Shown in pieces: positions 1 through 64,000 of a stretch of 64,000 nt of DNA; the stretch's first letter is position 1; every line of letters begins with the position of its first letter. The notes under the pieces are model-generated. The model was not told the origin of the DNA and made no database searches. It worked only from the letters and a program-made list of their open reading frames with translations. The translations under genes were made by a program, and so were the position numbers. The stretch spans positions 2,660,501 to 2,724,500 of the forward strand of contig NZ_JAUSZH010000001.1 in NCBI RefSeq assembly GCF_030817355.1. The letters run 5' to 3'. The stretch comes from Streptomyces sp. V1I1 (GTDB taxonomy: Bacteria; Actinomycetota; Actinomycetes; Streptomycetales; Streptomycetaceae).

Positions 1-93
1 ATCCCGCTCGGAAGTGTGAGCGACAGACTCCTGTGTTGACTGCCGTCCGGCTCCGATCCGGGTCAGCGACCGGGTGGGGGTCTCGGCTTCCAT
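1..93 (-). CDS. Possible 5' end of a leftward gene (runs off the window)
   Basis: Reading leftward from an ATG at 93, the minus strand stays open for all 31 codons to the window edge, giving a protein that begins MEAETPTRSL. Third-position GC is about 70 percent, lower than in the surrounding genes, and I see no strong ribosome binding site. It is therefore only a candidate N-terminus. No domain can be recognised in so short a piece. The 238 bases between it and the next gene show nothing I can name. Confidence 0.3.
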   Translation of the reverse strand, partial: MEAETPTRSLTRIGAGRQSTQESVAHTSERD

Positions 94-331
94 GCCATTG
101 AGCGCGTCCGGTCCGGCGTACCCTGCTCAGGCCTGACGTGACACGGTGCGTGGGGGTACGGGCGCGGTCAGTGCCCGGCAGAGGGGCCCATTCCGTACTT
201 CCGCGAGGGGCGAAGGACACCGACGCGACGCACGCCATGCTGCTGGGGGAGCCGACGGCGGTGGCCGGTCCCGTGCGCCGGTTCACCGCCCCGCCGGATG
301 CTCGGCCGCAGGCTCAGTCGGAGGGCAGAGC

Positions 332-1444
332 TCAGCCCGCCGCCTGCGCGCCCTCCGCGATCGCTTCCTCCACCTCCGCGACCCGCGCCTGCTCCTCCGT
401 CGCGAAGCGTTCGCGGTCGAGCTGCTCGGCGATCTCCTCGTCCTGGGACATGAGGAGGTCGAGGTTGGCGTCGCCCATCTCGAAGACGCCCATGTCCAGA
501 TACGCCTTCTGCAGGCGCTCGCCCCACAGCCCGATGTCCTTGACGCACGGCACGATCCGGCTGAACAGCAGCTTCCGGAACAGCTGCAGGAACTCGGACT
601 GCTCGGAGAGCTCCGCCGCCTCGGCCTTGGGGATGCCGAAGTTCTCCAGCACCTCGACCCCGCTGAGCCGGTCGCGCATCAAGTAGCAGCCCTCGATGAC
701 GAAATCCTCGCGCTCGCGCAGCTCCGCGTCGCTGAGCTCCTTGTAGTAGTCGCGCAGCGCCATCCGCCCGAAGGCGACATGGCGGGCCTCGTCCTGCATG
801 ATGTAAGCCAGAATCTGCTTCGGCAGCGGCTTGTCCGTCGTGTCCCGGAGCAGGCCGAACGCGGCGAGCGCGAGCCCTTCGATGAGGACCTGCATGCCCA
901 GGTACGGCATGTCCCAGCGGGAGTCGCGCAGGGTGTCGCCGAGCAGCCCCTGGAGGTTGTCGTTGATCGGGTAGAGCATCCCGATCTTGTCGTGCAGGAA
1001 GCGGCTGTAGATCTCCGCGTGCCGGGCCTCGTCCATCGTCTGGGTGGCGGAGTAGAACTTCGCGTCCAGATCGGGCACCGACTCCACGATCCGCGCCGCG
1101 CACACCATCGCGCCCTGCTCGCCGTGCAGGAACTGGCTGAACTGCCAGGAGGTGTAGTGCCTGCGCAGCTCCCCCTTGTCCTTCTCGGTCAGCTTCGGCC
1201 AGTGGCGCGAGCCGTAGAGAGTGAGCGCCTCGTCGGGGGTGCCCAGCGGGTCGTACGGATCGACCTCGAGGTCCCAGTCGATGCGTTTGACGCCGTCCCA
1301 CTGCTTGTCCTTGCCCTTCTGGTACAGGGCGAGCAGTCGGTCGCGGCCGTCTTCGTACTCCCAGCTGAAGCGGGCCGCGCCGGAGGCCGGGACCTGCCAG
1401 TGGAAGCTCTCCGGGGCATGCGTGTAGCGGTCGTGAGTCGACAC
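332..1444 (-). CDS. Ferritin-like diiron protein
   Basis: This 370-residue protein is predicted to hold a diiron centre in a four-helix bundle. The ligand pattern is complete: Glu109 (HGEQG), Glu139 and His142 (DEARH), Glu189 (IEGLA), and Glu219 and His222 (DEARH again). The spacing fits ferritin-like oxygenases and ribonucleotide-reductase-R2-like proteins, so I infer an oxygen-activating oxidase or hydroxylase; the substrate cannot be read. I chose the GTG at 1444 because AAGGAG lies six bases upstream; the longer frame to 1498 has no such site. It is divergent from a second diiron oxygenase, and the pair may act together. The C-terminal 40 residues are an acidic tail rich in Glu and Ala. 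Confidence 0.85.
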   Translation of the reverse strand: MSTHDRYTHAPESFHWQVPASGAARFSWEYEDGRDRLLALYQKGKDKQWDGVKRIDWDLEVDPYDPLGTPDEALTLYGSRHWPKLTEKDKGELRRHYTSWQFSQFLHGEQGAMVCAARIVESVPDLDAKFYSATQTMDEARHAEIYSRFLHDKIGMLYPINDNLQGLLGDTLRDSRWDMPYLGMQVLIEGLALAAFGLLRDTTDKPLPKQILAYIMQDEARHVAFGRMALRDYYKELSDAELREREDFVIEGCYLMRDRLSGVEVLENFGIPKAEAAELSEQSEFLQLFRKLLFSRIVPCVKDIGLWGERLQKAYLDMGVFEMGDANLDLLMSQDEEIAEQLDRERFATEEQARVAEVEEAIAEGAQAAG

Positions 1445-1546
1445 TGACGGCTCCTTCGCCTCATATCCCGTACCACTACGGACAGTTGGCAGGCTCACAC
1501 GTTGGTAGACGCCCAGTCAACAAGTCGTACGCAAGGGATTGACGAC

Positions 1547-1570
1547 CTTACTGACAGGCAGTCTCATAAG
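1547..1570. promoter_or_regulatory. Weak candidate operator between the two diiron genes
   Basis: The stretch begins CTTACTGAC and ends GTCTCATAAG, an imperfect inverted repeat with the tighter core ACTG-acagg-CAGT. It lies in the 166-bp divergent spacer between the two diiron genes and could be the site of the TetR protein encoded downstream. The symmetry is poor and this is a guess from position. Confidence 0.25.
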
Positions 1571-1610
1571 GGTTGACATTGCTCACCCCACCCGCGAGGT
1601 GCCCTCAGCC

Positions 1611-2546
1611 ATGACAACAGTGACCGAAAGCGACGTGCAGCAGCTCCGCGACGCACTCGGCCCGCTCCGGGACCGGGAGCAGGTCGCCCAGCGTCTCCTC
1701 GAGTCCTCCGCCAAGCACTCCTTCGACCCCGACAAGGAGCTCGACTGGGACTCCCCGGTCGAGGAGGGCAAGTGGTTCTGGCCGCCGGAGCTGCTCTCCC
1801 TCTACGACACCCCGCTGTGGCGCAAGATGTCCGAGGACCAGCGGCTGGACCTGGCCAGGCGCGAGGCCGCGTCGCTCGCCTCGCTGGGCATCTGGTTCGA
1901 GATCATCCTGATGCAGCTGCTGGTCAGGCACATCTACGACAAGTCGGTGACCAGCAGCCATGTCCGGTACGCGCTCACCGAGATCGCGGACGAGTGCCGG
2001 CACTCGATGATGTTCGCCCGGCTGATCCAGAAGGGCGGGGCGCCGGCGTATCCCGTACCGCGGCTCTACCACAATCTGGCGCGCGTCCTGAAGACCGTCT
2101 CGACCACACCCGGTTCGTTCGCGGCGACGCTGCTCGGCGAGGAGATCCTCGACTGGATGCAGCGCCTCACCTTCCCGGACGAGCGCGTCCAGACCCTGGT
2201 GCGCGGCGTGACCCGCATCCATGTGGTGGAGGAGGCGCGCCATGTGCGGTACGCCCGCGAGGAGTTGCGCCGGCAGATGGTGACAGCGCCGCGCTGGGAG
2301 CAGGAGTTCACGCGCCTCAGCTGCGGGGAGGCGGCGCGGGTCTTCTCGGTCTGCTTCGTGAATCCGCAGGTGTACACGGACGTGGGCCTCGACCGGCGCG
2401 AGGCGGTCGCCCAGGTGAAGGCGAGCGGCCACCGCCGCGAGGTGATGCAGTCGGGCGCGAAGCGGCTGACGGACTTCCTCGACGACATCGGCGTCCTGCG
2501 GGGCCCGGGCCGCAGGCTCTGGAAGAGCTCCGGCCTCCTCGCGTAA
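1611..2546 (+). CDS. AurF-type diiron N-oxygenase-like protein
   Basis: The 311-residue product resembles the AurF/CmlI family of non-heme diiron oxygenases, which oxidise arylamines to nitro groups or carry out related reactions. Visible ligands are Glu128 and His131 (DECRH), Glu177 (GEEIL), and Glu208 and His211 (EEARH), with His204 nearby as AurF proteins have; Glu98 may supply the first ligand. The start is taken at ATG 1611 because the protein alignment would begin there; an upstream in-frame ATG at 1539 is poorly placed. Two diiron oxygenases back to back with a TetR regulator suggest a small oxidation module, but no aromatic biosynthesis gene is nearby, so the substrate is unknown. Confidence 0.85.
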   Translation: MTTVTESDVQQLRDALGPLRDREQVAQRLLESSAKHSFDPDKELDWDSPVEEGKWFWPPELLSLYDTPLWRKMSEDQRLDLARREAASLASLGIWFEIILMQLLVRHIYDKSVTSSHVRYALTEIADECRHSMMFARLIQKGGAPAYPVPRLYHNLARVLKTVSTTPGSFAATLLGEEILDWMQRLTFPDERVQTLVRGVTRIHVVEEARHVRYAREELRRQMVTAPRWEQEFTRLSCGEAARVFSVCFVNPQVYTDVGLDRREAVAQVKASGHRREVMQSGAKRLTDFLDDIGVLRGPGRRLWKSSGLLA

Positions 2547-2575
2547 TCCAGGAACGGGGCGGTTACGCTGCGAGC

Positions 2576-3304
2576 ATGACCAGTCCCGCTCCAGCGACCC
2601 GTGCCTACCGACGGCTCAGCGTCGAGGAGCGCCGCAGGCAGCTCCTCGCCGCCGCGCTCACGCTCTTCGCGCACCGGCCGCCGGACGAGGTGTCCCTCGA
2701 CGACGTGGCCGAGGCGGCCGGGGTCTCCCGGCCCCTCGTCTACCGCTACTTCCCCGGGGGCAAGCAGCAGTTGTACGAGACGGCTCTCCGCTCCGCCGCC
2801 GACCAGCTGGAACTGTGCTTCACCGAGCCGCCCGCGGGACCGCCCACCGAGCGGGTCTCCCGGGTCCTCGACCGCTACCTCGTCTTCGTCGACGAACACG
2901 ACGCCGGGTTCAGCGCGCTGCTGCGCGGGGGCAGCGTCGCCGAGACCTCCCGTACGACGGCGATCGTCGACGAGGTGCGGCGAGCCGCGGCCGAGCAGAT
3001 CCTCGTCCACATCGGCGTGGCCCGGCCGGGGCCGCGGCTGCGGATGATGGTGCGCACCTGGATCGCGGCGGTCGAGGCGGCCTCGCTGATCTGGCTGGAC
3101 GAGGGGAAGCAGCCGTCGGCGGACGAGCTGCGGGACTGGCTGGTCGACCATCTGATCGCGCTGCTCGCGGCGACGGCCGCGAGCGACGAGGAGACGGCGG
3201 AGGCGGTCAGGGGCCTGCTGACGCTGGAGCGGGCGGCGGGTCCGGTGGGAGTGCTGGCGCGGCGGGTGGCGCCGGTGGCGGGGGACGCGGCGGGCCTGCG
3301 GTAG
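2576..3304 (+). CDS. TetR-family transcriptional regulator
   Basis: A 242-residue one-component repressor. The N-terminal helix-turn-helix is clear at about residues 20-65 (SLDDVAEAAGVSRPLVYRYFP), followed by the variable ligand-binding helical domain. The ATG at 2576 lies 29 bases after the AurF-like gene, on the same strand, so the two probably share a transcript. It most likely controls the diiron pair. The last 30 residues are low-complexity Gly, Ala and Val, and the gene runs straight into a C-rich intergenic repeat. Confidence 0.9.
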   Translation: MTSPAPATRAYRRLSVEERRRQLLAAALTLFAHRPPDEVSLDDVAEAAGVSRPLVYRYFPGGKQQLYETALRSAADQLELCFTEPPAGPPTERVSRVLDRYLVFVDEHDAGFSALLRGGSVAETSRTTAIVDEVRRAAAEQILVHIGVARPGPRLRMMVRTWIAAVEAASLIWLDEGKQPSADELRDWLVDHLIALLAATAASDEETAEAVRGLLTLERAAGPVGVLARRVAPVAGDAAGLR

Positions 3305-3342
3305 CGGGCGTCGGGCTGGGGGGTGCGCCTGCGGCGGGCCTG

Positions 3343-3559
3343 TTCCCCACCCCGCCCCTTCCCGAACTGGGGGCAGGCCCCCAGACCCCCGCACGCCCTT
3401 CGGGCGTTGTCCTCAATCTCCCCCAGACTTCGTCCGGGGGGACCCCCAACGGGCTTGAATTTCCACCCGTCCGGCCGAAACTTGAGGCCCGCCCGGGCAA
3501 ATCCAGCCTCGCCGGCGTTTGAGGCGCGGGGTCTGGGGCGGAGCCCCAGAGGGGGCCGC
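3343..3559. repeat. Intergenic repeat element, copy 1
   Basis: The spacer between the TetR gene and the convergent enolase-like gene holds a composite element. Parts in order are a C-rich block (CCCCACCCCGCCCCTTCCCG), a hairpin at 3367-3384 (CTGGGGGC/GCCCCCAG), a CGCCCTTCGGGCG mini-hairpin, a CTCCCCCAGACTTCG block, the phrase CCGGCGTTTGAGGCGCGG, and a closing hairpin at 3532-3550 (TCTGGGGC/GCCCCAGA). Copies recur at 8724-8962 and, in part, at 58036-58455, each time just after a stop codon. Bidirectional termination is the obvious role. Confidence 0.7.
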
Positions 3560-3570
3560 AGCCGCGCGGG

Positions 3571-4647
3571 TTACAGGTCGTGGCCCAGGCCCGGACCCAC
3601 CGGTACGTCCACCCACCCCGTCTCCGCCGTCGCCGCGAACGCCGTCGGCGCCAGTGGTTCCGTATACACCAGCAGCGGGCCCACCAGGTCCGCCGGGACC
3701 GTGGCGTGCGGCAGGGCGGCCGTCAGATGGGCCGCGGCCAGGGTGGCGACGCCCAGCTCCGGCATGGTGCCGATCTTCACGGCGAGGCCCGCGGACTCGG
3801 CGAGCGCTGCGATCTGCCGGGCCCTGTACAGCCCGCCTACCTTGAGGATCTTGATGTTGAGGACATCGGCCGCCCCTCGGCGGACGATCTCCAGGGCGTC
3901 GTGCAGCGAGTGCACGCTCTCGTCGGCCATGACGCGCGCGCCGCCGCGGCTGCGCAGCTCGGCCATGCCGGTCAAGTCCCAGCGGGGCAGCGGCTGTTCA
4001 ATAAGGTCGAGCCCGGCGTCGGCGAGCCGGGCGACGGTCCGGCCCGCGATGCCGGGGTCGTAGCCCTCGTTCGCGTCGAGGCTGAGCTCCACGAAGTCCG
4101 GCACGGCACCGCGCACGGAATGGACCAGCCGCACATCCAGTTCCGGGTCCTCACCGCCCTTCACCTTGATGTGGGTGAAGCCGCGTGCGGCGTACGCGGC
4201 CGCCTCCTCAACCATCTCCTCGACCGTCCCGAGACCGACCACCCAGGTGGTGGGGATGCGCGGGCGGACACAGCCGCCGAGCAGCAGATGCACGGGCCAG
4301 CCCGCCGCCCGCGCCGCCACGTCGTGCAGCGCGATGTCCAGCGCCGCCTTGGCCAGCTGCTGGCCACGGATGGCAGCGTCCATGGCCGCGTGCGCTCCCG
4401 CCAGGTCGCGGGCGTCGCGGCCGATCAGCGCGGGGGCGGCGTGTTCGGTGAGCGCCGCCTCGAGGCCGGCGAGGGTCTCGCCGGTGTACGCGGTCATCGG
4501 GGAGGCCTCGCCGAAGCCGGTATCGCCGTCTGCCGTGCGTACTTCGACGACCAGGCTGACGAGTTCGGGGCTGCTTCCACTGCTGATGACGAAGGGCCGC
4601 CGGTAAGGGGCCCTGACAACGCGGGTGTGGACCGAGACGATCTTCAA
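3571..4647 (-). CDS. Enolase-superfamily enzyme, MLE / dipeptide-epimerase subgroup
   Basis: A 358-residue (beta/alpha)8-barrel enzyme. The Mg ligands are Asp191 (DANEG), Glu217 (EQPLP) and Asp242 (ADES). The catalytic lysines are Lys161 and Lys163 (KVKGG) on one face and Lys266 (NIKILK) on the other. This two-lysine arrangement marks the muconate lactonizing subgroup: dipeptide epimerases, N-succinylamino-acid racemases, o-succinylbenzoate synthase and cycloisomerases. Sugar-acid dehydratases use other residues. The start is TTG 4647, with AAGGAG six bases upstream. It follows the regulator gene after only 42 bases, and that gap contains an exact copy of the cluster operator. I infer a racemase or epimerase step in the pathway of region 2; the substrate is unknown. 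Confidence 0.9.
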   Translation of the reverse strand: MKIVSVHTRVVRAPYRRPFVISSGSSPELVSLVVEVRTADGDTGFGEASPMTAYTGETLAGLEAALTEHAAPALIGRDARDLAGAHAAMDAAIRGQQLAKAALDIALHDVAARAAGWPVHLLLGGCVRPRIPTTWVVGLGTVEEMVEEAAAYAARGFTHIKVKGGEDPELDVRLVHSVRGAVPDFVELSLDANEGYDPGIAGRTVARLADAGLDLIEQPLPRWDLTGMAELRSRGGARVMADESVHSLHDALEIVRRGAADVLNIKILKVGGLYRARQIAALAESAGLAVKIGTMPELGVATLAAAHLTAALPHATVPADLVGPLLVYTEPLAPTAFAATAETGWVDVPVGPGLGHDL

Positions 4648-4663
4648 GCACGGCTCCTTCGAG

Positions 4664-4681
4664 TTACGGCCCGGACCGTAA
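4664..4681. promoter_or_regulatory. Cluster operator site A
   Basis: TTACGGCCCGGACCGTAA, an 18-bp near-perfect palindrome with half-sites TTACGG/CCGTAA separated by six bases. It sits 17 bases before the enolase-like start, between that gene and the stop of the regulator. The identical 18-mer occurs at 9997-10014. Confidence 0.85.
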
Positions 4682-4689
4682 GGGCGGGC

Positions 4690-5928
4690 TTAGAGGCGTA
4701 CGCGGTAGACGATCGGCGGGCGGCCGGTCTGGCCCAGCTGCCGACTGCCCGTCGGTACGGCCACCCCAGCCCGTTCCAGTCGCTTGAGGATGCGGCGGGC
4801 CGTGCGCTGCTGGACGGCGAGGTGCTCCGCCACGCGGTGCGCGGTGATGCCCTCGTCCTGCTCCTGAGCGGCCAGTTCACGCAGCCGGTCCAGCGTCTTG
4901 GGGTTCAGTCCGACGCGGCGGGCGAGCGTGACCGTGCTCTCCGGCCCGGCCGCCGCCGCGGACAGCGTGGACGCGGAGCGTTCCGCGTCGATCACGATGT
5001 CGACGTCGTCGGTCATCGAGACGACTCCGGCCACCGGGCCCACCGATCGGGCCCTGTTGACCGCGCGTCTGGCCAGCGATTCGGCCTCCGCGGCAGTGCG
5101 GCCGAGGCCGAAGCCCACATGAGCGGCGCCGTGCCGGGCCGCGAGGTCGTCGAGGAACGGGAGGCGGGTGAACTGCCCGCTCACCTCCTCCAGGACGCCC
5201 CGGGTGGTGACGACCAGACGCTGCCCGTCCGCCAGATCGGCGAGGCTGCCGCCCAGCACTCGAAGATCCGCGGCCAGTTCACTGTCGGCCGCCGGAAGAT
5301 CGATGATGCCGAGGGCGACCTGGGCGTCGCCGCTGTGCTGTCCCGCGGTGGCGAGCACAAGGGCCTGGAGCGTGGAGCGTATGGAGTGCCGGGACGGCGC
5401 GAGACGTACGGCGTGCATCTCGTGGTCGAGGAGATGGAACGCCGAGCCGAGACAGGTGAGGGCAACCCGCGTCTGCTTCCTGTCCCGCGCGGCGAGATGG
5501 AACTCCGCCAGGTCCTGCGAGGTCAGCCCGGGCCGGTAGGGCAGTACATGCACATGGTCGGTGGGCAGCTTGGCCTCGGTGAGCGTCTCCATCACCTCGC
5601 TGCGGCGCAGCGTGTCGATGGAGATACGGGAGACGTCGTGGCCGAGGCGGAGCAGTTCGACCAGGGCACGCAGCAGAGTCGCGCCGCTGTACGGCACATA
5701 CATCGCGGGCCGGTCGACGATTCCGGCGGCGGTGGCGAGCGTGTGCGGTACTACGCCAGTGAAGAGCAGCGCGTCCACCTCGGCCTGCGCCCTGCCGACC
5801 ACGTCGAGGGTCTCGTCCTCGTGCCGGTACGGGAGGGGCACCAGCCGGTCCGCCCCGGCCGAGCCGCCGACCGCGACCACCTTGTGCACGAGGTCCTCGG
5901 GACCGATGACGCCGACCGTGAGAGCCAT
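4690..5928 (-). CDS. Fused sensor / degenerate GGDEF-like / winged-helix regulator
   Basis: A 412-residue cytosolic protein with three apparent parts. Residues 1-190 look like the PrpR_N or Asp/Glu-racemase type of ligand-binding fold. Residues 200-310 resemble a degenerate nucleotide-cyclase/GGDEF-like domain (FGLGRTAAEAESLARRA resembles its G.G.T..EA motif) with no GGDEF active site. Residues 320-412 form a winged helix (AHRVAEHLAVQQRTARRIL). It has no transmembrane segment. ATG 5928 is preceded by GGAG at eight bases. It is divergent from the aminotransferase operon and probably cotranscribed with the enolase-like gene. As the only DNA-binding protein in the cluster, it is the likely ligand of the five operator copies. 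The domain calls are by eye and the family name is uncertain. Confidence 0.75.
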   Translation of the reverse strand: MALTVGVIGPEDLVHKVVAVGGSAGADRLVPLPYRHEDETLDVVGRAQAEVDALLFTGVVPHTLATAAGIVDRPAMYVPYSGATLLRALVELLRLGHDVSRISIDTLRRSEVMETLTEAKLPTDHVHVLPYRPGLTSQDLAEFHLAARDRKQTRVALTCLGSAFHLLDHEMHAVRLAPSRHSIRSTLQALVLATAGQHSGDAQVALGIIDLPAADSELAADLRVLGGSLADLADGQRLVVTTRGVLEEVSGQFTRLPFLDDLAARHGAAHVGFGLGRTAAEAESLARRAVNRARSVGPVAGVVSMTDDVDIVIDAERSASTLSAAAAGPESTVTLARRVGLNPKTLDRLRELAAQEQDEGITAHRVAEHLAVQQRTARRILKRLERAGVAVPTGSRQLGQTGRPPIVYRVRL

Positions 5929-6004
5929 CGGCCGGTCTCCGTTCTTCTGGAGTGGTTCTGGGGTACTTCTGGACGGGGTTGACGCCCGACAACCGCGGCT
6001 TTAA

Positions 6005-6022
6005 TTTCGGCCCAGGCCATAA
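6005..6022. promoter_or_regulatory. Cluster operator site B
   Basis: TTTCGGCCCAGGCCATAA fits the same TTWCGG-N6-CCGWAA plan with one changed base in the right half-site. It lies in the divergent spacer, 30 bases before the aminotransferase start and 76 bases before the regulator start, so it may serve both, including autoregulation. Confidence 0.75.
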
Positions 6023-6052
6023 CCGCATTCTTGCGGAGAGGATAGTGCCCCG

Positions 6053-7234
6053 ATGCCCGAACGGGAAATGCCGCTGCCCACAGTTCTCGGCCCGCGCGGC
6101 CGCACCTTCGGTGAGGAGGAACGGGCCGCGGTGCTGCGCGTCCTGGACTCCGCGGTGCTGTGCAGCGCCTTCGGCAGTGAAGCACGTTCCCTTGAAGCCG
6201 AGATGACGCGGTTGTACTCCGGCGGGTCCCGCGGGTCCGGCCCGTCCCGCCCGTCCCGCCCGTCCCGCGGGGAAACGGTCGCCTGCAGTTCGGGTACGGC
6301 CTCGCTGCATCTGGCGGTCGCGGCGGCCGGGGTCGGCCCGGGCGACGAGGTGATCACCACGCCGCTCTCGGACTTCGGCACGGTGGCGCCGGTCGTCGCG
6401 CAGGGCGGCCGGGTGGTGTTCGCCGACGTACGCCCCGAGGACGGGAACATCGACCCCGGCGCCGTCGAGGCGGCGCTCACCCCGCGTACCAAGGCCGTCA
6501 TCGCCGTGCACCTCTTCGGCGCCGCCGCCGACGTCGACGCGCTGCGCGCCATCTGCGACCGGCACGGACTCGTATTCATCGAGGACTGCGCGCAGGCCTG
6601 GCTCGGTGAGGACAGCACCGGCCGGCTGCTCGGCACGGTCGGGGACATCGCCTGCTTCAGCCTTCAGCAGTACAAGCACATCACCGCGGGCGACGGCGGC
6701 CTCGCGCTCACCGACGACCCCGGGCTCGCTCGCCATATGCGGCTGTTCATGGACAAGGGATGGGACCGCACGGAGGGCCGGATCCACCGCGAGATGGGCC
6801 TCAACTACCGGATGACCGAGCTCACCGCGGCGGTGGCCCGCGCGCAGCTGGCCAAGGTGGCGGACGTCGTACGGGTGCGGCGGGAGCGGGCCGGGCAGCT
6901 CGTCGCCGCGCTCGCCGGGCTCGACCGGGTCACCGTGCCCGAGCCGTTGCCGGGCCACGCTTGGTGGCTCTTCCCGCTGCTCGTCGACGACAACACCCGC
7001 TGGGCGAAGGACCTTCAGGCCGAGGGTGTCCCCACCATGCCGGGCTATCTCGAACGTCCGCTGTACGCCAATCCCGCCCTGCCGGGGTACCCGCCGGGGC
7101 TGTGTCCGCAGGCGGAGCAGCTGATCGGCCGGACCCTGCTCGCCCTCCCCTGGAACGAGGGATACACCGAGGCGGACGTGGAGCACATCGCCCGCGCGAT
7201 CCACACCGTCCACGACCGGGCCCACGCACGGTGA
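6053..7234 (+). CDS. DegT/DnrJ/EryC1-type PLP aminotransferase (set A)
   Basis: A 393-residue sugar-aminotransferase-like enzyme, fold type I. The Schiff-base lysine is Lys208 (QQYKHITAGDGG), and the pyridoxal-nitrogen aspartate is Asp178 (FIEDCAQ). Family members transaminate keto-sugars or keto-cyclitols, usually with Glu or Gln as donor. An insertion of Gly, Ser, Arg and Pro at residues 56-73, encoded by 9-bp tandem repeats, breaks the usual N-terminal alignment. GGAGAGGA lies about ten bases before ATG 6053. It opens a three-gene operon, and its stop overlaps the next start (GTGA). A second member of the same family is encoded at 11020-12162. Confidence 0.9.
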   Translation: MPEREMPLPTVLGPRGRTFGEEERAAVLRVLDSAVLCSAFGSEARSLEAEMTRLYSGGSRGSGPSRPSRPSRGETVACSSGTASLHLAVAAAGVGPGDEVITTPLSDFGTVAPVVAQGGRVVFADVRPEDGNIDPGAVEAALTPRTKAVIAVHLFGAAADVDALRAICDRHGLVFIEDCAQAWLGEDSTGRLLGTVGDIACFSLQQYKHITAGDGGLALTDDPGLARHMRLFMDKGWDRTEGRIHREMGLNYRMTELTAAVARAQLAKVADVVRVRRERAGQLVAALAGLDRVTVPEPLPGHAWWLFPLLVDDNTRWAKDLQAEGVPTMPGYLERPLYANPALPGYPPGLCPQAEQLIGRTLLALPWNEGYTEADVEHIARAIHTVHDRAHAR

Positions 7235-7983
7235 CCGCGGTGACCGACTACGACTGGCTGCGGACCGCGCCCGAGGAGCTCATCGGCTGGGACGTCGACG
7301 TGCTGTACGGCCCGTGGCCCAGGCACCACGCCGACATCGGCCTCGCCGAGGTCAGGTCCCGCCTTGCCCGCTCCCCCGTCTCCAGAGCGCTGGCCATGTC
7401 GACGCGGGGAGCGCTCTTCGACGACGCGGCGGGCAACATCCGTACGGTCAAGGACCTAGCCGACTGCCCCGAGCTGCTGCCGGTCGGCACCGTGGATCTG
7501 CGGGACGCGCTCGCCGCCGACGATCGTCTTGACGCCCTGGACGCGGAGGGTGTGCGCTTCCTGCGGCTGTTCACCGAGCAGCAGGACGTGGAACCGGACT
7601 TCCCCGGCTACCGGCATGTGATCGGGCAGGCCGTCGCACGCGGTCTGGTCCTTCTGCACGACGGCGACCCGCGCCACTACGGGCCGGTGCTCGCAGGGCG
7701 CGGCGCGGACGTCGTCTTCCTCGACGTGCACTCGTATGTGCTGGCCGACTTCCTGCTCCTCGCCCGGAGCGAACCGGGTTTCCGGGCCACCACCCGGCTG
7801 CTCTCCGCCCCCGACGCGATCGAGCGGGTCGTCGACACGGCCGGCGCGCGCCATCTGGTCTTCGGCTCGCGCACCCCCTTCATGGACATCTCCCCGCAGA
7901 CGCTGCGGCTGCGCTACGCGGGCATCGGGGAGGCCGAGCGCGCGGCGATCGCGGGCGGGAACGTCGAGGAGCTGCTGGGCTGA
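7231..7983 (+). CDS. Amidohydrolase-like protein lacking metal ligands (set A)
   Basis: This 250-residue protein looks like the TIM-barrel amidohydrolase encoded next to it. The N-terminal strand reads DVDVLYGPWP where its neighbour has DVHAHVGPWP, so the HxH metal motif is lost (Asp-Val-Leu). Near the end it has FGSRTPF where the neighbour has FGTDS, so the catalytic Asp is Arg. The C-terminus keeps the family's characteristic AAIAGGNVEELLG. I infer a catalytically dead partner or regulatory subunit of the canonical amidohydrolase that follows. The GTG at 7231 overlaps the aminotransferase stop, and its own stop overlaps the next ATG (TGATG), which favours coupled, equimolar synthesis. Confidence 0.75.
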   Translation: MTAVTDYDWLRTAPEELIGWDVDVLYGPWPRHHADIGLAEVRSRLARSPVSRALAMSTRGALFDDAAGNIRTVKDLADCPELLPVGTVDLRDALAADDRLDALDAEGVRFLRLFTEQQDVEPDFPGYRHVIGQAVARGLVLLHDGDPRHYGPVLAGRGADVVFLDVHSYVLADFLLLARSEPGFRATTRLLSAPDAIERVVDTAGARHLVFGSRTPFMDISPQTLRLRYAGIGEAERAAIAGGNVEELLG

Positions 7984-8744
7984 TGCCGATCATCGATGTG
8001 CATGCGCATGTGGGCCCGTGGCCGTTCCACATGGACACGGGCGACGCGGCGTTCAACATCCGCCTGATGGACAAGTACGGCATCGGTCTGCAGCTGGTGT
8101 CGGCCGCCGAGGCGGTGGTGTACGACGCCGTGGCGGGCAACGCCGCGCTGCGCGAGGTGCTGGCCGTGCACCCGCGGCTGCTCGGCTACGCGGTGGTGAA
8201 CCCGAACCGTATCGAGGAGAGCGCCGAGGATCTGCGGCGCTGTCTGGACACCGGCCGGTTCGTCGGCGCGAAGATTCACACCCACTATCCGGGGCGGCTC
8301 ATCGGCACCCGGGAGATGGCCGAGGCCTTGGACGTCGTCGACGAGGCGGGGGTGCCGCTGCTTCTGCACACCTGGGGGCCGGAGGTCGCCTTGCTGCCCG
8401 AACTGCTGGAGAGCCGGCCGCGGCTGCGGATCATCATGGGCCACGCGGGCGGCGACGCCTGGCGCGAGGCCGCGCACGCGGCGGCGGCGTGCGACCGGCT
8501 CTACCTCGAACACTGCCGTACGGTCACGGACGCCGGCCGAATCGACTACGCGCGGGCGGCGGGGGTGCCGGTGGAGCGGCTGCTGTTCGGGACGGACTCG
8601 ACGCTGATCGACCCGTCGGTGGCGCTGGGGGTGGTCCGGGATGCGGGCTTTACGTTTGAGGAGCTGGAGGGGGTGTTGTGGCGGAACGCGGTGGGGCTGT
8701 TCGGCTTGGAGGGGGTTCTTTCCCCTACCCGCCCCTTCCCGTAA
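7983..8744 (+). CDS. Amidohydrolase (amidohydrolase_2 type), set A
   Basis: A 253-residue metal-dependent hydrolase or decarboxylase with all expected residues: His7 and His9 (DVHAHV), the lysine region KIH at Lys97, His129 (LLLHT), His154 (MGHAGG) and Asp205 (FGTDS). Relatives include sugar lactonases, 2-pyrone-4,6-dicarboxylate lactonase and aromatic decarboxylases, so the substrate is open. ATG 7983 overlaps the upstream stop. The last codons (SPTRPFP) and the TAA stop lie inside the C-rich block of intergenic repeat copy 2, so the repeat appears to have supplied the C-terminus. It is the last gene of the set A operon. Confidence 0.88.
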   Translation: MPIIDVHAHVGPWPFHMDTGDAAFNIRLMDKYGIGLQLVSAAEAVVYDAVAGNAALREVLAVHPRLLGYAVVNPNRIEESAEDLRRCLDTGRFVGAKIHTHYPGRLIGTREMAEALDVVDEAGVPLLLHTWGPEVALLPELLESRPRLRIIMGHAGGDAWREAAHAAAACDRLYLEHCRTVTDAGRIDYARAAGVPVERLLFGTDSTLIDPSVALGVVRDAGFTFEELEGVLWRNAVGLFGLEGVLSPTRPFP

Positions 8745-8962
8745 CCGGGGCTCCGCCCCGGACCCCGTACGCCCTTCGGGCGTGTCCTCAATCTCCCCCA
8801 GACTTCGCCCGGGGAACCCCCGACGGGCTTCATTTCCGTCGGTCGGCTTGAAAGTTCAGGCCGACCGGCGGGAAATTCAAGCCCCGCCGGCGTTTGAGGC
8901 GCGGTCCCGGACGCGAAATTCAGCCCCGCCGGCGTTTGAGGCGCGGGGCCCGGGGCGGAGCC
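8724..8962. repeat. Intergenic repeat element, copy 2
   Basis: The same layout as copy 1: a C-rich block (CCCCTACCCGCCCCTTCCCG), a hairpin at 8745-8761 (CCGGGGC/GCCCCGG), a CGCCCTTCGGGCG block, CTCCCCCAGACTTCG, and then CCGGCGTTTGAGGCGCGG twice in direct repeat. It begins inside the last codons of the set A amidohydrolase and ends just beyond the stop of the convergent lyase gene. Confidence 0.7.
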
Positions 8963-8984
8963 ACGGTTCAGGTGGCCCCCCGGG

Positions 8985-9950
8985 TCAGGCCTCGTCCGGC
9001 TCCTTCGCCAGCTCCTCCAGGCAGTCCACCACCACCCGCCGCTCCCCCACACCCAACCCCGGCCCGTACGGATCACACGCCGCCGACTCCGGAAGCAGCC
9101 CCTCCCACACCGCCGCCCACAGCATCCGCTGCACATAGCCCTCGATGGGCGCCAGGAACGTCGCCTCCGCGAACCGGTCCAGGCGACCCGACGCGCGTAC
9201 GAAACCGGCGTGGTCGCCCGAGCGCCAGGCGTCCAGCACCGCGCTTGTCAGGCCGACCCGCGCCGCCGCGATGCCCACCAGTGCCGAGTCCGCGCCCCAC
9301 ATCAGGGACGGGCCGAACATCCGGTCCTCGCCGGTGACCACCAGCTTTCCGCTCTCCTCGGTCGCGCGGATCGCGTCCTGGCACTCCATCGCCCGGTCCA
9401 GGGTCGCGAGTTTGATCCCCGCGGCCGACGGCAGGGCCATCAGTCGGCGGATCAACGCCGGCGGATACGGATAGCCGCCCGCCTCGCCGTGCAGGAAGAA
9501 GCCGAGCACGGGCAGCCCGCTCTCCGCGGCCACGCTCTCGTGCAGCCGTACGGCCTCGTCGTCGTCCCCGTCGAGCTGCGCGAGCGGATAGACCATGACC
9601 GCGTCCGCACCGCCCTCCGCCGCCTGCACGGCCATGGCGACCGTGGCGGACACGGCCTCCTTCAGGGTCCTGGGGCGGACCGATCGTGGCACCCCCACGC
9701 CCGCCACGATCGGCCCTTCGACCGCCTCCCGCCAGATGCTCAGCACCTGCTGCCGGTCGGGTTCGGAGAGATGAAGACCGCGGCCCGTGTGGGCCCATAC
9801 CGCGACGCCGCCGATCCGCGCGGCCGCGATCCGCTCCGCGTATCCGCGCAGCGCGTCCAGGTCCACGACTCCCCGGGGATCCATGGGTGTGGCCACCGCG
9901 GGCAGTACGGCACCGCGCAGCCTGCGCACCAGGTTCTCCGTCGCAGACAT
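8985..9950 (-). CDS. DHDPS/NAL-family lyase-like protein
   Basis: A 321-residue class I aldolase-type barrel related to dihydrodipicolinate synthase, N-acetylneuraminate lyase and keto-deoxy-sugar-acid aldolases. The Schiff-base lysine is Lys180 (AGIKLATLD). Two family hallmarks differ. The GTTGE-like pyruvate-binding loop reads AHTGRG. The expected Tyr of the YxxP motif is missing, with FFLHGEAGG in that place (residues 151-159), so it may handle a different substrate or use another proton shuttle. It is transcribed leftward from ATG 9950, 46 bases from operator site C, divergent from the flavin oxidoreductase. Confidence 0.85.
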   Translation of the reverse strand: MSATENLVRRLRGAVLPAVATPMDPRGVVDLDALRGYAERIAAARIGGVAVWAHTGRGLHLSEPDRQQVLSIWREAVEGPIVAGVGVPRSVRPRTLKEAVSATVAMAVQAAEGGADAVMVYPLAQLDGDDDEAVRLHESVAAESGLPVLGFFLHGEAGGYPYPPALIRRLMALPSAAGIKLATLDRAMECQDAIRATEESGKLVVTGEDRMFGPSLMWGADSALVGIAAARVGLTSAVLDAWRSGDHAGFVRASGRLDRFAEATFLAPIEGYVQRMLWAAVWEGLLPESAACDPYGPGLGVGERRVVVDCLEELAKEPDEA

Positions 9951-9996
9951 GAGCGATCTCTCCCGTCTGTTGCGGTCGTTGTCGACACGCTAGCCT

Positions 9997-10014
9997 TTAC
10001 GGCCCGGACCGTAA
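9997..10014. promoter_or_regulatory. Cluster operator site C
   Basis: TTACGGCCCGGACCGTAA, identical to site A and embedded in a longer 24-bp near-palindrome at 9994-10017 (CCTTTACGG...CCGTAAAGG). It lies between the divergent lyase and flavin-oxidoreductase genes, 17 bases before the latter's ATG, and could control both. Confidence 0.88.
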
Positions 10015-10031
10015 AGGAAAGGCCAGCGAGA

Positions 10032-11030
10032 ATGCCCAAGCGCCCCATGCGTCTCGGCCTGTACGTCAATCTCTACGCGGACAAGGCCGACCGGCCCCGG
10101 CTCGCCGACGCGGTGGAGCAGGTGCTCCTGGCCGAACAGGCCGGATTCGACTGGGTGGTACTCGGCGAACGGCATCTGCACCGGCCCGGATACCACGAGG
10201 CCCTCACCTCACTGGCGTATCTCGCCGCGCACACCGAGCGGATCGGACTCGCGACGGCCGGGCTGATCGCGCCCGTCTACCAGCCGGTGTGGCTGGCCGA
10301 GACGCTCGCGCACATCGACGTACTGTCGGGAGGGCGGCTCACGGCGGGATTCGTACTGGGCTACCGGCCCGAGGAGTTCACTCTGTACGGCACCCAGCCG
10401 CGCGAGCGCGTGTCGCGCTTCGAGGAGTGCCTGGAGCTTGTCACCCGGCTGTGGACGGAGGACGAGGTCACCCACCACGGCCGCTGGACCTCGGTGGACG
10501 AGGCCTTCCTGTCGCCGCGTCCGGTGCAGTCCCCGCGCCCGCGGATCTGGAACGGCGGGCGGGTGTCGGCGGCGCTGGAGCGTACGGCCCGGATGTGCGA
10601 CGGCTGGACGACCTCCTTCAACGAACTCGACTCCGAACTCCCCGGAAAGATCGCGGAGTACCGCTCCTACCCGCGCGGCGCGGCGAGTCTGGGCGCGGAG
10701 GTCATCGTCTGCCGCGAGGGCTACGCCGCCACCACATCGAAGCAGGCACGGGTCGCCCTGGAGGGCCCGCTGCGCGGTCTGTACGACGCCTACGGCGACT
10801 GGAAGCGCACCTCCGCCGATGCCGCGCGCTACGCGCAGCAGTGGGACGACATCGAGGCGCGCTCCGTGATCGGCTCGGTGGACCAATGCGTCCAGCGTCT
10901 GGGGGCGTACGGCGAGATGGGCGCCGACGGCGTGGTGCTGCGTATCCAGCCGCCGGGCATGCCGCAGACGGACGCCCTGAGCGCGATCGAGGCGTTCGGG
11001 TCCGAGGTGCTGCCGCGTCTCAACGGCTGA
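10032..11030 (+). CDS. LLM-class flavin-dependent oxidoreductase
   Basis: A 332-residue luciferase-like TIM-barrel protein expected to use FMN or coenzyme F420. Family features include the N-terminal strand RLGLYVNLY, the AEQAGFDWVVLGERH segment, the LSGGRLTAGFVLGYRPEEF loop, and a C-terminal GADGVVLRI strand. Members oxidise, reduce or mono-oxygenate small molecules. The ATG at 10032 has only a modest AG-rich leader, which is also the operator flank. The 3' end overlaps the convergent aminotransferase gene by 11 bases. It is a single-gene unit under site C. Confidence 0.9.
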   Translation: MPKRPMRLGLYVNLYADKADRPRLADAVEQVLLAEQAGFDWVVLGERHLHRPGYHEALTSLAYLAAHTERIGLATAGLIAPVYQPVWLAETLAHIDVLSGGRLTAGFVLGYRPEEFTLYGTQPRERVSRFEECLELVTRLWTEDEVTHHGRWTSVDEAFLSPRPVQSPRPRIWNGGRVSAALERTARMCDGWTTSFNELDSELPGKIAEYRSYPRGAASLGAEVIVCREGYAATTSKQARVALEGPLRGLYDAYGDWKRTSADAARYAQQWDDIEARSVIGSVDQCVQRLGAYGEMGADGVVLRIQPPGMPQTDALSAIEAFGSEVLPRLNG

Positions 11031-12162
11031 ACGGGCGCTGCCGGAAAGCCTGCTGGACCAGGAGCGCGGCGCGGGCGATGTCCGCCATGGCTGCGTCGTC
11101 GGCCATCAGCATCGGCTGGCGCACCCAGACGACCGTGTCCTCGGCCGCCTCGGCGACCGGGCACGGCCCACCCCCGGTGCAGCGCTCGCGCGACAGGGAG
11201 CGGTAGCCGGCGTCCAGCGGGATGCCCTGAGCGGTCATGGCCTCCAGGAGCGCCGCCTTTGGGTGGCCGCCGAAGGCCGCCGGGGCATAACGGAGCATGG
11301 CCAGATGCCAGGTGTGCCGGGTGGTGCCGGCAGGGGGCCCGATCAGATCCAGGCCCTCGACCTCCTCCAGAGCCGCCTCCAGCGTCGCCGCCCGTGCCGC
11401 ACGGTGCGCCAACTGCTGTTCGAGCATGGACAGTTGGGGATGCAGCACAGCGGCCTGGAACTCCGTCATCCGCAGATTCCAGCCCAGTTCCGGGTGCTCG
11501 TACCAGCCCCCGTCCCGGCGGCGGCCGACGTTGTGCAGCGACCACAGCCGCTCGTACGTGCGCCGGTCGTCCGTCACCACGATGCCGCCTTCCCCGGCGG
11601 TCATCGCCTTGCTGGACTGGAAACTGAAACAGCCCGCGACCCCGAGGCTCCCGGCCGCCCGTCCGTGCCGCCGCGCACCGTGCGCCTGGGCCGCGTCCTC
11701 CACCACCGGGATGCCCCAGGAGCGCAGCGCCTCGGTGTCGGCAGGCGCGCCCGCCAGATGCACCGGCATGACGGCACGGGTCCGTGGTCCCACGAGCCGC
11801 CGCGCCGCCGCCGGATCCAGGTGCAGGGTCTCGGACAGTACGTCGGCGACAACGGGCCGGGCCCCCGTCAGCACCACCGCGGTGGCGCTGGCCACGAACG
11901 TATAGGCGGGCACGATCACTTCGTCACCCGGCCGCACGCCGAGCGCGCGCAGCGCCAGGAAGAGCGCCACTGTGCCATTGACCGTGCAGACGCCGTAAGA
12001 AGCGCCGACGCTCTCAGCAAAGGCCGCCGCGAAGGACTCGGTCTCGCTGCCCGCGGTCGCTCCCCACTCTCCGCTCTCCAGCACCCGCAGCAGCCGCTCG
12101 CGCTGCTCCTCGCCGGCCGGCGGCGGCCACTGCGGCCACCCTTCGGTGCGTACGGGCGTCAT
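11020..12162 (-). CDS. DegT/DnrJ/EryC1-type PLP aminotransferase (set B)
   Basis: A 380-residue aminotransferase of the same family as the one at 6053-7234, but divergent in sequence. The Schiff-base lysine is Lys185 (QSSKAMTAGEGG) and Asp156 (VVEDAAQAHG) holds the pyridine nitrogen. The start ATG at 12162 overlaps the TGA of the amidohydrolase gene before it (ATGA). It is the sixth and last gene of the leftward importer operon. The upstream amidohydrolase is frameshifted, and the N-terminal frame of that gene runs open, in register, straight into this one, so a 636-residue fusion is possible from the frameshifted message. Confidence 0.9.
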   Translation of the reverse strand: MTPVRTEGWPQWPPPAGEEQRERLLRVLESGEWGATAGSETESFAAAFAESVGASYGVCTVNGTVALFLALRALGVRPGDEVIVPAYTFVASATAVVLTGARPVVADVLSETLHLDPAAARRLVGPRTRAVMPVHLAGAPADTEALRSWGIPVVEDAAQAHGARRHGRAAGSLGVAGCFSFQSSKAMTAGEGGIVVTDDRRTYERLWSLHNVGRRRDGGWYEHPELGWNLRMTEFQAAVLHPQLSMLEQQLAHRAARAATLEAALEEVEGLDLIGPPAGTTRHTWHLAMLRYAPAAFGGHPKAALLEAMTAQGIPLDAGYRSLSRERCTGGGPCPVAEAAEDTVVWVRQPMLMADDAAMADIARAALLVQQAFRQRPFSR

Positions 12163-12930
12163 CTCAGGCCCTTCAGCAGGCGGTCCATGGTGCCGTGCAG
12201 AATCTGCGCCCGGTTGGCCTCGTCGAGGCCGGCGAGCAGTACGCGCCCGAGTCCCACCCGCAGATCGAGGAAGACGGCGTCGGAGCCGAAGGCGATGCGC
12301 TCGGCCCCGGTCTCGGCGACCAGCCGCAGAAGATGGCGGGCGGTCATCCGGGAGCCGCAGGTCTCCAGGACCAGATTGGGGCAGCGGGCCGCGGCTTCCG
12401 CGGCGGGTGCGAAGCCGCTGGTCCACAGGCCCGAGTGGCCCATCAGAAGCGGCAGTTCCGGGTAGCGGGGGGCCACGGCCGAAAAGCGCACCGGCTCGGA
12501 GAAGGGCGGATGCCTGCTGGCTGTGCGCGAGCACGATGCGGCCGCGGTCGGCGGCGATGTCGAAAGCCTGGGTGTAGGCGCGGTGGTCGAGCGGGAGTTC
12601 GTGGACTTCGGGGTGGAGCTTGACCCCGATGACGCCGGGCACGTCCATCAGGTCGCGCAGCCGGGCCGGTGCCTCGGGATCGTGCGGGTTGAAGACGGCG
12701 TAACCGAGGAGGCGTCCGGGGTGCTGTGCGAGCTCGGTGAGCAGCAGGGCGTTTCCGGCGCGGGCGTCGGGGCCGACGGCGAGCAGATGCGAGACACAGG
12801 CGGTGGCGACGCCGCACCGGTCCATGACCTCGACGAGGCTGCGGGCGGAGCCGTCCGGGATGGCGAAGTCGGACCAGCGCCCAAGATGGCCATGGGCGTC
12901 GATGACAGTCCGGTCGTCGATGACGCTCAC
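12159..12930 (-). pseudogene. Amidohydrolase, set B, interrupted by a one-base frameshift
   Basis: The first half, from ATG 12930, carries the metal motif His13 and His15 (DAHGHLGRW), GVKLHP and VLAHS. The second half, with LLMGHSG, the FGSD aspartate and an ordinary C-terminus, lies in the next frame. The switch falls near 12513, where the reading after CAGCAG needs one G removed to continue as HPPFSEPVRF. With that correction the product would be 256 residues, normal for the family. Both halves keep every catalytic residue, so the lesion is recent, a sequencing error, or a recoding site. ATGA overlaps join it to both neighbours. It is the canonical partner of the ligand-less protein at 12927-13646. 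Confidence 0.8.
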
Positions 12931-13646
12931 GGGTCTTCGCCTTCGCCCAGCAGCCGCATGGCGTTGCCGCCCGCGATCAGGGCCGTTTCGGCGTCCGGCA
13001 GGCCCAGGGTGTCAAGCTGGTAGCGGGGTCCGGCGTCGTCGGTGACGGGCGCGCCCGTGCCGAACAGGACGCGGCGGGCTCCGTACCGTCCGGCGAACCA
13101 CTCGACCTGGAGATGTCCGGCGAGCGTCGAGGTGTCCACGTACAACTCCACGTGCGAGTCCATGAGCTCGGCGAGCTCTCGCAGGCTGCGGTAACCGGTG
13201 CCGGTGAGGATGATCCGCAGGGTCGGCAGGGCGCTCGCCAGTTGATGGATCTCGGCGGCGGTCACGGTCTCCCAGCCGAGCAGGGCGGTGGTGCGCGTCT
13301 TCGCCAGCGCGGCGGCGAGGGCGAGTGCGTGCCCGCAGGTGAGGGACCAGCGGTGTTCGCCGGGGCACAGCCGCACCAGCCGGGCGCCGCCCTGCCCTTG
13401 TGGTGTGCCGAGCGGTCCGGGAATCAGCACCGGCACCGGGCGCAGCCGTACGCCGTCGGCCTCCTCGACGGCCGTGAGCGATTCGTTGCCGTCGCGCGGG
13501 TCGCCGTACACGGCATGCGTGTGGACCACGCAGGCGCTGTCGATGCGCAGCCGGTCGAGTTCGCCGACGAGCCCGGCCGGGTCCCGGCTCACCACCTCGT
13601 CGTACGGCAGCGGGCCGAGCAGCCGGTTGATGTCGACGACGGTCAT
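12927..13646 (-). CDS. Amidohydrolase-like protein lacking metal ligands (set B)
   Basis: A 239-residue barrel protein related to the amidohydrolase that follows it. At the first strand it reads DINRLLGPLP, with Asn and Leu in place of the HxH histidines. At the end it has FGTG where active members have FGTD or FGSD. The C-terminus ETALIAGGNAMRLLG is the family signature and matches the set A counterpart. I infer a non-catalytic partner. ATG 13646 overlaps the permease stop, and its TGA overlaps the next ATG, placing it mid-operon between importer and enzymes. Confidence 0.75.
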   Translation of the reverse strand: MTVVDINRLLGPLPYDEVVSRDPAGLVGELDRLRIDSACVVHTHAVYGDPRDGNESLTAVEEADGVRLRPVPVLIPGPLGTPQGQGGARLVRLCPGEHRWSLTCGHALALAAALAKTRTTALLGWETVTAAEIHQLASALPTLRIILTGTGYRSLRELAELMDSHVELYVDTSTLAGHLQVEWFAGRYGARRVLFGTGAPVTDDAGPRYQLDTLGLPDAETALIAGGNAMRLLGEGEDP

Positions 13647-14446
13647 GTCTTGAGGCCGGTGGTGGCGATCGAGTCGGTCAGATACCGCTGCAGCAGTCCG
13701 AAGACGAGCAGACAGGGGATCACGGTGATGGTGGCCCCGGCCATGATCTGGTTGACCGCGACGTTCTCACCTTCGAGGGTGGCGAGGCCGACCGTGAGCG
13801 TGCGCATCTCGGCGGACTGGCCGATGACGAGCGGCCACAGGAAGTCGTTCCAGTGCCAGAGGAAGACGAAGACGCCGAGGGTCGCCAGGACCGGCCGGAT
13901 CAGCGGGATGACGATCGTGGTGTAGATGCGCCACTCCGAGGCGCCGTCGATCTTCGCGGCCTCGAAGAGTTCGTCGGGCAGCTGCTGGATGAACTGCCGC
14001 ATGAGGAAGACCGCCTGGGAGTTGGCGAGCGTAGGCACGATCAGTCCCCAGTACGTGTCGACGCCGCCAAGCTCCGAGACGAGGATGTAGTACGGGATGA
14101 GGGTGGCCTGGAAGGGCACCATCAGGGTCGCCAGGAACGACCAGAACAGCACCTCGCGGCCCGGGAACCGCTTCTTCGCGAAGGCGTATCCGGCCATGGA
14201 GGAGAACAGCAGGATGAGCGCGACGGAGACCACCGAGTAGATCAGTGAGTTGACCGCCCAGCGCATGATGTCCGCGCTGCTGAGGACGTCGGAGAAGTTC
14301 TGCCAGGTGGCCCGGGTCAGGTCGAACGCGCCCGGCAGCGTCTGCCCGCCGGGCGGCGCGAAGGCGACGAGCACCATCACCACGAAGGGGATGACGGTCA
14401 CGAGCGCCACCAGGACCAGCAGGACGGGCAGTCGCAGCCGCGCCAT
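13643..14446 (-). CDS. Carbohydrate ABC transporter permease (MalG type)
   Basis: A 267-residue inner-membrane protein with about six transmembrane helices, the first at residues 5-27. The cytoplasmic loop that contacts the ATPase is the EAAxIDGAsxwxi motif, here FEAAKIDGASEWRIY. The C-terminal LLQRYLTDSIATTGLKT ending is typical of CUT1-family permeases. It pairs with the permease encoded just upstream, and the genes overlap by one base (TGATG). No ATPase gene occurs in the cluster; in Streptomyces the shared ATPase MsiK serves many such importers. Confidence 0.93.
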   Translation of the reverse strand: MARLRLPVLLVLVALVTVIPFVVMVLVAFAPPGGQTLPGAFDLTRATWQNFSDVLSSADIMRWAVNSLIYSVVSVALILLFSSMAGYAFAKKRFPGREVLFWSFLATLMVPFQATLIPYYILVSELGGVDTYWGLIVPTLANSQAVFLMRQFIQQLPDELFEAAKIDGASEWRIYTTIVIPLIRPVLATLGVFVFLWHWNDFLWPLVIGQSAEMRTLTVGLATLEGENVAVNQIMAGATITVIPCLLVFGLLQRYLTDSIATTGLKT

Positions 14447-15396
14447 CAGTCCGCCTCCCTTCCGATGAGCCGTCGCTGGATGAGCGAGAAGATCAGTACG
14501 ACGAGGAAGAGCACCAGGCCGATCGCGCTCGCGTAGCCGAAGTCGAAGAACTTGAAGCCGGAGTCGTAGAGGAAGTAGACGAGCGAATAACTGGAGCGCA
14601 CGGGTCCGCCGGCCGTCATCACATACATCTGGTCGAAGACCTGGAAGGAGCCGATGGCCTCGATGACGAGGACGAAGAACAGCACCGGCCGCAGCAGCGG
14701 AAGAGTCACCCAACGGAACCGCTGCCAGCCGTTCGCCCCGTCGATGGTGGCCGCCTCGATGACGTGCTGCGGGATCGACTGGAGTCCGGCCAGCAGGATC
14801 AGCATCGAGTAGCCGAAGCCCTTCCACGCGGAGGTGACGGCGATGGAGGGCAGGACGAGGTGCTCGTTGCCGAGGAAGTCGACGGGGCCGAGGGAGATGA
14901 CGCCGAGCGCGGCATTGAGCAGGCCGTCCTGGACCTCGTAGATCCACTTCCAGATGACGGCGGCCAGCACGATGCTGGTGACGTACGGCAGGAAGAACAC
15001 CCCGCGGAAGAACCCGCGCGCCCAGACGGTGCGGTGCAGCAGCAGGGCCGTGCCCAGGGAGAGCAGGACGGTCAGCGGCACGAAGAACGCGGTGTACAGG
15101 GCGGTGACGCCGAGGCTGGACCAGAACAGGTCGTCGTCGAGGAGACGGGTGTAGTTCTCGGCCCCGATGAACTGCCATTCGCCGTTCAGCCGGTAGTCGG
15201 TGAGCGAGAGGAACGCGGCGCCGATGGCCGGTCCGAAGCGGAAGACGATGAACAGCAGCAGCATCGGGGCCACGAAGAGGAGGCCGACGCGGGCCTCGCG
15301 CCGTCGTACGGCCCTGCTGAAGGAGCTCCTGCCGGGCGAGTCCTTGGGGGGAGGGACCTCGCCCGGGGAGATCTTGGTCAGGGACGTCTGACTCAA
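14446..15396 (-). CDS. Carbohydrate ABC transporter permease (MalF type)
   Basis: A 316-residue permease with a charged cytoplasmic N-terminus of about 40 residues and six predicted helices. The EAA loop reads VIEAATIDGANGWQRF, the ATPase-coupling motif of CUT1 importers. The start ATG overlaps the stop of the binding-protein gene (ATGA), so translation is coupled. With the next permease it forms the membrane channel of the cluster's importer. Confidence 0.93.
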   Translation of the reverse strand: MSQTSLTKISPGEVPPPKDSPGRSSFSRAVRRREARVGLLFVAPMLLLFIVFRFGPAIGAAFLSLTDYRLNGEWQFIGAENYTRLLDDDLFWSSLGVTALYTAFFVPLTVLLSLGTALLLHRTVWARGFFRGVFFLPYVTSIVLAAVIWKWIYEVQDGLLNAALGVISLGPVDFLGNEHLVLPSIAVTSAWKGFGYSMLILLAGLQSIPQHVIEAATIDGANGWQRFRWVTLPLLRPVLFFVLVIEAIGSFQVFDQMYVMTAGGPVRSSYSLVYFLYDSGFKFFDFGYASAIGLVLFLVVLIFSLIQRRLIGREAD

Positions 15397-16649
15397 CGCT
15401 GCCGCGCCAGGAGGTCGTCGGCCTGCTCGGCCGCCGCGTCGAGGGCTTCCTTGGGGCTCTTCTTACCGGTCAGCGCGGCCTGGATCTCGGGCGCGATCAG
15501 CGACATCAGCTGACGTGCGGTGGGGTTGGGCTCACCGGGGTAGGCGTTGGCGAGCGCCTCCTGGAACTCCTTCGCGTACGGGGCGTCGCTCGGGACAGTG
15601 ACGTCCGTACGCGGCGAGAGGAAGCCGCTTGCCTTGCCCATGCTCTGGAGCTGTTCCGGCTTCGTCATGAAGGCGAGGAACTTCTCCGACCCGGAGACGT
15701 TCTTGGACTTGGCGTTGATGCCGAGCCCGCCGGGGATGCCGAAGGTCACCTGCTTGGCCCCGGTGAGCGGCGGGCCGACGACGACGTTTTCAGCGCCCCA
15801 GGCCTGGGCCGCGGTCGCGGCGTCCGCGGGGGTGTTGGAGAAGCCCATCGCCGCCTGCTGCTTGCCCAGCGCCTGGTCGGCGACGACGTTGGCGTTGGTC
15901 AGGGCGGACTTGGGGATCGCGCCGGATTTGTACAGTTCGGTGACGAAGGTGAGGGCCGCGACGCCCTCCGGCCCGTTGAAGGCGACCTTCTTGCCGTCGT
16001 CGGCGAAGACCTTTCCGCCCGCCTGCCAGAGCAGGGGATAGAAGTTGAGGTTCTGCGTCGCTTCGTTGCCCGCGGAGTAGTCGAGGGCCGCGGCGCCCGC
16101 CTGCTTCAGTTTGGGGGCGGCCGCCTTGATCTCGTCCCAGGTGGCCGGGGGCTTGCTGATGCCCGCCTGGTCCAGCAACTTCTTGTTGTAGAGCGTGGTG
16201 GTGACGGTGTGGTAGATCGGCGCCGCGTATACCTTGCCGTCCTGCTTCATGGCTTCGAGTGCGGCCGGCAGGAACTTGTCCTCGGTGCCCTTGAGCGCCC
16301 CGTCGACCGGCCTGATGGCTCCATTACTCAGATACTGCGGGATCTGGTCGGGGCCGAGCAGCACGACGTCCGGGCCCTTGCCGCTGCTGAACGCGGTGGC
16401 GAGCTTCTCGTCGCGGTTCTCCCACGGCTGCTGCTCCACGGTGAGCTGCACGCCGGGCTCGGCCTTGGCGAAGTCCTTCTCGATCTGTGTCCAGTAGGCG
16501 GAGTTGGCCTTGGGGTCGGCGATCACCGGGTACATCCAGACGGTGACCTTCTTCGACCCCGAGCTGCTGTCGCCGCCGCACCCGGCGATCAGGGCGGCGA
16601 GCGTGAACAACGCGAGTGGTGCGGCGGCGCGCTTGAAGCCTGTCTTCAT
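15393..16649 (-). CDS. Extracellular solute-binding lipoprotein of a sugar ABC importer
   Basis: A 418-residue family 1 binding protein. A signal peptide ends in the lipobox LIAGC with the lipidated Cys24, followed by a Gly/Ser linker. The mature part shows the usual two-lobed binding-protein features (VWMYPVIAD, GPDVVLLGPDQIPQYL, DYSAGNEATQNLNFYPLLWQ split across both lobes). It captures the substrate outside the membrane for the two permeases. GGAGG precedes the ATG by five bases. It is the first gene of a six-gene operon that ends with the set B aminotransferase, and operator site D lies 45 bases upstream. The specificity cannot be told from sequence alone. Confidence 0.93.
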   Translation of the reverse strand: MKTGFKRAAAPLALFTLAALIAGCGGDSSSGSKKVTVWMYPVIADPKANSAYWTQIEKDFAKAEPGVQLTVEQQPWENRDEKLATAFSSGKGPDVVLLGPDQIPQYLSNGAIRPVDGALKGTEDKFLPAALEAMKQDGKVYAAPIYHTVTTTLYNKKLLDQAGISKPPATWDEIKAAAPKLKQAGAAALDYSAGNEATQNLNFYPLLWQAGGKVFADDGKKVAFNGPEGVAALTFVTELYKSGAIPKSALTNANVVADQALGKQQAAMGFSNTPADAATAAQAWGAENVVVGPPLTGAKQVTFGIPGGLGINAKSKNVSGSEKFLAFMTKPEQLQSMGKASGFLSPRTDVTVPSDAPYAKEFQEALANAYPGEPNPTARQLMSLIAPEIQAALTGKKSPKEALDAAAEQADDLLARQR

Positions 16650-16684
16650 GGGGGCCTCCGGAAGGCCTGAGAAGGGGAGCCAGA

Positions 16685-16722
16685 GCCCGGCTAGTTTCGG
16701 CCTGGGCCGAAACTAGCCGGGC
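16685..16722. promoter_or_regulatory. Cluster operator site D in a 38-bp perfect inverted repeat
   Basis: The core at 16695-16712 is TTTCGGCCTGGGCCGAAA, again TTWCGG-N6-CCGWAA. Symmetry extends to perfect 18-bp arms around a 2-bp centre. It lies 45 bases before the binding-protein ATG. It could fold into a hairpin, but no gene ends here in the right direction and there is no U tract, so an operator fits better than a terminator. Confidence 0.82.
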
Positions 16723-16835
16723 GGTTTTGGCATGTCAATGCCTTGATGACGGGGGGTCAATGTCGCGAGGTCAGACCGGGGTTCAGATCTGGCGATCAGA
16801 TCGTGTGATCGGGCCGGGAGATCAGCGCCGGGAGA

Positions 16836-18872
16836 TCAGCGCCGCGGATCGACGACGAACAGCTCGGCGACACGGTTGAAGTACAACCGCCCATCCTGAT
16901 GCCCCGTCAGCCGCCGGTGCGGATACGCGACGACCAGCACCGGGTCACGGTGCGGGGCGAACGGATCGATGCGGTATATCAAGCCGCCGTCCACGCTCAC
17001 GTACAGCTTCGAGCGCGACACGACTATTGAGCCGCCGGTGCTCCTGGTGCCCAGCTCATAGCGGTGAACGATCTGCTGGCTCTGCCGGTCGACGGCGAAG
17101 AGCGTGTGCCCGGCGAGCCCCCACAGTTTCCGGTCGGGGCCGATGGCCAGCGCGCTGACCGTCCCCTCCGTGCTGACCGGCTCGAACTCCCAGAGCTTCT
17201 GGCCGCGGTCCACGTCCCAGGCGAAGACCGCGCCCGCCTTCCTGGTGGGCGGCGTGGTGCTGAGCCCGCCGGTCACGGACCCGCCGCCGTAGACCACACC
17301 GTCATACGCGGCGAGCGCGAAGAGGCTCTGGTCCTGTGAGACATTGCGGGTGAACTCCCAGTCTCGGGACGACGGGTCGTAGATGGCGAGCCCGCCGCCG
17401 AGCCGGTCGCCGGACGGGACGGTGCCCACGGCGATCTTTCCGTCCTCCGCCTCGACGAGGCATTTGCTGCGGGCCTGCAGCTGTGGCCCCAGGTTGAAGA
17501 TCAGCTCGGGGTTGGGGGTGGTCCCCGGCGGGCCGCCGGGTGAGTACTCGGGGCTGTTCCAGGGCTTGTCGGGCCGGTAGCGGTAGAGCCTGGACTCGGG
17601 GTAGACGCCGAGCCAGACCGAGCCGTCCGAGGACTGAAGGATCGATTCGATCTGCGCGAAGCGGTGGAACGACGAGGCCCCGGTGTCCGTACGGACCGCG
17701 CCCAGGCCGCCGTTGAGGAACCCGCCGACGTAGACGGTTCTGCGCCCGCCCCCGGTCACCGCCAGGATCTCTATGGGCTCCTTGCGGACCTTGGTCTCCA
17801 CGATCGCGTGCGCCCCGGTGGTGGGGTTGTAGCGGAACATCTCGCCGCGCCAGAGCGTGCCGACGACGCTGCGCCCCGGATAGTCCGCGACGCCCATCTC
17901 GGCCCAGCCGATGGACCGGGTGTTCTGCACCTTGCCGGTGAGCGTGAGGCCGGTGCCTGTGAGCTGTTTGGTGGCCGGGTCGTAGCGGCGCAGTTCGCCC
18001 CGCTGGATGAGGTGGATGCCGCCGCCGGAGTCGGGCGGGGCGATCTTCAGGCCGTGTGCGTCGGGGATCTCATCGGTCCAGGCGCGCGCGGCGAGGTCGT
18101 AGACGAAGAGCGGACTCGGCAGATCGGACCCGATCCGCGCGTACAGCCGTCCGCCGAAAGCGTCCAGGTCGTACACGGCCTTGCCCTCTATGGTGCTGAG
18201 GCCGGGCGGCTTGGGGAGTTCGGTGACCGAGCCGGTCGCCGGGTCCAGCTCGGCGATGTGTGCCGCGGCGTACGAGCCGGAGTAGACCTTGCCGCCGGCG
18301 CAGGCGATGCTCCGTACGTAAGTCTGACCCGCGACCACCTGTCCGAAGTTGGTGTACTCCTTGGTCACCGGGTCGAAGCGGAAGACCTTTCCGCCGGGGA
18401 AGGTGCCGCCCCAGATCTTGCCGTCGGCGTCGGAGGTCAGCGACCAGATGAAGGTCTGCGCGGCGAGCGGCAGGCCGAGGTCCTCGGCGACGTCGCCGGC
18501 GCCGGGCCGCCAGCGGTAGAGATGAGCGTTGCCGTAGGTCCCGGCGTACACCCCGTCGGGCGCGGCGGCGACGGCCCAGGAGCCGTCGGCTCCGGTGAGG
18601 GGCGCGCTGACCAGCTGTTCTCCGGTGGCCGGGTCGATGGCGTTGAGATAGGCGGGCTTGCCCGTCGACACGTTCCACAGGGCCGGTTTGCCGCCCGGCC
18701 CCGGAGCGACCGTGCCGCCCAGAAGCAGGACGTCGGCGAGCGGTACACCCAGCGATACGGGGTCGCGCATCAGCGCCTCCTCGGCGGACGCGGTGCTCGG
18801 AGCTGCTAACGACAGTACAGAGGCGGACAGTGCTGCGGTCGAGCCGGCGAGAAACGCTCGTCGCGTCGTCAC
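16836..18872 (-). CDS. Secreted Tat-dependent beta-propeller protein
   Basis: A 678-residue protein with a twin-arginine signal (TTRRAFLAG, hydrophobic core to about residue 25, then ASA). The rest is a series of beta-propeller blades of WD40/PQQ/YVTN type, with repeated phrases such as DGKIWGGTFPGGKVFRFDP, DGSVWLGVYPESRLYRYRP and DRKLWGLAGHTLFAVD. No catalytic motif is evident, so ligand binding or a lyase-like role are both open. The GTG at 18872 has GGAGG about nine bases upstream. It is monocistronic, with operator site E 29 bases before the start, so it belongs to the same regulon as the importer; it may handle the substrate outside the cell. Confidence 0.8.
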   Translation of the reverse strand: MTTRRAFLAGSTAALSASVLSLAAPSTASAEEALMRDPVSLGVPLADVLLLGGTVAPGPGGKPALWNVSTGKPAYLNAIDPATGEQLVSAPLTGADGSWAVAAAPDGVYAGTYGNAHLYRWRPGAGDVAEDLGLPLAAQTFIWSLTSDADGKIWGGTFPGGKVFRFDPVTKEYTNFGQVVAGQTYVRSIACAGGKVYSGSYAAAHIAELDPATGSVTELPKPPGLSTIEGKAVYDLDAFGGRLYARIGSDLPSPLFVYDLAARAWTDEIPDAHGLKIAPPDSGGGIHLIQRGELRRYDPATKQLTGTGLTLTGKVQNTRSIGWAEMGVADYPGRSVVGTLWRGEMFRYNPTTGAHAIVETKVRKEPIEILAVTGGGRRTVYVGGFLNGGLGAVRTDTGASSFHRFAQIESILQSSDGSVWLGVYPESRLYRYRPDKPWNSPEYSPGGPPGTTPNPELIFNLGPQLQARSKCLVEAEDGKIAVGTVPSGDRLGGGLAIYDPSSRDWEFTRNVSQDQSLFALAAYDGVVYGGGSVTGGLSTTPPTRKAGAVFAWDVDRGQKLWEFEPVSTEGTVSALAIGPDRKLWGLAGHTLFAVDRQSQQIVHRYELGTRSTGGSIVVSRSKLYVSVDGGLIYRIDPFAPHRDPVLVVAYPHRRLTGHQDGRLYFNRVAELFVVDPRR

Positions 18873-18901
18873 AGGGGTAACACCTCCGAAAGGAACGGGA
18901 G

Positions 18902-18919
18902 TTACGGCACTAGCCGAAA
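18902..18919. promoter_or_regulatory. Cluster operator site E
   Basis: TTACGGCACTAGCCGAAA keeps both half-sites, one of the TTACGG type and one of the TTTCGG type, at the same 6-bp spacing but with an unrelated centre. It lies 29 bases before the start of the secreted propeller gene. The conserved halves with a changed core argue that the halves are what the protein reads. Confidence 0.75.
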
Positions 18920-19075
18920 GTGATACGCCACGCCCCGTGGGGCGTCAACGGCGCCGACCGAGCGGGTCCGGGACAGCACTCCAACGGGCCCACGTCATGG
19001 CCATTCAGCTCCATCCACCGGACAGCGGGCGCGCCCGGTGCCGGCGGCGCGGCGGGCCTGCGTGAGACTGATGGT

Positions 19076-19351
19076 GTGAGAAGTGAGAACACCCCCTTCG
19101 TGGGCGGGCCGCTGGACGGGCGCGTGCTGCCGGTTCTGGTCGGGCCGACCGGGCATCCCCCGAAGTGGTACGAGGTCCCCGTGCCGAACGACGACGGCAC
19201 GCCGCCGACGGTGTACGCATACCGGCGCGTCCCCGCGGGCTACACCAAGCGGCTCGGTCTGCGGCGCGGCTGGAAGTACGAGTACGCCCCCGAGGGCGTT
19301 GAGCGACGCGCGCTCAAGTGGCCCTGGTCGAAGCCGAACGGCGCGCCATAA
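19076..19351 (+). CDS. Small conserved-type hypothetical protein
   Basis: A 91-residue basic protein beginning RSENTPFVGGPLDGRVLPV. It has the pattern GGPLDG...YEVP...YAYRR found in small actinobacterial hypotheticals with a mostly beta-strand look; no domain name can be assigned with confidence. The GTG at 19076 is the most plausible start, without a strong ribosome site. The next gene begins 37 bases later on the same strand. Nothing suggests a link to the operator-controlled cluster on its left. Confidence 0.65.
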   Translation: MRSENTPFVGGPLDGRVLPVLVGPTGHPPKWYEVPVPNDDGTPPTVYAYRRVPAGYTKRLGLRRGWKYEYAPEGVERRALKWPWSKPNGAP

Positions 19352-19388
19352 GATCGCGAGGACCGTTTCGCCAGGGGGGATGCTCGCC

Positions 19389-21848
19389 ATGGAGCCGCTG
19401 CAGCAGGACGATCCGCGCCAGTTCGGCCCCTACGCCACGCTGGCGCGCTTGTGGGAGTCGGCGAGCAGCGTCCGCTATCTGGCTCAGGGGCCCGACGGCA
19501 CGACCGTGGTGGTCTCGGCCGCCAGGCCCGAGCTGGCCGCGGTGCCGGCGTTCCGGCGCCGCTTCCAGGCCGAGGCGCGGACCGCGGAACGGCTGGCCGG
19601 CGGGTGGGTGCCCGAGCCTCTCGGGTCCGGCACGGACGAGGAACTGTGGACGGCGAGCGCGTACATCCCGGCGCTGACGCTGCGCGAGGCGATCGCGCTG
19701 GCCGGCCCGCTGCCGGAGCGGGCCGTTCGGATACTGGGCGCGGCGCTGGCGGAGACACTGTCCCGGGTGCACGCCACGGGTGCGGTGCTGCACGGCCTGG
19801 CCCCCGACACCGTGCTGCTGGCGGCGGACGGCCCCCGGCTCACCGCCTTCGGGGCGCTGGGCGCGGCGGCGGTGACCCAGGCGGGCCCGGGCGGGCAACT
19901 GTCCGTACAGCTCGGATATCTGACCCCGGAACAGTCGACGGGTTCGGAGCCGGGCCCGGCGTCCGACATCTTCGTCCTCGGCCTGCTTCTCGCGTACGCG
20001 GCAACCGGAACCACCCCCCTGGGCGACGCGGACGGCATCGCGCACGGCGAGCCGGAGCTGGGCGGGGTGCCGGCCGAGTTGCGCCCGCTGGTGGCGAGCT
20101 GCCTGTCCAAGCTCCCTCAGGACCGCCCGTCGGCGAGCACTGCGGCGGCGACCTTGGCTCTGGAGGGCGCGGCGGCACTGGCTAGGGACGGCTGGCTGCC
20201 ACCGAGCCTGGTGAAGGCGGTGGAGTCACAGGCGGGAGCGGTGGAGGGGCTCACCCTCGGTGTGGCCGTTCCGCACGGTGTGGTGGTGCCGCAGCACGGT
20301 GTGGTGGTGCCGCAGCACGCGGCAGGCGCCGTCGCCGAACCCGTTGGCGTCGGCCTACCTGGCCAAGCCCCGGGCCCGCACCCGTTCGGCGGGCGCCCGC
20401 CGGCCGGCGGCAGCGTCCCCGTGCCGAACGCGACGCCCGGTGACCGGATGACCGCCGCCCTCGCGCTGCCCGCCGCGCGAAGCGCCCCGCCCATGCCTCA
20501 GGCCATGCCCGTACCCGCATACGCACCGGCCCCCCTACCCGCCCCCGCCCATTCCCCCGCCAAGCCCGACCGGCGGGCCCTGCTCGTAGGCATCGCCGCC
20601 GGTCTCGCCGGGGTCGCCCTCGGTGGCGGTGGGGTGTACGCCGTCGCTGACGGGGAATCAGACGCTGCCCCCAAGGCCCGCCCCGCTCCCCGGCGCACCC
20701 GCGTCGCGGGAATGCCGCCGGAGCCCGCGTGGCGGTACGAGCAGCCCGGCAAGGAGGGCGACGCGCCGCCCAGTGCCACCGTCTGGCGCGACCGCGTGCT
20801 CGTGCTGACCGGTGGTGACCAGGCCGTCGGCGTGGACCTGCGCACCGGGCGCCGGCTCTGGCAGCTCAAGGAGGCCGCCTCGCTCTCCCGCGCCGTGCCC
20901 GTCGACGACGCGCTCTGTCTCGTCGACGGCCCCACCCACTTCCTGTGGATCTCCGCGCTGGACGGGCAGATCAGGCACCGGATCGCCAAGACCACCCTCG
21001 CCGGCCCTGGCGAGACCCTGACCCTCGGGAGCATCACCGGCTGGGAGGGCAGCACGCTCTGGGTGACCGGCCACGTCAAGAAGGGCGCCGCGCTCGCCGC
21101 GTACTTCTTCGCGTACGACCTCGTCGCGCGCAAGTGGCTGTGGCGCACCCCGGTCACGAACGGCCTCCCCCCGCGCATCCCCCGGTACGACCTGATCGCC
21201 GTCCGCCCCGCCGACATCGTCGTACGGCAGGACGCGGCGTCCCTCACCCCCAAGCAGCGCACCGCGTCCAAGGGCGCGTCCGTGCTACTCGCGTTCGACC
21301 GGAAGACGGGCAAGCTGCGTCAGTCGCTGCCGCTGCCCGGCGTGGTGCCTGCCGCCGCAGTCGTCGGCGATACGACGGGAAGGCTGTTCGCCGCGGCGGC
21401 GGGCGAGTTGCACGCCTTCACCAGCCGCACCGGCGCACGGCTGTGGCGGCTGGCCGCCGCCACCCCGGCGGCCGGCCAGACCGGAATCTTCCCCTTCGGC
21501 AAGGGGACCCTGCGTGGCCCGGTGCTGTACGTCGCCAACCGCTACCAGCAGGTGTGCGCGATCGACACCGCCACCGGCCGCCAGCAGTGGCGGCGCTCCA
21601 CCGAGGCGCCCGTCTGGAACGGCGTCCCCGGAACTGCCCTCAGCGCGAGCGGCGCCACGGTGCTCGCGGGCGACGGCGCGCAGCTCACCGCGTTCGCCGC
21701 GCGCGACGGCAGGCGGCTGTGGAAGTTCCAGGAGGCGGGCGTGAAGGACGTCCCGGGCGGCCCCCGCTATGTGCCCCTGCCGGGTGGCGGCGGCCGGAAT
21801 CTCGTCGTCCAGCGGGAGGGGACCTTCTACGCGCTGCCGGTGGACTGA
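19389..21848 (+). CDS. Membrane-anchored pseudokinase with extracellular PQQ-type beta-propeller
   Basis: An 819-residue protein. Residues 10-270 follow the Hanks-type Ser/Thr kinase layout (Pkn2/PknB-like), but the active-site residues are gone: no VAIK lysine, the HRD loop reads HGLAPDTVLL, and DFG reads AFG. A Pro/Ala-rich linker contains the octad-like repeat HGVVVPQ twice. One transmembrane helix lies at about residues 395-418, followed by an extracellular PQQ-repeat propeller (GVDLRTGRRLWQL, AIDTATGRQQWRR, AFAARDGRRLWKF). It probably senses or scaffolds at the envelope instead of phosphorylating. ATG 19389 has GGGGGA eight bases upstream. Confidence 0.85.
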   Translation: MEPLQQDDPRQFGPYATLARLWESASSVRYLAQGPDGTTVVVSAARPELAAVPAFRRRFQAEARTAERLAGGWVPEPLGSGTDEELWTASAYIPALTLREAIALAGPLPERAVRILGAALAETLSRVHATGAVLHGLAPDTVLLAADGPRLTAFGALGAAAVTQAGPGGQLSVQLGYLTPEQSTGSEPGPASDIFVLGLLLAYAATGTTPLGDADGIAHGEPELGGVPAELRPLVASCLSKLPQDRPSASTAAATLALEGAAALARDGWLPPSLVKAVESQAGAVEGLTLGVAVPHGVVVPQHGVVVPQHAAGAVAEPVGVGLPGQAPGPHPFGGRPPAGGSVPVPNATPGDRMTAALALPAARSAPPMPQAMPVPAYAPAPLPAPAHSPAKPDRRALLVGIAAGLAGVALGGGGVYAVADGESDAAPKARPAPRRTRVAGMPPEPAWRYEQPGKEGDAPPSATVWRDRVLVLTGGDQAVGVDLRTGRRLWQLKEAASLSRAVPVDDALCLVDGPTHFLWISALDGQIRHRIAKTTLAGPGETLTLGSITGWEGSTLWVTGHVKKGAALAAYFFAYDLVARKWLWRTPVTNGLPPRIPRYDLIAVRPADIVVRQDAASLTPKQRTASKGASVLLAFDRKTGKLRQSLPLPGVVPAAAVVGDTTGRLFAAAAGELHAFTSRTGARLWRLAAATPAAGQTGIFPFGKGTLRGPVLYVANRYQQVCAIDTATGRQQWRRSTEAPVWNGVPGTALSASGATVLAGDGAQLTAFAARDGRRLWKFQEAGVKDVPGGPRYVPLPGGGGRNLVVQREGTFYALPVD

Positions 21849-21992
21849 CACGCCGGAAGCTGCCCGCACTCCGCCCCAACGAGTGACCGTATTGCGCCGA
21901 TCTGACCACTCGCGGGGCACCCCCACGCGCGCCCTCGCATGATCGGCCGTGGGGCGGACGGCCCGCCCTCGCCCGCAGCCGGAGGTGATGAA

Positions 21993-23174
21993 GTGTCAGG
22001 CAGATTGCTCCGCTCTGTCTGTACGGCGGCGCTGGCGGCCGCGACCGCCGTCGCGGCGGTACCGGCCGCACCCGCCGCCGGCGCACCCCCACCGGCACCC
22101 GCACCCGCACCCGCACCCGCACCCGCACCGCCCACGACCGTCTCCGGGATGCTGACCGCGCTTCAGACGCTGTACCGCCAGGTGGAGGAGGCCGGCGAGA
22201 CGTACAACGCGACGGAGGAGGAGCTCAAGAAGCAGCGCGCCGAGACGGCGAGGCTCGCCCGGGAGCTGGCGGGCGCGCGCAACGCGTTCGTCGCGGCCCG
22301 CGGCGAAGCGGGACGGCTGGCCCGCGAGCAGTACCGGGGCCAGTCCGAGCTCTCCTCGTATCTGTGGCTGCTGCTCGCCCGGAATCCGAAACAGGCCCTC
22401 GACCAGGATCATCTGATGGAGCGCGCGGCCGCCGACCGGCTGGCGACGATGGCCGGTCTTGAGGCGGGCGCGAAGCGGGCCGCCAGGCTGGCGGCCGCGT
22501 CCCGCAAGGCGCTGGACAGGGAGCTGACGCTGGCGACGAAGCAGAAGGAGGCGCGCGACAACGCGACCGCGCGGCTGAAGGACGTCGAGAAGATGCTCGC
22601 CTCGCTCTCCGCCGCCGAGATCGCCGAAGTGGCGGCGCTGGAGCGGTCCAACGCGGCCAAGGCCCAGGAGAAGCTCCTTGCCTCGGGTGTGCTCGACGGT
22701 AAGCGCACGCCGACGCAGAAGGGCGAGCGGGCGCTGGAGTACGCGGTCGAGCAGATCGGCAAGCCGTACGTCTGGGGCGCGGAGGGCCCGCGGTCGTACG
22801 ACTGCTCGGGGCTGACCTCGCAGGCCTGGGCACAGGCAGGCCGCGAGATCCCACGGACCAGCCAGGAGCAGTGGGCCCAGCTCCCGAAGGTCTCACTGCG
22901 CTCACTGCGGCCCGGCGATCTGGTGATCTACTTCCCCAAGGCCACCCATGTGGCCATCTACCTCGGCAACGGCATGGTCGTCCAGGCCCCCCGCCCGGGC
23001 ACCAAGGTCAAGGTCTCCGCCATCGCGTCGAATCCGCTGATCGGCGCGGTCCGCCCGGACCCGGACGGCAGCCCGCTGAGCACGTACACCCCGCCGCAGC
23101 TCCCGAAGGGCGCCACGGCGGGGAAGGACGACGGCTACTCCGCGGCGGAAGCTCCGGACACCTCGGCCAGGTAG
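21993..23174 (+). CDS. Secreted NlpC/P60 peptidoglycan hydrolase with coiled coil
   Basis: A 393-residue exported protein. The signal peptide is followed by a Pro/Ala run encoded by hexamer repeats. A long coiled coil spans residues 50-230, and the NlpC/P60 endopeptidase domain residues 250-365. The catalytic cysteine is Cys271 (YDCSGL) and the histidine is His319 (THVAIYLG). This coiled-coil plus NlpC layout matches RipA/Cgl-type cell-wall hydrolases, which cut D-Glu/meso- or LL-DAP bonds in peptide stems during growth and division. The GTG at 21993 has GGAGGTGA just upstream. The 3' end overlaps the convergent flavoprotein gene by 40 bases. Confidence 0.92.
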   Translation: MSGRLLRSVCTAALAAATAVAAVPAAPAAGAPPPAPAPAPAPAPAPPTTVSGMLTALQTLYRQVEEAGETYNATEEELKKQRAETARLARELAGARNAFVAARGEAGRLAREQYRGQSELSSYLWLLLARNPKQALDQDHLMERAAADRLATMAGLEAGAKRAARLAAASRKALDRELTLATKQKEARDNATARLKDVEKMLASLSAAEIAEVAALERSNAAKAQEKLLASGVLDGKRTPTQKGERALEYAVEQIGKPYVWGAEGPRSYDCSGLTSQAWAQAGREIPRTSQEQWAQLPKVSLRSLRPGDLVIYFPKATHVAIYLGNGMVVQAPRPGTKVKVSAIASNPLIGAVRPDPDGSPLSTYTPPQLPKGATAGKDDGYSAAEAPDTSAR

Positions 23175-24382
23175 GCGTTCGCCTTCTCCGGCTCGAAGAA
23201 GAAGTTCTCGAAGTCGGCCGGGTCGTTGAAGCCGTTCGCGAACCGGTCGGCGACCGGCTGGAGCCCACCGGCCGCGCCGATCAGGTTGAGCACGTGCTCC
23301 GGCGGGACGCCGAGCATCGCGTTCGTCCACTTGGTGACGTGCTGCGCGGTGTCCCAGTAACGGTCGAACGTGGACTGCATCCACGCCTCGTCGAACGGCC
23401 GGTCGCCGTGCTCGGTGATCGATGCGAGGTACGAGGCGGCGCACTTGGACGCCGAGTTGGAGCCCTGCCCGGTGATCGGGTCGTTGGCGACGACGACGTC
23501 CGCAACGCCGAGGACCAGACCGCCGCCGGGTAGGCGGCCGATCGGATTGCGGACGGTGGGGGCGTACCGGCCCGCGAGCGTGCCGTTCGGATCGGTCAGC
23601 TCGACCTTGGTGGCGCGCGCGTACTCCCAGGGCGTGAACTTCTCCATGAGCTCCAGGGTCAGGGAGAGATGCTCGGCGGGGTCCTTGACCCCCTGGAAGG
23701 CATCGAGCGGTCCGCCCGGGATGCCCTCCCAGAAGAGGATGTCCGCGCGGCCGCTGTTGGTGAGCGTCGGCATCACGAAGAGCTCGCCGACGCCGGGGAC
23801 CAGGTTGCAGCGGACCGCGTCATAGTCCGGGTGCTCGGGGCGCGGGCCCAGGCCGTGGACGTAGGCGACGGCGAGCGCGCGCTGCGGTTCGTCGTACGGG
23901 GAACGGGAGGCGTCCCGGCCGAACATCGAGACCAGCTCGCCCTTGCCCGCCGAGACCATCACCAGGTCGTACGTACGGGAGAAGTAGTCCAGGTCGGAGA
24001 CCGCCGCGCCGTGGATGACGAGCTGGCCGCCGCGCTGCGCGAACGTCTCCATCCAGCCGGCCATCTTCACGCGCTGGTCGACGGACTGGGCGTAGCCGTC
24101 GAGCTTGCCGACCCAGTCGATGGCGCGGGTGGAGTCCGGGGCGGCGACGGAGACGCCGAGGCCCTCGATGCGCGGGGCCTGGGACTCCCAGAAGTTGATG
24201 CCGAGATCGCGCTCGTGCTGCAGCGCCGTGTGGAACATGCACTGCGTGGACATGACCCGGCCGGACCGAATCTCGTCGGCCGTGCGGTTGGACATGAGGG
24301 TGACCTCGTAGCCCTGCGACTGGAGTCCGAGGGCGAGCTGGAGACCGGACTGACCGGCTCCGACTATGAGTATCTTCCGCAT
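23135..24382 (-). CDS. Styrene/indole monooxygenase-like FAD protein
   Basis: A 415-residue flavoprotein of the StyA type. The N-terminal Rossmann motif is GAGQSGLQLALGLQ, and the C-terminal FAD-binding region has GVADVVVANDPITGQGSN. StyA enzymes epoxidise styrene or oxidise indole with FADH2 from a separate reductase, StyB; no reductase gene is visible here. It starts 23 bases after the GTPase gene of the conservon and reads the same way, so it appears to be that operon's last gene. Some conservons end in a cytochrome P450 gene, and this oxygenase may occupy the same place. Confidence 0.88.
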   Translation of the reverse strand: MRKILIVGAGQSGLQLALGLQSQGYEVTLMSNRTADEIRSGRVMSTQCMFHTALQHERDLGINFWESQAPRIEGLGVSVAAPDSTRAIDWVGKLDGYAQSVDQRVKMAGWMETFAQRGGQLVIHGAAVSDLDYFSRTYDLVMVSAGKGELVSMFGRDASRSPYDEPQRALAVAYVHGLGPRPEHPDYDAVRCNLVPGVGELFVMPTLTNSGRADILFWEGIPGGPLDAFQGVKDPAEHLSLTLELMEKFTPWEYARATKVELTDPNGTLAGRYAPTVRNPIGRLPGGGLVLGVADVVVANDPITGQGSNSASKCAASYLASITEHGDRPFDEAWMQSTFDRYWDTAQHVTKWTNAMLGVPPEHVLNLIGAAGGLQPVADRFANGFNDPADFENFFFEPEKANAYLAEVSGASAAE

Positions 24383-24405
24383 GGCGGGTGTTCTCCGTTG
24401 CGTAG

Positions 24406-25041
24406 CTATTCGGGGGTTGCTTCGAGGGCGTGGGCGACCAGCGTGAGCAGGGACTCGATCACCGTGATCCGGTTGCGCGCGTCCATGATCACCACGGGTA
24501 TGTGGGGCGGCACCGTCAGCGCTTCCCGCACGTCTTCGGCCTCGAACAGCTCCGTACCCTCGAAGTGGTTGACGGCGACGATGTACGGCAGGCCACTGCT
24601 CTCGAAGTAGTCGAGCGCCGGGAAGCAGTCCGGCAGCCTGCGGGTGTCGGCCAGCACGACCGCGCCTATCGCGCCACGCACCAGGTCGTCCCACATGAAC
24701 CAGAAGCGCTGCTGGCCCGGCGTGCCGAAGACGTACAGCACCAGATCGTCGTCGAGCGTGATCCGGCCGAAGTCCATGGCCACGGTCGTGGTGAGCTTGT
24801 CGGGCGTCGCGGCGAGATCGTCACTCTCCTCGCTCGCCTGCGTCATCAGCGCCTCGGTCTGCAGCGGCGTGATCTCGGAGACCGAGCGGACGAAGGTCGT
24901 CTTGCCGACGCCGAAGCCGCCAGCGACCACGATCTTGGTGGCGATGGGTGCCCTGGTGTGGTCCAACTGCCAGGCCTGCAGCTCCTCTTCGGGCTGCGGG
25001 TGGGGACGGGCAAGCAGCGTGTCAGAGGCGGCGGAGTCCAC
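24406..25041 (-). CDS. Conservon GTPase (CvnD type)
   Basis: A 211-residue small GTP-binding protein of the Rop-like conservon class. The P-loop is GGFGVGKTT at about residues 41-49. A switch-like TTVAMDFGRI segment and the FGTPGQQRFWFMW motif stand for DxxG. The base-recognition motif is VAVNHFE in place of the usual NKxD, as is common in this class. The GTG at 25041 overlaps the DUF742 gene by 20 bases. The protein is thought to act at the membrane with CvnA, B and C as a G-protein-like signalling complex. Confidence 0.93.
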   Translation of the reverse strand: MDSAASDTLLARPHPQPEEELQAWQLDHTRAPIATKIVVAGGFGVGKTTFVRSVSEITPLQTEALMTQASEESDDLAATPDKLTTTVAMDFGRITLDDDLVLYVFGTPGQQRFWFMWDDLVRGAIGAVVLADTRRLPDCFPALDYFESSGLPYIVAVNHFEGTELFEAEDVREALTVPPHIPVVIMDARNRITVIESLLTLVAHALEATPE

Positions 25042-25435
25042 TCAGCACCCTTTCGAGCAGCGCGCGGTCGGGCTGGCCGGCGCCGTGCCCGGTCCCGTAC
25101 ACGCGGATCTTTCCCTGGTCGGCCAGGTCGCTGAGCAGCACCCGGACGACACCGAGCGGCATCTTCAGCAGGGCCGATATCTCGGCAACGGTACGCATAC
25201 GTCGGCACAGCTCGACGATCGCCCGCAGTTCGGGCATGACGCGCGAGGAGAGGTCCCCGTTGGGCAGTTCCCTGCGCTCCTCGGGGGCTTCGAGCGCGGC
25301 GACGAACGTCTCGACGAGCAGCACATGGCCGAAGCGGGTGCGGCCGCCGGTGAGTGAGTAGGGGCGGACCCGGGCGGGGCGTCGGCTCTCACCGCGGACG
25401 GGAAGCCTTCGGGCGGGTTCAGCGGCGGGCGTCAC
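25022..25435 (-). CDS. Conservon DUF742 protein (CvnC type)
   Basis: A 137-residue protein with the DUF742 winged-helix-like domain at residues 25-137: VRPYSLTGGRT, the ELRAIVELCRRMRTVAEIS helix and LGVVRVLLSDLADQGKIRV. The N-terminal 20 residues are Arg/Pro-rich. In conservons this protein bridges the sensor, roadblock protein and GTPase. The GTG at 25435 overlaps the roadblock stop (GTGA). Confidence 0.93.
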   Translation of the reverse strand: MTPAAEPARRLPVRGESRRPARVRPYSLTGGRTRFGHVLLVETFVAALEAPEERRELPNGDLSSRVMPELRAIVELCRRMRTVAEISALLKMPLGVVRVLLSDLADQGKIRVYGTGHGAGQPDRALLERVLSGLRRL

Positions 25436-25914
25436 TGAGCGCTCTCCATCGATTTGCGCAGTTCGCTGCGGAGTTCGGGGGTAAGGACATGTCCGGCGCG
25501 GCCGACGAAGAGCGCCATGTGGTACGCGACGACGGTCATGTCGCAGTCGGGAGTGGCGTGCACGCCGAGCAGCGAGCCGTCGCTGATCGACATCACGAAG
25601 ACGCTGCCCTCCTCCATCGCGACCATCGTCTGCTTGACCCCGCCGCCGTCCATCAGCTTGGCGGCGCCGATGGTGAGGCTGCCGATGCCGGAGACGATGG
25701 TGGCGAGGTCCGCGCTGGAGCCCCTGGGGCCTTCCCGGCGGCCGGTGGCGGCCGGAGCGGCGTTCTGGGCGGGGTCGGACGAGAGCAGCAGCAGTCCGTC
25801 GGACGAGACGACAGCGACCGAGCGAACCCCTGGCACCTCCTCCACGAGATTGCTCAGCAACCAGTGCAGATTGCGGGCTTCACTGCTCAGGCCGAATGTC
25901 CCGGTCGCAGTCAA
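25432..25914 (-). CDS. Conservon roadblock/LC7 protein (CvnB type)
   Basis: A 160-residue roadblock/LC7-domain protein (LHWLLSNLVEEVPGVRSVAVVSSDGLLL at the start of the fold, ATIVSGIGSLTIGAAKLMDGG in the middle), a family that regulates small GTPases. The start is the TTG at 25914, supported by GAGGAGG seven bases upstream and by a TTGA overlap with the CvnA stop. A short insert rich in Ala and Gly at residues 50-65 interrupts the domain. Confidence 0.92.
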   Translation of the reverse strand: MTATGTFGLSSEARNLHWLLSNLVEEVPGVRSVAVVSSDGLLLLSSDPAQNAAPAATGRREGPRGSSADLATIVSGIGSLTIGAAKLMDGGGVKQTMVAMEEGSVFVMSISDGSLLGVHATPDCDMTVVAYHMALFVGRAGHVLTPELRSELRKSMESAQ

Positions 25915-28697
25915 CTGCGTGCCTCCTCGACTGTGTCCCCCGCTTCTGCTGCTTCGGTGCCTGCATCCGTCTCCGTCTGGTCCGCGATCTCCGCGATCTC
26001 CGCCTCGGCGTCGCGGCGGCCGTCCTTCGCGCCCTGGTGGAAGCCGCCGAGGCGGCGGCGCAGGGCGTCGGCGTCGACGCTGCCGGCGCGCTCGCTGGGC
26101 GCGGCGGCGGGCTTGACGACCTTGGGGGTGCGCTTGGGCAGGCCCTTGTCGGTGACGCGTTCCCAGGCGGGCCGCGGCTCCTCGACCGGCTCGGGCTCGG
26201 CGACCGGCTCGAACCCAGCGGCCGGCTCGAGCTCCATCTCGGCCACCGGCTCCTCGGCCACCGGCTCCTCGGCCACCGGCTCCTCGGCCACCGGCTCTTC
26301 GGCGACCGACTCCGGCAGGCGCATCGCGAACGTCGCCTCGTCGACCCCGGTGCTCTCCGGGTCCCCGTCGGCCATCCGCTCGTGCACGTCCGGCTCCGCC
26401 GCGCGGATCGCCTGCTCGGCGGCCACGACCAACGGGTCAATCCGGCGCGAACTGCCCGGCAGCGCATTGGAGTTGGCCTCCGCCACCGACCCGGGCAGAT
26501 GCTGCGTCGGTGTCCCGACGGTGCCCGCCACCGGCACGGTGTGCGTCTCGGCGGCCGGCGGTCCGGTCGGCAGCAGCGCCTGCGTGAGAACGACGACCGC
26601 GGCGATCCCGCCCTGCTTCTGCTCGCGCAGCTGCACCCGTACACCGTGGCGTGCGGCCAGCAGCCCGGCCACCCGCAGCCCGAGGCCCTCGCCGTCCCGG
26701 CCGGCCTGGGTCTCGTACGCGTCCGGGTCCTCGAGTCGCGCGTTCAGCTCGGCCATCCGCCCGGCGGTCATCCCTATGCCGGTGTCCTGTACGGAGAGCA
26801 TCACCTCGCCGCTCTCCAGCAGCCAGCCCGACAGCTCGACCTGGGCGTCCGGCGGCGAGAAGGAGGTGGCGTTCTCCAGGAGCTCGGCGATCAGATGGCT
26901 GAGGTCGTCCGCGGCGAATCCGGCGACCTGCGCGTGCGGCGGCAGGGACTGGATGATGACCCGTTCGTACCGCTCGATCTCGCTGACGGCGGCGCGCAGT
27001 ACGTCGATGAGCGGGACCGGGCTCGCGTGCCCCTGGCCGTGCTCGGCGCCCGCGAGGACCAGCAGGTTCTCGCTGTGGCGGCGCATGACGGTGGCCATGT
27101 GGTCGAGCTTGAAGAGGGTGGCGAGCCGCTCGGGGTCCTGCTCGCGCTCCTCCAGCTTCTCGATCACGCCGAGCTGCCGCTCGACGAGGCCGAGGGTGCG
27201 CAGCGAGAGGTTGACGAAGGTGTGCTGGACGGTGTTCCGCAGCCGTTCGAGCTCGGCGGTCAGCTGGTGGGTGTGCGCCTGGAGTTCGGCGCGGCCGGCG
27301 GCCACTTCGGCGGCCAGCGCGTCACGGGCGTCGGCCAGGTCGCCGCGGTCGCTGTCCAGCCGCTCGGCCCGTACGCCGAGGTCCCGCAGCTTGTCGTGCA
27401 GGGTGTTCAGGGACCGTACGACCTGCGCGAACTCGTCGTTGCGGCCGGTGAAGCGGACCGGCTCCTCGACCTCGGGGGCGGCCGCGAGTCGGGCCGCGCC
27501 GATCCGCAGGACGGCGAGCGGCCGGGTGAGCGTACGGGCGACGGCGGCGGACACGCCGATGGCGACGATCAGCAGGCCGCCGAGCAGGGCGATCCGGATC
27601 TCCAGCGCGGTGACGTCGTCGTCGCGCAGCTGCTCGAAGCGCTCGGTCCGTTCGGCGGCGAGGGAGGACTCGACGCCCCGCATCTGCTCGATCCGGGCGG
27701 TGAGCGAGGATTCGAGCTTTTCGCGGTTGGACTTGCGGTCGGCCGAGGAGAGCTCGGGCTGGTCGGTCAGCCGGGCCAGATAGCGCTCGGCGGCCTTGAC
27801 CTCGGATCCGGTGACGGTGGCGGCCAGCGAGTCGCGGGCATCCTTGCCTGCGGCCTGGTCGAAATCGGCGAGCGCGGCGAGTTCACGCACCCGGGACTGC
27901 TGGGCGGCGGCGCTCAGCTCGTTGCGCGTACGGTCACTCTCGCCGTCGTCCCCGCCCTCGTCCTGGACGGGCAGTCCGGTGACCGGGTCGAAGCTCGGGC
28001 TGCTCTCTTTGCGCGGCACGGAGAGTGCGGCCAGCAGCAGCCCACGGGTGGCGGACGCCTGCTCGACGGCGAGGCCGAGCGCGGCGGACGAGCGCAGCGA
28101 GCTGGGGGTCCCCCCAGGCCGAAGGCTCTGGGGGACGGTGCCCGCGGCGGCGCGCGGTGGGGTCTTGTCGGCGAGCTCGTCGGCCAGGGCGTGCAGGTTC
28201 GCGATGACCGCGGAGTACGCCCGGTAGGCCTCCATCGCCGTGCCTTTGCCGGTGAGGGCGGTGCGGCGGACGGAGGGCACGGCGGACAGGTCGCGGCGCA
28301 GTTCGGCGTGGTCGCCGGGAATGGCGCCGCGGATCTCGTCGATCTGCCGGTCGACGCGGGTGCTGCGGCTGGCGGAGATCTCGCGCCGGTCGTCCTTGTC
28401 ACCCTTCTGGTCGTCACGGCCCGCCGCGATGTACGCGGTGACCTCGTCGCGCTCGTCGGCGAGGGAGTGGGCCAGGGTGACGGCCTGGCGGTTCAGCGCG
28501 GCGAGGGTGACCAGGTCCTGGGACTCGGTCAGTTCGGCGGACGTGGCGAGGACGCCGGGGGCGCCCGCCGCGATCACGACGAGGCTGACGGCTGCGACTC
28601 CTGCCACCAGACGGCTGCGTACCCGTACGACGCGGGGGGCCGGGGAGCCGTCCGGAGTTTCGATGGGCCTGCCGCCGTTGCCCCGAGGCCGCTTCAT
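25911..28697 (-). CDS. Conservon sensor kinase-like protein (CvnA type)
   Basis: A roughly 928-residue membrane sensor. One helix lies at residues 31-47 and an extracellular nitrate/nitrite-sensing (NIT)-like helical domain follows. A second helix near 365-385 (LLGGLLIVAIGVSAAVA) leads to a HAMP segment and an ATPase domain with NATSFSPPDAQV and DTGIGM motifs. No phosphoacceptor HxRTP motif is obvious; conservon sensors are atypical. The C-terminal 250 residues are disordered and carry tandem VAEEP repeats around 26240-26300. Start codons at 28715 (TTG), 28703 (GTG) and 28697 (ATG) are all possible; I use the ATG. It is the first gene of the five-gene leftward operon. Confidence 0.92.
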   Translation of the reverse strand: MKRPRGNGGRPIETPDGSPAPRVVRVRSRLVAGVAAVSLVVIAAGAPGVLATSAELTESQDLVTLAALNRQAVTLAHSLADERDEVTAYIAAGRDDQKGDKDDRREISASRSTRVDRQIDEIRGAIPGDHAELRRDLSAVPSVRRTALTGKGTAMEAYRAYSAVIANLHALADELADKTPPRAAAGTVPQSLRPGGTPSSLRSSAALGLAVEQASATRGLLLAALSVPRKESSPSFDPVTGLPVQDEGGDDGESDRTRNELSAAAQQSRVRELAALADFDQAAGKDARDSLAATVTGSEVKAAERYLARLTDQPELSSADRKSNREKLESSLTARIEQMRGVESSLAAERTERFEQLRDDDVTALEIRIALLGGLLIVAIGVSAAVARTLTRPLAVLRIGAARLAAAPEVEEPVRFTGRNDEFAQVVRSLNTLHDKLRDLGVRAERLDSDRGDLADARDALAAEVAAGRAELQAHTHQLTAELERLRNTVQHTFVNLSLRTLGLVERQLGVIEKLEEREQDPERLATLFKLDHMATVMRRHSENLLVLAGAEHGQGHASPVPLIDVLRAAVSEIERYERVIIQSLPPHAQVAGFAADDLSHLIAELLENATSFSPPDAQVELSGWLLESGEVMLSVQDTGIGMTAGRMAELNARLEDPDAYETQAGRDGEGLGLRVAGLLAARHGVRVQLREQKQGGIAAVVVLTQALLPTGPPAAETHTVPVAGTVGTPTQHLPGSVAEANSNALPGSSRRIDPLVVAAEQAIRAAEPDVHERMADGDPESTGVDEATFAMRLPESVAEEPVAEEPVAEEPVAEEPVAEMELEPAAGFEPVAEPEPVEEPRPAWERVTDKGLPKRTPKVVKPAAAPSERAGSVDADALRRRLGGFHQGAKDGRRDAEAEIAEIADQTETDAGTEAAEAGDTVEEARS

Positions 28698-29016
28698 CTG
28701 CACCGGTGCTCGCAATCTTGCTTGACTCGTCCGCCCATGAACCAGACCAGAGATGACGACCGGTCACACGCGAGGGCCTACCCCTGGTACGGAAACGAGT
28801 GAACATCACTCGGGAGTTGGCGAACAAGTCGCCGCCGCGGCCGATACGGCGGCGCGCCGGGCATCGGCTGGATCTTCCGGCCGGGCTTTGGCAGGATGCG
28901 CGCCCGCAGCCGGGGCGGCCCGCGTCACACAGCCCCTGAACACGCCCTGACCTGCTTGTACGGGCCAATTGCGTGGTCATGCGGGCTTCGTGAAGGTGTC
29001 ATGCAGACTGGGGATT
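28698..29016. other. Divergent promoter region between the conservon and PP2C-like genes
   Basis: About 320 bases without a convincing gene. A short open frame at 28753-28950 has no ribosome site and poor codon bias. The region must hold promoters for the conservon (leftward) and the phosphatase-like gene (rightward); I see no clear palindrome. Confidence 0.5.
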
Positions 29017-29805
29017 ATGCGTATCGAACTCGCGACCGCCCCCGGCACGCCCGAACGCCCCAACGAAGACTGGGCTTCCGTGGCCCTGCCGGGCTCCGGC
29101 CAGGGCGGAACGCTCGTGGTGCTGGACGGTGTGACGCCACCCGCGGGGGACTACGGGTGTGTGCACGGGGTGCCCTGGTTCACCGCCAGGCTCGGCGGCG
29201 CGCTGGTCGAACTGTCCGGTTCGCGACGGGATATGACACTGGCAGAGGTCCTTTCGGAGGCAATCCGGCGCACCGCGGATGCCCACCGGGACACCTGTGA
29301 CCTTTCTCACGTGCGTACACCGCAGGCCACGGTGGTCATGGCGCGCTGGGGCGGCCGGGCGGAGCCGGTGGAGCATCTGGTGCTCTCCGACTCGACGCTG
29401 CTGCTGGAGTCGCCGGACGGGGAGGTGCGGGCGGTGCTGGACGACCGTATCGACCAGTTGCCCCGCGAGTCCCTGCGTACACATGCCTCGGCGGACGCGC
29501 TGCGCAATACGGAGGGCGGGTTCTTCACCGCTGCGGCCGATCCGGGGGTGGCTGTCCGCGTGGTGACGGGCAGCACGCCCCGCGGCGAAGTGCGGGCCGT
29601 GGCCGCGCTGACCGATGGAGCGGCCCGCTGGGTGGAGATGTTCGCGGAGGGCAGCTGGGCCGAGTGCCTGGGGCTGCTGCGCAAGGAGGGGCCGCAGGGG
29701 CTGATCGACCGGGTCAGGGCGCTGGAGAACTCGGCCCAGGAGCGCGGGAGCGTGATCCGCTGGAAGCTGCACGACGACGCGGCGGCGGTCTTCGCGGAGC
29801 TCTGA
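29017..29805 (+). CDS. PP2C-like protein phosphatase
   Basis: A 262-residue cytosolic protein with PP2C-family landmarks: RPNEDWASV, where PP2C has RxxNED; VVLDGVTPP, where it has the metal-binding DG; LVLSDSTLLL, similar to the GDSR strand; and ALTDGA near the end. It lacks an extra sensor or membrane part. Such proteins oppose Ser/Thr kinases. It is divergent from the conservon and converges on the MarR gene, leaving a gap of six bases. ATG 29017 is chosen for the conserved MRIELATAPG beginning; the leader is A/T-richer but has no good ribosome site. Confidence 0.75.
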   Translation: MRIELATAPGTPERPNEDWASVALPGSGQGGTLVVLDGVTPPAGDYGCVHGVPWFTARLGGALVELSGSRRDMTLAEVLSEAIRRTADAHRDTCDLSHVRTPQATVVMARWGGRAEPVEHLVLSDSTLLLESPDGEVRAVLDDRIDQLPRESLRTHASADALRNTEGGFFTAAADPGVAVRVVTGSTPRGEVRAVAALTDGAARWVEMFAEGSWAECLGLLRKEGPQGLIDRVRALENSAQERGSVIRWKLHDDAAAVFAEL

Positions 29806-29811
29806 CCCGAG

Positions 29812-30300
29812 TCACCCCTCGCTCTCGGCCCGCTGGTTCAGCTGGTGCAGCAGCCGGGCCAGCTCCGCGACCTCGCCGCGGTCCCAGCCCGCCAGCTTGC
29901 TCATATAGCGGTCGCGCCGCGCGTCCCGCACCCGGCGGAAGCTCGAGCGCCCTTCGTCGGTGAGCCGGACGAGTGAAGCGCGGCCGTCGGCCGGGTCGGG
30001 TTCGCGGACCACCAGGCCGAGCTCCTCCAGGGCGCGCAACTGGCGGCTCATAGTCGCCTTGCCGACGCCGATGTAGCCGGCGAGGTCAGTGGCGCGCTGC
30101 TGCCCGGCCTCCTCAAGACGCACGAGAAGTCCGTACGCGGCGGGTTCGAGATCGGGGTGGACCTCGCGGGCCATCTCGCCGGAGGACGCCCGGGCCCGGC
30201 GCAGAAAGACGGCCAACTCCCGTTCCAGAGCGAGGAATTCGTGGTCCACACCACTCCCGCCCTTGGGGTCCGCTTCACTCCCTGTACCGCTTTCGTGCAC
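29812..30300 (-). CDS. MarR-family transcriptional regulator
   Basis: A 162-residue winged-helix regulator. The recognition part is ATDLAGYIGVGKATMSRQLRALEELGLVVREPDPADGR, broken here only by the beta wing, at residues 65-105. The start is GTG 30300, with AGGGGT five bases before it; the longer frame has no such support. It is divergent from the GH25 muramidase across 230 bases and may control it, but I see only a short GAAAGTTTC palindrome at 30332-30340 in the spacer. Confidence 0.9.
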   Translation of the reverse strand: MHESGTGSEADPKGGSGVDHEFLALERELAVFLRRARASSGEMAREVHPDLEPAAYGLLVRLEEAGQQRATDLAGYIGVGKATMSRQLRALEELGLVVREPDPADGRASLVRLTDEGRSSFRRVRDARRDRYMSKLAGWDRGEVAELARLLHQLNQRAESEG

Positions 30301-30530
30301 GTCAGCACCCCTCGCGCGCTTTCCGGATCCTGAAAGTTTCTTCCGGCGGCACCCATTGCCGCAGCTCGGCCAGTATTTCGCAGGCGTAGACCAACGGCAG
30401 CACCCTGACCTCCTTCCACAAGGGGGTTCTACGTGCGTAGCGTCATAGCTGGCATGTCCACACCATGAAAATCCGCCACGACATGTCGACACATCGTCAG
30501 TTCCCCCACCGAGGTCTTCGGAGGCACGCT

Positions 30531-31358
30531 ATGCCCGTGCTCAGATCCGGATCGACCGACCGCTCACGCCTCGCGACAGCGGCCGGCACTCTCCTCGCAG
30601 TTCTCTCGCTCCTCCTCACCCTCCCCGCCACCGCCGGCGCCGCTGACACTCCCCCGCGCGGCTCGGCGCACCTGGGCATGGGCGTCATCGCCCACGACGG
30701 ACAGGGAGGCCTACCGCCGGTCAACCGCGCCGCCCAGACGGAAGGCGTCGACGTCTCCAGCCACCAGGGCAACGTCAACTGGTCCGGCCTGTGGAGCAGC
30801 GGCGTGAAGTGGGCCTACGTCAAGGCCACCGAGGGCACCTACTACAGGAATCCGTACTTCGCGCAGCAGTACAACGGCTCGTACAACATCGGGATGATCC
30901 GCGGCGCCTACCACTTCGCCACCCCCGACACCGCGACCGGAACGGCGCAGGCCGACTACTTCGTGAACAACGGCGGCGGCTGGTCCCGGGACGGCAAGAC
31001 CCTGCCGGGCGCGCTGGACATCGAGTGGAATCCGTACGGCGCCGCCTGCTTCGGCAAGACCCAGTCCGGGATGGTCACCTGGATCCGCGACTTCCTGAAC
31101 CGCTACAAGGCGCGCACCGGGCGGGACGCGGTGATCTACACCGCCACCAGCTGGTGGACGCAGTGCACCGGCAACTACAGCGGCTTCGGCGCGGCCAACC
31201 CGCTGTGGATCGCCCGGTACAACACCACGCCGGGCACCCTGCCGGCCGGCTGGGCCTACCAGACGATGTGGCAGTACACCTCGTCAGGACCGATCGTCGG
31301 GGACCACAACAAGTTCAACGGCGCGCTGGACCGCGTCGTGGCGCTCGCCAACGGGTGA
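30531..31358 (+). CDS. Secreted GH25 muramidase (lysozyme)
   Basis: A 275-residue exported enzyme. The signal peptide ends near TAGAADT at residue 38, and one GH25 domain fills residues 68-275. Catalytic residues are Asp163 and Glu165 (LDIEW), with the conserved GVDVSSHQGNVNW start and YVKATEG strand. It cuts the MurNAc-GlcNAc bond of peptidoglycan. There is no separate wall-binding domain. ATG 30531 has GGAGG six bases before it. The convergent pentapeptide gene ends 31 bases away. Confidence 0.93.
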   Translation: MPVLRSGSTDRSRLATAAGTLLAVLSLLLTLPATAGAADTPPRGSAHLGMGVIAHDGQGGLPPVNRAAQTEGVDVSSHQGNVNWSGLWSSGVKWAYVKATEGTYYRNPYFAQQYNGSYNIGMIRGAYHFATPDTATGTAQADYFVNNGGGWSRDGKTLPGALDIEWNPYGAACFGKTQSGMVTWIRDFLNRYKARTGRDAVIYTATSWWTQCTGNYSGFGAANPLWIARYNTTPGTLPAGWAYQTMWQYTSSGPIVGDHNKFNGALDRVVALANG

Positions 31359-31389
31359 GCGGCGCACGCAGCCGTCCCGCGCCCGCTGG

Positions 31390-32271
31390 TCACGACCAGT
31401 GCGCGGGGCGGGTCAGCCCGGGCGGAACCCTGGTGGACAGGTCGCCCTTGGCCGCGTTCAGCTGCGGCTGGGTGAGGAAGATGCTGCCGGTCAGATCCGC
31501 GCCCGCGAGGTTCGCGTCCCTGAGGTCGGCCCCGATGAGGTCGGCGAGACGCAGATCGGCGCCGGTGAGATCGGCGGCGATGAGATACGCGCCGCGCAGA
31601 TCGGCGCCCCTGAGGTCCGCGCCCCGCAGCCGCGCACCGACGAGGTCGGCTCCCCTGCGGTCCTTCTTCCGGTCCTTGTTCTTGCGGTCCTTGTTCTTGC
31701 GGTCCTTGTTCTTGCGGTCCTTCATCTTGCCCGCCGCTTCGGCCCGGACGAGTTCGCTCGTACGGAGCAGCAGCACGTTGACGTCCTGCCGGTGCGTGGC
31801 CACGTCCAGCTTTTCGAGGGCGTCGGGGCCGAGCCCGGTGAGGCGCTCGGTCTCCTCCAGCAGCCGCCGCAGCTCGCCGTGCAGCGCGCGGGCGGGGTGC
31901 AGGGTGAGCGCCTCGGTCAGATAGCGGAGCAGCTCATGAAGCTGTCGTACGACGGGGAACACCGCGAACATCTGCGACGCGGATTCCGGGGCCTGTCGCC
32001 AGTCGGTGCCGCCGAAGGTGACCTGGGAGACCTTCTGTCCCGCGCCGAAGCAGTCGTAGACCGTGCAGCCGGGAAAGCCGCTCTGCCGCAGCCGCGTGTG
32101 GATGCCGCAGCGGAAGTCCGTCTGCAGGTTGGAGCAGGGCTTTCCGGCGTCCTTGTTGATCGCGAAGTCCGCGGATGCCGAGAAGGGCAGTGCCACGCAG
32201 CACAGTCCGAAGCAGCTCCCGCAGTCCGCCCGCAGGGCCCGGTCATCGCGTTGGTCGTTCACACCAGCCAT
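31390..32271 (-). CDS. Pentapeptide-repeat protein with N-terminal Cys cluster
   Basis: A 293-residue protein in three parts. Residues 15-75 carry eight cysteines (17, 20, 24, 25, 46, 55, 69, 74), the first four in a CxxCxxxCC pattern that could bind a metal or Fe-S cluster. A helical middle follows. Next is a Lys/Arg-rich spacer built from three 15-bp DNA repeats (KNKDR units, 31672-31724). Residues 205-265 are A(D/N)LxX pentapeptide repeats (GADLRGADLRGAYL) forming a right-handed quadrilateral helix. Some such proteins mimic DNA and protect gyrase, but a function here cannot be claimed. Confidence 0.85.
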   Translation of the reverse strand: MAGVNDQRDDRALRADCGSCFGLCCVALPFSASADFAINKDAGKPCSNLQTDFRCGIHTRLRQSGFPGCTVYDCFGAGQKVSQVTFGGTDWRQAPESASQMFAVFPVVRQLHELLRYLTEALTLHPARALHGELRRLLEETERLTGLGPDALEKLDVATHRQDVNVLLLRTSELVRAEAAGKMKDRKNKDRKNKDRKNKDRKKDRRGADLVGARLRGADLRGADLRGAYLIAADLTGADLRLADLIGADLRDANLAGADLTGSIFLTQPQLNAAKGDLSTRVPPGLTRPAHWS

Positions 32272-32311
32272 TGTGCTGTGTCCTCCCGGGCCGCCACCGC
32301 CGGACCCCCGA

Positions 32312-32337
32312 ACCCCCGGCGCACGGGCGCCGGGGGT
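32312..32337 (-). terminator. Hairpin downstream of the M4 protease
   Basis: ACCCCCGGCGC and GCGCCGGGGGT form a perfect 11-bp stem around a 4-base loop, about 33 bases beyond the protease stop on its own strand. There is no U tract, which is usual for Streptomyces terminators. Confidence 0.65.
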
Positions 32338-32369
32338 CCGTCTCTCACCGAGAGATCATCGCGGGGGCG

Positions 32370-35225
32370 TCAGCCGCACAGGCCGGCCGGGCGCTCGCGG
32401 GTGACCAGGTCGGTCCAGCCCGTCGTGCCGTCGATCCAGACCACCTGCCGGCCCGAGACCGCGGCCGGGGAGATCTGCTCACCGCGGTTGCAGGAGACCC
32501 GCTCCTTGCGCGAGCCGTCCGTCGTCAGCTGCCACAACTTCGACAGCGACTCGTTACGGAACACCGTGTCGGGCAGCACGCTGTTGACAGTGACCGCGTC
32601 CTCGGAGGCCGTCAGGTCGAAGGGCAGCAGCGCGGTCGGCTTGGCCTCCGGGCTGATGTCCACCGTACCGGTGCCGTCCAGGCCCGAGCGGCGGACGGCC
32701 ATCTGGCCCTCGTCATTCAGATTCTCGTCCACCAGCCAGAAGGCGTGCGTGGAGTTGATCCCGCTCTGACCGAGGATCTGCGGCTCACCGAGCTGCCCCG
32801 CGAGGGTGGCCTTGCCGGTCTTGAGGTCGTAGACCTCGACGCCGAGCTTGTACTCCTCGGGGGTCGGATACAGCTTGGCGTAGACGAGTTTCCCGTTCTT
32901 GACCGCCGGGAGTGCGGTGAGTATGTCGAAGCCGCCGCCGTCCACGAATGTGGGCTCACGGTCGCCGGGGCGCAGATAGCCCACATGCCGGTCGCCGAAG
33001 ATGCCGAAGCTCTCGAAGACGACGACGCCGTTCTCCACGCGCAGCCCGCCGACGTCCGTGAACGAGGTGTGGAGCTTCTTGATCGGACCGCCCGCGAGCG
33101 GCCGGGAGAGGATGTCGAGGCTGGTCGTGCCGTAGGCCGCCCAGACGACCGTCTTGCCGTCGGTCGCCGGGTAGACGTGGTAGCGGCCGTCGTTGGGGCT
33201 GATCAGCTTCGGGGCGCCCTTGCCGTCCGTACGGCCCGCGTAGACGGAGTACGGCTCCGAGCCGTCGTCGTTGGACTGCGACGCGGCCCACCAGCCGCCG
33301 CCCGCCTGGACCCCGGTACCGGACGTGTTGACCTTGCCCAGCAGCTGGTCGGAGTCGACGCCTAGCGCGTCCTCCCAGCCGGGGACGATGCCGTGGGCGT
33401 TGAAGGAGCGCTTCACCGCGGTGAGCTGCTTCGCGGTGACGCCGAGGTCCTTGGCCGCCGCGAGCACCGCGTTGCGGCCGTCGGTGAAGCCGTCGAGCGG
33501 CGTCATGTACTCGGCCAGCGCCTTGTACACGATGCGGTCGGCGAGCTCCCCGCCCACGTCCTGGCGCAGGTCCCACAGCGCGCCGGAGAAGATGGTGGAG
33601 TTGAGGTGCACGCCACCGTTGTCGGTGCCGAAGGCGACACCGAGGAAGTTCTTCGAGGTGGTCGCACCGTCGTTGAGATTGCGGAAGGCGCACTCGCGCG
33701 GCTTCGTGGTACGGCAGAGGTCCTCGCCGATCAGACCGGCGTCCGGGTCGTCCATGGAGACGCCGGAGGCGCTGGTGTCGATCGCGTTGCCGAAGTAATC
33801 GGCGAGTGCCTCGTTGAGGGCGCCGGACTGGCCTGCGTAGACGAGGTTGGCGGTGTTCTCGACGACGCCGTGGGTCATCTCGTGGCCCACCACGTCGAGG
33901 TCGGCGGAGAGCGGCTTGTAGTCCTCGTCGCCGCTGCCGTAGACCATTTTCTGGCCGTCCCAGAAGGCGTTGACGTACGGACCGCCGAAGAAGGTGACCC
34001 CGACCAGGGAGTTGACGGTCATGCCGCGGCCGTCGAGGCTGTCGCGGGCGTGGTTCGTCTTGAAGTAGTCGTAGACCTTGCCGCCCGCCCAGTGGGCGTC
34101 GACCGCGCCGGACTCGGTTGCGTCCTTGCCGAAGTCCTTGGCCGGGTGGCCGAATTCCTTCAGCCCGCTCGGCCAGGCGCCGGCCACCTCGCTCACGTCG
34201 CGGTCCCGCGCGTCCCAGGTGGTGAGGGTGTTCTTGCTGGTGGCGCCCATCCGCGACTGGTCGATCAGTACGTACTGGTCGCGGGTGGTGTCGAGCTGGA
34301 CGTCCAGCTCGACCTTGGCGCCGTCCAGCTTGACGCCGGTGCCCTTGAGGCCGGCGGCGGGGTCGGCGTCGGCCGCGCGCGCGGACCGCGGTGCGGCCTT
34401 CGCCGCCGTGCCGGACGCGGTGGCGGCGGACGCGGTGGCCTTCTTCGCGGTCAGCGTCTTGATGCCGCTGAACTGCAGCACCGGGTAGCCGGCGCGGGCG
34501 TCGACGTAGACCTGCTGCAGCACCGGTTCGCCAGTGGTGGGATTCGTGCCGCGTACGGTCACGTGGTAGGCGAGCACGCCCTCGCCACGCGGGATCACCA
34601 CGAGGCCGCCGGCGGCGCCGCTGAGCGCGGCGGCCTTCGCGGACTTGCCCCCCTTGCCGCGTACGGCGTCGGCCTTGCTCAGCGTCTTGCCGCCGAGGCG
34701 CGCCGCGGTCGCCGCGACCGCGCGGCGCACCGCCGTCTCCTTGCTCAACGTCGCGTTCGTGCCGGTCTTCAGTCCAGTGAAGTACTTGCCGGAGGTGCCG
34801 GTGACGAAGCGCTTGCCGCCCTTGGACTCCATACGTACGACGTACTGGCCGCCGAACACCGGGATGCCGTGGTGCTTCTGCTGAAGCCTCACGACCTCTG
34901 CCACGCCGTGTCTGACGGTCTGCAGCGGCGCGAGGTCGCGCCGGGCGTCGGCGATCCGGTAGCGGCCGTCCTTGGCGTCGAGATGGCCGCGGGCCGCGTC
35001 CGCAGGGCTGGCCTTGGCGTCCACCGCCTCCCGGATGCCGTCGACGAGCGACGGGGTGGCCGTCTCGGCCCCCGGTATGACATCGGCGGGCGGTGCGGCG
35101 GCCGGCGGAGTGACCGCCTGTGCCGGTACCGCGGTGAGCAGCAGCCCGGCTGCTCCGAGCAGCGCGGCGAGACCGGTCCCCCTGGATATGCCCGGTCTCT
35201 GTGTGCTTGTCCTGGCCTTGCGCAC
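32370..35225 (-). CDS. Secreted M4 (thermolysin-like) metalloprotease with C-terminal propeller
   Basis: A 951-residue exported protease. In order: a signal peptide (LLTAVPAQAV at about residue 35), an FTP/PepSY-type propeptide, the M4 catalytic domain with HEMTH near residue 448 and the third zinc ligand in NEALADYFGN about 25 residues on, and a C-terminal third made of beta-propeller-like repeats. Family members cleave before hydrophobic residues after autocatalytic loss of the propeptide. The GTG at 35225 follows GGAGGGG by eight bases; an upstream in-frame GTG at 35243 would overlap that site. The divergent LuxR/TrmB-type gene is its probable regulator. Confidence 0.92.
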   Translation of the reverse strand: MRKARTSTQRPGISRGTGLAALLGAAGLLLTAVPAQAVTPPAAAPPADVIPGAETATPSLVDGIREAVDAKASPADAARGHLDAKDGRYRIADARRDLAPLQTVRHGVAEVVRLQQKHHGIPVFGGQYVVRMESKGGKRFVTGTSGKYFTGLKTGTNATLSKETAVRRAVAATAARLGGKTLSKADAVRGKGGKSAKAAALSGAAGGLVVIPRGEGVLAYHVTVRGTNPTTGEPVLQQVYVDARAGYPVLQFSGIKTLTAKKATASAATASGTAAKAAPRSARAADADPAAGLKGTGVKLDGAKVELDVQLDTTRDQYVLIDQSRMGATSKNTLTTWDARDRDVSEVAGAWPSGLKEFGHPAKDFGKDATESGAVDAHWAGGKVYDYFKTNHARDSLDGRGMTVNSLVGVTFFGGPYVNAFWDGQKMVYGSGDEDYKPLSADLDVVGHEMTHGVVENTANLVYAGQSGALNEALADYFGNAIDTSASGVSMDDPDAGLIGEDLCRTTKPRECAFRNLNDGATTSKNFLGVAFGTDNGGVHLNSTIFSGALWDLRQDVGGELADRIVYKALAEYMTPLDGFTDGRNAVLAAAKDLGVTAKQLTAVKRSFNAHGIVPGWEDALGVDSDQLLGKVNTSGTGVQAGGGWWAASQSNDDGSEPYSVYAGRTDGKGAPKLISPNDGRYHVYPATDGKTVVWAAYGTTSLDILSRPLAGGPIKKLHTSFTDVGGLRVENGVVVFESFGIFGDRHVGYLRPGDREPTFVDGGGFDILTALPAVKNGKLVYAKLYPTPEEYKLGVEVYDLKTGKATLAGQLGEPQILGQSGINSTHAFWLVDENLNDEGQMAVRRSGLDGTGTVDISPEAKPTALLPFDLTASEDAVTVNSVLPDTVFRNESLSKLWQLTTDGSRKERVSCNRGEQISPAAVSGRQVVWIDGTTGWTDLVTRERPAGLCG

Positions 35226-35320
35226 AGTTCGTACCCCTCCCACGTGCTGGTCAAGCCGTAAAGGTGGTCATGGCCATGCAACCGGTGGGACGCCAACCGA
35301 TCAATGTGGCCTGCGCGTTG

Positions 35321-35342
35321 ACAAGTGGACATGCCCACTTGT
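35321..35342. promoter_or_regulatory. Palindrome between the M4 protease and regulator genes
   Basis: ACAAGTGG and CCACTTGT are perfect 8-bp inverted arms separated by ACATGC. The site lies in the 150-bp divergent spacer, 96 bases before the protease start and 33 bases before the regulator start. It is the obvious binding site for the adjacent regulator. Confidence 0.7.
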
Positions 35343-35375
35343 GTGCCTCGTGAAGGCGGAGTGAGAATCCAACGC

Positions 35376-36386
35376 ATGAGCGAGGGGGAATTGCACACCC
35401 TCGGCCTGGGGGAGGCCGAGGAGCGCGCTTACGAGGCACTGGTCAAGGAACGGGCCGCTGGGGCCGAGGAGTTGGCGCGGCTGCTGGGGCTGCCGCGGGA
35501 CCGGCTGGACCGGGCGCTCGGCCATCTGGTCGAGCACGGGCTCGCGCTGCCCGCGGACGGGGACGGCGACGGGCTGCCGCATCCGGCCGCTCCGGCCGCC
35601 GCGATCCGTACGCTCATCCACCGCCGACAGGCCGAACTGCACTTACGGTCCGCGGAGTTGGAGCGATTACGGATGACCGCGGACCAGCTGGCGGGCCGGC
35701 TGATGTCCGGGTCACCCTGCGCGCCCGATGGCGGCATCGAGGTAGTGACGGGCCCGCGGGCGATCGGCGAACGGGCGGAGTACCTGCTGGCGTCGGCGGA
35801 ACGGGAGGTGGCGATCCTGGACCGTCCGCCGTATGTGAAAGGGCCGCGGGACGGCAGCGCCGCGCAGCCGGGTCTCGGCATCGAGGCGCTCCTCGACCGG
35901 GGCGTTCAGGTGCGGACCGTCCTGGACCGGGAGGGGCTCGCCTACCCGGGCCGGATGCGCTCGGTGACCGGCCTCGTCGAACAGGGCCTGCGGGCGCGGG
36001 TGTCGACGGCCGTCCCCACCAAACTGATCGCGGTGGACCGCCGGATCACCCTGCTCCCCCCGACCGACGCGGCGGACCCGAAGGCCTCGGCGCTGGTGAT
36101 CGGCGACTCGCTGCTGAGTAACGCGCTGGTGCCGCTGTTCGAGACGGTCTGGGACCGGGCCACGCCACTGGGCGGCTCGGCCCGGGCGTGCGCGGCGCTG
36201 CCGAAGGCCCAGAAGGAATTGCTCGGCCTGCTGGCGGCGGGCCTCAAGGACGAGGCGATCGCCCGCCGCCTGGGCGTCCACGTGCACACGGCGCGCCGGA
36301 GGATCAGCCACCTGCTGGAGACGCTGGGCGCGGAGACGCGCTTCCAGGCGGGGGCGCAGGCGACGTTGAGGGGCTGGCTGGACTGA
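35376..36386 (+). CDS. TrmB/LuxR-type regulator
   Basis: A 336-residue regulator. An N-terminal TrmB-like winged helix (LHTLGLGEAEERAYEALV) precedes a phospholipase-D-like middle domain, and a LuxR helix-turn-helix occupies the last 65 residues (LLAAGLKDEAIARRLGVHVH). Streptomyces often place such genes next to secreted proteases. I give ATG 35376; GTG 35361 is an alternative with AAGG four bases upstream. It faces the M4 gene across a palindrome that it probably binds. Confidence 0.85.
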   Translation: MSEGELHTLGLGEAEERAYEALVKERAAGAEELARLLGLPRDRLDRALGHLVEHGLALPADGDGDGLPHPAAPAAAIRTLIHRRQAELHLRSAELERLRMTADQLAGRLMSGSPCAPDGGIEVVTGPRAIGERAEYLLASAEREVAILDRPPYVKGPRDGSAAQPGLGIEALLDRGVQVRTVLDREGLAYPGRMRSVTGLVEQGLRARVSTAVPTKLIAVDRRITLLPPTDAADPKASALVIGDSLLSNALVPLFETVWDRATPLGGSARACAALPKAQKELLGLLAAGLKDEAIARRLGVHVHTARRRISHLLETLGAETRFQAGAQATLRGWLD

Positions 36387-36412
36387 AAGCCTCGAGCGGG
36401 CAGGATGTCCGG

Positions 36413-37294
36413 ATGAGTTGGCACAGCCGTACGAACAGAACCAGCGGCACGTTCAGGGGGCTGGTGTGGTCCGCCATGGCCGTGCTGACCACCATGGCCG
36501 TGCTGACTGCCGCGACCGCGTGCGCCGGGCCCACCTCTTCCGCCGCGCCGCCCAAAGCCACCGCGGCGGACCGGTCGGCCGGGGCGCGGGCCGTCGCCCC
36601 CGCGCCGCGGGCCTCCGCCACCACCTTTGCCGGAGCCTCGTCCGTCGGGGTGCTGATCGATCCGGACGGCGAGCACTTCTGCACCGCGAGCGTCGTGGCC
36701 AGCCCCAAGGGCAATGTCATCGCCACCGCCGCGCACTGCATCCAGGACTCGGGCAGCGCGGACGCGTACGGGCCGGGCGAGCTGGAGTTCGCGCCCGGGT
36801 TCTCGGGCAGGGGCAAGGGGACGTATCCGTACGGGCGCTGGAAGGTCGGAGCCATCCACGTCGACGAGCGCTGGACGGACGGCGACGACGACGCGGATGC
36901 CGCCGACTACGCGTTCCTCGTCCTGAAGCCGGACGCGAAGGGCCGTCAGGTGCAGCAGGCCGTCGGCGCCGCCACCGCCGACTGGGCCTCGCCGCCCGAG
37001 CGCCGGGTCACCGTCGTCGGGTATCCGAACCGGGACCACAACCCCGCCAACCGCCCCGTCGCCTGCACCACCGACACCCGCCCCGACCCGGATCTGCCGA
37101 AGACGCTGCTCATGGAGTGCGCGGGCTTCTGGGAAGGCACCAGCGGCGGACCCTGGCTCGCCGACTACCGGGACGCCAGGCATCAGGGCAGGCTCATCGG
37201 CGTACTGAGCGGCGGCGACACGGACAGCGAGTCGACGGCCGCCCTCTTCGACGACCGTGCCCGCGCGCTGTACGACGAAGCCACGGCCGGATAA
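36413..37294 (+). CDS. Secreted trypsin-like serine protease
   Basis: A 293-residue exported protein. The signal region ends at Cys37 (ATAC), a weak lipobox, and a low-complexity Ala/Pro/Arg stretch follows. The protease domain has a full triad: His108 (TAAHC), Asp165 (ADYAFL) and Ser244 (EGTSGGPW). Four cysteines (90, 109, 218, 236) can make two disulfides. It begins 26 bases after the regulator gene on the same strand, so it may be cotranscribed with it. Confidence 0.9.
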   Translation: MSWHSRTNRTSGTFRGLVWSAMAVLTTMAVLTAATACAGPTSSAAPPKATAADRSAGARAVAPAPRASATTFAGASSVGVLIDPDGEHFCTASVVASPKGNVIATAAHCIQDSGSADAYGPGELEFAPGFSGRGKGTYPYGRWKVGAIHVDERWTDGDDDADAADYAFLVLKPDAKGRQVQQAVGAATADWASPPERRVTVVGYPNRDHNPANRPVACTTDTRPDPDLPKTLLMECAGFWEGTSGGPWLADYRDARHQGRLIGVLSGGDTDSESTAALFDDRARALYDEATAG

Positions 37295-37371
37295 CACGCC
37301 GCGGCCGGACAAAGGGCCAGCGCCGGGAAAGGGCCGCGGCCGGATGAAAGGCCGCGGCCGGACAACGCGAA

Positions 37372-37401
37372 GGCCCGGCGGTGCCGGAACACCGCCGGGC
37401 C
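37372..37401. terminator. Shared terminator between the trypsin-like gene and lon
   Basis: GGCCCGGCGGTG and CACCGCCGGGCC form a perfect 12-bp stem with a CCGGAA loop, midway between the convergent stops. Just before it, at 37300-37365, the motif GCCGCGGCCGGA recurs three times in direct repeat. Confidence 0.75.
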
Positions 37402-37416
37402 CACAGCGCACCCCGG

Positions 37417-39825
<2,409 letters not shown>

Positions 39826-39846
39826 GATCTCCCCTTAGGCAGTGAA

Positions 39847-39867
39847 GTTGAGCTGTATGGACTCAAT
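39847..39867. promoter_or_regulatory. HAIR element (HspR operator) upstream of lon
   Basis: GTTGAGC-TGTATGG-ACTCAAT matches the HAIR consensus CTTGAGT-N7-ACTCAAG at 10 of 14 half-site positions or better, with the exact N7 spacing. HspR binds such elements at dnaK, clpB and lon in Streptomyces and is released on heat shock. Confidence 0.85.
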
Positions 39868-39956
39868 GCACAGCACTGCGGAGATGTTCCCAGGGGGTGT
39901 TCGCTGTCAGCGATCGGCTCTCGTGCCTGGTCAGGGGGTCGCGCAGGTCCTGAAGC

Positions 39957-40814
39957 TCACCGGTCGCGGAGCGCGAAACCGTTCCGCCACCGCGCCCAGC
40001 GGCGCACCGCGGGCCAGCAGGCGATGCCGACCAACAGCGCAAGCGGATGGCCCCAGTTGGTGAGCGGGTCCTCGAAGGCGAGCAGGTCCTGAAGGAGCAT
40101 CAGGGAGACGAAGCCGAGCAGCATCGCGCGCAGGACCGGACTGAACAGCCCGGCAAGGGCGCCGATGCTCGCCATCAGGCCGAAGCTGATGCCGTAGTCG
40201 AGGCGGTGCAGCGAGGTGGCGGGCAGATGTCCGGCCACCACCGAGACCCCGACCGGGATCTCGGTGGCCAGCGTCGCCGCGACATGGCCGGCCAGGAAGA
40301 CGCCGGCGGTGCGCCAGCCTCCGATGCGGCGTTCCAGTGCGGTCAGCGTGAAGAAGAAGGCGACGGCATACGGGCCCAGCAGGTCGCCCGCGACCCACAG
40401 CGCGCTGGCGCCGAGAACGAGCAGGGGGGTGTCCGCCAAATGGGCGACATCGGTGCTGGAGCCGCGGAGTAGCGAGGAGACGGTCGCGGGGTCTCCGTAC
40501 TGCACAAAGAGCGAGGTGGCGAGCAGGACGAGGACGTAGCAGAAGGTGAACGGTGTCCCGGTGGGCGTGGGCAGCAGCTGGAGCACGCGCCGCCAGGCCG
40601 GGAGACCCACGGGCGGGGCGGGCTTCGCGGTGGGCGTCGGGGCGGGCGTCACCACCGGTGCGACAGCCGGTGCGACAGCCGGTGGGACAGCTGCCGGCGT
40701 TACGGGGGCCTGGACGGGAGCCGAGACGACCGGCGCGGATGGTCTCCGCTGGGTCGGGACGGCGTTCAGCAGTTCCTGGCCCGTGGCCGGGTCGCGTGTC
40801 GTCGGCCGATGCAC
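39957..40814 (-). CDS. Rhomboid-like membrane protein
   Basis: A 285-residue protein with a Pro/Ala/Val-rich cytoplasmic N-terminus of about 70 residues and six predicted transmembrane helices. The fourth carries DYGISFGLMAS and a later one NWGHPLALLVG. These positions fit the Ser and His of rhomboid intramembrane proteases, although the usual GxSG motif is GISFG here, so activity is uncertain. The start is GTG 40814, with AAAGGGG about eight bases before it. It lies upstream of lon on the same strand but is separated from it by the lon promoter. Confidence 0.75.
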   Translation of the reverse strand: MHRPTTRDPATGQELLNAVPTQRRPSAPVVSAPVQAPVTPAAVPPAVAPAVAPVVTPAPTPTAKPAPPVGLPAWRRVLQLLPTPTGTPFTFCYVLVLLATSLFVQYGDPATVSSLLRGSSTDVAHLADTPLLVLGASALWVAGDLLGPYAVAFFFTLTALERRIGGWRTAGVFLAGHVAATLATEIPVGVSVVAGHLPATSLHRLDYGISFGLMASIGALAGLFSPVLRAMLLGFVSLMLLQDLLAFEDPLTNWGHPLALLVGIACWPAVRRWARWRNGFALRDR

Positions 40815-41066
40815 CGCGTGAGGCCCCTTTCGTCAAGCCCCCGAACAAACCCCCACCCAACGCGATCACCATCACACCCGTCTATGACGTGCGCCACACG
40901 GGGCAACCTTCACAGGTTCCCGGACGTCGCGAGCACGTGGGACCAGCCCTGGCCCGGCAGACCACGGCCGCCCTCGGCCGAAACCATTTGTCCCGCTCGC
41001 CCCGCCCCGCCACCATGACCACCGACACGCGTCCGCCCCGCACCCGTCACCCGGAGGTCACCCGCC

Positions 41067-41750
41067 ATGCCACTCCAAGCCGACGGACCCGTCACCCTCG
41101 ACCGGCGAGAGGGGCCCCACGGGGAGGTCGTGCTCCGGCAGCGCGGTGCGCATCACGAGATCATCGCCAATGGGTGCTTCCTGATGGACACTTCCGACGG
41201 CCGCTCCGAGCGGCTGCTCGTCGACGCCGCGTACGAAGCCCTCGCCGCCGCCGGAAAGAGCGACCCCACCCTCCTCATCGGCGGACTCGGCGTCGGCTTC
41301 TCCCTCGCCCGTGCCGCCGCCAACCCCCGCTGGCGGCACATCGCCGTCGTCGAACGCGAGCAGGCGATCATCGACTGGCACCGCACCGGCCCCCTCGGAC
41401 AGATCTCCGGCGACGCGCTCGCCGACCCCCGCAGCGTGATCCTTCACACGGACCTCGTCACATACCTGCGCACGACCACGGACCGCTACGACGCTCTCTG
41501 TCTGGACATCGACAACGGACCCGACTGGACCGTCACCGACGACAACGAAAACCTCTACTCGGCGGCCGGACTCGCCTCCTGCCAGGGCCGGTTGGAGCCC
41601 GGCGGGATCCTCGCCGTGTGGTCCGCGCAGCCCTCCCCTGCTTTTGAGGATGCGTTGCGGAATGCCGGATTCACCGGGGTAACCACCGAAGAGATCCGTG
41701 TTGCCCGAGGCGTACCCGACGTCGTCCACCTCGCTGTTCGCCCTGCGTAG
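41067..41750 (+). CDS. Spermidine-synthase-like protein
   Basis: A 227-residue Rossmann-type protein of the spermidine synthase/methyltransferase fold. The nucleotide-binding loop is LLIGGLGVGFSLA, with the acidic VVEREQAII strand after it and LCLDIDNGPDW for the active-site loop. The N-terminal tetramerisation part of true spermidine synthases is reduced, and polyamine-binding residues are not evident, so a generic aminopropyl- or methyltransferase is all that can be said. It precedes the two-component genes by 91 bases. Confidence 0.78.
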   Translation: MPLQADGPVTLDRREGPHGEVVLRQRGAHHEIIANGCFLMDTSDGRSERLLVDAAYEALAAAGKSDPTLLIGGLGVGFSLARAAANPRWRHIAVVEREQAIIDWHRTGPLGQISGDALADPRSVILHTDLVTYLRTTTDRYDALCLDIDNGPDWTVTDDNENLYSAAGLASCQGRLEPGGILAVWSAQPSPAFEDALRNAGFTGVTTEEIRVARGVPDVVHLAVRPA

Positions 41751-41841
41751 CCGGGACGCCGTCACTGCCTTTACGCTGCTGACCTACACACGAGATCTAC
41801 ACCGGCATGCAGCTCGCGAGAACGCGTACAGGGGCGGGGCG

Positions 41842-42579
41842 ATGGAGCAGACACACACCACGCACAACGGCGTCGCGGCCACACCCGGCGCCCAGCGCCG
41901 GGTGCTGGTCGTCGAGGACGACTCGACGATCGTCGATGCCATCGCGGCCCGCCTGCGGGCGGAAGGCTTCCTGGTCCAGACGGCGTTGGACGGCCCGGCC
42001 GCCGTCGACGCCGCCGAGGCCTGGCAGCCCGATCTGATGGTGCTCGATGTAATGCTCCCGGGCTTCGACGGCCTGGAGGTCTGCCGCCGCGTCCAGGCGC
42101 AGCGCCCGGTCCCGGTGCTGATGCTCACAGCGCGCGACGACGAGACCGACATGCTCGTCGGTCTCGGCGTGGGCGCCGACGACTACATGACCAAGCCGTT
42201 CTCGATGCGCGAGCTCGCGGCCCGGGTGCATGTGCTGCTGCGCCGCGTGGAGCGGGCGGCCCTCGCCGCGGTCACTCCCCGCAGCGGGATCCTGCGCCTG
42301 GGCGAGCTGGAGATCGACCACGCCCAGCGCCGGGTCCGGGTGCGCGGCGAGGACGTACATCTCACGCCGACCGAGTTCGACCTGCTGGTCTGCCTGGCGA
42401 ACACCCCGCGTGCCGTCCTCTCCCGCGAGCAGCTGCTCGCGGAGGTGTGGGACTGGGCCGACGCGTCCGGCACCCGCACCGTCGACAGCCACATCAAGGC
42501 CCTGCGCCGGAAGATCGGCGCCGAGCGCATCCGTACCGTCCACGGCGTCGGCTACGCGCTGGAGACGCCGGCTCCATGA
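41842..42579 (+). CDS. OmpR-family response regulator
   Basis: A 245-residue regulator. The receiver domain has acidic pair Asp26/Asp27, phosphoacceptor Asp69 (MVLDVMLPG) and Lys118 (MTKPF). The C-terminal winged helix (LTPTEFDLLVCL, GTRTVDSHIKALRRKIG) binds DNA. ATG 41842 has a G-rich site just upstream. Its stop overlaps the kinase start (ATGA). Confidence 0.95.
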   Translation: MEQTHTTHNGVAATPGAQRRVLVVEDDSTIVDAIAARLRAEGFLVQTALDGPAAVDAAEAWQPDLMVLDVMLPGFDGLEVCRRVQAQRPVPVLMLTARDDETDMLVGLGVGADDYMTKPFSMRELAARVHVLLRRVERAALAAVTPRSGILRLGELEIDHAQRRVRVRGEDVHLTPTEFDLLVCLANTPRAVLSREQLLAEVWDWADASGTRTVDSHIKALRRKIGAERIRTVHGVGYALETPAP

Positions 42580-43697
42580 GACGGCGGCGCTGGGACCGGC
42601 TGCCCGGCCGCGGCGGCCGGCGGAGCCGGCCGCGGTCCGCCTCCATCGCGATCTCGATCAAGACCAAGCTCGGGACACTGGTCGTCGTCTCGGTCTTCAT
42701 CACCACGGGCCTGCTGCTGGTCGCCCTGCGCACCCAGACCGAGGTCCGCTTCATCACCGTCTTCTCGGTGATCGCAACTTTGCTGATCACCCAGTTCGTG
42801 GCGCACGGCCTGACCGCGCCGCTGGACGAGATGAACACCGTGGCCAAAGGCATATCGCACGGCGACTACACCCGTCGGGTGCGCGGCGCCGACCGCCGTG
42901 ACGAGCTCGGCGACCTCGCCTCCACCATCAACCGCATGGCCGACGATCTGGAAGCCGTGGACCAGCACCGCAAGGAGCTGGTCGCCAATGTCTCGCACGA
43001 GCTGCGCACCCCGATCGCCGCGCTGCGCGCCGTGCTGGAGAACGTCGTCGACGGGGTGTCCGCCGCCGACCCGGAGACGATGCGTACGGCGCTCAAGCAG
43101 ACGGAACGCCTGGGCCGCCTGGTCGAGACGCTGCTCGACCTGTCCCGGCTCGACAACGGCGTCGTACCGCTCAAGGCCCGCCGTTTCGAGGTGTGGCCGT
43201 ACCTCTCCGGGGTGCTGAAGGAGGCCAATCTGGCCGCGGTCCAGCGCGGTCTGACCTCCGGGTCCGGCAACCACACCCGTACGGACGTGCATCTGCACCT
43301 GGATGTGTCGCCGCCGGAGCTGACCGCGCACGCGGACGCGGAGCGGCTGCACCAGGTCGTCGCCAATCTGATCGACAACGCGGTCAAGCACTCGCCGCCG
43401 CACGGCCGGGTGACGGTACGCGCCCGCCGCGGCCCGCAGCCGGAGTCCCTCGACCTGGAAGTCCTCGACGAGGGACCGGGCATCCCGGAGCCGGAGCGGC
43501 ACCGCGTCTTCGAGCGCTTCAACCGGGGCAGCGTCCCCTCCCCGCACGGCAAGGGCAGCGACGGCGGCACCGGCCTGGGCCTGGCGATCGCGCGCTGGGC
43601 GGTCGATCTGCACGGCGGGCGCATCGGGGTGGCCGAATCGTCCCGGGGATGCCGGATCCAGGTCACCCTTCCGGGGATCCCTTCGGCACGCGGTTGA
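42576..43697 (+). CDS. Sensor histidine kinase with minimal extracellular loop
   Basis: A 373-residue kinase. Two helices at residues 33-51 and 59-77 are separated by only about seven residues, so it has essentially no periplasmic sensor domain and may sense in the membrane or through a partner. A HAMP domain follows, then the phosphoacceptor His141 (ANVSHELRTP), the N box NLIDNAVKHS, and G boxes DEGPGIP and GGTGLGLAI. It is coupled to the response regulator gene before it. Confidence 0.95.
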   Translation: MRRRRWDRLPGRGGRRSRPRSASIAISIKTKLGTLVVVSVFITTGLLLVALRTQTEVRFITVFSVIATLLITQFVAHGLTAPLDEMNTVAKGISHGDYTRRVRGADRRDELGDLASTINRMADDLEAVDQHRKELVANVSHELRTPIAALRAVLENVVDGVSAADPETMRTALKQTERLGRLVETLLDLSRLDNGVVPLKARRFEVWPYLSGVLKEANLAAVQRGLTSGSGNHTRTDVHLHLDVSPPELTAHADAERLHQVVANLIDNAVKHSPPHGRVTVRARRGPQPESLDLEVLDEGPGIPEPERHRVFERFNRGSVPSPHGKGSDGGTGLGLAIARWAVDLHGGRIGVAESSRGCRIQVTLPGIPSARG

Positions 43698-43999
43698 CGT
43701 AGGGTGCGAACCGGAAGCGCGCGTTCTGCGTGTGCTGAGTGAGGACGTGGCCGGAACAAGGCCGTACGCCGTCGAGGCGTAGGAGCCGACCGGGCTGCGG
43801 CCGCGGTGTGGCGTACCCGAGCTTGCCCCCGGGGAAGCGGAACCACGCTTGTTTTCCCGCCATTCACAGCCCCGAAACGCGCCTTCAGGTGTGACTTGCG
43901 CGACGATGACCCGCCCCGCCTGCACCTCCCGGCCAGGGAGGCGTAGCCTTTATTTCCGCTGTCCATCACCTTGTGAAGCGGAAGAGGGCGGTTGCCGCC
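43698..43999. other. Intergenic leader of kgd
   Basis: A 302-base spacer holding the promoter and leader of kgd. A TAGCCTTTATTT stretch at about 43945 is the most A/T-rich part and could include a -10 box. No gene or strong hairpin is evident. Confidence 0.4.
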
Positions 44000-46900
44000 G
44001 TGTCGTCTCAGTCCCCCAGTAACTCGAGCATCTCGGCCGACCAAGGCCGGCAGGGTAAGAACCCTGCCGCCGCGTTCGGTCCCAATGAGTGGCTCGTCGA
44101 CGAGATCTACCAGCAGTACCTCCAGGACCCCAATTCGGTCGACCGTGCCTGGTGGGACTTCTTCGCCGACTACAAGCCGGGCGGCGCGGGTGCCGCCGCA
44201 GGGGCGAAGCCGGTGAGCGAAGCCCCCGCCGCGCAGTCCGGCGCCGCAGCCGCGGGGGCTGCGGGTGCCACCACCGTGGCCCCGGCCGCCGCAGCCCCGA
44301 GCGCTCCCGCAGCGTCTGCGGGCACGCCCGCCGCCGCCACCCCAGCCGCACCCGCGGCGCCGCAGCAGGCCGCTCCGGCCGCCGCCGCGGCCCCCGCCGC
44401 ACCGGCGAAGCCGGCCGCGAGCGCCGGTGCCGCAGGCACCGCCACCTCCAAGCCGGCGGCTGCCGCCGGCAAGGCAGCTGAGCCGGCCCCGTCCGAGGGC
44501 CCCCAGCTCGTCCCGCTGCGCGGCCCCGCCGCCGCGGTCGCGAAGAACATGAACGCCTCGCTGGAGGTGCCCACGGCCACGTCCGTGCGCGCCGTCCCGG
44601 TGAAGCTGCTCTTCGACAACCGCATCGTCATCAACAACCACCTCAAGCGCGCCCGCGGCGGGAAGGTCTCCTTCACGCACCTCATCGGGTACGCGATGGT
44701 GCAGGCCATCAAGGCCATGCCGTCGATGAACTGGTCGTACACGGAGAAGGACGGCAAGCCGGCCCTCGTCAAGCCGGAGCACATCAACTTCGGTCTGGCC
44801 ATCGACCTGGTGAAGCCCAACGGCGACCGCCAGCTGGTCGTCGCGGGCATCAAGAAGGCCGAGACCATGAACTTCTTCGAGTTCTGGCAGGCCTACGAGG
44901 ACATCGTCCGGCGCGCCCGCAACAACAAGCTGACGATGGACGACTTCACCGGCGTCACCGTCTCGCTGACCAACCCCGGCGGCCTCGGCACCGTCCACTC
45001 CGTGCCGCGTCTGATGCCCGGGCAGTCGGTCATCATGGGCGTCGGCTCGATGGACTACCCCGCGGAGTTCCAGGGCACGTCCCAGGACACTCTGAACAAG
45101 CTGGGCATCTCCAAGGTCATGACGCTGACCTCGACGTACGACCACCGGGTCATCCAGGGCGCCGCCTCCGGCGAGTTCCTGCGGATCGTCGCCAACTTCC
45201 TCCTCGGCGACAACGGCTTCTACGACGACATCTTCGAGGCGCTGCGCATTCCGTACGAGCCGGTCCGCTGGCTCAAGGACATCGACGCCTCGCACGACGA
45301 CGACGTCACCAAGGCGGCGCGCGTCTTCGAGCTGATCCACTCCTACCGGGTCCGCGGCCATGTCATGGCCGACACCGACCCGCTGGAGTACCGCCAGCGC
45401 AAGCACCCCGACCTGGACATCACCGAGCACGGCCTCACGCTGTGGGACCTGGAGCGCGAGTTCGCCGTCGGCGGCTTCTCCGGCAAGTCCCTGATGAAGC
45501 TGCGCGATGTGCTGGGCGTCCTGCGAGACTCGTACTGCCGCACCACCGGCATCGAGTTCATGCACATCCAGGACCCGAAGCAGCGCAAGTGGATCCAGGA
45601 CCGCGTCGAGCGCGGGCACACCAAGCCCGAGCGCGAAGAGCAGCTGCGGATCCTGCGCCGCCTCAACGCGGCGGAGGCCTTCGAGACCTTCCTGCAGACC
45701 AAGTACGTCGGTCAGAAGCGGTTCTCGCTGGAGGGCGGCGAGTCCGTCATCCCGCTGCTCGACGCGGTCATCGACTCGGCTGCCGAGTCGCGACTGGACG
45801 AGGTCGTCATCGGCATGGCCCACCGCGGCCGCCTCAACGTCCTCGCGAACATCGTGGGCAAGTCGTACGCGCAGATCTTCCGGGAGTTCGAGGGCAACCT
45901 CGACCCGAAGTCGATGCACGGCTCCGGCGATGTGAAGTACCACCTGGGCGCCAACGGCACCTTCACCGGTCTGGACGGCGAGCAGATCAAGGTCTCGCTG
46001 GTCGCCAACCCCTCGCACCTGGAGGCGGTCGACCCGGTCCTGGAGGGTGTCGCTCGCGCCAAGCAGGACGTCATCAACAAGGGCGGCACGGACTTCACGG
46101 TCCTGCCGGTCGCCCTGCACGGTGACGCGGCCTTCGCCGGTCAGGGTGTCGTCGCCGAGACGCTGAACATGTCGCAGCTGCGCGGCTACCGCACCGGCGG
46201 CACGGTCCACATCGTCATCAACAACCAGGTCGGCTTCACCGCCGCCCCGGAGTCGTCGCGTTCGTCGATGTACGCGACCGACGTGGCCCGCATGATCGAA
46301 GCGCCGATCTTCCATGTGAACGGCGACGACCCGGAGGCCGTGGTCCGGGTGGCCCGGCTCGCCTTCGAGTTCCGCCAGACGTTCAACAAGGACGTCGTGA
46401 TCGACCTCATCTGCTACCGCCGCCGCGGTCACAACGAGGGCGACAACCCGCAGTTCACCAACCCGCAGATGTACAACCTGATCGACAAGAAGCGCTCGGT
46501 GCGCAAGCTGTACACCGAGTCGCTGATCGGTCGCGGCGACATCACGCTGGAAGAGGCGGAGCAGGCGCTCCAGGACTTCCAGGGCCAGCTGGAGAAGGTC
46601 TTCGCGGAGGTGCGCGAGGCCACCAGCCACCCGGCTCCGGCCCATGTCCCGGAACCGCAGCCCGAGTTCCCGGTGGCCGTCACCACCGCGGTCTCCCAGG
46701 AGATCGTGAAGCGGATCGCCGAGTCCCAGGTGAACATCCCCGACCACGTCACCGTCCACCCGCGTCTGCTGCCGCAGCTTCAGCGGCGTGCGGCCTCGGT
46801 GGAGGACGGCACGATCGACTGGGGCATGGGCGAGACCCTCGCCATCGGCTCGCTGCTGATGGAGGGCACCCCGGTCCGGCTCTCCGGCCAGGACACCCGC

Positions 46901-47878
46901 CGCGGCACATTCGGCCAGCGCCACGCGGTGCTGGTGGACCAGGAGACCGGCGAGGACTACACCCCGCTGCAGTACCTCTCCGAGGACCAGGCCCGTTTCA
47001 ACGTCTACGACTCGCTGCTGAGCGAGTACGCGGCGATGGGCTTCGAGTACGGCTACTCCCTGGCCCGCGCGGACGCGCTGGTCATGTGGGAGGCGCAGTT
47101 CGGTGACTTCGTCAACGGCGCGCAGACCGTCGTCGACGAGTTCATCTCCTCGGCGGAGCAGAAGTGGGGCCAGACCTCCGGTGTGACGCTGCTGCTGCCG
47201 CACGGCTACGAGGGCCAGGGCCCGGACCACTCGTCCGCCCGTCCTGAGCGCTTCCTGCAGATGTGCGCGCAGAACAACATGACGGTCGCGATGCCGACCC
47301 TGCCGTCGAACTACTTCCACCTGCTGCGCTGGCAGGTCCACAACCCGCACCACAAGCCGCTGATCGTCTTCACCCCGAAGTCGATGCTGCGTCTGAAGGC
47401 GGCGGCGTCGAAGGCGGAGGAGTTCACCAACGGCGGCTTCCGCCCGGTGATCGGCGACACCGCGGTTGACTCGGGCAGGGTGGACCCGAGCGCGATCCGC
47501 AAGGTCGTCTTCTGCACCGGCAAGGTCTACTACGACCTGGACGCCGAGCGGATCAAGCGCGGCAACACGGACACCGCGATCATCCGTCTCGAGCGTCTGT
47601 ACCCGCTGCCGGGCGCCGAGCTCCAGGCGGAGATCGCCAAGTTCCCGAACGCCGAGAAGTACCTCTGGGCGCAGGAGGAGCCGGCGAACCAGGGTGCGTG
47701 GCCGTTCATCGCGCTGAACCTGATCGACCACCTGGACCTGGCCGTCGGCGCGGACATCCCGGGCGCCGAGCGCCTGCGCCGCATCTCGCGGCGGCACGGC
47801 TCGTCGCCGGCTGTCGGCTCGGCCAAGCGTCACCAGGCGGAGCAGCAGCAGCTGCTCAACGAGGTCTTCGAGGCCTGA
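44000..47878 (+). CDS. kgd: Fused 2-oxoglutarate decarboxylase / dehydrogenase E1-E2 (Kgd/OdhA type)
   Basis: A 1292-residue TCA-cycle enzyme of the actinobacterial type. It starts with the E1o N-terminal segment ([20 protein letters not shown]), followed by an Ala/Pro linker of about 110 residues. An E2-type acyltransferase domain carries [10 protein letters not shown] near residue 380, and the ThDP-dependent E1 module fills residues 460-1292 ([27 protein letters not shown]). It decarboxylates 2-oxoglutarate and, with lipoyl E2 and E3, makes succinyl-CoA. GTG 44000 matches the usual [11 protein letters not shown] beginning; an upstream in-frame GTG at 43973 is less likely. Confidence 0.96.
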
Positions 47879-47896
47879 GTCTGACCGTACGAACTG

Positions 47897-47937
47897 AAGG
47901 GCCCTGTCCCGCGCACACCGCGCGGGGCAGGGCCCTT
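47897..47937 (+). terminator. Terminator of kgd
   Basis: AAGGGCCCTGTCCCGCGC pairs with GCGCGGGGCAGGGCCCTT over 18 bp with one G-U pair and a 5-base loop, starting 18 bases after the stop. It is followed at 47938-48000 by imperfect direct repeats of GGCTGTTCAGGC/CTTCGGCTGTTC. Confidence 0.85.
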
Positions 47938-47989
47938 CGGGCTGTTCAGGCTCCTTCGGCTGTTCGAGCCCTTCCGGCTCTTCGGCTGT

Positions 47990-50900
47990 TCAGGCCTCTT
48001 CGAGTCTGGCGATCTCGTGGCGGATGAGGCTCGCCGCCTCCGAGCCTGACGCACCCGCGGCGGACAGCATGGACAGCACGGCCCGGTGCTCCTCCAGGGC
48101 GCGCTCAAAGCCCGCCGTACGTTCCAGACGAGTGGCTCGCATCCACTGGGCGGTGGCCGCCCGCTCCAGCAGGTCGCCGGTTCCGGACTGGGCAGCGGCG
48201 TGGCGGTAGTGGGCCGCGGCGTCCTGGAGCTTCGGGTGGGATGCGGTGCGCTGGGCCAGCAGGGCGGCGGCCACGGCGCGGTACCACCAGGCGTACGCGG
48301 CCAGTTCGGGGTCGGCCGCGGCGCGGGCGGCGGCGCCCAGTGCCCAGTCCGCCTCGTGGAGGTCGGCGACGGTCTGCTCAGCCCGGAAGCGCTCGATGTA
48401 GGCGTGGCCCAGCAGGGCCCGGCGGCGCGGGAGTTCGGGATCGGCGGACGATGTCTCGTCGATCGCCCCGCGCAGGGCTCGTACGGCCGCGTGCACATCG
48501 GCGGGCGACTCCTTGTCCACGCCGCGTTCCGTCAGCTGCCTGCCGAGCGAGGTGAGCACGACGGCTCGGCTGGGGTCGTGCCAGGGCAGCAGCGGCACAG
48601 CCTCGGTCCAGGCCGCGATCGCCGAGTCGCGGTGCGCCCAGCCGCCGGTGGACACATAGCGCTGCTCCAGGACGCGGGCCATCCGCAGCAGGATGTCGGC
48701 CTGTGCCTCCTCGTCCTTGCCTACGTAGCGACGCGCCTGGTCGAGAGCCTGGAGGATGCGCAGTCTGGCGTCGTCGTCGGGGTACTGGTGGGCGAACTCG
48801 ATGGCGTCGGCGTAGTCCAGCCAGGCTCGGCAGAGCTCCGTCTGCGGGACGGCGTCCCAGTCGAGCCCGTCGATGCCGGCGTGCAGATCCTTGTCGGCCC
48901 GGTCGGCGAAGGCGCGGGAGGCGATCAGGTCCTCCTCGTCGGCGGCCCGCGCGACGGGGCCCTCGCCCCGGTAGTGGCGGGCCAGTTCGAGAAGCAGCCC
49001 GCCCTTGATGAGCAGCGCGGACTCCCGGCGTTCGTCGGCCAGCAGCAGTTGTACGACGCCGAGGGCGATCTGCAGCGTCTCGGTGAACCAGTCCTCGGGG
49101 CGGACGGGGCCGCGCAGCGCGTACGGAGCGCCGGTCACGGCCAGCCGCCGCAGCACCCGGATCCTGGCGGCCGCCGCTGCCTTGCCGAGCCCGCCCGGGC
49201 CGTCCGGCCGCGGCGGGGTTTCGATCAGTTCGGCGAGGCTGGCGTCCGCGGTCGAGAGCAGGATCGAAGCCACGAGGCCCGCGTCGTCGGGGCCCGCGGC
49301 CGCCTGGACCCGGACCCACTCCGGCATCAGCCCGGGGCTCAGCCTGCCCTCCTCCACCTCGTCCGCCATCGCCTCGAGGACGTGCGCCAGGGTGAGATGC
49401 GCCTGTGGTTTCCCGGTGAGCGCGTTCTGCGCGGCGTCCAGCGCCTCGCGCAGGTCCTCGGGCAGCGGGCGCACCAGCCAGCGCCGCAGCAGCGCCTCGG
49501 CCAACTCGCCGTACAGCACGGCCCGTTCGGCGGTGCGGCGCTCCGCCTGGGTGGCCGAGCCGAGCAGCCTGATCGCCGCGTCCAGGTCTCGTACGGTGCC
49601 GTACTCGCCGAAGTGCGCCAGACAGGCGCGGGCCTGTGCCAGCAGACCCGCTGGGCCCTGTCGCGGCAGGCCGCCGGGGGGCGAGGCCGGTTCGGGGCCG
49701 CCGAGCCGGCGCAGGACCTGGGCGGAGATCTGCGCGAAGGCCATCTGGCTGCGGTTGTCGGGGCTGCCGGACGCCGCCGGGTGCGGGTCGACCGACCCGG
49801 CGAGGAAGGCGGCGGCCATGGCCGGGAAGTTGCGTACCGTACGCCCGTAGCGCGTCTCGACGTACTCGGAGCAGTGCTTGAGCACCAACGCGGCGCTGCT
49901 CGCGCCCAGTTGACCCAGCAGCTCCTCGCGTACCCCGTCCAGGAAGACGTACGAAGGTCCGCCCTCCCGGTCGCCCGGTCCTTCGTCGTCCCTCCGCAGC
50001 AGGCCGCTGAGCAGCACCTCGGCAAGTACGTCGGGGCCGCTGCGCACCAGCATGGCGCGCTGGACGAGCTGCATCACCGGGAGCACCAGCGGGACCGCCG
50101 AAAGATAGACCGCGAGTTGCGCGGCGGGGGGCGACGCGGTCCGGCGGAAGGCCCGTACCCGCGCCGTTGCGTCGATGTCCTGTGCGGTACGGGACCGGCC
50201 CGAGGCGGGCTCGTGGCGAGCCCTGACCAGCGCCGCGGCGGCGTTCAGCGACTGCCCGGTCGCGCCCGCGACCAGTCGGGTCCAGGCCTCGAACGAGGAG
50301 CGGCGCAGCGCGAGCACCGGAACCGGGATGCCCCGCTCGAGGCCGCCGTGGTGCGGGGTGAACTCCAGCCGTCCCGCCGGTCCTTCGCGCCGCCGCAGCA
50401 GACCCGGCCGCGCGGGCAGATGCGTACGCCGCCACATCCGCTGCGGCAGCGGCTGCACGACGGCGACCGGCGCGGTCGACGCCCAGGTGTAGAGCAGGCG
50501 CTGCATACGGCCGCTGCGCCACATGGGGCCCGCGCAGTCGCTGAGCACCACGGTCAGCTGCCGCCCCGTGGGGTCGCCGAGCTGGGCGGGCGTCGGCGCG
50601 TCCTCGCTCAGGTGGTGCACGGCGACCTCGCGGAACGCTCCGGCGCGTTCGCAGACCTGCCGCAGCTCGTCAAGTGCCTTGTCCCAGACGACATTCGACG
50701 AGGAGACGTCCATGACCAGCGCGAGCCGCGCCTCACGCCGCCGGGCGGTGCGCAGGACCGGCACCACAAGACCTGTGTCGGCGGCCCGGTCCGCTGTCGC
50801 CACCTCGTCGAGCTCGCGACGTATCAGTCGCATGGGCGGGCGGTACCGCTGAAGGGGCCGCAGAGAGCGCTGGAGGGCGAGCGCGTCCGGCAGCGCGGCG

Positions 50901-51259
50901 GCGGCCGGGACGGGCACCCGGCGCATGCCTTCGGCCGGTACGCCGCCGGGCGCGCCCTCGCCCTGCGCGGGCCCGTACAGGTCGACGCGGGGGCGCGGCG
51001 GCGCTCCCGCCCGCAGCGGCGAGGGCGCGGGCTGCTCCGTGACCTCCACGGCCGGGCGGTCCGCAGGCTGCGGCCCGGCCGTCCCCGCGGGCGCGGGCCC
51101 CGGCCGCCGGGATGCGGCAGCGGGCACATGCTGGGAGAGCCACAGGGCGTCCGCCAACTCCTCGGCGGTGGGTTTCAGTTCCGCCTCGCGCAGCCGCGCG
51201 ACCAGCGCGGTCAGTGCGGTCAGTGCGTGGGGCGGGACCGCCGGGCTCACCGCGGTCAC
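47990..51259 (-). CDS. SAV_2336-type protein with vWA-like domain (VMAP system)
   Basis: A 1089-residue protein. Residues 10-60 are the SAV_2336-type N-terminal segment (LTALVARLREAELKPTAEELADALWL). A Pro-rich linker precedes a von Willebrand A-like domain with MIDAS start DVSSS (Asp184, Ser186, Ser188). A long alpha-helical TPR-like region of some 600 residues fills the C-terminus. In ternary conflict systems the vWA protein works with a MoxR ATPase to remodel or license a VMAP partner. The GTG at 51259 overlaps the MoxR stop (GTGA). It is the last gene of the four-gene operon. Confidence 0.85.
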   Translation of the reverse strand: MTAVSPAVPPHALTALTALVARLREAELKPTAEELADALWLSQHVPAAASRRPGPAPAGTAGPQPADRPAVEVTEQPAPSPLRAGAPPRPRVDLYGPAQGEGAPGGVPAEGMRRVPVPAAAALPDALALQRSLRPLQRYRPPMRLIRRELDEVATADRAADTGLVVPVLRTARRREARLALVMDVSSSNVVWDKALDELRQVCERAGAFREVAVHHLSEDAPTPAQLGDPTGRQLTVVLSDCAGPMWRSGRMQRLLYTWASTAPVAVVQPLPQRMWRRTHLPARPGLLRRREGPAGRLEFTPHHGGLERGIPVPVLALRRSSFEAWTRLVAGATGQSLNAAAALVRARHEPASGRSRTAQDIDATARVRAFRRTASPPAAQLAVYLSAVPLVLPVMQLVQRAMLVRSGPDVLAEVLLSGLLRRDDEGPGDREGGPSYVFLDGVREELLGQLGASSAALVLKHCSEYVETRYGRTVRNFPAMAAAFLAGSVDPHPAASGSPDNRSQMAFAQISAQVLRRLGGPEPASPPGGLPRQGPAGLLAQARACLAHFGEYGTVRDLDAAIRLLGSATQAERRTAERAVLYGELAEALLRRWLVRPLPEDLREALDAAQNALTGKPQAHLTLAHVLEAMADEVEEGRLSPGLMPEWVRVQAAAGPDDAGLVASILLSTADASLAELIETPPRPDGPGGLGKAAAAARIRVLRRLAVTGAPYALRGPVRPEDWFTETLQIALGVVQLLLADERRESALLIKGGLLLELARHYRGEGPVARAADEEDLIASRAFADRADKDLHAGIDGLDWDAVPQTELCRAWLDYADAIEFAHQYPDDDARLRILQALDQARRYVGKDEEAQADILLRMARVLEQRYVSTGGWAHRDSAIAAWTEAVPLLPWHDPSRAVVLTSLGRQLTERGVDKESPADVHAAVRALRGAIDETSSADPELPRRRALLGHAYIERFRAEQTVADLHEADWALGAAARAAADPELAAYAWWYRAVAAALLAQRTASHPKLQDAAAHYRHAAAQSGTGDLLERAATAQWMRATRLERTAGFERALEEHRAVLSMLSAAGASGSEAASLIRHEIARLEEA

Positions 51260-52269
51260 CGCCGTCGGGTGTCGAGCGGACGTATCAGCAGCTCGGCGAT
51301 CTCCTCGCGCCGCCCGGCGTCCGCGCGGACCGCCTGCTGTGTGAGGTAGATGGCGTTGAGCAGCTGGTCGGTGGGCCGCAGTTCGCCGTCGCCGTCCTCG
51401 CGGGTGAACTGGCCGATCAGATCGAGGTTCCGCTCGTCGGATCCGGCTCCGAAGTGGGCCTGCACCATTGCGGCGAGCCGCTCGTCGCGCGGCGGGTCGA
51501 GGTGCAGATGGATGCAGCGGCGCAGCAGCGGGGCGGGGAAGTCGCGCTCTCCGTTGCTGGTCATCACCACGAAGGGGAACGCCTTGCAGCGCACCCGGCC
51601 GTCCCTGACGGGCACCCGGCGGCCGTCGTCGGTGAGCACCCGCACCTCGTCCTGGCCGGGCCGGTCGGCCATCCGCTCCAGCTCGGGAAGGGCGAACTCC
51701 CCCTCCTCCACCACATTCAGCAGGTCGTTCGGCAGATCGATGTCGCTCTTGTCGAGCTCGTCGATGAGCAGGACGCGGGGCAGCTCGGCCGGCAGCAGCG
51801 CGGTCCCGAGCGGGCCGAGCCTGATGTACCGGCCGATGTCGTCGGACCCACGCTCGGATCCCCGCTCGGCGAGCTGGGCGTCCTGGAGCCTGCCGATGGC
51901 GTCGTAGGTGTACAGCCCGTCCTTGAGCTCGGTGCGGCTGACGATGGGCCACTGGAGGACCCGGCCGAGCCCGAGTTCGTACGCGACGGAGTGCGCGAGC
52001 GTGGACTTGCCGGAGCCCGGCTCGCCGGTGACGAGGAGCGGACGCCGTAAGTAGAGGGCGGCGTTGATGAGTTCGAGGGTCTCGGCGTCCTGGGCGGGCG
52101 GAGCCGCCACGCGCGCGCCGAGCCGCCGCGTCGACGAACTGTCGATCGGCGGCGCGGGGTCGGGCAGCGGCTCTCCGGAGAAGGCACGCCAGGGGGGCGG
52201 CGGTGGCAGTCGGCGGATCCGGTCCGGATCCGGCGCCCCGACGCCTCGGTAGATCAGCCAGTCGTCCAT
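51256..52269 (-). CDS. MoxR-type AAA+ ATPase (VMAP system)
   Basis: A 337-residue AAA+ ATPase. The Walker A is GEPGSGKST at residues 82-90, Walker B VLLIDELDKS, a sensor-1 region VVMTSNGERDFPAPLLRRC supplies the Asn and arginine finger, and the lid follows. MoxR proteins act as chaperones for vWA partners. The N-terminal 60 residues are Pro-rich with a short WLIYRGVG start. ATG 52269 has GAGGAG seven bases upstream. It follows the trypsin-VMAP gene by 97 bases and overlaps the vWA gene. Confidence 0.9.
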   Translation of the reverse strand: MDDWLIYRGVGAPDPDRIRRLPPPPPWRAFSGEPLPDPAPPIDSSSTRRLGARVAAPPAQDAETLELINAALYLRRPLLVTGEPGSGKSTLAHSVAYELGLGRVLQWPIVSRTELKDGLYTYDAIGRLQDAQLAERGSERGSDDIGRYIRLGPLGTALLPAELPRVLLIDELDKSDIDLPNDLLNVVEEGEFALPELERMADRPGQDEVRVLTDDGRRVPVRDGRVRCKAFPFVVMTSNGERDFPAPLLRRCIHLHLDPPRDERLAAMVQAHFGAGSDERNLDLIGQFTREDGDGELRPTDQLLNAIYLTQQAVRADAGRREEIAELLIRPLDTRRR

Positions 52270-52366
52270 CGCTCGCTCCTCGTAGGCGGTCGGTGGGCGG
52301 ACCCGTGGCGGACCACGTCTGTCCTGTACCCACCGCCCTGCCCTCCCATTGCTCGGGTGCGGCTCC

Positions 52367-54385
52367 TCATGGGGAGTCCACCGGTCCGGTGTCGTCGGCG
52401 GGCAGAGGGCGGCTCGGGTCGTCGTAGAGCATGGCCACCCCCTCCGCCCAGTGGCGGCTGTTCCTCGATCCGCTGATGTCGTCCCTGATACGGCGCAGCC
52501 GGTCGGGAAGCTCAGTCGCGCCCGCGGTCTGCCCGAGCAGCTGGGCCGCTCCCCGGTGCAGGTCCTCGCAGAACTCCGTACAGCCGTGGTCGGGATGGCC
52601 GTCGGTGTGCCACAGGGCGATGCCGTGCCCGGCTTGAAGTGCCATGCCGATGGCTCTGCGGCCGACCCCGCTGCCTGCGGGCCTGCACAGGACGGGCACG
52701 GCGGAGGGCGGCATGTCCTCGAAGTGCCGGGGCCTGGGGACCTGCCGCTGCGGCGGGGTGCGGCAGGCGGTGAGCGCATCGGCGGCCGCCATCCCCTCCC
52801 AGCGGCGCTGCCAGACGGCGTCCGGTTTTCCTCGTCTCGCCAGGTCGCGCAGCACCACCATCCGTCGTACGCCGACATACGCCGGATAGTGCAGCCGGGC
52901 CATCTCGGTCAGCTGCCAGCGGTGTACGGCGGTGTCGAAATGCTCGACGGGCAGGGCGACTTCGAGCGGTGCCGGGACGCCGGGCGAGTCGACTGACGCG
53001 AAGACCTCGTCCAACGGGCCGCGCAGCCGCTGGATGAGCTGCTCGGGCGGGACGCCGTCGCCGGTCTGCTCCTCGTGCAGCGGCTCGTTCACGTCCTGGC
53101 CGTCGTCGACCCGGATCCGCCAGTAGAAGCGGGTGGGCCGGGCGTCGCAGACGGGCTCCAGCTCGACGATGACGACGGCGGACCCGTCGCCGGGCCGCGG
53201 ATAGCGGACGACGATCCGGTCCTGGCCGTCGGGCGTGCGCGGGTGCAGAAGTCCGGGCGGCAGCGTCGCCTGAGTGACCACGGTGTGCACGATGCGGGGC
53301 ACTTCCTGGAGCCGGCGGGCCACCCAGTCCGCGAGGGCCACCGGGTCACCGCCGCGGCTGCGCTCGTACTCCACCACGAGCTGGAGGTAGTGCAGCGCGG
53401 CGATGGCGGCGACGGGCTGCCCCGCCTCGTACAGCAGGCCGTGTCCGTCGCGCCAGATGCGCGGCAGGAGCTGGCCGGGCGGGGAGGCGACACCGCCGCG
53501 GGCCTTTTTGGCGAGCTCCACGACGGGCCGGATGGCGCCCGGCGGGTGCACACCCGCGAGCAGGAACAGCGCCTCGCGCCGGTCGTGCGGGCTCCACCAC
53601 TGGTCGCCGCTGGTGTGCACGCCGGCGCCCGGGAGCTGGTGCTGGCGCTCGATCCAGTTGTGCCCGGTGACCTTCGGGGACTGGCCGTGCCAGCGGTCGT
53701 GCGCGGCCATCAGCAGCTGGTAGGTGGATCCGAACCGGCGCAGTGCGGTGGCCGCGATCGCCATGCCGCCGTCCCGGCCGGCCCGGCGGGACTTGAGGAT
53801 GCCGACGACGGCGCCGGTGTGGGCGTCGAGCACGGGCGAGCCCGAACCGCCCTTCGGAAACTCGGCTTCTGGCCTGAATCGCATCCCGTAGTCGTCGTCG
53901 AAGCCGTTGATCCTCGCGGCGGCCTTCCAGCGCACGGCGCGTTTCTCGGCTCCGTACTCCTGCTGCTCGGGCCGGTAGCCCTGGACGATGCCGCGGCCGC
54001 CGGGGTAGTCGGTGCGGTCGGTGAGCCAGACGCACTCGTGCTCGACGTGCGGGTCGACGAGCCTGACCAGGGCGAGATCCTGCTCGACGGGTACGCGCTG
54101 TTCGGCGCGCGGCTCGCCGTCGAGCAGCCAGCAGTCGAGCCGCGCCTGAAGCGGCTCGCCGTCGTTCACCTCGCTGCCGCGGAGGTGGAAGATCCGGTTC
54201 CGGTCGCCCTTGAGATGGGGGGCGAGTACGTGTGCGCAGGTCAGGATCCAGCCGGGCGCGACGAAGAAGCCGCTGCCCCACATGGCTGCGGTCTCGTCCT
54301 GCTCGTCCTGTGCGTCCTGTACGGGTGAGAAGTGGACGGTGGCGGCGCGGGTGAGGGCGTCGATGACGGAGTCGGAATCGCTCAT
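52367..54385 (-). CDS. Trypsin-VMAP protein (vWA-MoxR-associated protein)
   Basis: A 672-residue protein. Residues 10-215 form a trypsin-like protease domain with His52 (TCAHVL), Asp103 (EQDLALVRL) and Ser181 (GGSGSPVL), but no export signal, so it should act inside the cell. A middle helical segment with a DQWWSPHDRREALFLLAGV motif is followed by the VMAP C-terminal domain (WRRRWEGM-like RWEGMAAADAL, HGIALWHTDG). Family analysis places such proteins at the core of vWA/MoxR ternary conflict systems, with the peptidase as effector or processing activity. Its ATG overlaps the Trypco1 stop (ATGA). Confidence 0.88.
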   Translation of the reverse strand: MSDSDSVIDALTRAATVHFSPVQDAQDEQDETAAMWGSGFFVAPGWILTCAHVLAPHLKGDRNRIFHLRGSEVNDGEPLQARLDCWLLDGEPRAEQRVPVEQDLALVRLVDPHVEHECVWLTDRTDYPGGRGIVQGYRPEQQEYGAEKRAVRWKAAARINGFDDDYGMRFRPEAEFPKGGSGSPVLDAHTGAVVGILKSRRAGRDGGMAIAATALRRFGSTYQLLMAAHDRWHGQSPKVTGHNWIERQHQLPGAGVHTSGDQWWSPHDRREALFLLAGVHPPGAIRPVVELAKKARGGVASPPGQLLPRIWRDGHGLLYEAGQPVAAIAALHYLQLVVEYERSRGGDPVALADWVARRLQEVPRIVHTVVTQATLPPGLLHPRTPDGQDRIVVRYPRPGDGSAVVIVELEPVCDARPTRFYWRIRVDDGQDVNEPLHEEQTGDGVPPEQLIQRLRGPLDEVFASVDSPGVPAPLEVALPVEHFDTAVHRWQLTEMARLHYPAYVGVRRMVVLRDLARRGKPDAVWQRRWEGMAAADALTACRTPPQRQVPRPRHFEDMPPSAVPVLCRPAGSGVGRRAIGMALQAGHGIALWHTDGHPDHGCTEFCEDLHRGAAQLLGQTAGATELPDRLRRIRDDISGSRNSRHWAEGVAMLYDDPSRPLPADDTGPVDSP

Positions 54386-54738
54386 GCCGTGTCATCGCTC
54401 ATGTCGTTCTGTTGATCCTTCAGCTTCCAGGTGAGCGTGACCTGGACCGACGCCTTGGCCTCACCGGCGGCGAGCACGGCGAGGGCGACGCCGGACTTGG
54501 CGGTGAGCTCGACGCCGAAGCTGACGCTCGCCTCGTCCGGCTCGGCGGCGGCCGCGGCCTCCAGCACCGAGGCGCCGACCTCGGTGATCAGCTGCTGGAG
54601 CTGCTGGACCTTGGCGGTGGCGTTCTCGACGAAGCCGACGTCCTCGTCGTCCTCGCCGTATCCGCCGCCCGCGGTGGACAGCCGGGCGAGCACGACGGCT
54701 CCCCCGGGCAATTCGATCTGCTGGACGCGTGCGTTCAC
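54382..54738 (-). CDS. CU044_2847-family (Trypco1) protein
   Basis: A 118-residue small protein of the CU044_2847 or Trypco1 family, which is repeatedly coupled to trypsin-like peptidase genes. The fold begins RVQQIELPGGAVVLARL and ends in the strand VQVTLTWKLK, with EASVSFGVELTAKSG between. It is thought to act as an adaptor or substrate of the peptidase. The GTG at 54738 has GGGGGG four to five bases upstream. It is the first gene of the operon, so the promoter lies in the 155 bases to its right. Confidence 0.85.
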   Translation of the reverse strand: MNARVQQIELPGGAVVLARLSTAGGGYGEDDEDVGFVENATAKVQQLQQLITEVGASVLEAAAAAEPDEASVSFGVELTAKSGVALAVLAAGEAKASVQVTLTWKLKDQQNDMSDDTA

Positions 54739-54893
54739 GGTTCCCCCCGTCTTCACGGCCAACTCGCCCCCGCGCTAACGCACTTGGGCGGTGTGCGAAT
54801 GGCGACGACGTTACTGGCCTGCACGGTTGCAGGGGAGAGTCGGAAGTCGCCGTAATCTAAAGAGATAGACCCCGTCCGTACCAGGAGCATGTC

Positions 54894-55076
54894 TTGTACT
54901 TCACCGATCGCGGCATCGAGGAGCTGGAGAAGCGACGCGGCCAGGAGGAGATCACCTTCGAGTGGCTCGCCGAGCAGCTGCGCACCTTCGTCGACCTCAA
55001 CCCGGACTTCGAGGTCCCGGTGGAGCGCCTGGCCACGTGGCTGGCGCGGCTGGACGACGAGGACGAGGACGAGTAG
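54894..55076 (+). CDS. Small DUF6104-type protein
   Basis: A 60-residue acidic protein beginning with YFTDRGIEELEKRRG and ending in a run of Asp and Glu. The sequence fits a small, widely conserved actinobacterial family of unknown role with two or three helices. The start is TTG 54894, with AGGAG six bases before it; an overlapping ATG frame at 54889 lacks coding character. It is divergent from the VMAP operon. Confidence 0.8.
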   Translation: MYFTDRGIEELEKRRGQEEITFEWLAEQLRTFVDLNPDFEVPVERLATWLARLDDEDEDE

Positions 55077-55229
55077 GGAGCGTAGGGCCGGGGATCGGGA
55101 GTCGCGGGTCGGCCCGGTCTGCTGATCCGGGGGATCGGGGGTGGCCGGTCCCGGTGGCCCGGGGGATCGGTGGTGGCCCGGTGCTGGTGGCCCGGTCCTG
55201 GTGGCCCGGGGGATCGCGGCTCGGCCCGG

Positions 55230-56087
55230 CTAGCCGACCGCGTTCGGCCGACCCGGCTGACCGGCTCCGTCGGACCTGCCCGGCTCCCGCCGCACCCGGT
55301 CGTACACCAGGCTGAGCGCCCCGTTCGCAACCAGCACCACGCCCGCCGCCGCCCAGCCCAAGCCGCCGGAGCGGCGGGCGAAGCCCCAGGCCAGCAGCGG
55401 CACTCCCGCCGCCAGCTGGGCAGCCCCGAGCAAACGCGCCTTCGGGCCGCGGAGCCAGGAGCCCAGTGGGCCTTCCTCGACCGCGTGGAGGTCCGCCCGT
55501 ACGGCATCGCGCCAGCCGGACCACTCCACCGTCTCCGCGCCCAGCTCGCGGGCGACCGACCGCAGCCGGTCTGCCGGTTCGCCCGGGGCCAGGCCCGTGG
55601 GCAGGGCGAGTCCGGTCCGCGCCAGGACCGCGATCAGACCGAGCAGCCGGGCCCGCGCGTCCGCTTCCGGATCGGGCCGGGTGAGCGGCTCCAGCGCCTG
55701 CAGATCGAGTACGGGATCGAGCCCGAGCCGGGCCGCGAACGTCTGCATCGCCTCGTCCTCGCCGACCGGCGTACCGTCCGCGAGCCAGATGTAGCCGACG
55801 GGCCTGCGGAAGCCGGAGGCCAGGGTGAATCCGGCCCGGTCGCCGTCCCACCACAGGGCGAGCACCGGCCGGTTCGCGCCCACGGCGAGCGCGGCCGCCC
55901 AGCCGGCCAGCACCCGGTCGACCGGTTCGCCGCCGTCCAGCCAGGGCTTTCCCTCCGGGACGAGCACGCTCCACTGCTGCCCGGCCGGGGCGAGGAGCTG
56001 GCGCTCGCGCAGCAGATGGGCCGGGGGTCGTACGGCAGCCGGTTCGGCCCGGCACAGCAGCAGCGCTCCCACGGGTGTCGGATTCAT
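55230..56087 (-). CDS. Hypothetical membrane-associated protein
   Basis: A 285-residue protein of unknown function. Residues 1-205 are soluble and Ala/Leu/Pro-rich, with a strand-helix pattern (PVLALWWDGDRAGFTLASGF, PVGYIWLADGTPV). Two hydrophobic helices at about 215-262 (LAAGVPLLAWGF, WAAAGVVLVANGALSLV) anchor the C-terminus in the membrane. It is divergent from the DUF4097/PadR operon. Beyond its stop, at 55150-55210, GGTGGCCCGG recurs four times. Confidence 0.75.
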   Translation of the reverse strand: MNPTPVGALLLCRAEPAAVRPPAHLLRERQLLAPAGQQWSVLVPEGKPWLDGGEPVDRVLAGWAAALAVGANRPVLALWWDGDRAGFTLASGFRRPVGYIWLADGTPVGEDEAMQTFAARLGLDPVLDLQALEPLTRPDPEADARARLLGLIAVLARTGLALPTGLAPGEPADRLRSVARELGAETVEWSGWRDAVRADLHAVEEGPLGSWLRGPKARLLGAAQLAAGVPLLAWGFARRSGGLGWAAAGVVLVANGALSLVYDRVRREPGRSDGAGQPGRPNAVG

Positions 56088-56172
56088 GGCCCATACGCTA
56101 GGCCAGTTCGTCCGGGTAAGGCGCCAAATGCCCTCCTAGCAGCCCGGCATCGTGCTTGACATCCCTCAACCG

Positions 56173-56208
56173 CGATATATCGTGTTGAGCAGAAGACGCG
56201 ATATATTG
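56173..56208. promoter_or_regulatory. Twin ATATAT operator before the DUF4097/PadR operon
   Basis: CGATATATCG at 56173-56182 is a perfect 10-bp palindrome, and CGATATATTG at 56199-56208 is a near copy. Their centres are 26 bases apart, on one face of the helix if the repeat is about 2.5 turns. Such A/T patches stand out in this GC-rich DNA. The PadR protein of the operon is the likely binder. Confidence 0.75.
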
Positions 56209-56237
56209 CGTCGCAGCCGCCCCGGGAGGTCAGCACC

Positions 56238-57095
56238 ATGGCAGAGTCGACGTGGGAAGTCTCTGAGCCCAAGAAGCTCACCTTCGACGACCCCGTTACG
56301 GCACTCAATGTGCGCATCGTCAATGGAACGGTCAACGTCGTGGGCACCGACGAAGGTTCCGCCCGCCTCGAGATCTCCGAGATCGAGGGCCCCCCGCTGG
56401 TCGTAACCCAGCAGGGCGCCACGCTCACCGTCGCGTACGAGGACCTGCCCTGGAAGGGCTTCCTCAAGTGGCTCGACCGCAAGGGCTGGCACCGCAGCGC
56501 GGTCGTCTCTCTCGCCGTTCCGGCCGGCTCGACCGTGGAGGTCGGCGTCGTCGGCGCGGGAGCGGTCGTATCCGGGATCCGGGGGACGACGGCCGTACGC
56601 GGCATCAGCGGCGACACCACGCTCGTCGGGCTCTCCGGCGCTGTCCGGGCCGACACCGTCTCCGGGAATCTGGAGGCCCAGTCCGTCACCGGCGATCTGC
56701 GGTACAACTCCGTCTCCGGCGATCTGACGGTGATCGAGGGGGCGGGCTCGTCCGTACGGGCCGAATCCGTCAGCGGCGACATGGTCATAGACCTCGACCC
56801 GGCGGGCAGGCCCACCGACATCCGGCTGACCACGGTCTCCGGTGAGGTGGCGATCCGGCTGCCGCACCCCGCGGACGCGCAGGTCGAGGCGAACACCGCG
56901 AGCGGCTCGGTCTCCAACGCCTTCGACGACCTGCGGATCAGCGGCCAGTGGGGCGCGAAGAAGATCACCGGCACGCTGGGCGCGGGTACGGGCACGCTCA
57001 AGGCGACGACCGTGTCCGGTTCGATAGCGCTGCTCCGCCGGCCGCCCGCGGAGGACGAACCGTACGACGCAGCCCCCACCGGAAAGGTGCTCTGA
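56238..57095 (+). CDS. DUF4097-family beta-repeat protein
   Basis: A 285-residue protein built of repeated beta strands of the DUF4097 type: VSGNLEAQSVTG, VSGDLTVIEGAG, ESVSGDMVIDLD and so on, forming a right-handed beta-helix. No signal peptide is seen and the catalytic role is unknown; in actinobacteria such genes commonly precede a PadR gene. GGGAGGT lies nine bases before ATG 56238. Its stop is one base from the next start. Confidence 0.88.
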   Translation: MAESTWEVSEPKKLTFDDPVTALNVRIVNGTVNVVGTDEGSARLEISEIEGPPLVVTQQGATLTVAYEDLPWKGFLKWLDRKGWHRSAVVSLAVPAGSTVEVGVVGAGAVVSGIRGTTAVRGISGDTTLVGLSGAVRADTVSGNLEAQSVTGDLRYNSVSGDLTVIEGAGSSVRAESVSGDMVIDLDPAGRPTDIRLTTVSGEVAIRLPHPADAQVEANTASGSVSNAFDDLRISGQWGAKKITGTLGAGTGTLKATTVSGSIALLRRPPAEDEPYDAAPTGKVL

Positions 57096-57096
57096 C

Positions 57097-58035
57097 ATGC
57101 CGCCCGTCTTCGCCCATGGCCGTCTGCGGCTGTATCTGCTGAAGCTCCTGGACGAGGCTCCGCGCCACGGCTACGAGGTGATCCGGCTGCTCGAGGAGCG
57201 CTTCCAGGGGCTGTACGCGCCTTCGGCGGGCACGGTGTACCCGCGGCTGGCCAAGCTGGAGGCCGAGGGTCTGGTCACGCACGCCACCGAGGGCGGCCGC
57301 AAGGTCTACTCGATCACCGACGCGGGCCGCGAGGAGCTGGCCGGGCGCAGCGGCGAGCTGGCCGACCTCGAACTGGAGATCCGCGAGTCGGTCTCCGAGC
57401 TGGCCGCGGAGATCCGCGACGACGTGCGCGGCGCGGCGGGGAAGCTGCGCAGCGAGATGCGCGCGGCGGCGACTCAGACGCGGACGACGTCCGGCACGGA
57501 GAAGGACTGGGGCGACAAGGAGTCGTGGCGGGCGGCCAAGGAAGAGCTGCGCAAGGCCAAGCAGGAGTGGAAGGAGCAGGCGCGCCGCGCGAAGGACGAG
57601 TCGCGCCGGGCCCGTGAGGACGCGCAGCAGGCGCGCCGCCAGGCGAAAGAGGCGCAGGAGACGGCCCGCCAGGAGATGCAGCGCATCGCCAAGCAGGTCC
57701 AGGACCAGGTGCAGGACCACTTCGCGCGGGGCGACTGGCCCAAAGGCGTAAGGGAGGGCCTGTCGGAACTGAGCGCGCAGTTGGGCGGCCTGGCGCGCGG
57801 CACGACCGTGGTCCCGGAGCCGGGGCCGGAGCCCGAGCCGGGCTGGGTGAAGGACACGACGGACTCGGGCGACCCGGCCCGCGACCTGGACCGCTTGCTG
57901 GACCGCTTCCGCGACGACATCAGGGACGCGGCACGGGACCACGGCGTTACGCCCCAACAACTGGCTGAGGCAAGGCGCCACTTGTCCACAGCGGCGGCCC
58001 ACATCGGAGCGCTGCTACGGAAACCGGGGCCCTGA
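57097..58035 (+). CDS. PadR-family regulator with long coiled-coil tail
   Basis: A 312-residue regulator. The PadR winged helix occupies residues 1-85 (LRLYLLKLLDEAPRHGYEVI, AGTVYPRLAKLEAEGLV). A long charged coiled coil follows, rich in Lys, Glu, Arg and Gln (LRKAKQEWKEQARRAKD), roughly residues 130-215, where most PadR proteins have only a short dimer helix. It likely represses its own operon through the twin ATATAT sites. A second binding or localisation surface in the tail is possible. Confidence 0.9.
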   Translation: MPPVFAHGRLRLYLLKLLDEAPRHGYEVIRLLEERFQGLYAPSAGTVYPRLAKLEAEGLVTHATEGGRKVYSITDAGREELAGRSGELADLELEIRESVSELAAEIRDDVRGAAGKLRSEMRAAATQTRTTSGTEKDWGDKESWRAAKEELRKAKQEWKEQARRAKDESRRAREDAQQARRQAKEAQETARQEMQRIAKQVQDQVQDHFARGDWPKGVREGLSELSAQLGGLARGTTVVPEPGPEPEPGWVKDTTDSGDPARDLDRLLDRFRDDIRDAARDHGVTPQQLAEARRHLSTAAAHIGALLRKPGP

Positions 58036-58455
58036 GGGCGCGACCGCGGGGCGCGGTTCTGGGGTCCGGGTCGCCCGGGACCGCGGGGCGCGGGATTGGG
58101 GCCGCTCCGGGGCTCGTATTCTGGACTGCTTTCCTCACCGCGCTTCGCGCGAGCTGCGCCGCTTTACGTCCAGAACACGACCCCTGCGCGCCCCCCGCAC
58201 CGGAACGATCCGGGGGACCCCGAGTCGCGAAGCTGCCGCGCTGCCGCTCCGCCTGGGGCCGAGCCAAGCGGCGCGAAGCTGCCGCTTCCCGCGGCGTGTG
58301 GGGGCGTCAGCCCCCACACCCCTCCCCCCGGGGGGCCTGGGGCACCGCCCCAGTTCCGGGAAGGGGCGGGGTGGGGTGGGGGAACAAACAGCCCGACCCG
58401 CGTACGCCGGCACCCCGCACAGCCCCAACCCCCCCCCGCACCGCGGACCGCAAGG
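58036..58455. repeat. Intergenic repeat element, copy 3 (inverted), in a gene-free stretch
   Basis: The 420-base convergent spacer has no gene. Reading on the minus strand from the Clp_N stop, it holds the same C-rich block (CCCCACCCCGCCCCTTCCCG) followed by a hairpin at 58337-58353 (CTGGGGC/GCCCCAG). A second strong hairpin at 58296-58319 (GTGTGGGGGC/GCCCCCACAC) lies beyond. The rest toward the PadR stop is GC-rich with CGCTTCGCG-type short palindromes. Confidence 0.6.
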
Positions 58456-59019
58456 TCACCCCGCCCGCGCCGCCCCGCCCCCGTACATCACCCGCTCCAC
58501 CGCCTCGTACGTCGCCCCGTGGTCCGCCAGCACCTCCGCCACCACCCCCCGCCGCGCCGTCAGCGCCAGCAGCAGATGCTCGCCGCCGATCTCGCGGTCC
58601 CCGCGGCCCGCCGCGATGCGGAGCGACTGCACCAGCGTGCCCTTCGCCTCCGCGCCGAAGGGTCGCCGACGCGACCACCGCGTCTTCGACACCCCACCCA
58701 CCTGCAACGCCCCCGCCCCATGCGTCTCCTCGATCTTGGAGACGATCCCGGCCACATCGATCCCGAGCCCCGCCAGCGCATCCATGTCCGCCTTCGACAG
58801 ACCGCCCCGCCGCCGCGCGTCCGCCAGCGCGTCCTCCACCGACCCGCGCCGGTCCATGATCCCCAGCGCCCTGAACGCGAACGCCGTCCGCGTCCCCTCC
58901 TGGTCGAGCATCGCCAGCAGCAGGTGCTCATCGGTGACGGAGTCCGCGCCCGCCCGCTCCGATTGTTCTACCGAGCCCGTCACAACATCACGGGCATCCT
59001 TGGTGAAGCGCTCGAACAT
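58456..59019 (-). CDS. Clp_N-domain protein
   Basis: A 187-residue protein made of a double Clp N-terminal repeat (MFERFTKDARDVVTGSVEQ, VTDEHLLLAML; then IGGEHLLLALTARRG). It has no ATPase module, so it cannot unfold proteins alone; it may act as an adaptor or decoy for ClpC/ClpA-type unfoldases or bind a regulator. GGGAGG lies five bases before ATG 59019. It overlaps the small HTH gene (TGATG), and the two form an operon. Confidence 0.9.
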   Translation of the reverse strand: MFERFTKDARDVVTGSVEQSERAGADSVTDEHLLLAMLDQEGTRTAFAFRALGIMDRRGSVEDALADARRRGGLSKADMDALAGLGIDVAGIVSKIEETHGAGALQVGGVSKTRWSRRRPFGAEAKGTLVQSLRIAAGRGDREIGGEHLLLALTARRGVVAEVLADHGATYEAVERVMYGGGAARAG

Positions 59020-59228
59020 CACTGCCTCCCGTACTTCTTGTGTACGGCCTGCCGGCTGACGCCCAGCTCGGCCGCGATCTCCTGCCACGACCAGCCCTGG
59101 TTGCGGGCACTGCGCACCTGTACGGCTTCGAGCTGCTCGAGAAGTCGCCGCAGCGCGGCGACCGCCCGCAGCCCCACCCGCGGGTCGCGGTCGCCCGCCC
59201 GCTCGGCGAGATCGGTTGCTTCGGTCAT
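59019..59228 (-). CDS. Small helix-turn-helix regulator
   Basis: A 69-residue protein. The last 40 residues are a helix-turn-helix (QGWSWQEIAAELGVSRQAVHKKY) of the kind found in short sigma-factor-like or antitoxin regulators. The first 30 residues are a charged helix, probably for dimerisation. Just upstream are two TGTCAAC-type palindromes that it most likely binds to repress itself, the Clp_N gene and perhaps the divergent hydrolase. Confidence 0.85.
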   Translation of the reverse strand: MTEATDLAERAGDRDPRVGLRAVAALRRLLEQLEAVQVRSARNQGWSWQEIAAELGVSRQAVHKKYGRQ

Positions 59229-59230
59229 GA

Positions 59231-59277
59231 CTGTCAACCTACATTGACAGTTATCCACTGTCAACCCTCGTTGACAG
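59231..59277. promoter_or_regulatory. Two TGTCAAC-N4-GTTGACA operators
   Basis: Site 1 at 59231-59250 is CTGTCAACCTACATTGACAG (one arm mismatch). Site 2 at 59258-59277 is CTGTCAACCCTCGTTGACAG (perfect 8-bp arms). Their centres are 27 bases apart. They fill nearly the whole spacer between the HTH gene and the divergent MBL hydrolase gene. Confidence 0.85.
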
Positions 59278-59299
59278 CACCTCGCCGTACCGTGGTCTC

Positions 59300-60145
59300 G
59301 TGATCGATTTCCGTACGCCCTCGTCCCTCACCGGCAGCCTCGACGTCCAGTGGCATGCCGGCTGGCCCTCTCCGAAGCACGACCCCTCCCCGGAGATACA
59401 GACGCATGCCTACGACGAGCACACCGTGATCCTGCGGCAGAACAAGTCCGTGCATTTCGAAGCCCCGTTCCTCTTCCTGCTGTTCGGGAACGAACGAGCG
59501 CTGCTGCTGGACACCGGAGCGACGGCCGACCCCGCGCACTTCCCGCTGCGCGCGACGGTCGACGCGCTGATCGAGCGGTGGCTGGCCCGCCATCCGCGCA
59601 CGGAGTACGGGCTGGTGGTGGCCCACACCCATGGGCACGGCGACCACATCGCGGGCGACCTTCAGTTCGCGGACCGGCCGCACACCGAGGTCGTCGGACC
59701 GTCACTCGACGAGGTGCGGGGCTTCTTCGGGTTCGAGGACTGGCCGGACTGCCGCGCCGAGCTGGACCTCGGCGGGCGGGTTCTCGACCTGCTGCCCGGC
59801 CCCGGGCACCAGGAGGCCGCGGTCGTCTTCCACGACCGGCACACCGGACTGCTGCTGACCGGCGACTCCCTCTACCCGGGTCGGCTGTACGTCCAGGACA
59901 CCGCCGCCTTCACCGCCACCGTCGACCGGCTGCTCGCCTTCTGCGCGGCCACCCCCGTCAGCCACATCCTCGGCTGCCACATAGAGATGACGACCACCCC
60001 GGACCGGGACTACCCCCGCGGCACCACGTATCAGCCGGACGAACCCCCGCTCCAGCTGACGACGGCGCATCTGAGGCGGCTGCGCGACGCCCTCGCCGCG
60101 CACACGAGCCAGTGCGGCGACTTCATCGTGGTGTACGAGGAGTGA
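59300..60145 (+). CDS. MBL-fold metallo-hydrolase
   Basis: A 281-residue metallo-beta-lactamase-fold hydrolase. The zinc motif is HTHGHGDH at about residues 113-120, with later ligands in PGPGHQEAAV, the TGDSLYPG aspartate and the GCHIEM histidine. Family members hydrolyse thioesters, lactones or phosphodiesters; the substrate is unknown. The GTG at 59300 has no upstream ribosome site and may lie close to the transcript start. The 3' end overlaps the GH5 gene by 23 bases, convergently. The twin TGTCAAC sites may control it. Confidence 0.88.
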   Translation: MIDFRTPSSLTGSLDVQWHAGWPSPKHDPSPEIQTHAYDEHTVILRQNKSVHFEAPFLFLLFGNERALLLDTGATADPAHFPLRATVDALIERWLARHPRTEYGLVVAHTHGHGDHIAGDLQFADRPHTEVVGPSLDEVRGFFGFEDWPDCRAELDLGGRVLDLLPGPGHQEAAVVFHDRHTGLLLTGDSLYPGRLYVQDTAAFTATVDRLLAFCAATPVSHILGCHIEMTTTPDRDYPRGTTYQPDEPPLQLTTAHLRRLRDALAAHTSQCGDFIVVYEE

Positions 60146-61604
60146 CGGTGACGTCGGCCGTGACCATGACCGCGATCCGCGCCCCGGGCCGGGCGAGGAC
60201 CCGCACCGTCCCCGGTCTGCCCGCCGGCACCGTCCGGGTGCTCGTCCAGGCCGGGCCGTCCACGGCGATACGCCAGCCGCTCGGGCCAGGAGGCAGGGAG
60301 ACCTCTGTCATGCCCGCCCGAGCGGACGCCCGGTACACCAAGCGGTACGTCCCGGTCCCCGGCTCGTACGCATCGGACGCGACCCGCCCCGCGACGGCCG
60401 CCGCGTACGGCGCCGCGGTCTGCTCCTTGTTCGTACGGAACAGGCCCCGGTCGTCGACCGCGCAGTAGCCGCCGCCGTAGCACCAGACGTAACCCGCCCA
60501 GCCCGAGCTGTAGCGGTTCAGGGAGGCCAGCGCCTCGCGGTAGAAACGGGACATGTTCGGAAGGGAGTTGTTGAGGGGACCCCACTCCCCCACCACGACC
60601 GGGATCCGCCGCTCCTTCGGGTACGCGGTGACGGCTGCCTCGTACGACTCGATCCAGCCCGCCGACGGGTCGTAGTCCGCGCCCGCCTCCATCGCCGTAT
60701 TGTAGAAGTGCGGGGCGTAGACGACCTTCGGGTCCTCGATCCTGCCGAGGCCCGTGGGGAGGCCTTCGCCCACGATCGGGGTCGGCTCGACGAAGACCCA
60801 GTTGCCGTCGTCGGCCGAACGGACCGCGTCCGCAAGGCGGTTGTACATCGGCGTGAGCTGATCGCGTTCGATCCGGCGGGCGGCGGTGGGCAGATCCTCG
60901 CCCGCGCGCAGCTCACCCATCGGCTCGTTGATCAGGTCGTAGCCGAGGACGGCCGGATGGTGCTCGAAGTGGTCGGCGATGACCTGCCACATCCGCGCCT
61001 GCGCCCGCCGCAGGTCCTCGTCCTCGTAGAGGTGGGTGAAAGCACGTTGTACAGCCGGTTCGAAGTACTCGGAGAACCAGTCGTCCGGGTGCGGGGTGAA
61101 AGGCAGTCCGTCGGTCCTCGTCGCCCACTCCGGGATGCCGCGATGCCCGAAGGCAGGGCCGAAGACATCCTGGTGGGCGTCGATGAGCACCTGGACGTCG
61201 TATTTCCGCGCCCAGTCCAGGATCCGCTCGATCTTGCGCAGATACGCCGCGCTGTAGTGGCCCTGCCGAGGTTCGAGGTCGTCCCAGAAGACCAGCAGGC
61301 GGGCGAAGTTGAAGCCCTTGGCGCGCATGTCACGGAAGTGCTTCTCGGTGATGGCGGAAAGCGCCCGCTCGCCGCGGTTCGTCTTGTCCTCGACGTTCCA
61401 GCCGCGCAGGGTGAGGGTGCGGCCGCGGTCGTCGGTCAGGCGTGGGATGGCGTCGGGACCGCCCGGGTCCGCGGCGGCCGGAGCCCCCACGGCCCCGACC
61501 GTCCCCGCGGACCCCACGGCCCCCGCGACCCCGACGGCCCCCGTGAACAGCAGAAGAGTGCAGCAGACCGCCGCAAGTGCCCGGATCGTTCGGCGCGTAC
61601 GCAT
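60123..61604 (-). CDS. Secreted GH5-family glycosidase (endoglycoceramidase-like)
   Basis: A 493-residue exported enzyme. The signal peptide and a Gly/Val/Ala-rich stretch run to about residue 46. The GH5 barrel has the acid/base Glu227 (DLINEP) and the nucleophile Glu340 (VGEWGP). The segment IDAHQDVFGPAF is close to the MHQDVY motif of endoglycoceramidases, which release glycans from glycosphingolipids, so that or a related beta-glycosidase is likely. A C-terminal beta domain (residues 400-490) is typical of the group. Confidence 0.88.
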   Translation of the reverse strand: MRTRRTIRALAAVCCTLLLFTGAVGVAGAVGSAGTVGAVGAPAAADPGGPDAIPRLTDDRGRTLTLRGWNVEDKTNRGERALSAITEKHFRDMRAKGFNFARLLVFWDDLEPRQGHYSAAYLRKIERILDWARKYDVQVLIDAHQDVFGPAFGHRGIPEWATRTDGLPFTPHPDDWFSEYFEPAVQRAFTHLYEDEDLRRAQARMWQVIADHFEHHPAVLGYDLINEPMGELRAGEDLPTAARRIERDQLTPMYNRLADAVRSADDGNWVFVEPTPIVGEGLPTGLGRIEDPKVVYAPHFYNTAMEAGADYDPSAGWIESYEAAVTAYPKERRIPVVVGEWGPLNNSLPNMSRFYREALASLNRYSSGWAGYVWCYGGGYCAVDDRGLFRTNKEQTAAPYAAAVAGRVASDAYEPGTGTYRLVYRASARAGMTEVSLPPGPSGWRIAVDGPAWTSTRTVPAGRPGTVRVLARPGARIAVMVTADVTVTPRTPR

Positions 61605-61637
61605 GGGGCGGATCCCATCAGCACACCTGACGGCCCA

Positions 61638-62603
61638 TCAAGAGGGCGTCAGCACGATCTTTCCGAAGAGATCGCCGCCGGCCATCCGCTCGAAGCCTTC
61701 CCTGGCCCGGTCCAGCGGCAGCACCTCGTCGATCACCGGCCGCACCCCTGTGGCCGCGCAGAAGGAGAGGAGATCCTCCAGCTCGTCCTTGGAGCCCATG
61801 GTCGAGCCGACGACCTTCAGCTCCAGGAAGAAGATCCGGGTGAGTTCCGCGTGCGAGGGGCGGTCGCCACTGGTCGCGCCGGAGATCACCAGCGTGCCGC
61901 CGGGCCGCAGCGACTTGATCGAGTGCGACCAGGTCGCGGCGCCGACGGTCTCCATGACAGCGTCCACCCGCCGGGGCAGCCGCGCGCCCGGTTCGTACGC
62001 CTCCTCCGCGCCGAGTTCGACGGCCCGCTTGCGCTTGGCCTCGTCGCGGCTGGTGGCGTACACCCGCAGTCCGGCCGCCTTGCCGAGGACGATCGCGGCG
62101 GTCGCGACGCCGCCGCCCGCACCCTGGACGAGGACCGAGTCGCCGGGCCGTACCCCGGCGTTGGTGAAGAGCATGCGGTACGCCGTGAGCCAGGCGGTCG
62201 GCAGGCAGGCGGCCTGCTCGAAGCTGAGCTCCTTCGGCTTGGGCAGCAGATTCCAGGTCGGGACTGCGACCTGCTCGGCGAAGGTGCCCTGGTAGCGCTC
62301 GGTGAGGATGGAGCGCGGCTCGTCCGGGCCGACGCCGTGCCCGGTCTGGCCGATGACGGAGTGGAGCACCACCTCGTTGCCGTCCGCGTCGATGCCCGCG
62401 GCGTCGCAGCCGAGGATCATCGGCAGCTTGTCCTCGGCGAGGCCGACGCCGCGCAGCGACCAGAGATCGTGGTGGTTGAGGGAAGCGGCCTTGACGGTGA
62501 CGGTGGTCCAGCCGGGGCGGGACTCGGGGGCCGGGCGTTCGCCCAGCTCCAGGCCGTTGAGCGGGGCTTCACGGTCGATGCGTGCGGCGTAGGCGGCGAA
62601 CAT
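61638..62603 (-). CDS. Zinc-binding-dehydrogenase-family quinone oxidoreductase
   Basis: A 321-residue medium-chain dehydrogenase/reductase. The N-terminal GroES-like part has SLNHHDLWSLRG, and the NADPH-binding loop is VQGAGGGVATAAI. Structural zinc cysteines of alcohol dehydrogenases are absent, which fits quinone oxidoreductase or enoyl reductase members. The ATG at 62603 has a weak CAAGG leader, and the longer open frame to 62876 lacks coding character. It ends 33 bases from the GH5 start region on the same strand but is probably a separate unit. Confidence 0.88.
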   Translation of the reverse strand: MFAAYAARIDREAPLNGLELGERPAPESRPGWTTVTVKAASLNHHDLWSLRGVGLAEDKLPMILGCDAAGIDADGNEVVLHSVIGQTGHGVGPDEPRSILTERYQGTFAEQVAVPTWNLLPKPKELSFEQAACLPTAWLTAYRMLFTNAGVRPGDSVLVQGAGGGVATAAIVLGKAAGLRVYATSRDEAKRKRAVELGAEEAYEPGARLPRRVDAVMETVGAATWSHSIKSLRPGGTLVISGATSGDRPSHAELTRIFFLELKVVGSTMGSKDELEDLLSFCAATGVRPVIDEVLPLDRAREGFERMAGGDLFGKIVLTPS

Positions 62604-62796
62604 GACCTTGAGAGTAAGGCGGGCCGGTGCGCGGCGGAACCGCGCACCGGTGTGACACGCGTCCCGCCGGACCTGCACCGAGTCCTGCGCATGCCTCGCG
62701 GCCGCCCCGGATCCACCCGATCGGAGGAAGCCCCGGCCCGATCGGAGCAACCCCCGGAGCGAATGTGGGCCCAGCAGCAGCGCCCAGCAACCGCGA

Positions 62797-62837
62797 CGGG
62801 CCGTGCCGGACCCCCTCAAGGGGTACGGCACGGCCCG
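62797..62837 (-). terminator. Terminator of the malic enzyme gene
   Basis: An 18-bp stem with one mismatch (CGGGCCGTGCCGGACCCC / GGGGTACGGCACGGCCCG) and a CTCAA loop, starting about 23 bases after the malic enzyme stop on the minus strand. Confidence 0.82.
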
Positions 62838-62859
62838 TGCGCGTACATACTCAGGAGCG

Positions 62860-64000
62860 TCAGCGCCTGGCGACACCCTCGGCGCGTGCGGCCGCAGCCA
62901 CCGCCGCCGTGACCGCCGGAGCCACCCGCTCGTCGAACGGCGACGGGATCACATAGTCCGCCGCCAGCGCGTCACCCACCACGTCCGCCAGCGCGTTGGC
63001 CGCGGCGATCTTCATGCCCTCGGTGATCCGGGATGCCCGGACCTGGAGGGCGCCCGCGAAGATCCCCGGGAAGGCCAGCACGTTGTTGATCTGGTTGGGG
63101 TAGTCGCTGCGCCCCGTCGCCACCACCGCCGCGTACCGGTGCGCGACCTCGGGGTGCACCTCCGGGTTCGGGTTGGCCATGGCGAAGACGAAGGCGCCGG
63201 GCGCCATCGCCGCGACCGCGGGCTCCGGGACCGTACCGCCGGAGACGCCGATGAAGACGTCAGCGCCGGCCAGTGCCGTCTCCAGCGAGCCGCTCAGCCC
63301 CGCCCGGTTGGTGATCTCCGCGAGCTCCCGCTTGACCGGGGTGAGGTCCTCGCGGTCCTGGCTGACGATGCCCTTGCGGTCGGCCACGGCCACATCGCCG
63401 ATGCCCGCCTCCAGCAGGAACTTCGCGATGGCCACGCCCGCAGCGCCCGCGCCCGAGATGACGGCGCGCAGATCACCGAGACCGCGCCCGGTCAGCTTCG
63501 CGGCGTTGCGCAGCGCGGCGAGGGTCACCACCGCCGTGCCGTGCTGGTCGTCGTGGAAGACCGGGATGTCGACCCGCTCCTGGAGCCTGCGCTCGATCTC
63601 GAAGCAGCGGGGGGCCGAGATGTCCTCGAGGTTCACCCCGCCGAAGGACGGCGCGAGCCGCACGACGGTCTCGATGATCTCGTCCGTGTCCGTCGTGGCC
63701 AGCGCGATCGGAACTGCGTCCACGCCCCCGAACTGCTTGAAGAGGATGGCTTTCCCCTCCATCACCGGAAGCGACGCCTCCGGTCCGATGTCGCCAAGAC
63801 CGAGCACCGCGGTCCCGTCCGTCACGACAGCGACGACCTGGGACTTCCAGGTGTAGTCGTGGACGAGCTCCGGCTGCTCGGCGATCGCGCTGCACACCTT
63901 GGCGACACCGGGTGTGTACGCGAGGGAAAGGTCGTCCTTGTCACGCACCGGCACCGTGGCCTGGATGGCCATCTTGCCGCCGCGGTGCAGCGCGAAGGCC
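62860..64000 (-). CDS. NAD(P)-dependent malic enzyme, 5' end beyond the window
   Basis: At least 379 residues of a malic enzyme of the short bacterial type. Visible are the catalytic-region motif YTPGVAKVC, the metal-binding EDISAPRCFEIE and VFHDDQHGTAVV, and the dinucleotide loop GAGAAGVAIAKFL. It oxidatively decarboxylates malate to pyruvate. The reading frame continues through FALHRGGKMAIQ to the window edge, so the internal Met at 63972 is not the start; about 20-35 residues are missing. A terminator hairpin follows the stop. Confidence 0.95.
   Translation of the reverse strand, partial: AFALHRGGKMAIQATVPVRDKDDLSLAYTPGVAKVCSAIAEQPELVHDYTWKSQVVAVVTDGTAVLGLGDIGPEASLPVMEGKAILFKQFGGVDAVPIALATTDTDEIIETVVRLAPSFGGVNLEDISAPRCFEIERRLQERVDIPVFHDDQHGTAVVTLAALRNAAKLTGRGLGDLRAVISGAGAAGVAIAKFLLEAGIGDVAVADRKGIVSQDREDLTPVKRELAEITNRAGLSGSLETALAGADVFIGVSGGTVPEPAVAAMAPGAFVFAMANPNPEVHPEVAHRYAAVVATGRSDYPNQINNVLAFPGIFAGALQVRASRITEGMKIAAANALADVVGDALAADYVIPSPFDERVAPAVTAAVAAAARAEGVARR

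Follow-up and report, generated by a model that had tools for sequence, protein, structure and literature searches.

The window analysed here, a 64,000-nucleotide stretch of the Streptomyces sp. V1I1 genome, contains a gene cluster between positions 3571 and 18872 that combines uptake genes with a set of predicted enzymes. ENO (3571..4647, minus strand) encodes an MR_MLE family member of the enolase superfamily resembling the MLE subgroup, and beside it on the same strand lies a regulator gene (4690..5928). On the plus strand follow a DegT/DnrJ/EryC1/StrS aminotransferase (DegT1, 6053..7234), an amidohydrolase-like pseudoenzyme that has lost its metal motifs (AH1, 7231..7983) and a PF04909 amidohydrolase that has kept them (AH2, 7983..8744). 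A DapA-like protein of the DHDPS family (8985..9950, minus strand) is divergent from LLM (10032..11030, plus strand), a luciferase-like oxidoreductase whose best NCBIfam model, the F420-dependent TIGR03619, scores just under its cut-off. The remaining genes are all on the minus strand: a second DegT-family aminotransferase (DegT2, 11020..12162), an amidohydrolase with its metal motifs kept and a frame change inside the gene in the window (AH3, 12159..12930), another amidohydrolase-like pseudoenzyme (AH4, 12927..13646), an ABC permease (P2, 13643..14446), a membrane protein (P1, 14446..15396), a carbohydrate-type solute-binding protein (SBP, 15393..16649) and a secreted beta-propeller protein (PROP, 16836..18872). 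P1 is a putative second ABC permease, judged by its position and by homologues lying between SBP and P2 in relatives. The structure model of PROP (pLDDT 89.7) matches propellers in general, and assigning a function from this fold was rejected as uninformative.

A carbohydrate-type ABC importer, two DegT transaminases, pairs of active and pseudo-amidohydrolases, a DapA-like protein, LLM, an MLE-type enzyme and a propeller together suggest that the cluster breaks down a sugar or an amino-sugar-like compound. Accessory genes found near the clusters of relatives (epimerases, GFO/IDH/MocA, SIS, a BadF-type kinase and an acetyl xylan esterase) likewise point to sugars, without singling out one substrate.

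Each transcription unit of this cluster has a copy of an 18-bp palindrome, TTWCGGNNNNNNCCGWAA (TTWCGG-N6-CCGWAA), in agreement with the coverage from ENO to the propeller claimed in an earlier note on this DNA. That note counted five copies; four are exact matches in the window (0 in 100 dinucleotide shuffles), while the fifth, TTTCGGCCCAGGCCATAA, is degenerate with one mismatch. Operator 1 (4664..4681) lies 16 nt before the TTG start of ENO, and the degenerate operator 2 (6005..6022) occupies a divergent promoter, 30 nt from DegT1 and 76 nt from the regulator gene. Operator 3 (9997..10014), the same 18-mer as operator 1, as had been stated, sits between LLM (17 nt) and the DapA-like gene (46 nt). 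Operator 4 (16695..16712) heads the SBP-led operon, 45 nt before SBP and enclosed in a dyad that extends over about 38 nt (about 16685-16722), and operator 5 (18902..18919) lies 29 nt before PROP. All five operators have homologous sites in relatives. Allowing up to two mismatches to TTWCGGNNNNNNCCGWAA gives 8 matches in the window against 2.3 expected; those outside the five operators, at 11258, 54838 and 61343, have two mismatches each.

Phylogenetic footprinting, set beforehand as the test of this motif, bore it out in relatives. The motif was derived from the window alone and tested out of sample on 54 loci (1,020,409 bases) selected for holding the regulator, which come from Streptomyces, Actinacidiphila, Kribbella, Actinomadura, Murinocardiopsis, Jiangella and two MAGs; many of those from Kribbella and Streptomyces are closely related to one another, hence not independent. 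At up to one mismatch these loci contain 161 sites, versus 0 for the reversed pattern. Of these sites, 116 lie no more than 260 nt upstream of a homologue mapped to the cluster and 45 were not placed before a mapped start. At least one placed site was found in 52 of the 54 loci, the other two being L089 and L099. Homologous promoters from six or more named genera carry the operator, and the regulator's own promoter bears it in relatives.

When 19 regulator-bearing genomes were searched whole, 45 sites were found (reversed control, 0), 41 of them within about 21 kb of a regulator gene by comparison of coordinates; in the Isoptericola MAG the stricter pattern is absent genome-wide. The operator follows its target genes when these are located elsewhere in the genome. 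In one genome (G047) the cluster is split into halves 1.3 Mb apart, ENO-regulator-DegT1-AH1-AH2 and PROP-SBP-P1-P2-AH4-AH3-DegT2/LLM/DapA, with sites on both, those at the regulator's own place having one mismatch each. In another (G155) homologues of SBP-AH4-AH3-DegT2 lie on a separate contig, and a site precedes SBP by 16 nt. The earlier description of a local regulon is too narrow, since in some genomes the operator is also present at remote paralogous operons. A pair of sites was also seen at an Nramp-like gene (G160:C19). The system is rare and patchy in distribution: in a phylum-wide sample only 1 of 396 genomes, that of the strain itself, has the regulator at E <=1e-20, which marks the regulator family as rare.

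Comparison across loci gives a sharper operator consensus, TTWCGGYC-NN-GRCCGWAA, in which the centre too is constrained. Among 53 distinct 18-mers read in both orientations, 93% have C at position 8, and the view of kept half-sites around differing centres needs amending, most of the centre being conserved as well. Operator 5, with its centre CACTAG, is off this consensus; the identical 18-mer is present in five other loci (L047, L052, L060, L082, L115). The whole-genome scan proposed in the earlier note was informative for two forms of the motif. In the 8.3-Mb genome the exact pattern occurs six times, four times in the cluster and twice elsewhere (C1:1031216 and C1:1637381), and neither of the latter fits the refined centre; the refined pattern, TTWCGGYCNNGRCCGWAA, has three matches, all inside the cluster, and misses the operators at 6005 and 18902. 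A one-mismatch search is without power (20 sites versus 18 for the reversed pattern), so our genome-wide claims are limited to the exact and refined patterns.

Operator presence goes with regulator presence at this site density. Among 150 Streptomyces genomes, at least two refined sites occur in all four genomes that encode a full-length regulator (3, 2, 3 and 3 sites) versus 1/146 others. Nine refined sites were found in 8 of these 146 genomes, the reversed control being 0 in all listed rows, and the stretches fetched for regulator-less genomes held no cluster homologue at E <=1e-6.

The regulator is a protein of 412 aa in which a winged helix (residues 328-412) is the sole part recognised by Pfam; sequence and fold both confirm the winged helix that had been claimed for it. 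In the structure model, the sensor (1-198) is predicted to adopt a PrpR_N fold and the middle part (about 180-317) a cyclase/GGDEF-like palm, in a domain arrangement that is uncertain (pTM 0.50). Neither the PrpR_N profile nor a GGDEF-like family is among the 17 Pfam families listed for the regulator at E <=5. Querying solved structures with a profile built from the regulator alignment returned nothing at E <=0.001, the best match being 3cta (E 0.011) over the winged helix only. The recognition helix retains RTARR in 55 of the 57 rows aligned, at identities as low as 46%, an invariance that is partly selected, since the peptide patterns used for finding the loci covered part of this helix. In a distant relative (G008, about 26-27% identity) the recognition helix differs, and no site occurs on its 7.1-kb contig. 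Matches to the regulator at E <=0.001 occur in 90 of the 150 Streptomyces genomes; counting these as regulator-bearing was rejected, as they are mainly winged-helix matches save for the four full-length orthologues and the G008 relative.

The arrangement of sites and promoters resembles that expected of a repressor at four promoters. A candidate DegT1 promoter (5979..6007, plus strand) consists of TTGACG (5979-5984), a 17-nt spacer and TAATTT (6002-6007) overlapping operator 2, and that of SBP (16710..16738, minus strand) of TTGACA (16733-16738), 17 nt and TAGTTT (16710-16715) overlapping operator 4; both patterns recur in relatives. At PROP (18920..18948, minus strand) TTGACG (18943-18948) is followed, again after 17 nt, by TATCAC (18920-18925), which abuts operator 5, and the TTGAC position recurs. 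TTGAC precedes the operator by 26-28 nt in 25/33 unique DegT1 promoters, by 26-27 nt in 14/19 SBP promoters, by 22-23 nt in 16/29 ENO promoters and by 28-30 nt in 7/18 PROP promoters; at these distances it was found at none of the LLM (0/38), DapA (0/17) or regulator (0/31) promoters. Repression geometry is seen at DegT1, SBP, ENO and PROP, where the site often overlaps, or lies directly against, a predicted -35/-10 pair.

Based on this geometry, we consider it probable that the 4690-5928 protein is an autoregulated, one-component repressor of its own promoter and of the cluster, acting through the 18-bp palindrome and released by a metabolite. Judging from the symmetry of the operator, the protein would bind TTWCGGYC-NN-GRCCGWAA as a dimer through its C-terminal winged helix. 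It would control its own promoter and all transcription units of the carbohydrate-type uptake and catabolic cluster. Bound at the -10 of the DegT1, SBP, ENO and PROP promoters, it would obstruct RNA polymerase, and it would leave the DNA once its PrpR_N-fold domain, perhaps with the help of the palm domain, binds a metabolite of the pathway.

The same protein could instead bind these sites as an activator or dual regulator that recruits or remodels polymerase with its effector. This is unlikely, though a single site is common to the divergent promoters at DapA/LLM and regulator/DegT1, and LLM, DapA and the regulator gene show no fixed -35. Activators seldom act from sites overlapping or just downstream of the -10, which is where the site lies at the DegT1, SBP, ENO and PROP promoters. 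It is more improbable still that a different transcription factor encoded elsewhere reads the sites and the 4690-5928 protein is a mere neighbour. CGG/CCG palindromes also occur with other regulator families, and the few single sites in regulator-less genomes (8/146) would fit such a factor; the concentration of two or more refined sites in regulator genomes, the operators at the regulator promoters of relatives and the conservation of the recognition helix where the operator is present all argue against it. Together with the footprinting, this co-occurrence supports the earlier proposal that the 4690-5928 protein reads the regulon, by binding that would be direct. A role of the palindromes as RNA hairpins, as terminators or as structural repeats of another kind is very improbable: the longer dyad around operator 4 would suit a hairpin, but sites overlapping -10 elements leave one arm untranscribed at those promoters, the sites are at gene starts rather than ends, and across genera the inner bases and the W positions show constraint within a single defined 18-bp frame.

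As a probable metabolite-released repressor, the regulator can be set beside several known systems. LacI-type repressors are pathway-specific and autoregulated, and bind palindromes near the promoters of sugar catabolic clusters. The likeness lies in this local autoregulated control; their DNA-binding domain is unrelated and at the other end of the protein, and no LacI HTH is among the Pfam families listed for the regulator. PrpR, a sigma-54 activator, carries an AAA+ domain, and it and the NtrC-family regulator of PDB 2q5c have a PrpR_N sensor domain. The regulator described here differs in that its sensor is followed by a predicted palm and winged helix, with sites placed as for a repressor; it has no Pfam match to the AAA+ sigma-54 interaction domain, the remaining residues being modelled as palm and winged helix. 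The PucR-type regulator MabR (Rv2242) is described as having a sensor, a degenerate GGDEF-like domain and a C-terminal HTH in that order (PMC11617747), an order that the predicted layout of the regulator, with its putative GGDEF-like palm, would share. MabR senses through a non-haem globin and has an HTH of the PucR type (PF13556), in contrast to the PrpR_N-fold sensor and winged helix predicted here; PF13556 is absent among the 17 Pfam families listed at E <=5, which include only other HTH and winged-helix families.

Because the operator returns at the same genes in actinobacteria that are only distantly related but have the same regulator, the two look like a real, undescribed gene-control circuit; the literature matches listed, which for several broad searches were the top ones, hold no account of the operator or the domain layout. 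A regulator family named in databases only as hypothetical, helix-turn-helix or ArsR-like is now given a defined 18-bp operator, probable targets and a predicted domain layout. By the operator, members of the pathway can be recognised in other genomes also where they lie apart, as in G047 and G155; it further offers a direct route to the inducer, and hence to the substrate of an undescribed catabolic cluster. We tentatively propose, as a possibility we hold to be rather less than even, that the protein founds a new family of regulators whose winged helix is gated jointly by a PrpR_N-type ligand sensor and a cyclase/GGDEF palm without catalytic activity, and that it controls an undescribed catabolic pathway of DegT transaminases and conserved active/pseudo-amidohydrolase pairs. 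If true, one repressor would integrate a metabolite of the pathway with, possibly, a nucleotide signal.

The regulon proposed from sequence alone in an earlier note, built on five copies of an 18-bp operator, is well supported as real. Four exact copies of TTWCGG-N6-CCGWAA lie in the window (4664-4681, 9997-10014, 16695-16712 and 18902-18919), against none in 100 shuffles; the fifth copy claimed, at 6005-6022, is present but carries one mismatch. The sites stand 16-76 nt before a start codon and, as the note had held, are present at every transcription unit from 3571 to 18872. The whole 8.3-Mb genome of strain V1I1 contains six exact copies, four of them in the cluster. One-mismatch copies number 20, against 18 for the reversed pattern; since this is the background level, the degenerate motif alone is uninformative genome-wide. 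Around the site at 16695-16712 the dyad symmetry extends to about 38 nt (16685-16722); in some Streptomyces relatives the arms beside the operator likewise appear complementary to each other, with other bases.

The phylogenetic footprinting that the note had suggested as a check was carried out around homologues of the regulator, the predicted DNA-binding protein encoded at 4690-5928. We aligned 25 homologues and collected 54 loci in named genomes (1,020,409 bases) of Streptomyces, Actinacidiphila, Kribbella, Actinomadura, Murinocardiopsis and Jiangella, and in metagenome-assembled genomes (MAGs) of Actinophytocola and Isoptericola. Allowing one mismatch at most, the pattern occurred at 161 sites and its reversal at 0; about two were expected by chance at the V1I1 background rate of roughly 2 per Mb. 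Of the 161 sites, 116 lay no more than 260 nt upstream of the start of a tblastn-mapped cluster-gene homologue, giving at least one placed site in 52 of the 54 loci; in L089 and L099 no site could be placed before a mapped homologue. The 127 instances placed in these loci, the window and a further Streptomyces genome, G047, comprise 53 distinct 18-mers, in which the search biased the outer twelve positions but not the inner six. Position 8 is C in 93% (by symmetry, position 11 is G) and position 7 a pyrimidine, C or T, in 87%, and the consensus therefore becomes TTWCGGYC-NN-GRCCGWAA.

The operator also tracks the regulator between genomes. Among 150 Streptomyces genomes, a full-length regulator was found in four (V1I1, G006, G034 and G047), which hold 3, 2, 3 and 3 refined sites, respectively; G008 encodes a 27% relative, and most remaining matches cover the winged helix only. 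Eight of the other 146 genomes share nine refined sites, with two in G139 only. Leaving V1I1 out, the chance that G006, G034 and G047 would all fall among the four genomes with at least two sites is 7e-06. By coordinates, G006 and G034 are also among the 54 loci (L077 and L049), which leaves G047 as the one genome fully held out. A search through the whole of 19 genomes that encode the regulator gave 45 sites for TTWCGGNCNNGNCCGWAA and 0 for its reversal, the Isoptericola MAG having zero sites.

Comparison of coordinates places 41 of these 45 sites no more than about 21 kb from a regulator gene. The other four are on different contigs: one is 16 nt before a paralogue of SBP-AH4-AH3-DegT2 (solute-binding protein, two amidohydrolase-like proteins and an aminotransferase) in G155, one precedes a distant propeller paralogue in G158, one lies in a stretch of G166 holding DapA (DHDPS-like), SBP and propeller relatives, and one, at an Nramp-like gene in G160, is without explanation. 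In G047 the cluster itself is split. The regulator lies at 3.54 Mb beside ENO (enolase superfamily), DegT1 (aminotransferase), AH1 and AH2 (amidohydrolase-like), with two one-mismatch sites; PROP (secreted beta-propeller), SBP, permeases P1 and P2, AH4, AH3, DegT2, LLM (luciferase-like oxidoreductase) and DapA lie at 4.84-4.85 Mb, with all three refined sites plus others. Both halves carry sites, and thus the motif follows its target genes, not the neighbourhood.

In the G047 locus L115, an operator lies 24 nt before a 350-aa gene (4649-5743) that is divergent from PROP and has no Pfam match, and a refined-type site (14076-14093) lies between the 3' ends of DegT2 and LLM. At the Nramp-like transporter gene of G160, a Murinocardiopsis (L144, G160:C19), two operator-like sites (9514-9531 and 9609-9626) precede the gene, which adjoins UPF0261 and PEP hydrolase-like genes.

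RTARR stands in the recognition helix of the regulator in 55 of the 57 rows aligned, including relatives with as little as 46% identity; the exceptions are one RTARS and the G008 relative. The patterns used to find the loci favoured RTARR, and two of the rows duplicate genomes counted before. Second regulators, about 47% identical, occur at L085, L086, L087, L054 (2983-4194) and L089, in loci with similar palindromes, such as TTACAGCCATGACCGTAA before DegT-AH-AH in L086 and L087, which suggests paralogous sister regulons.

At the DegT1 (TTGACG-17-TAATTT) and SBP (TTGACA-17-TAGTTT) promoters of the window, the first three operator bases are the last three of the -10 element, and at PROP (TTGACG-17-TATCAC) the operator adjoins the promoter. 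In unique promoters of relatives, TTGAC precedes the operator by 26-28 nt at DegT1 (25/33), 26-27 nt at SBP (14/19), 22-23 nt at ENO (16/29) and 28-30 nt at PROP (7/18); at such distances it was absent for LLM (38 promoters), DapA (17) and the regulator gene (31). This placement fits a putative repressor, at least at DegT1, SBP, ENO and PROP.

SBP is a maltose/trehalose-type binding protein accompanied by permeases, DegT1 is nearest to sugar aminotransferases such as perosamine synthetase, and ENO to muconate cycloisomerase and dipeptide epimerase types; DapA is a distant DHDPS family member and LLM is near F420-dependent TIGR03619. Each of two amidohydrolase pairs (7231-8744 and 12159-13646) combines a protein that keeps its metal motifs with a conserved pseudoenzyme. 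Counting rows that cover the motif, HxH is missing from AH1 (21/21; ending FGxR, 30/30) and AH4 (18/18; FGTG, 19/19), and is kept in AH2 (34/34; FG[TS]D, 33/33) and AH3 (33/33; FG[ST]D, 19/19), where best matches for AH2 and AH3 may in some loci be the other paralogue. In the window, a frame change divides the AH3 gene (12159-12930) into two ORFs, through either a genuine lesion or an error of sequencing; in the close relative L050 both parts share one frame. Outside the cluster, two divergent putative diiron genes (332-2546; ferritin-like and AurF-like by eye) lie beside a TetR-like gene.

Relatives of the cluster carry epimerase, GFO/IDH/MocA, SIS and BadF-type genes, and from these gene families we read the pathway as probably breaking down a compound of the sugar or amino-sugar type. 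The regulator family and its operator appear to be undescribed in the literature searched. A pathway-specific one-component regulator is a known kind of system; what is new here is the domain layout and the pathway.
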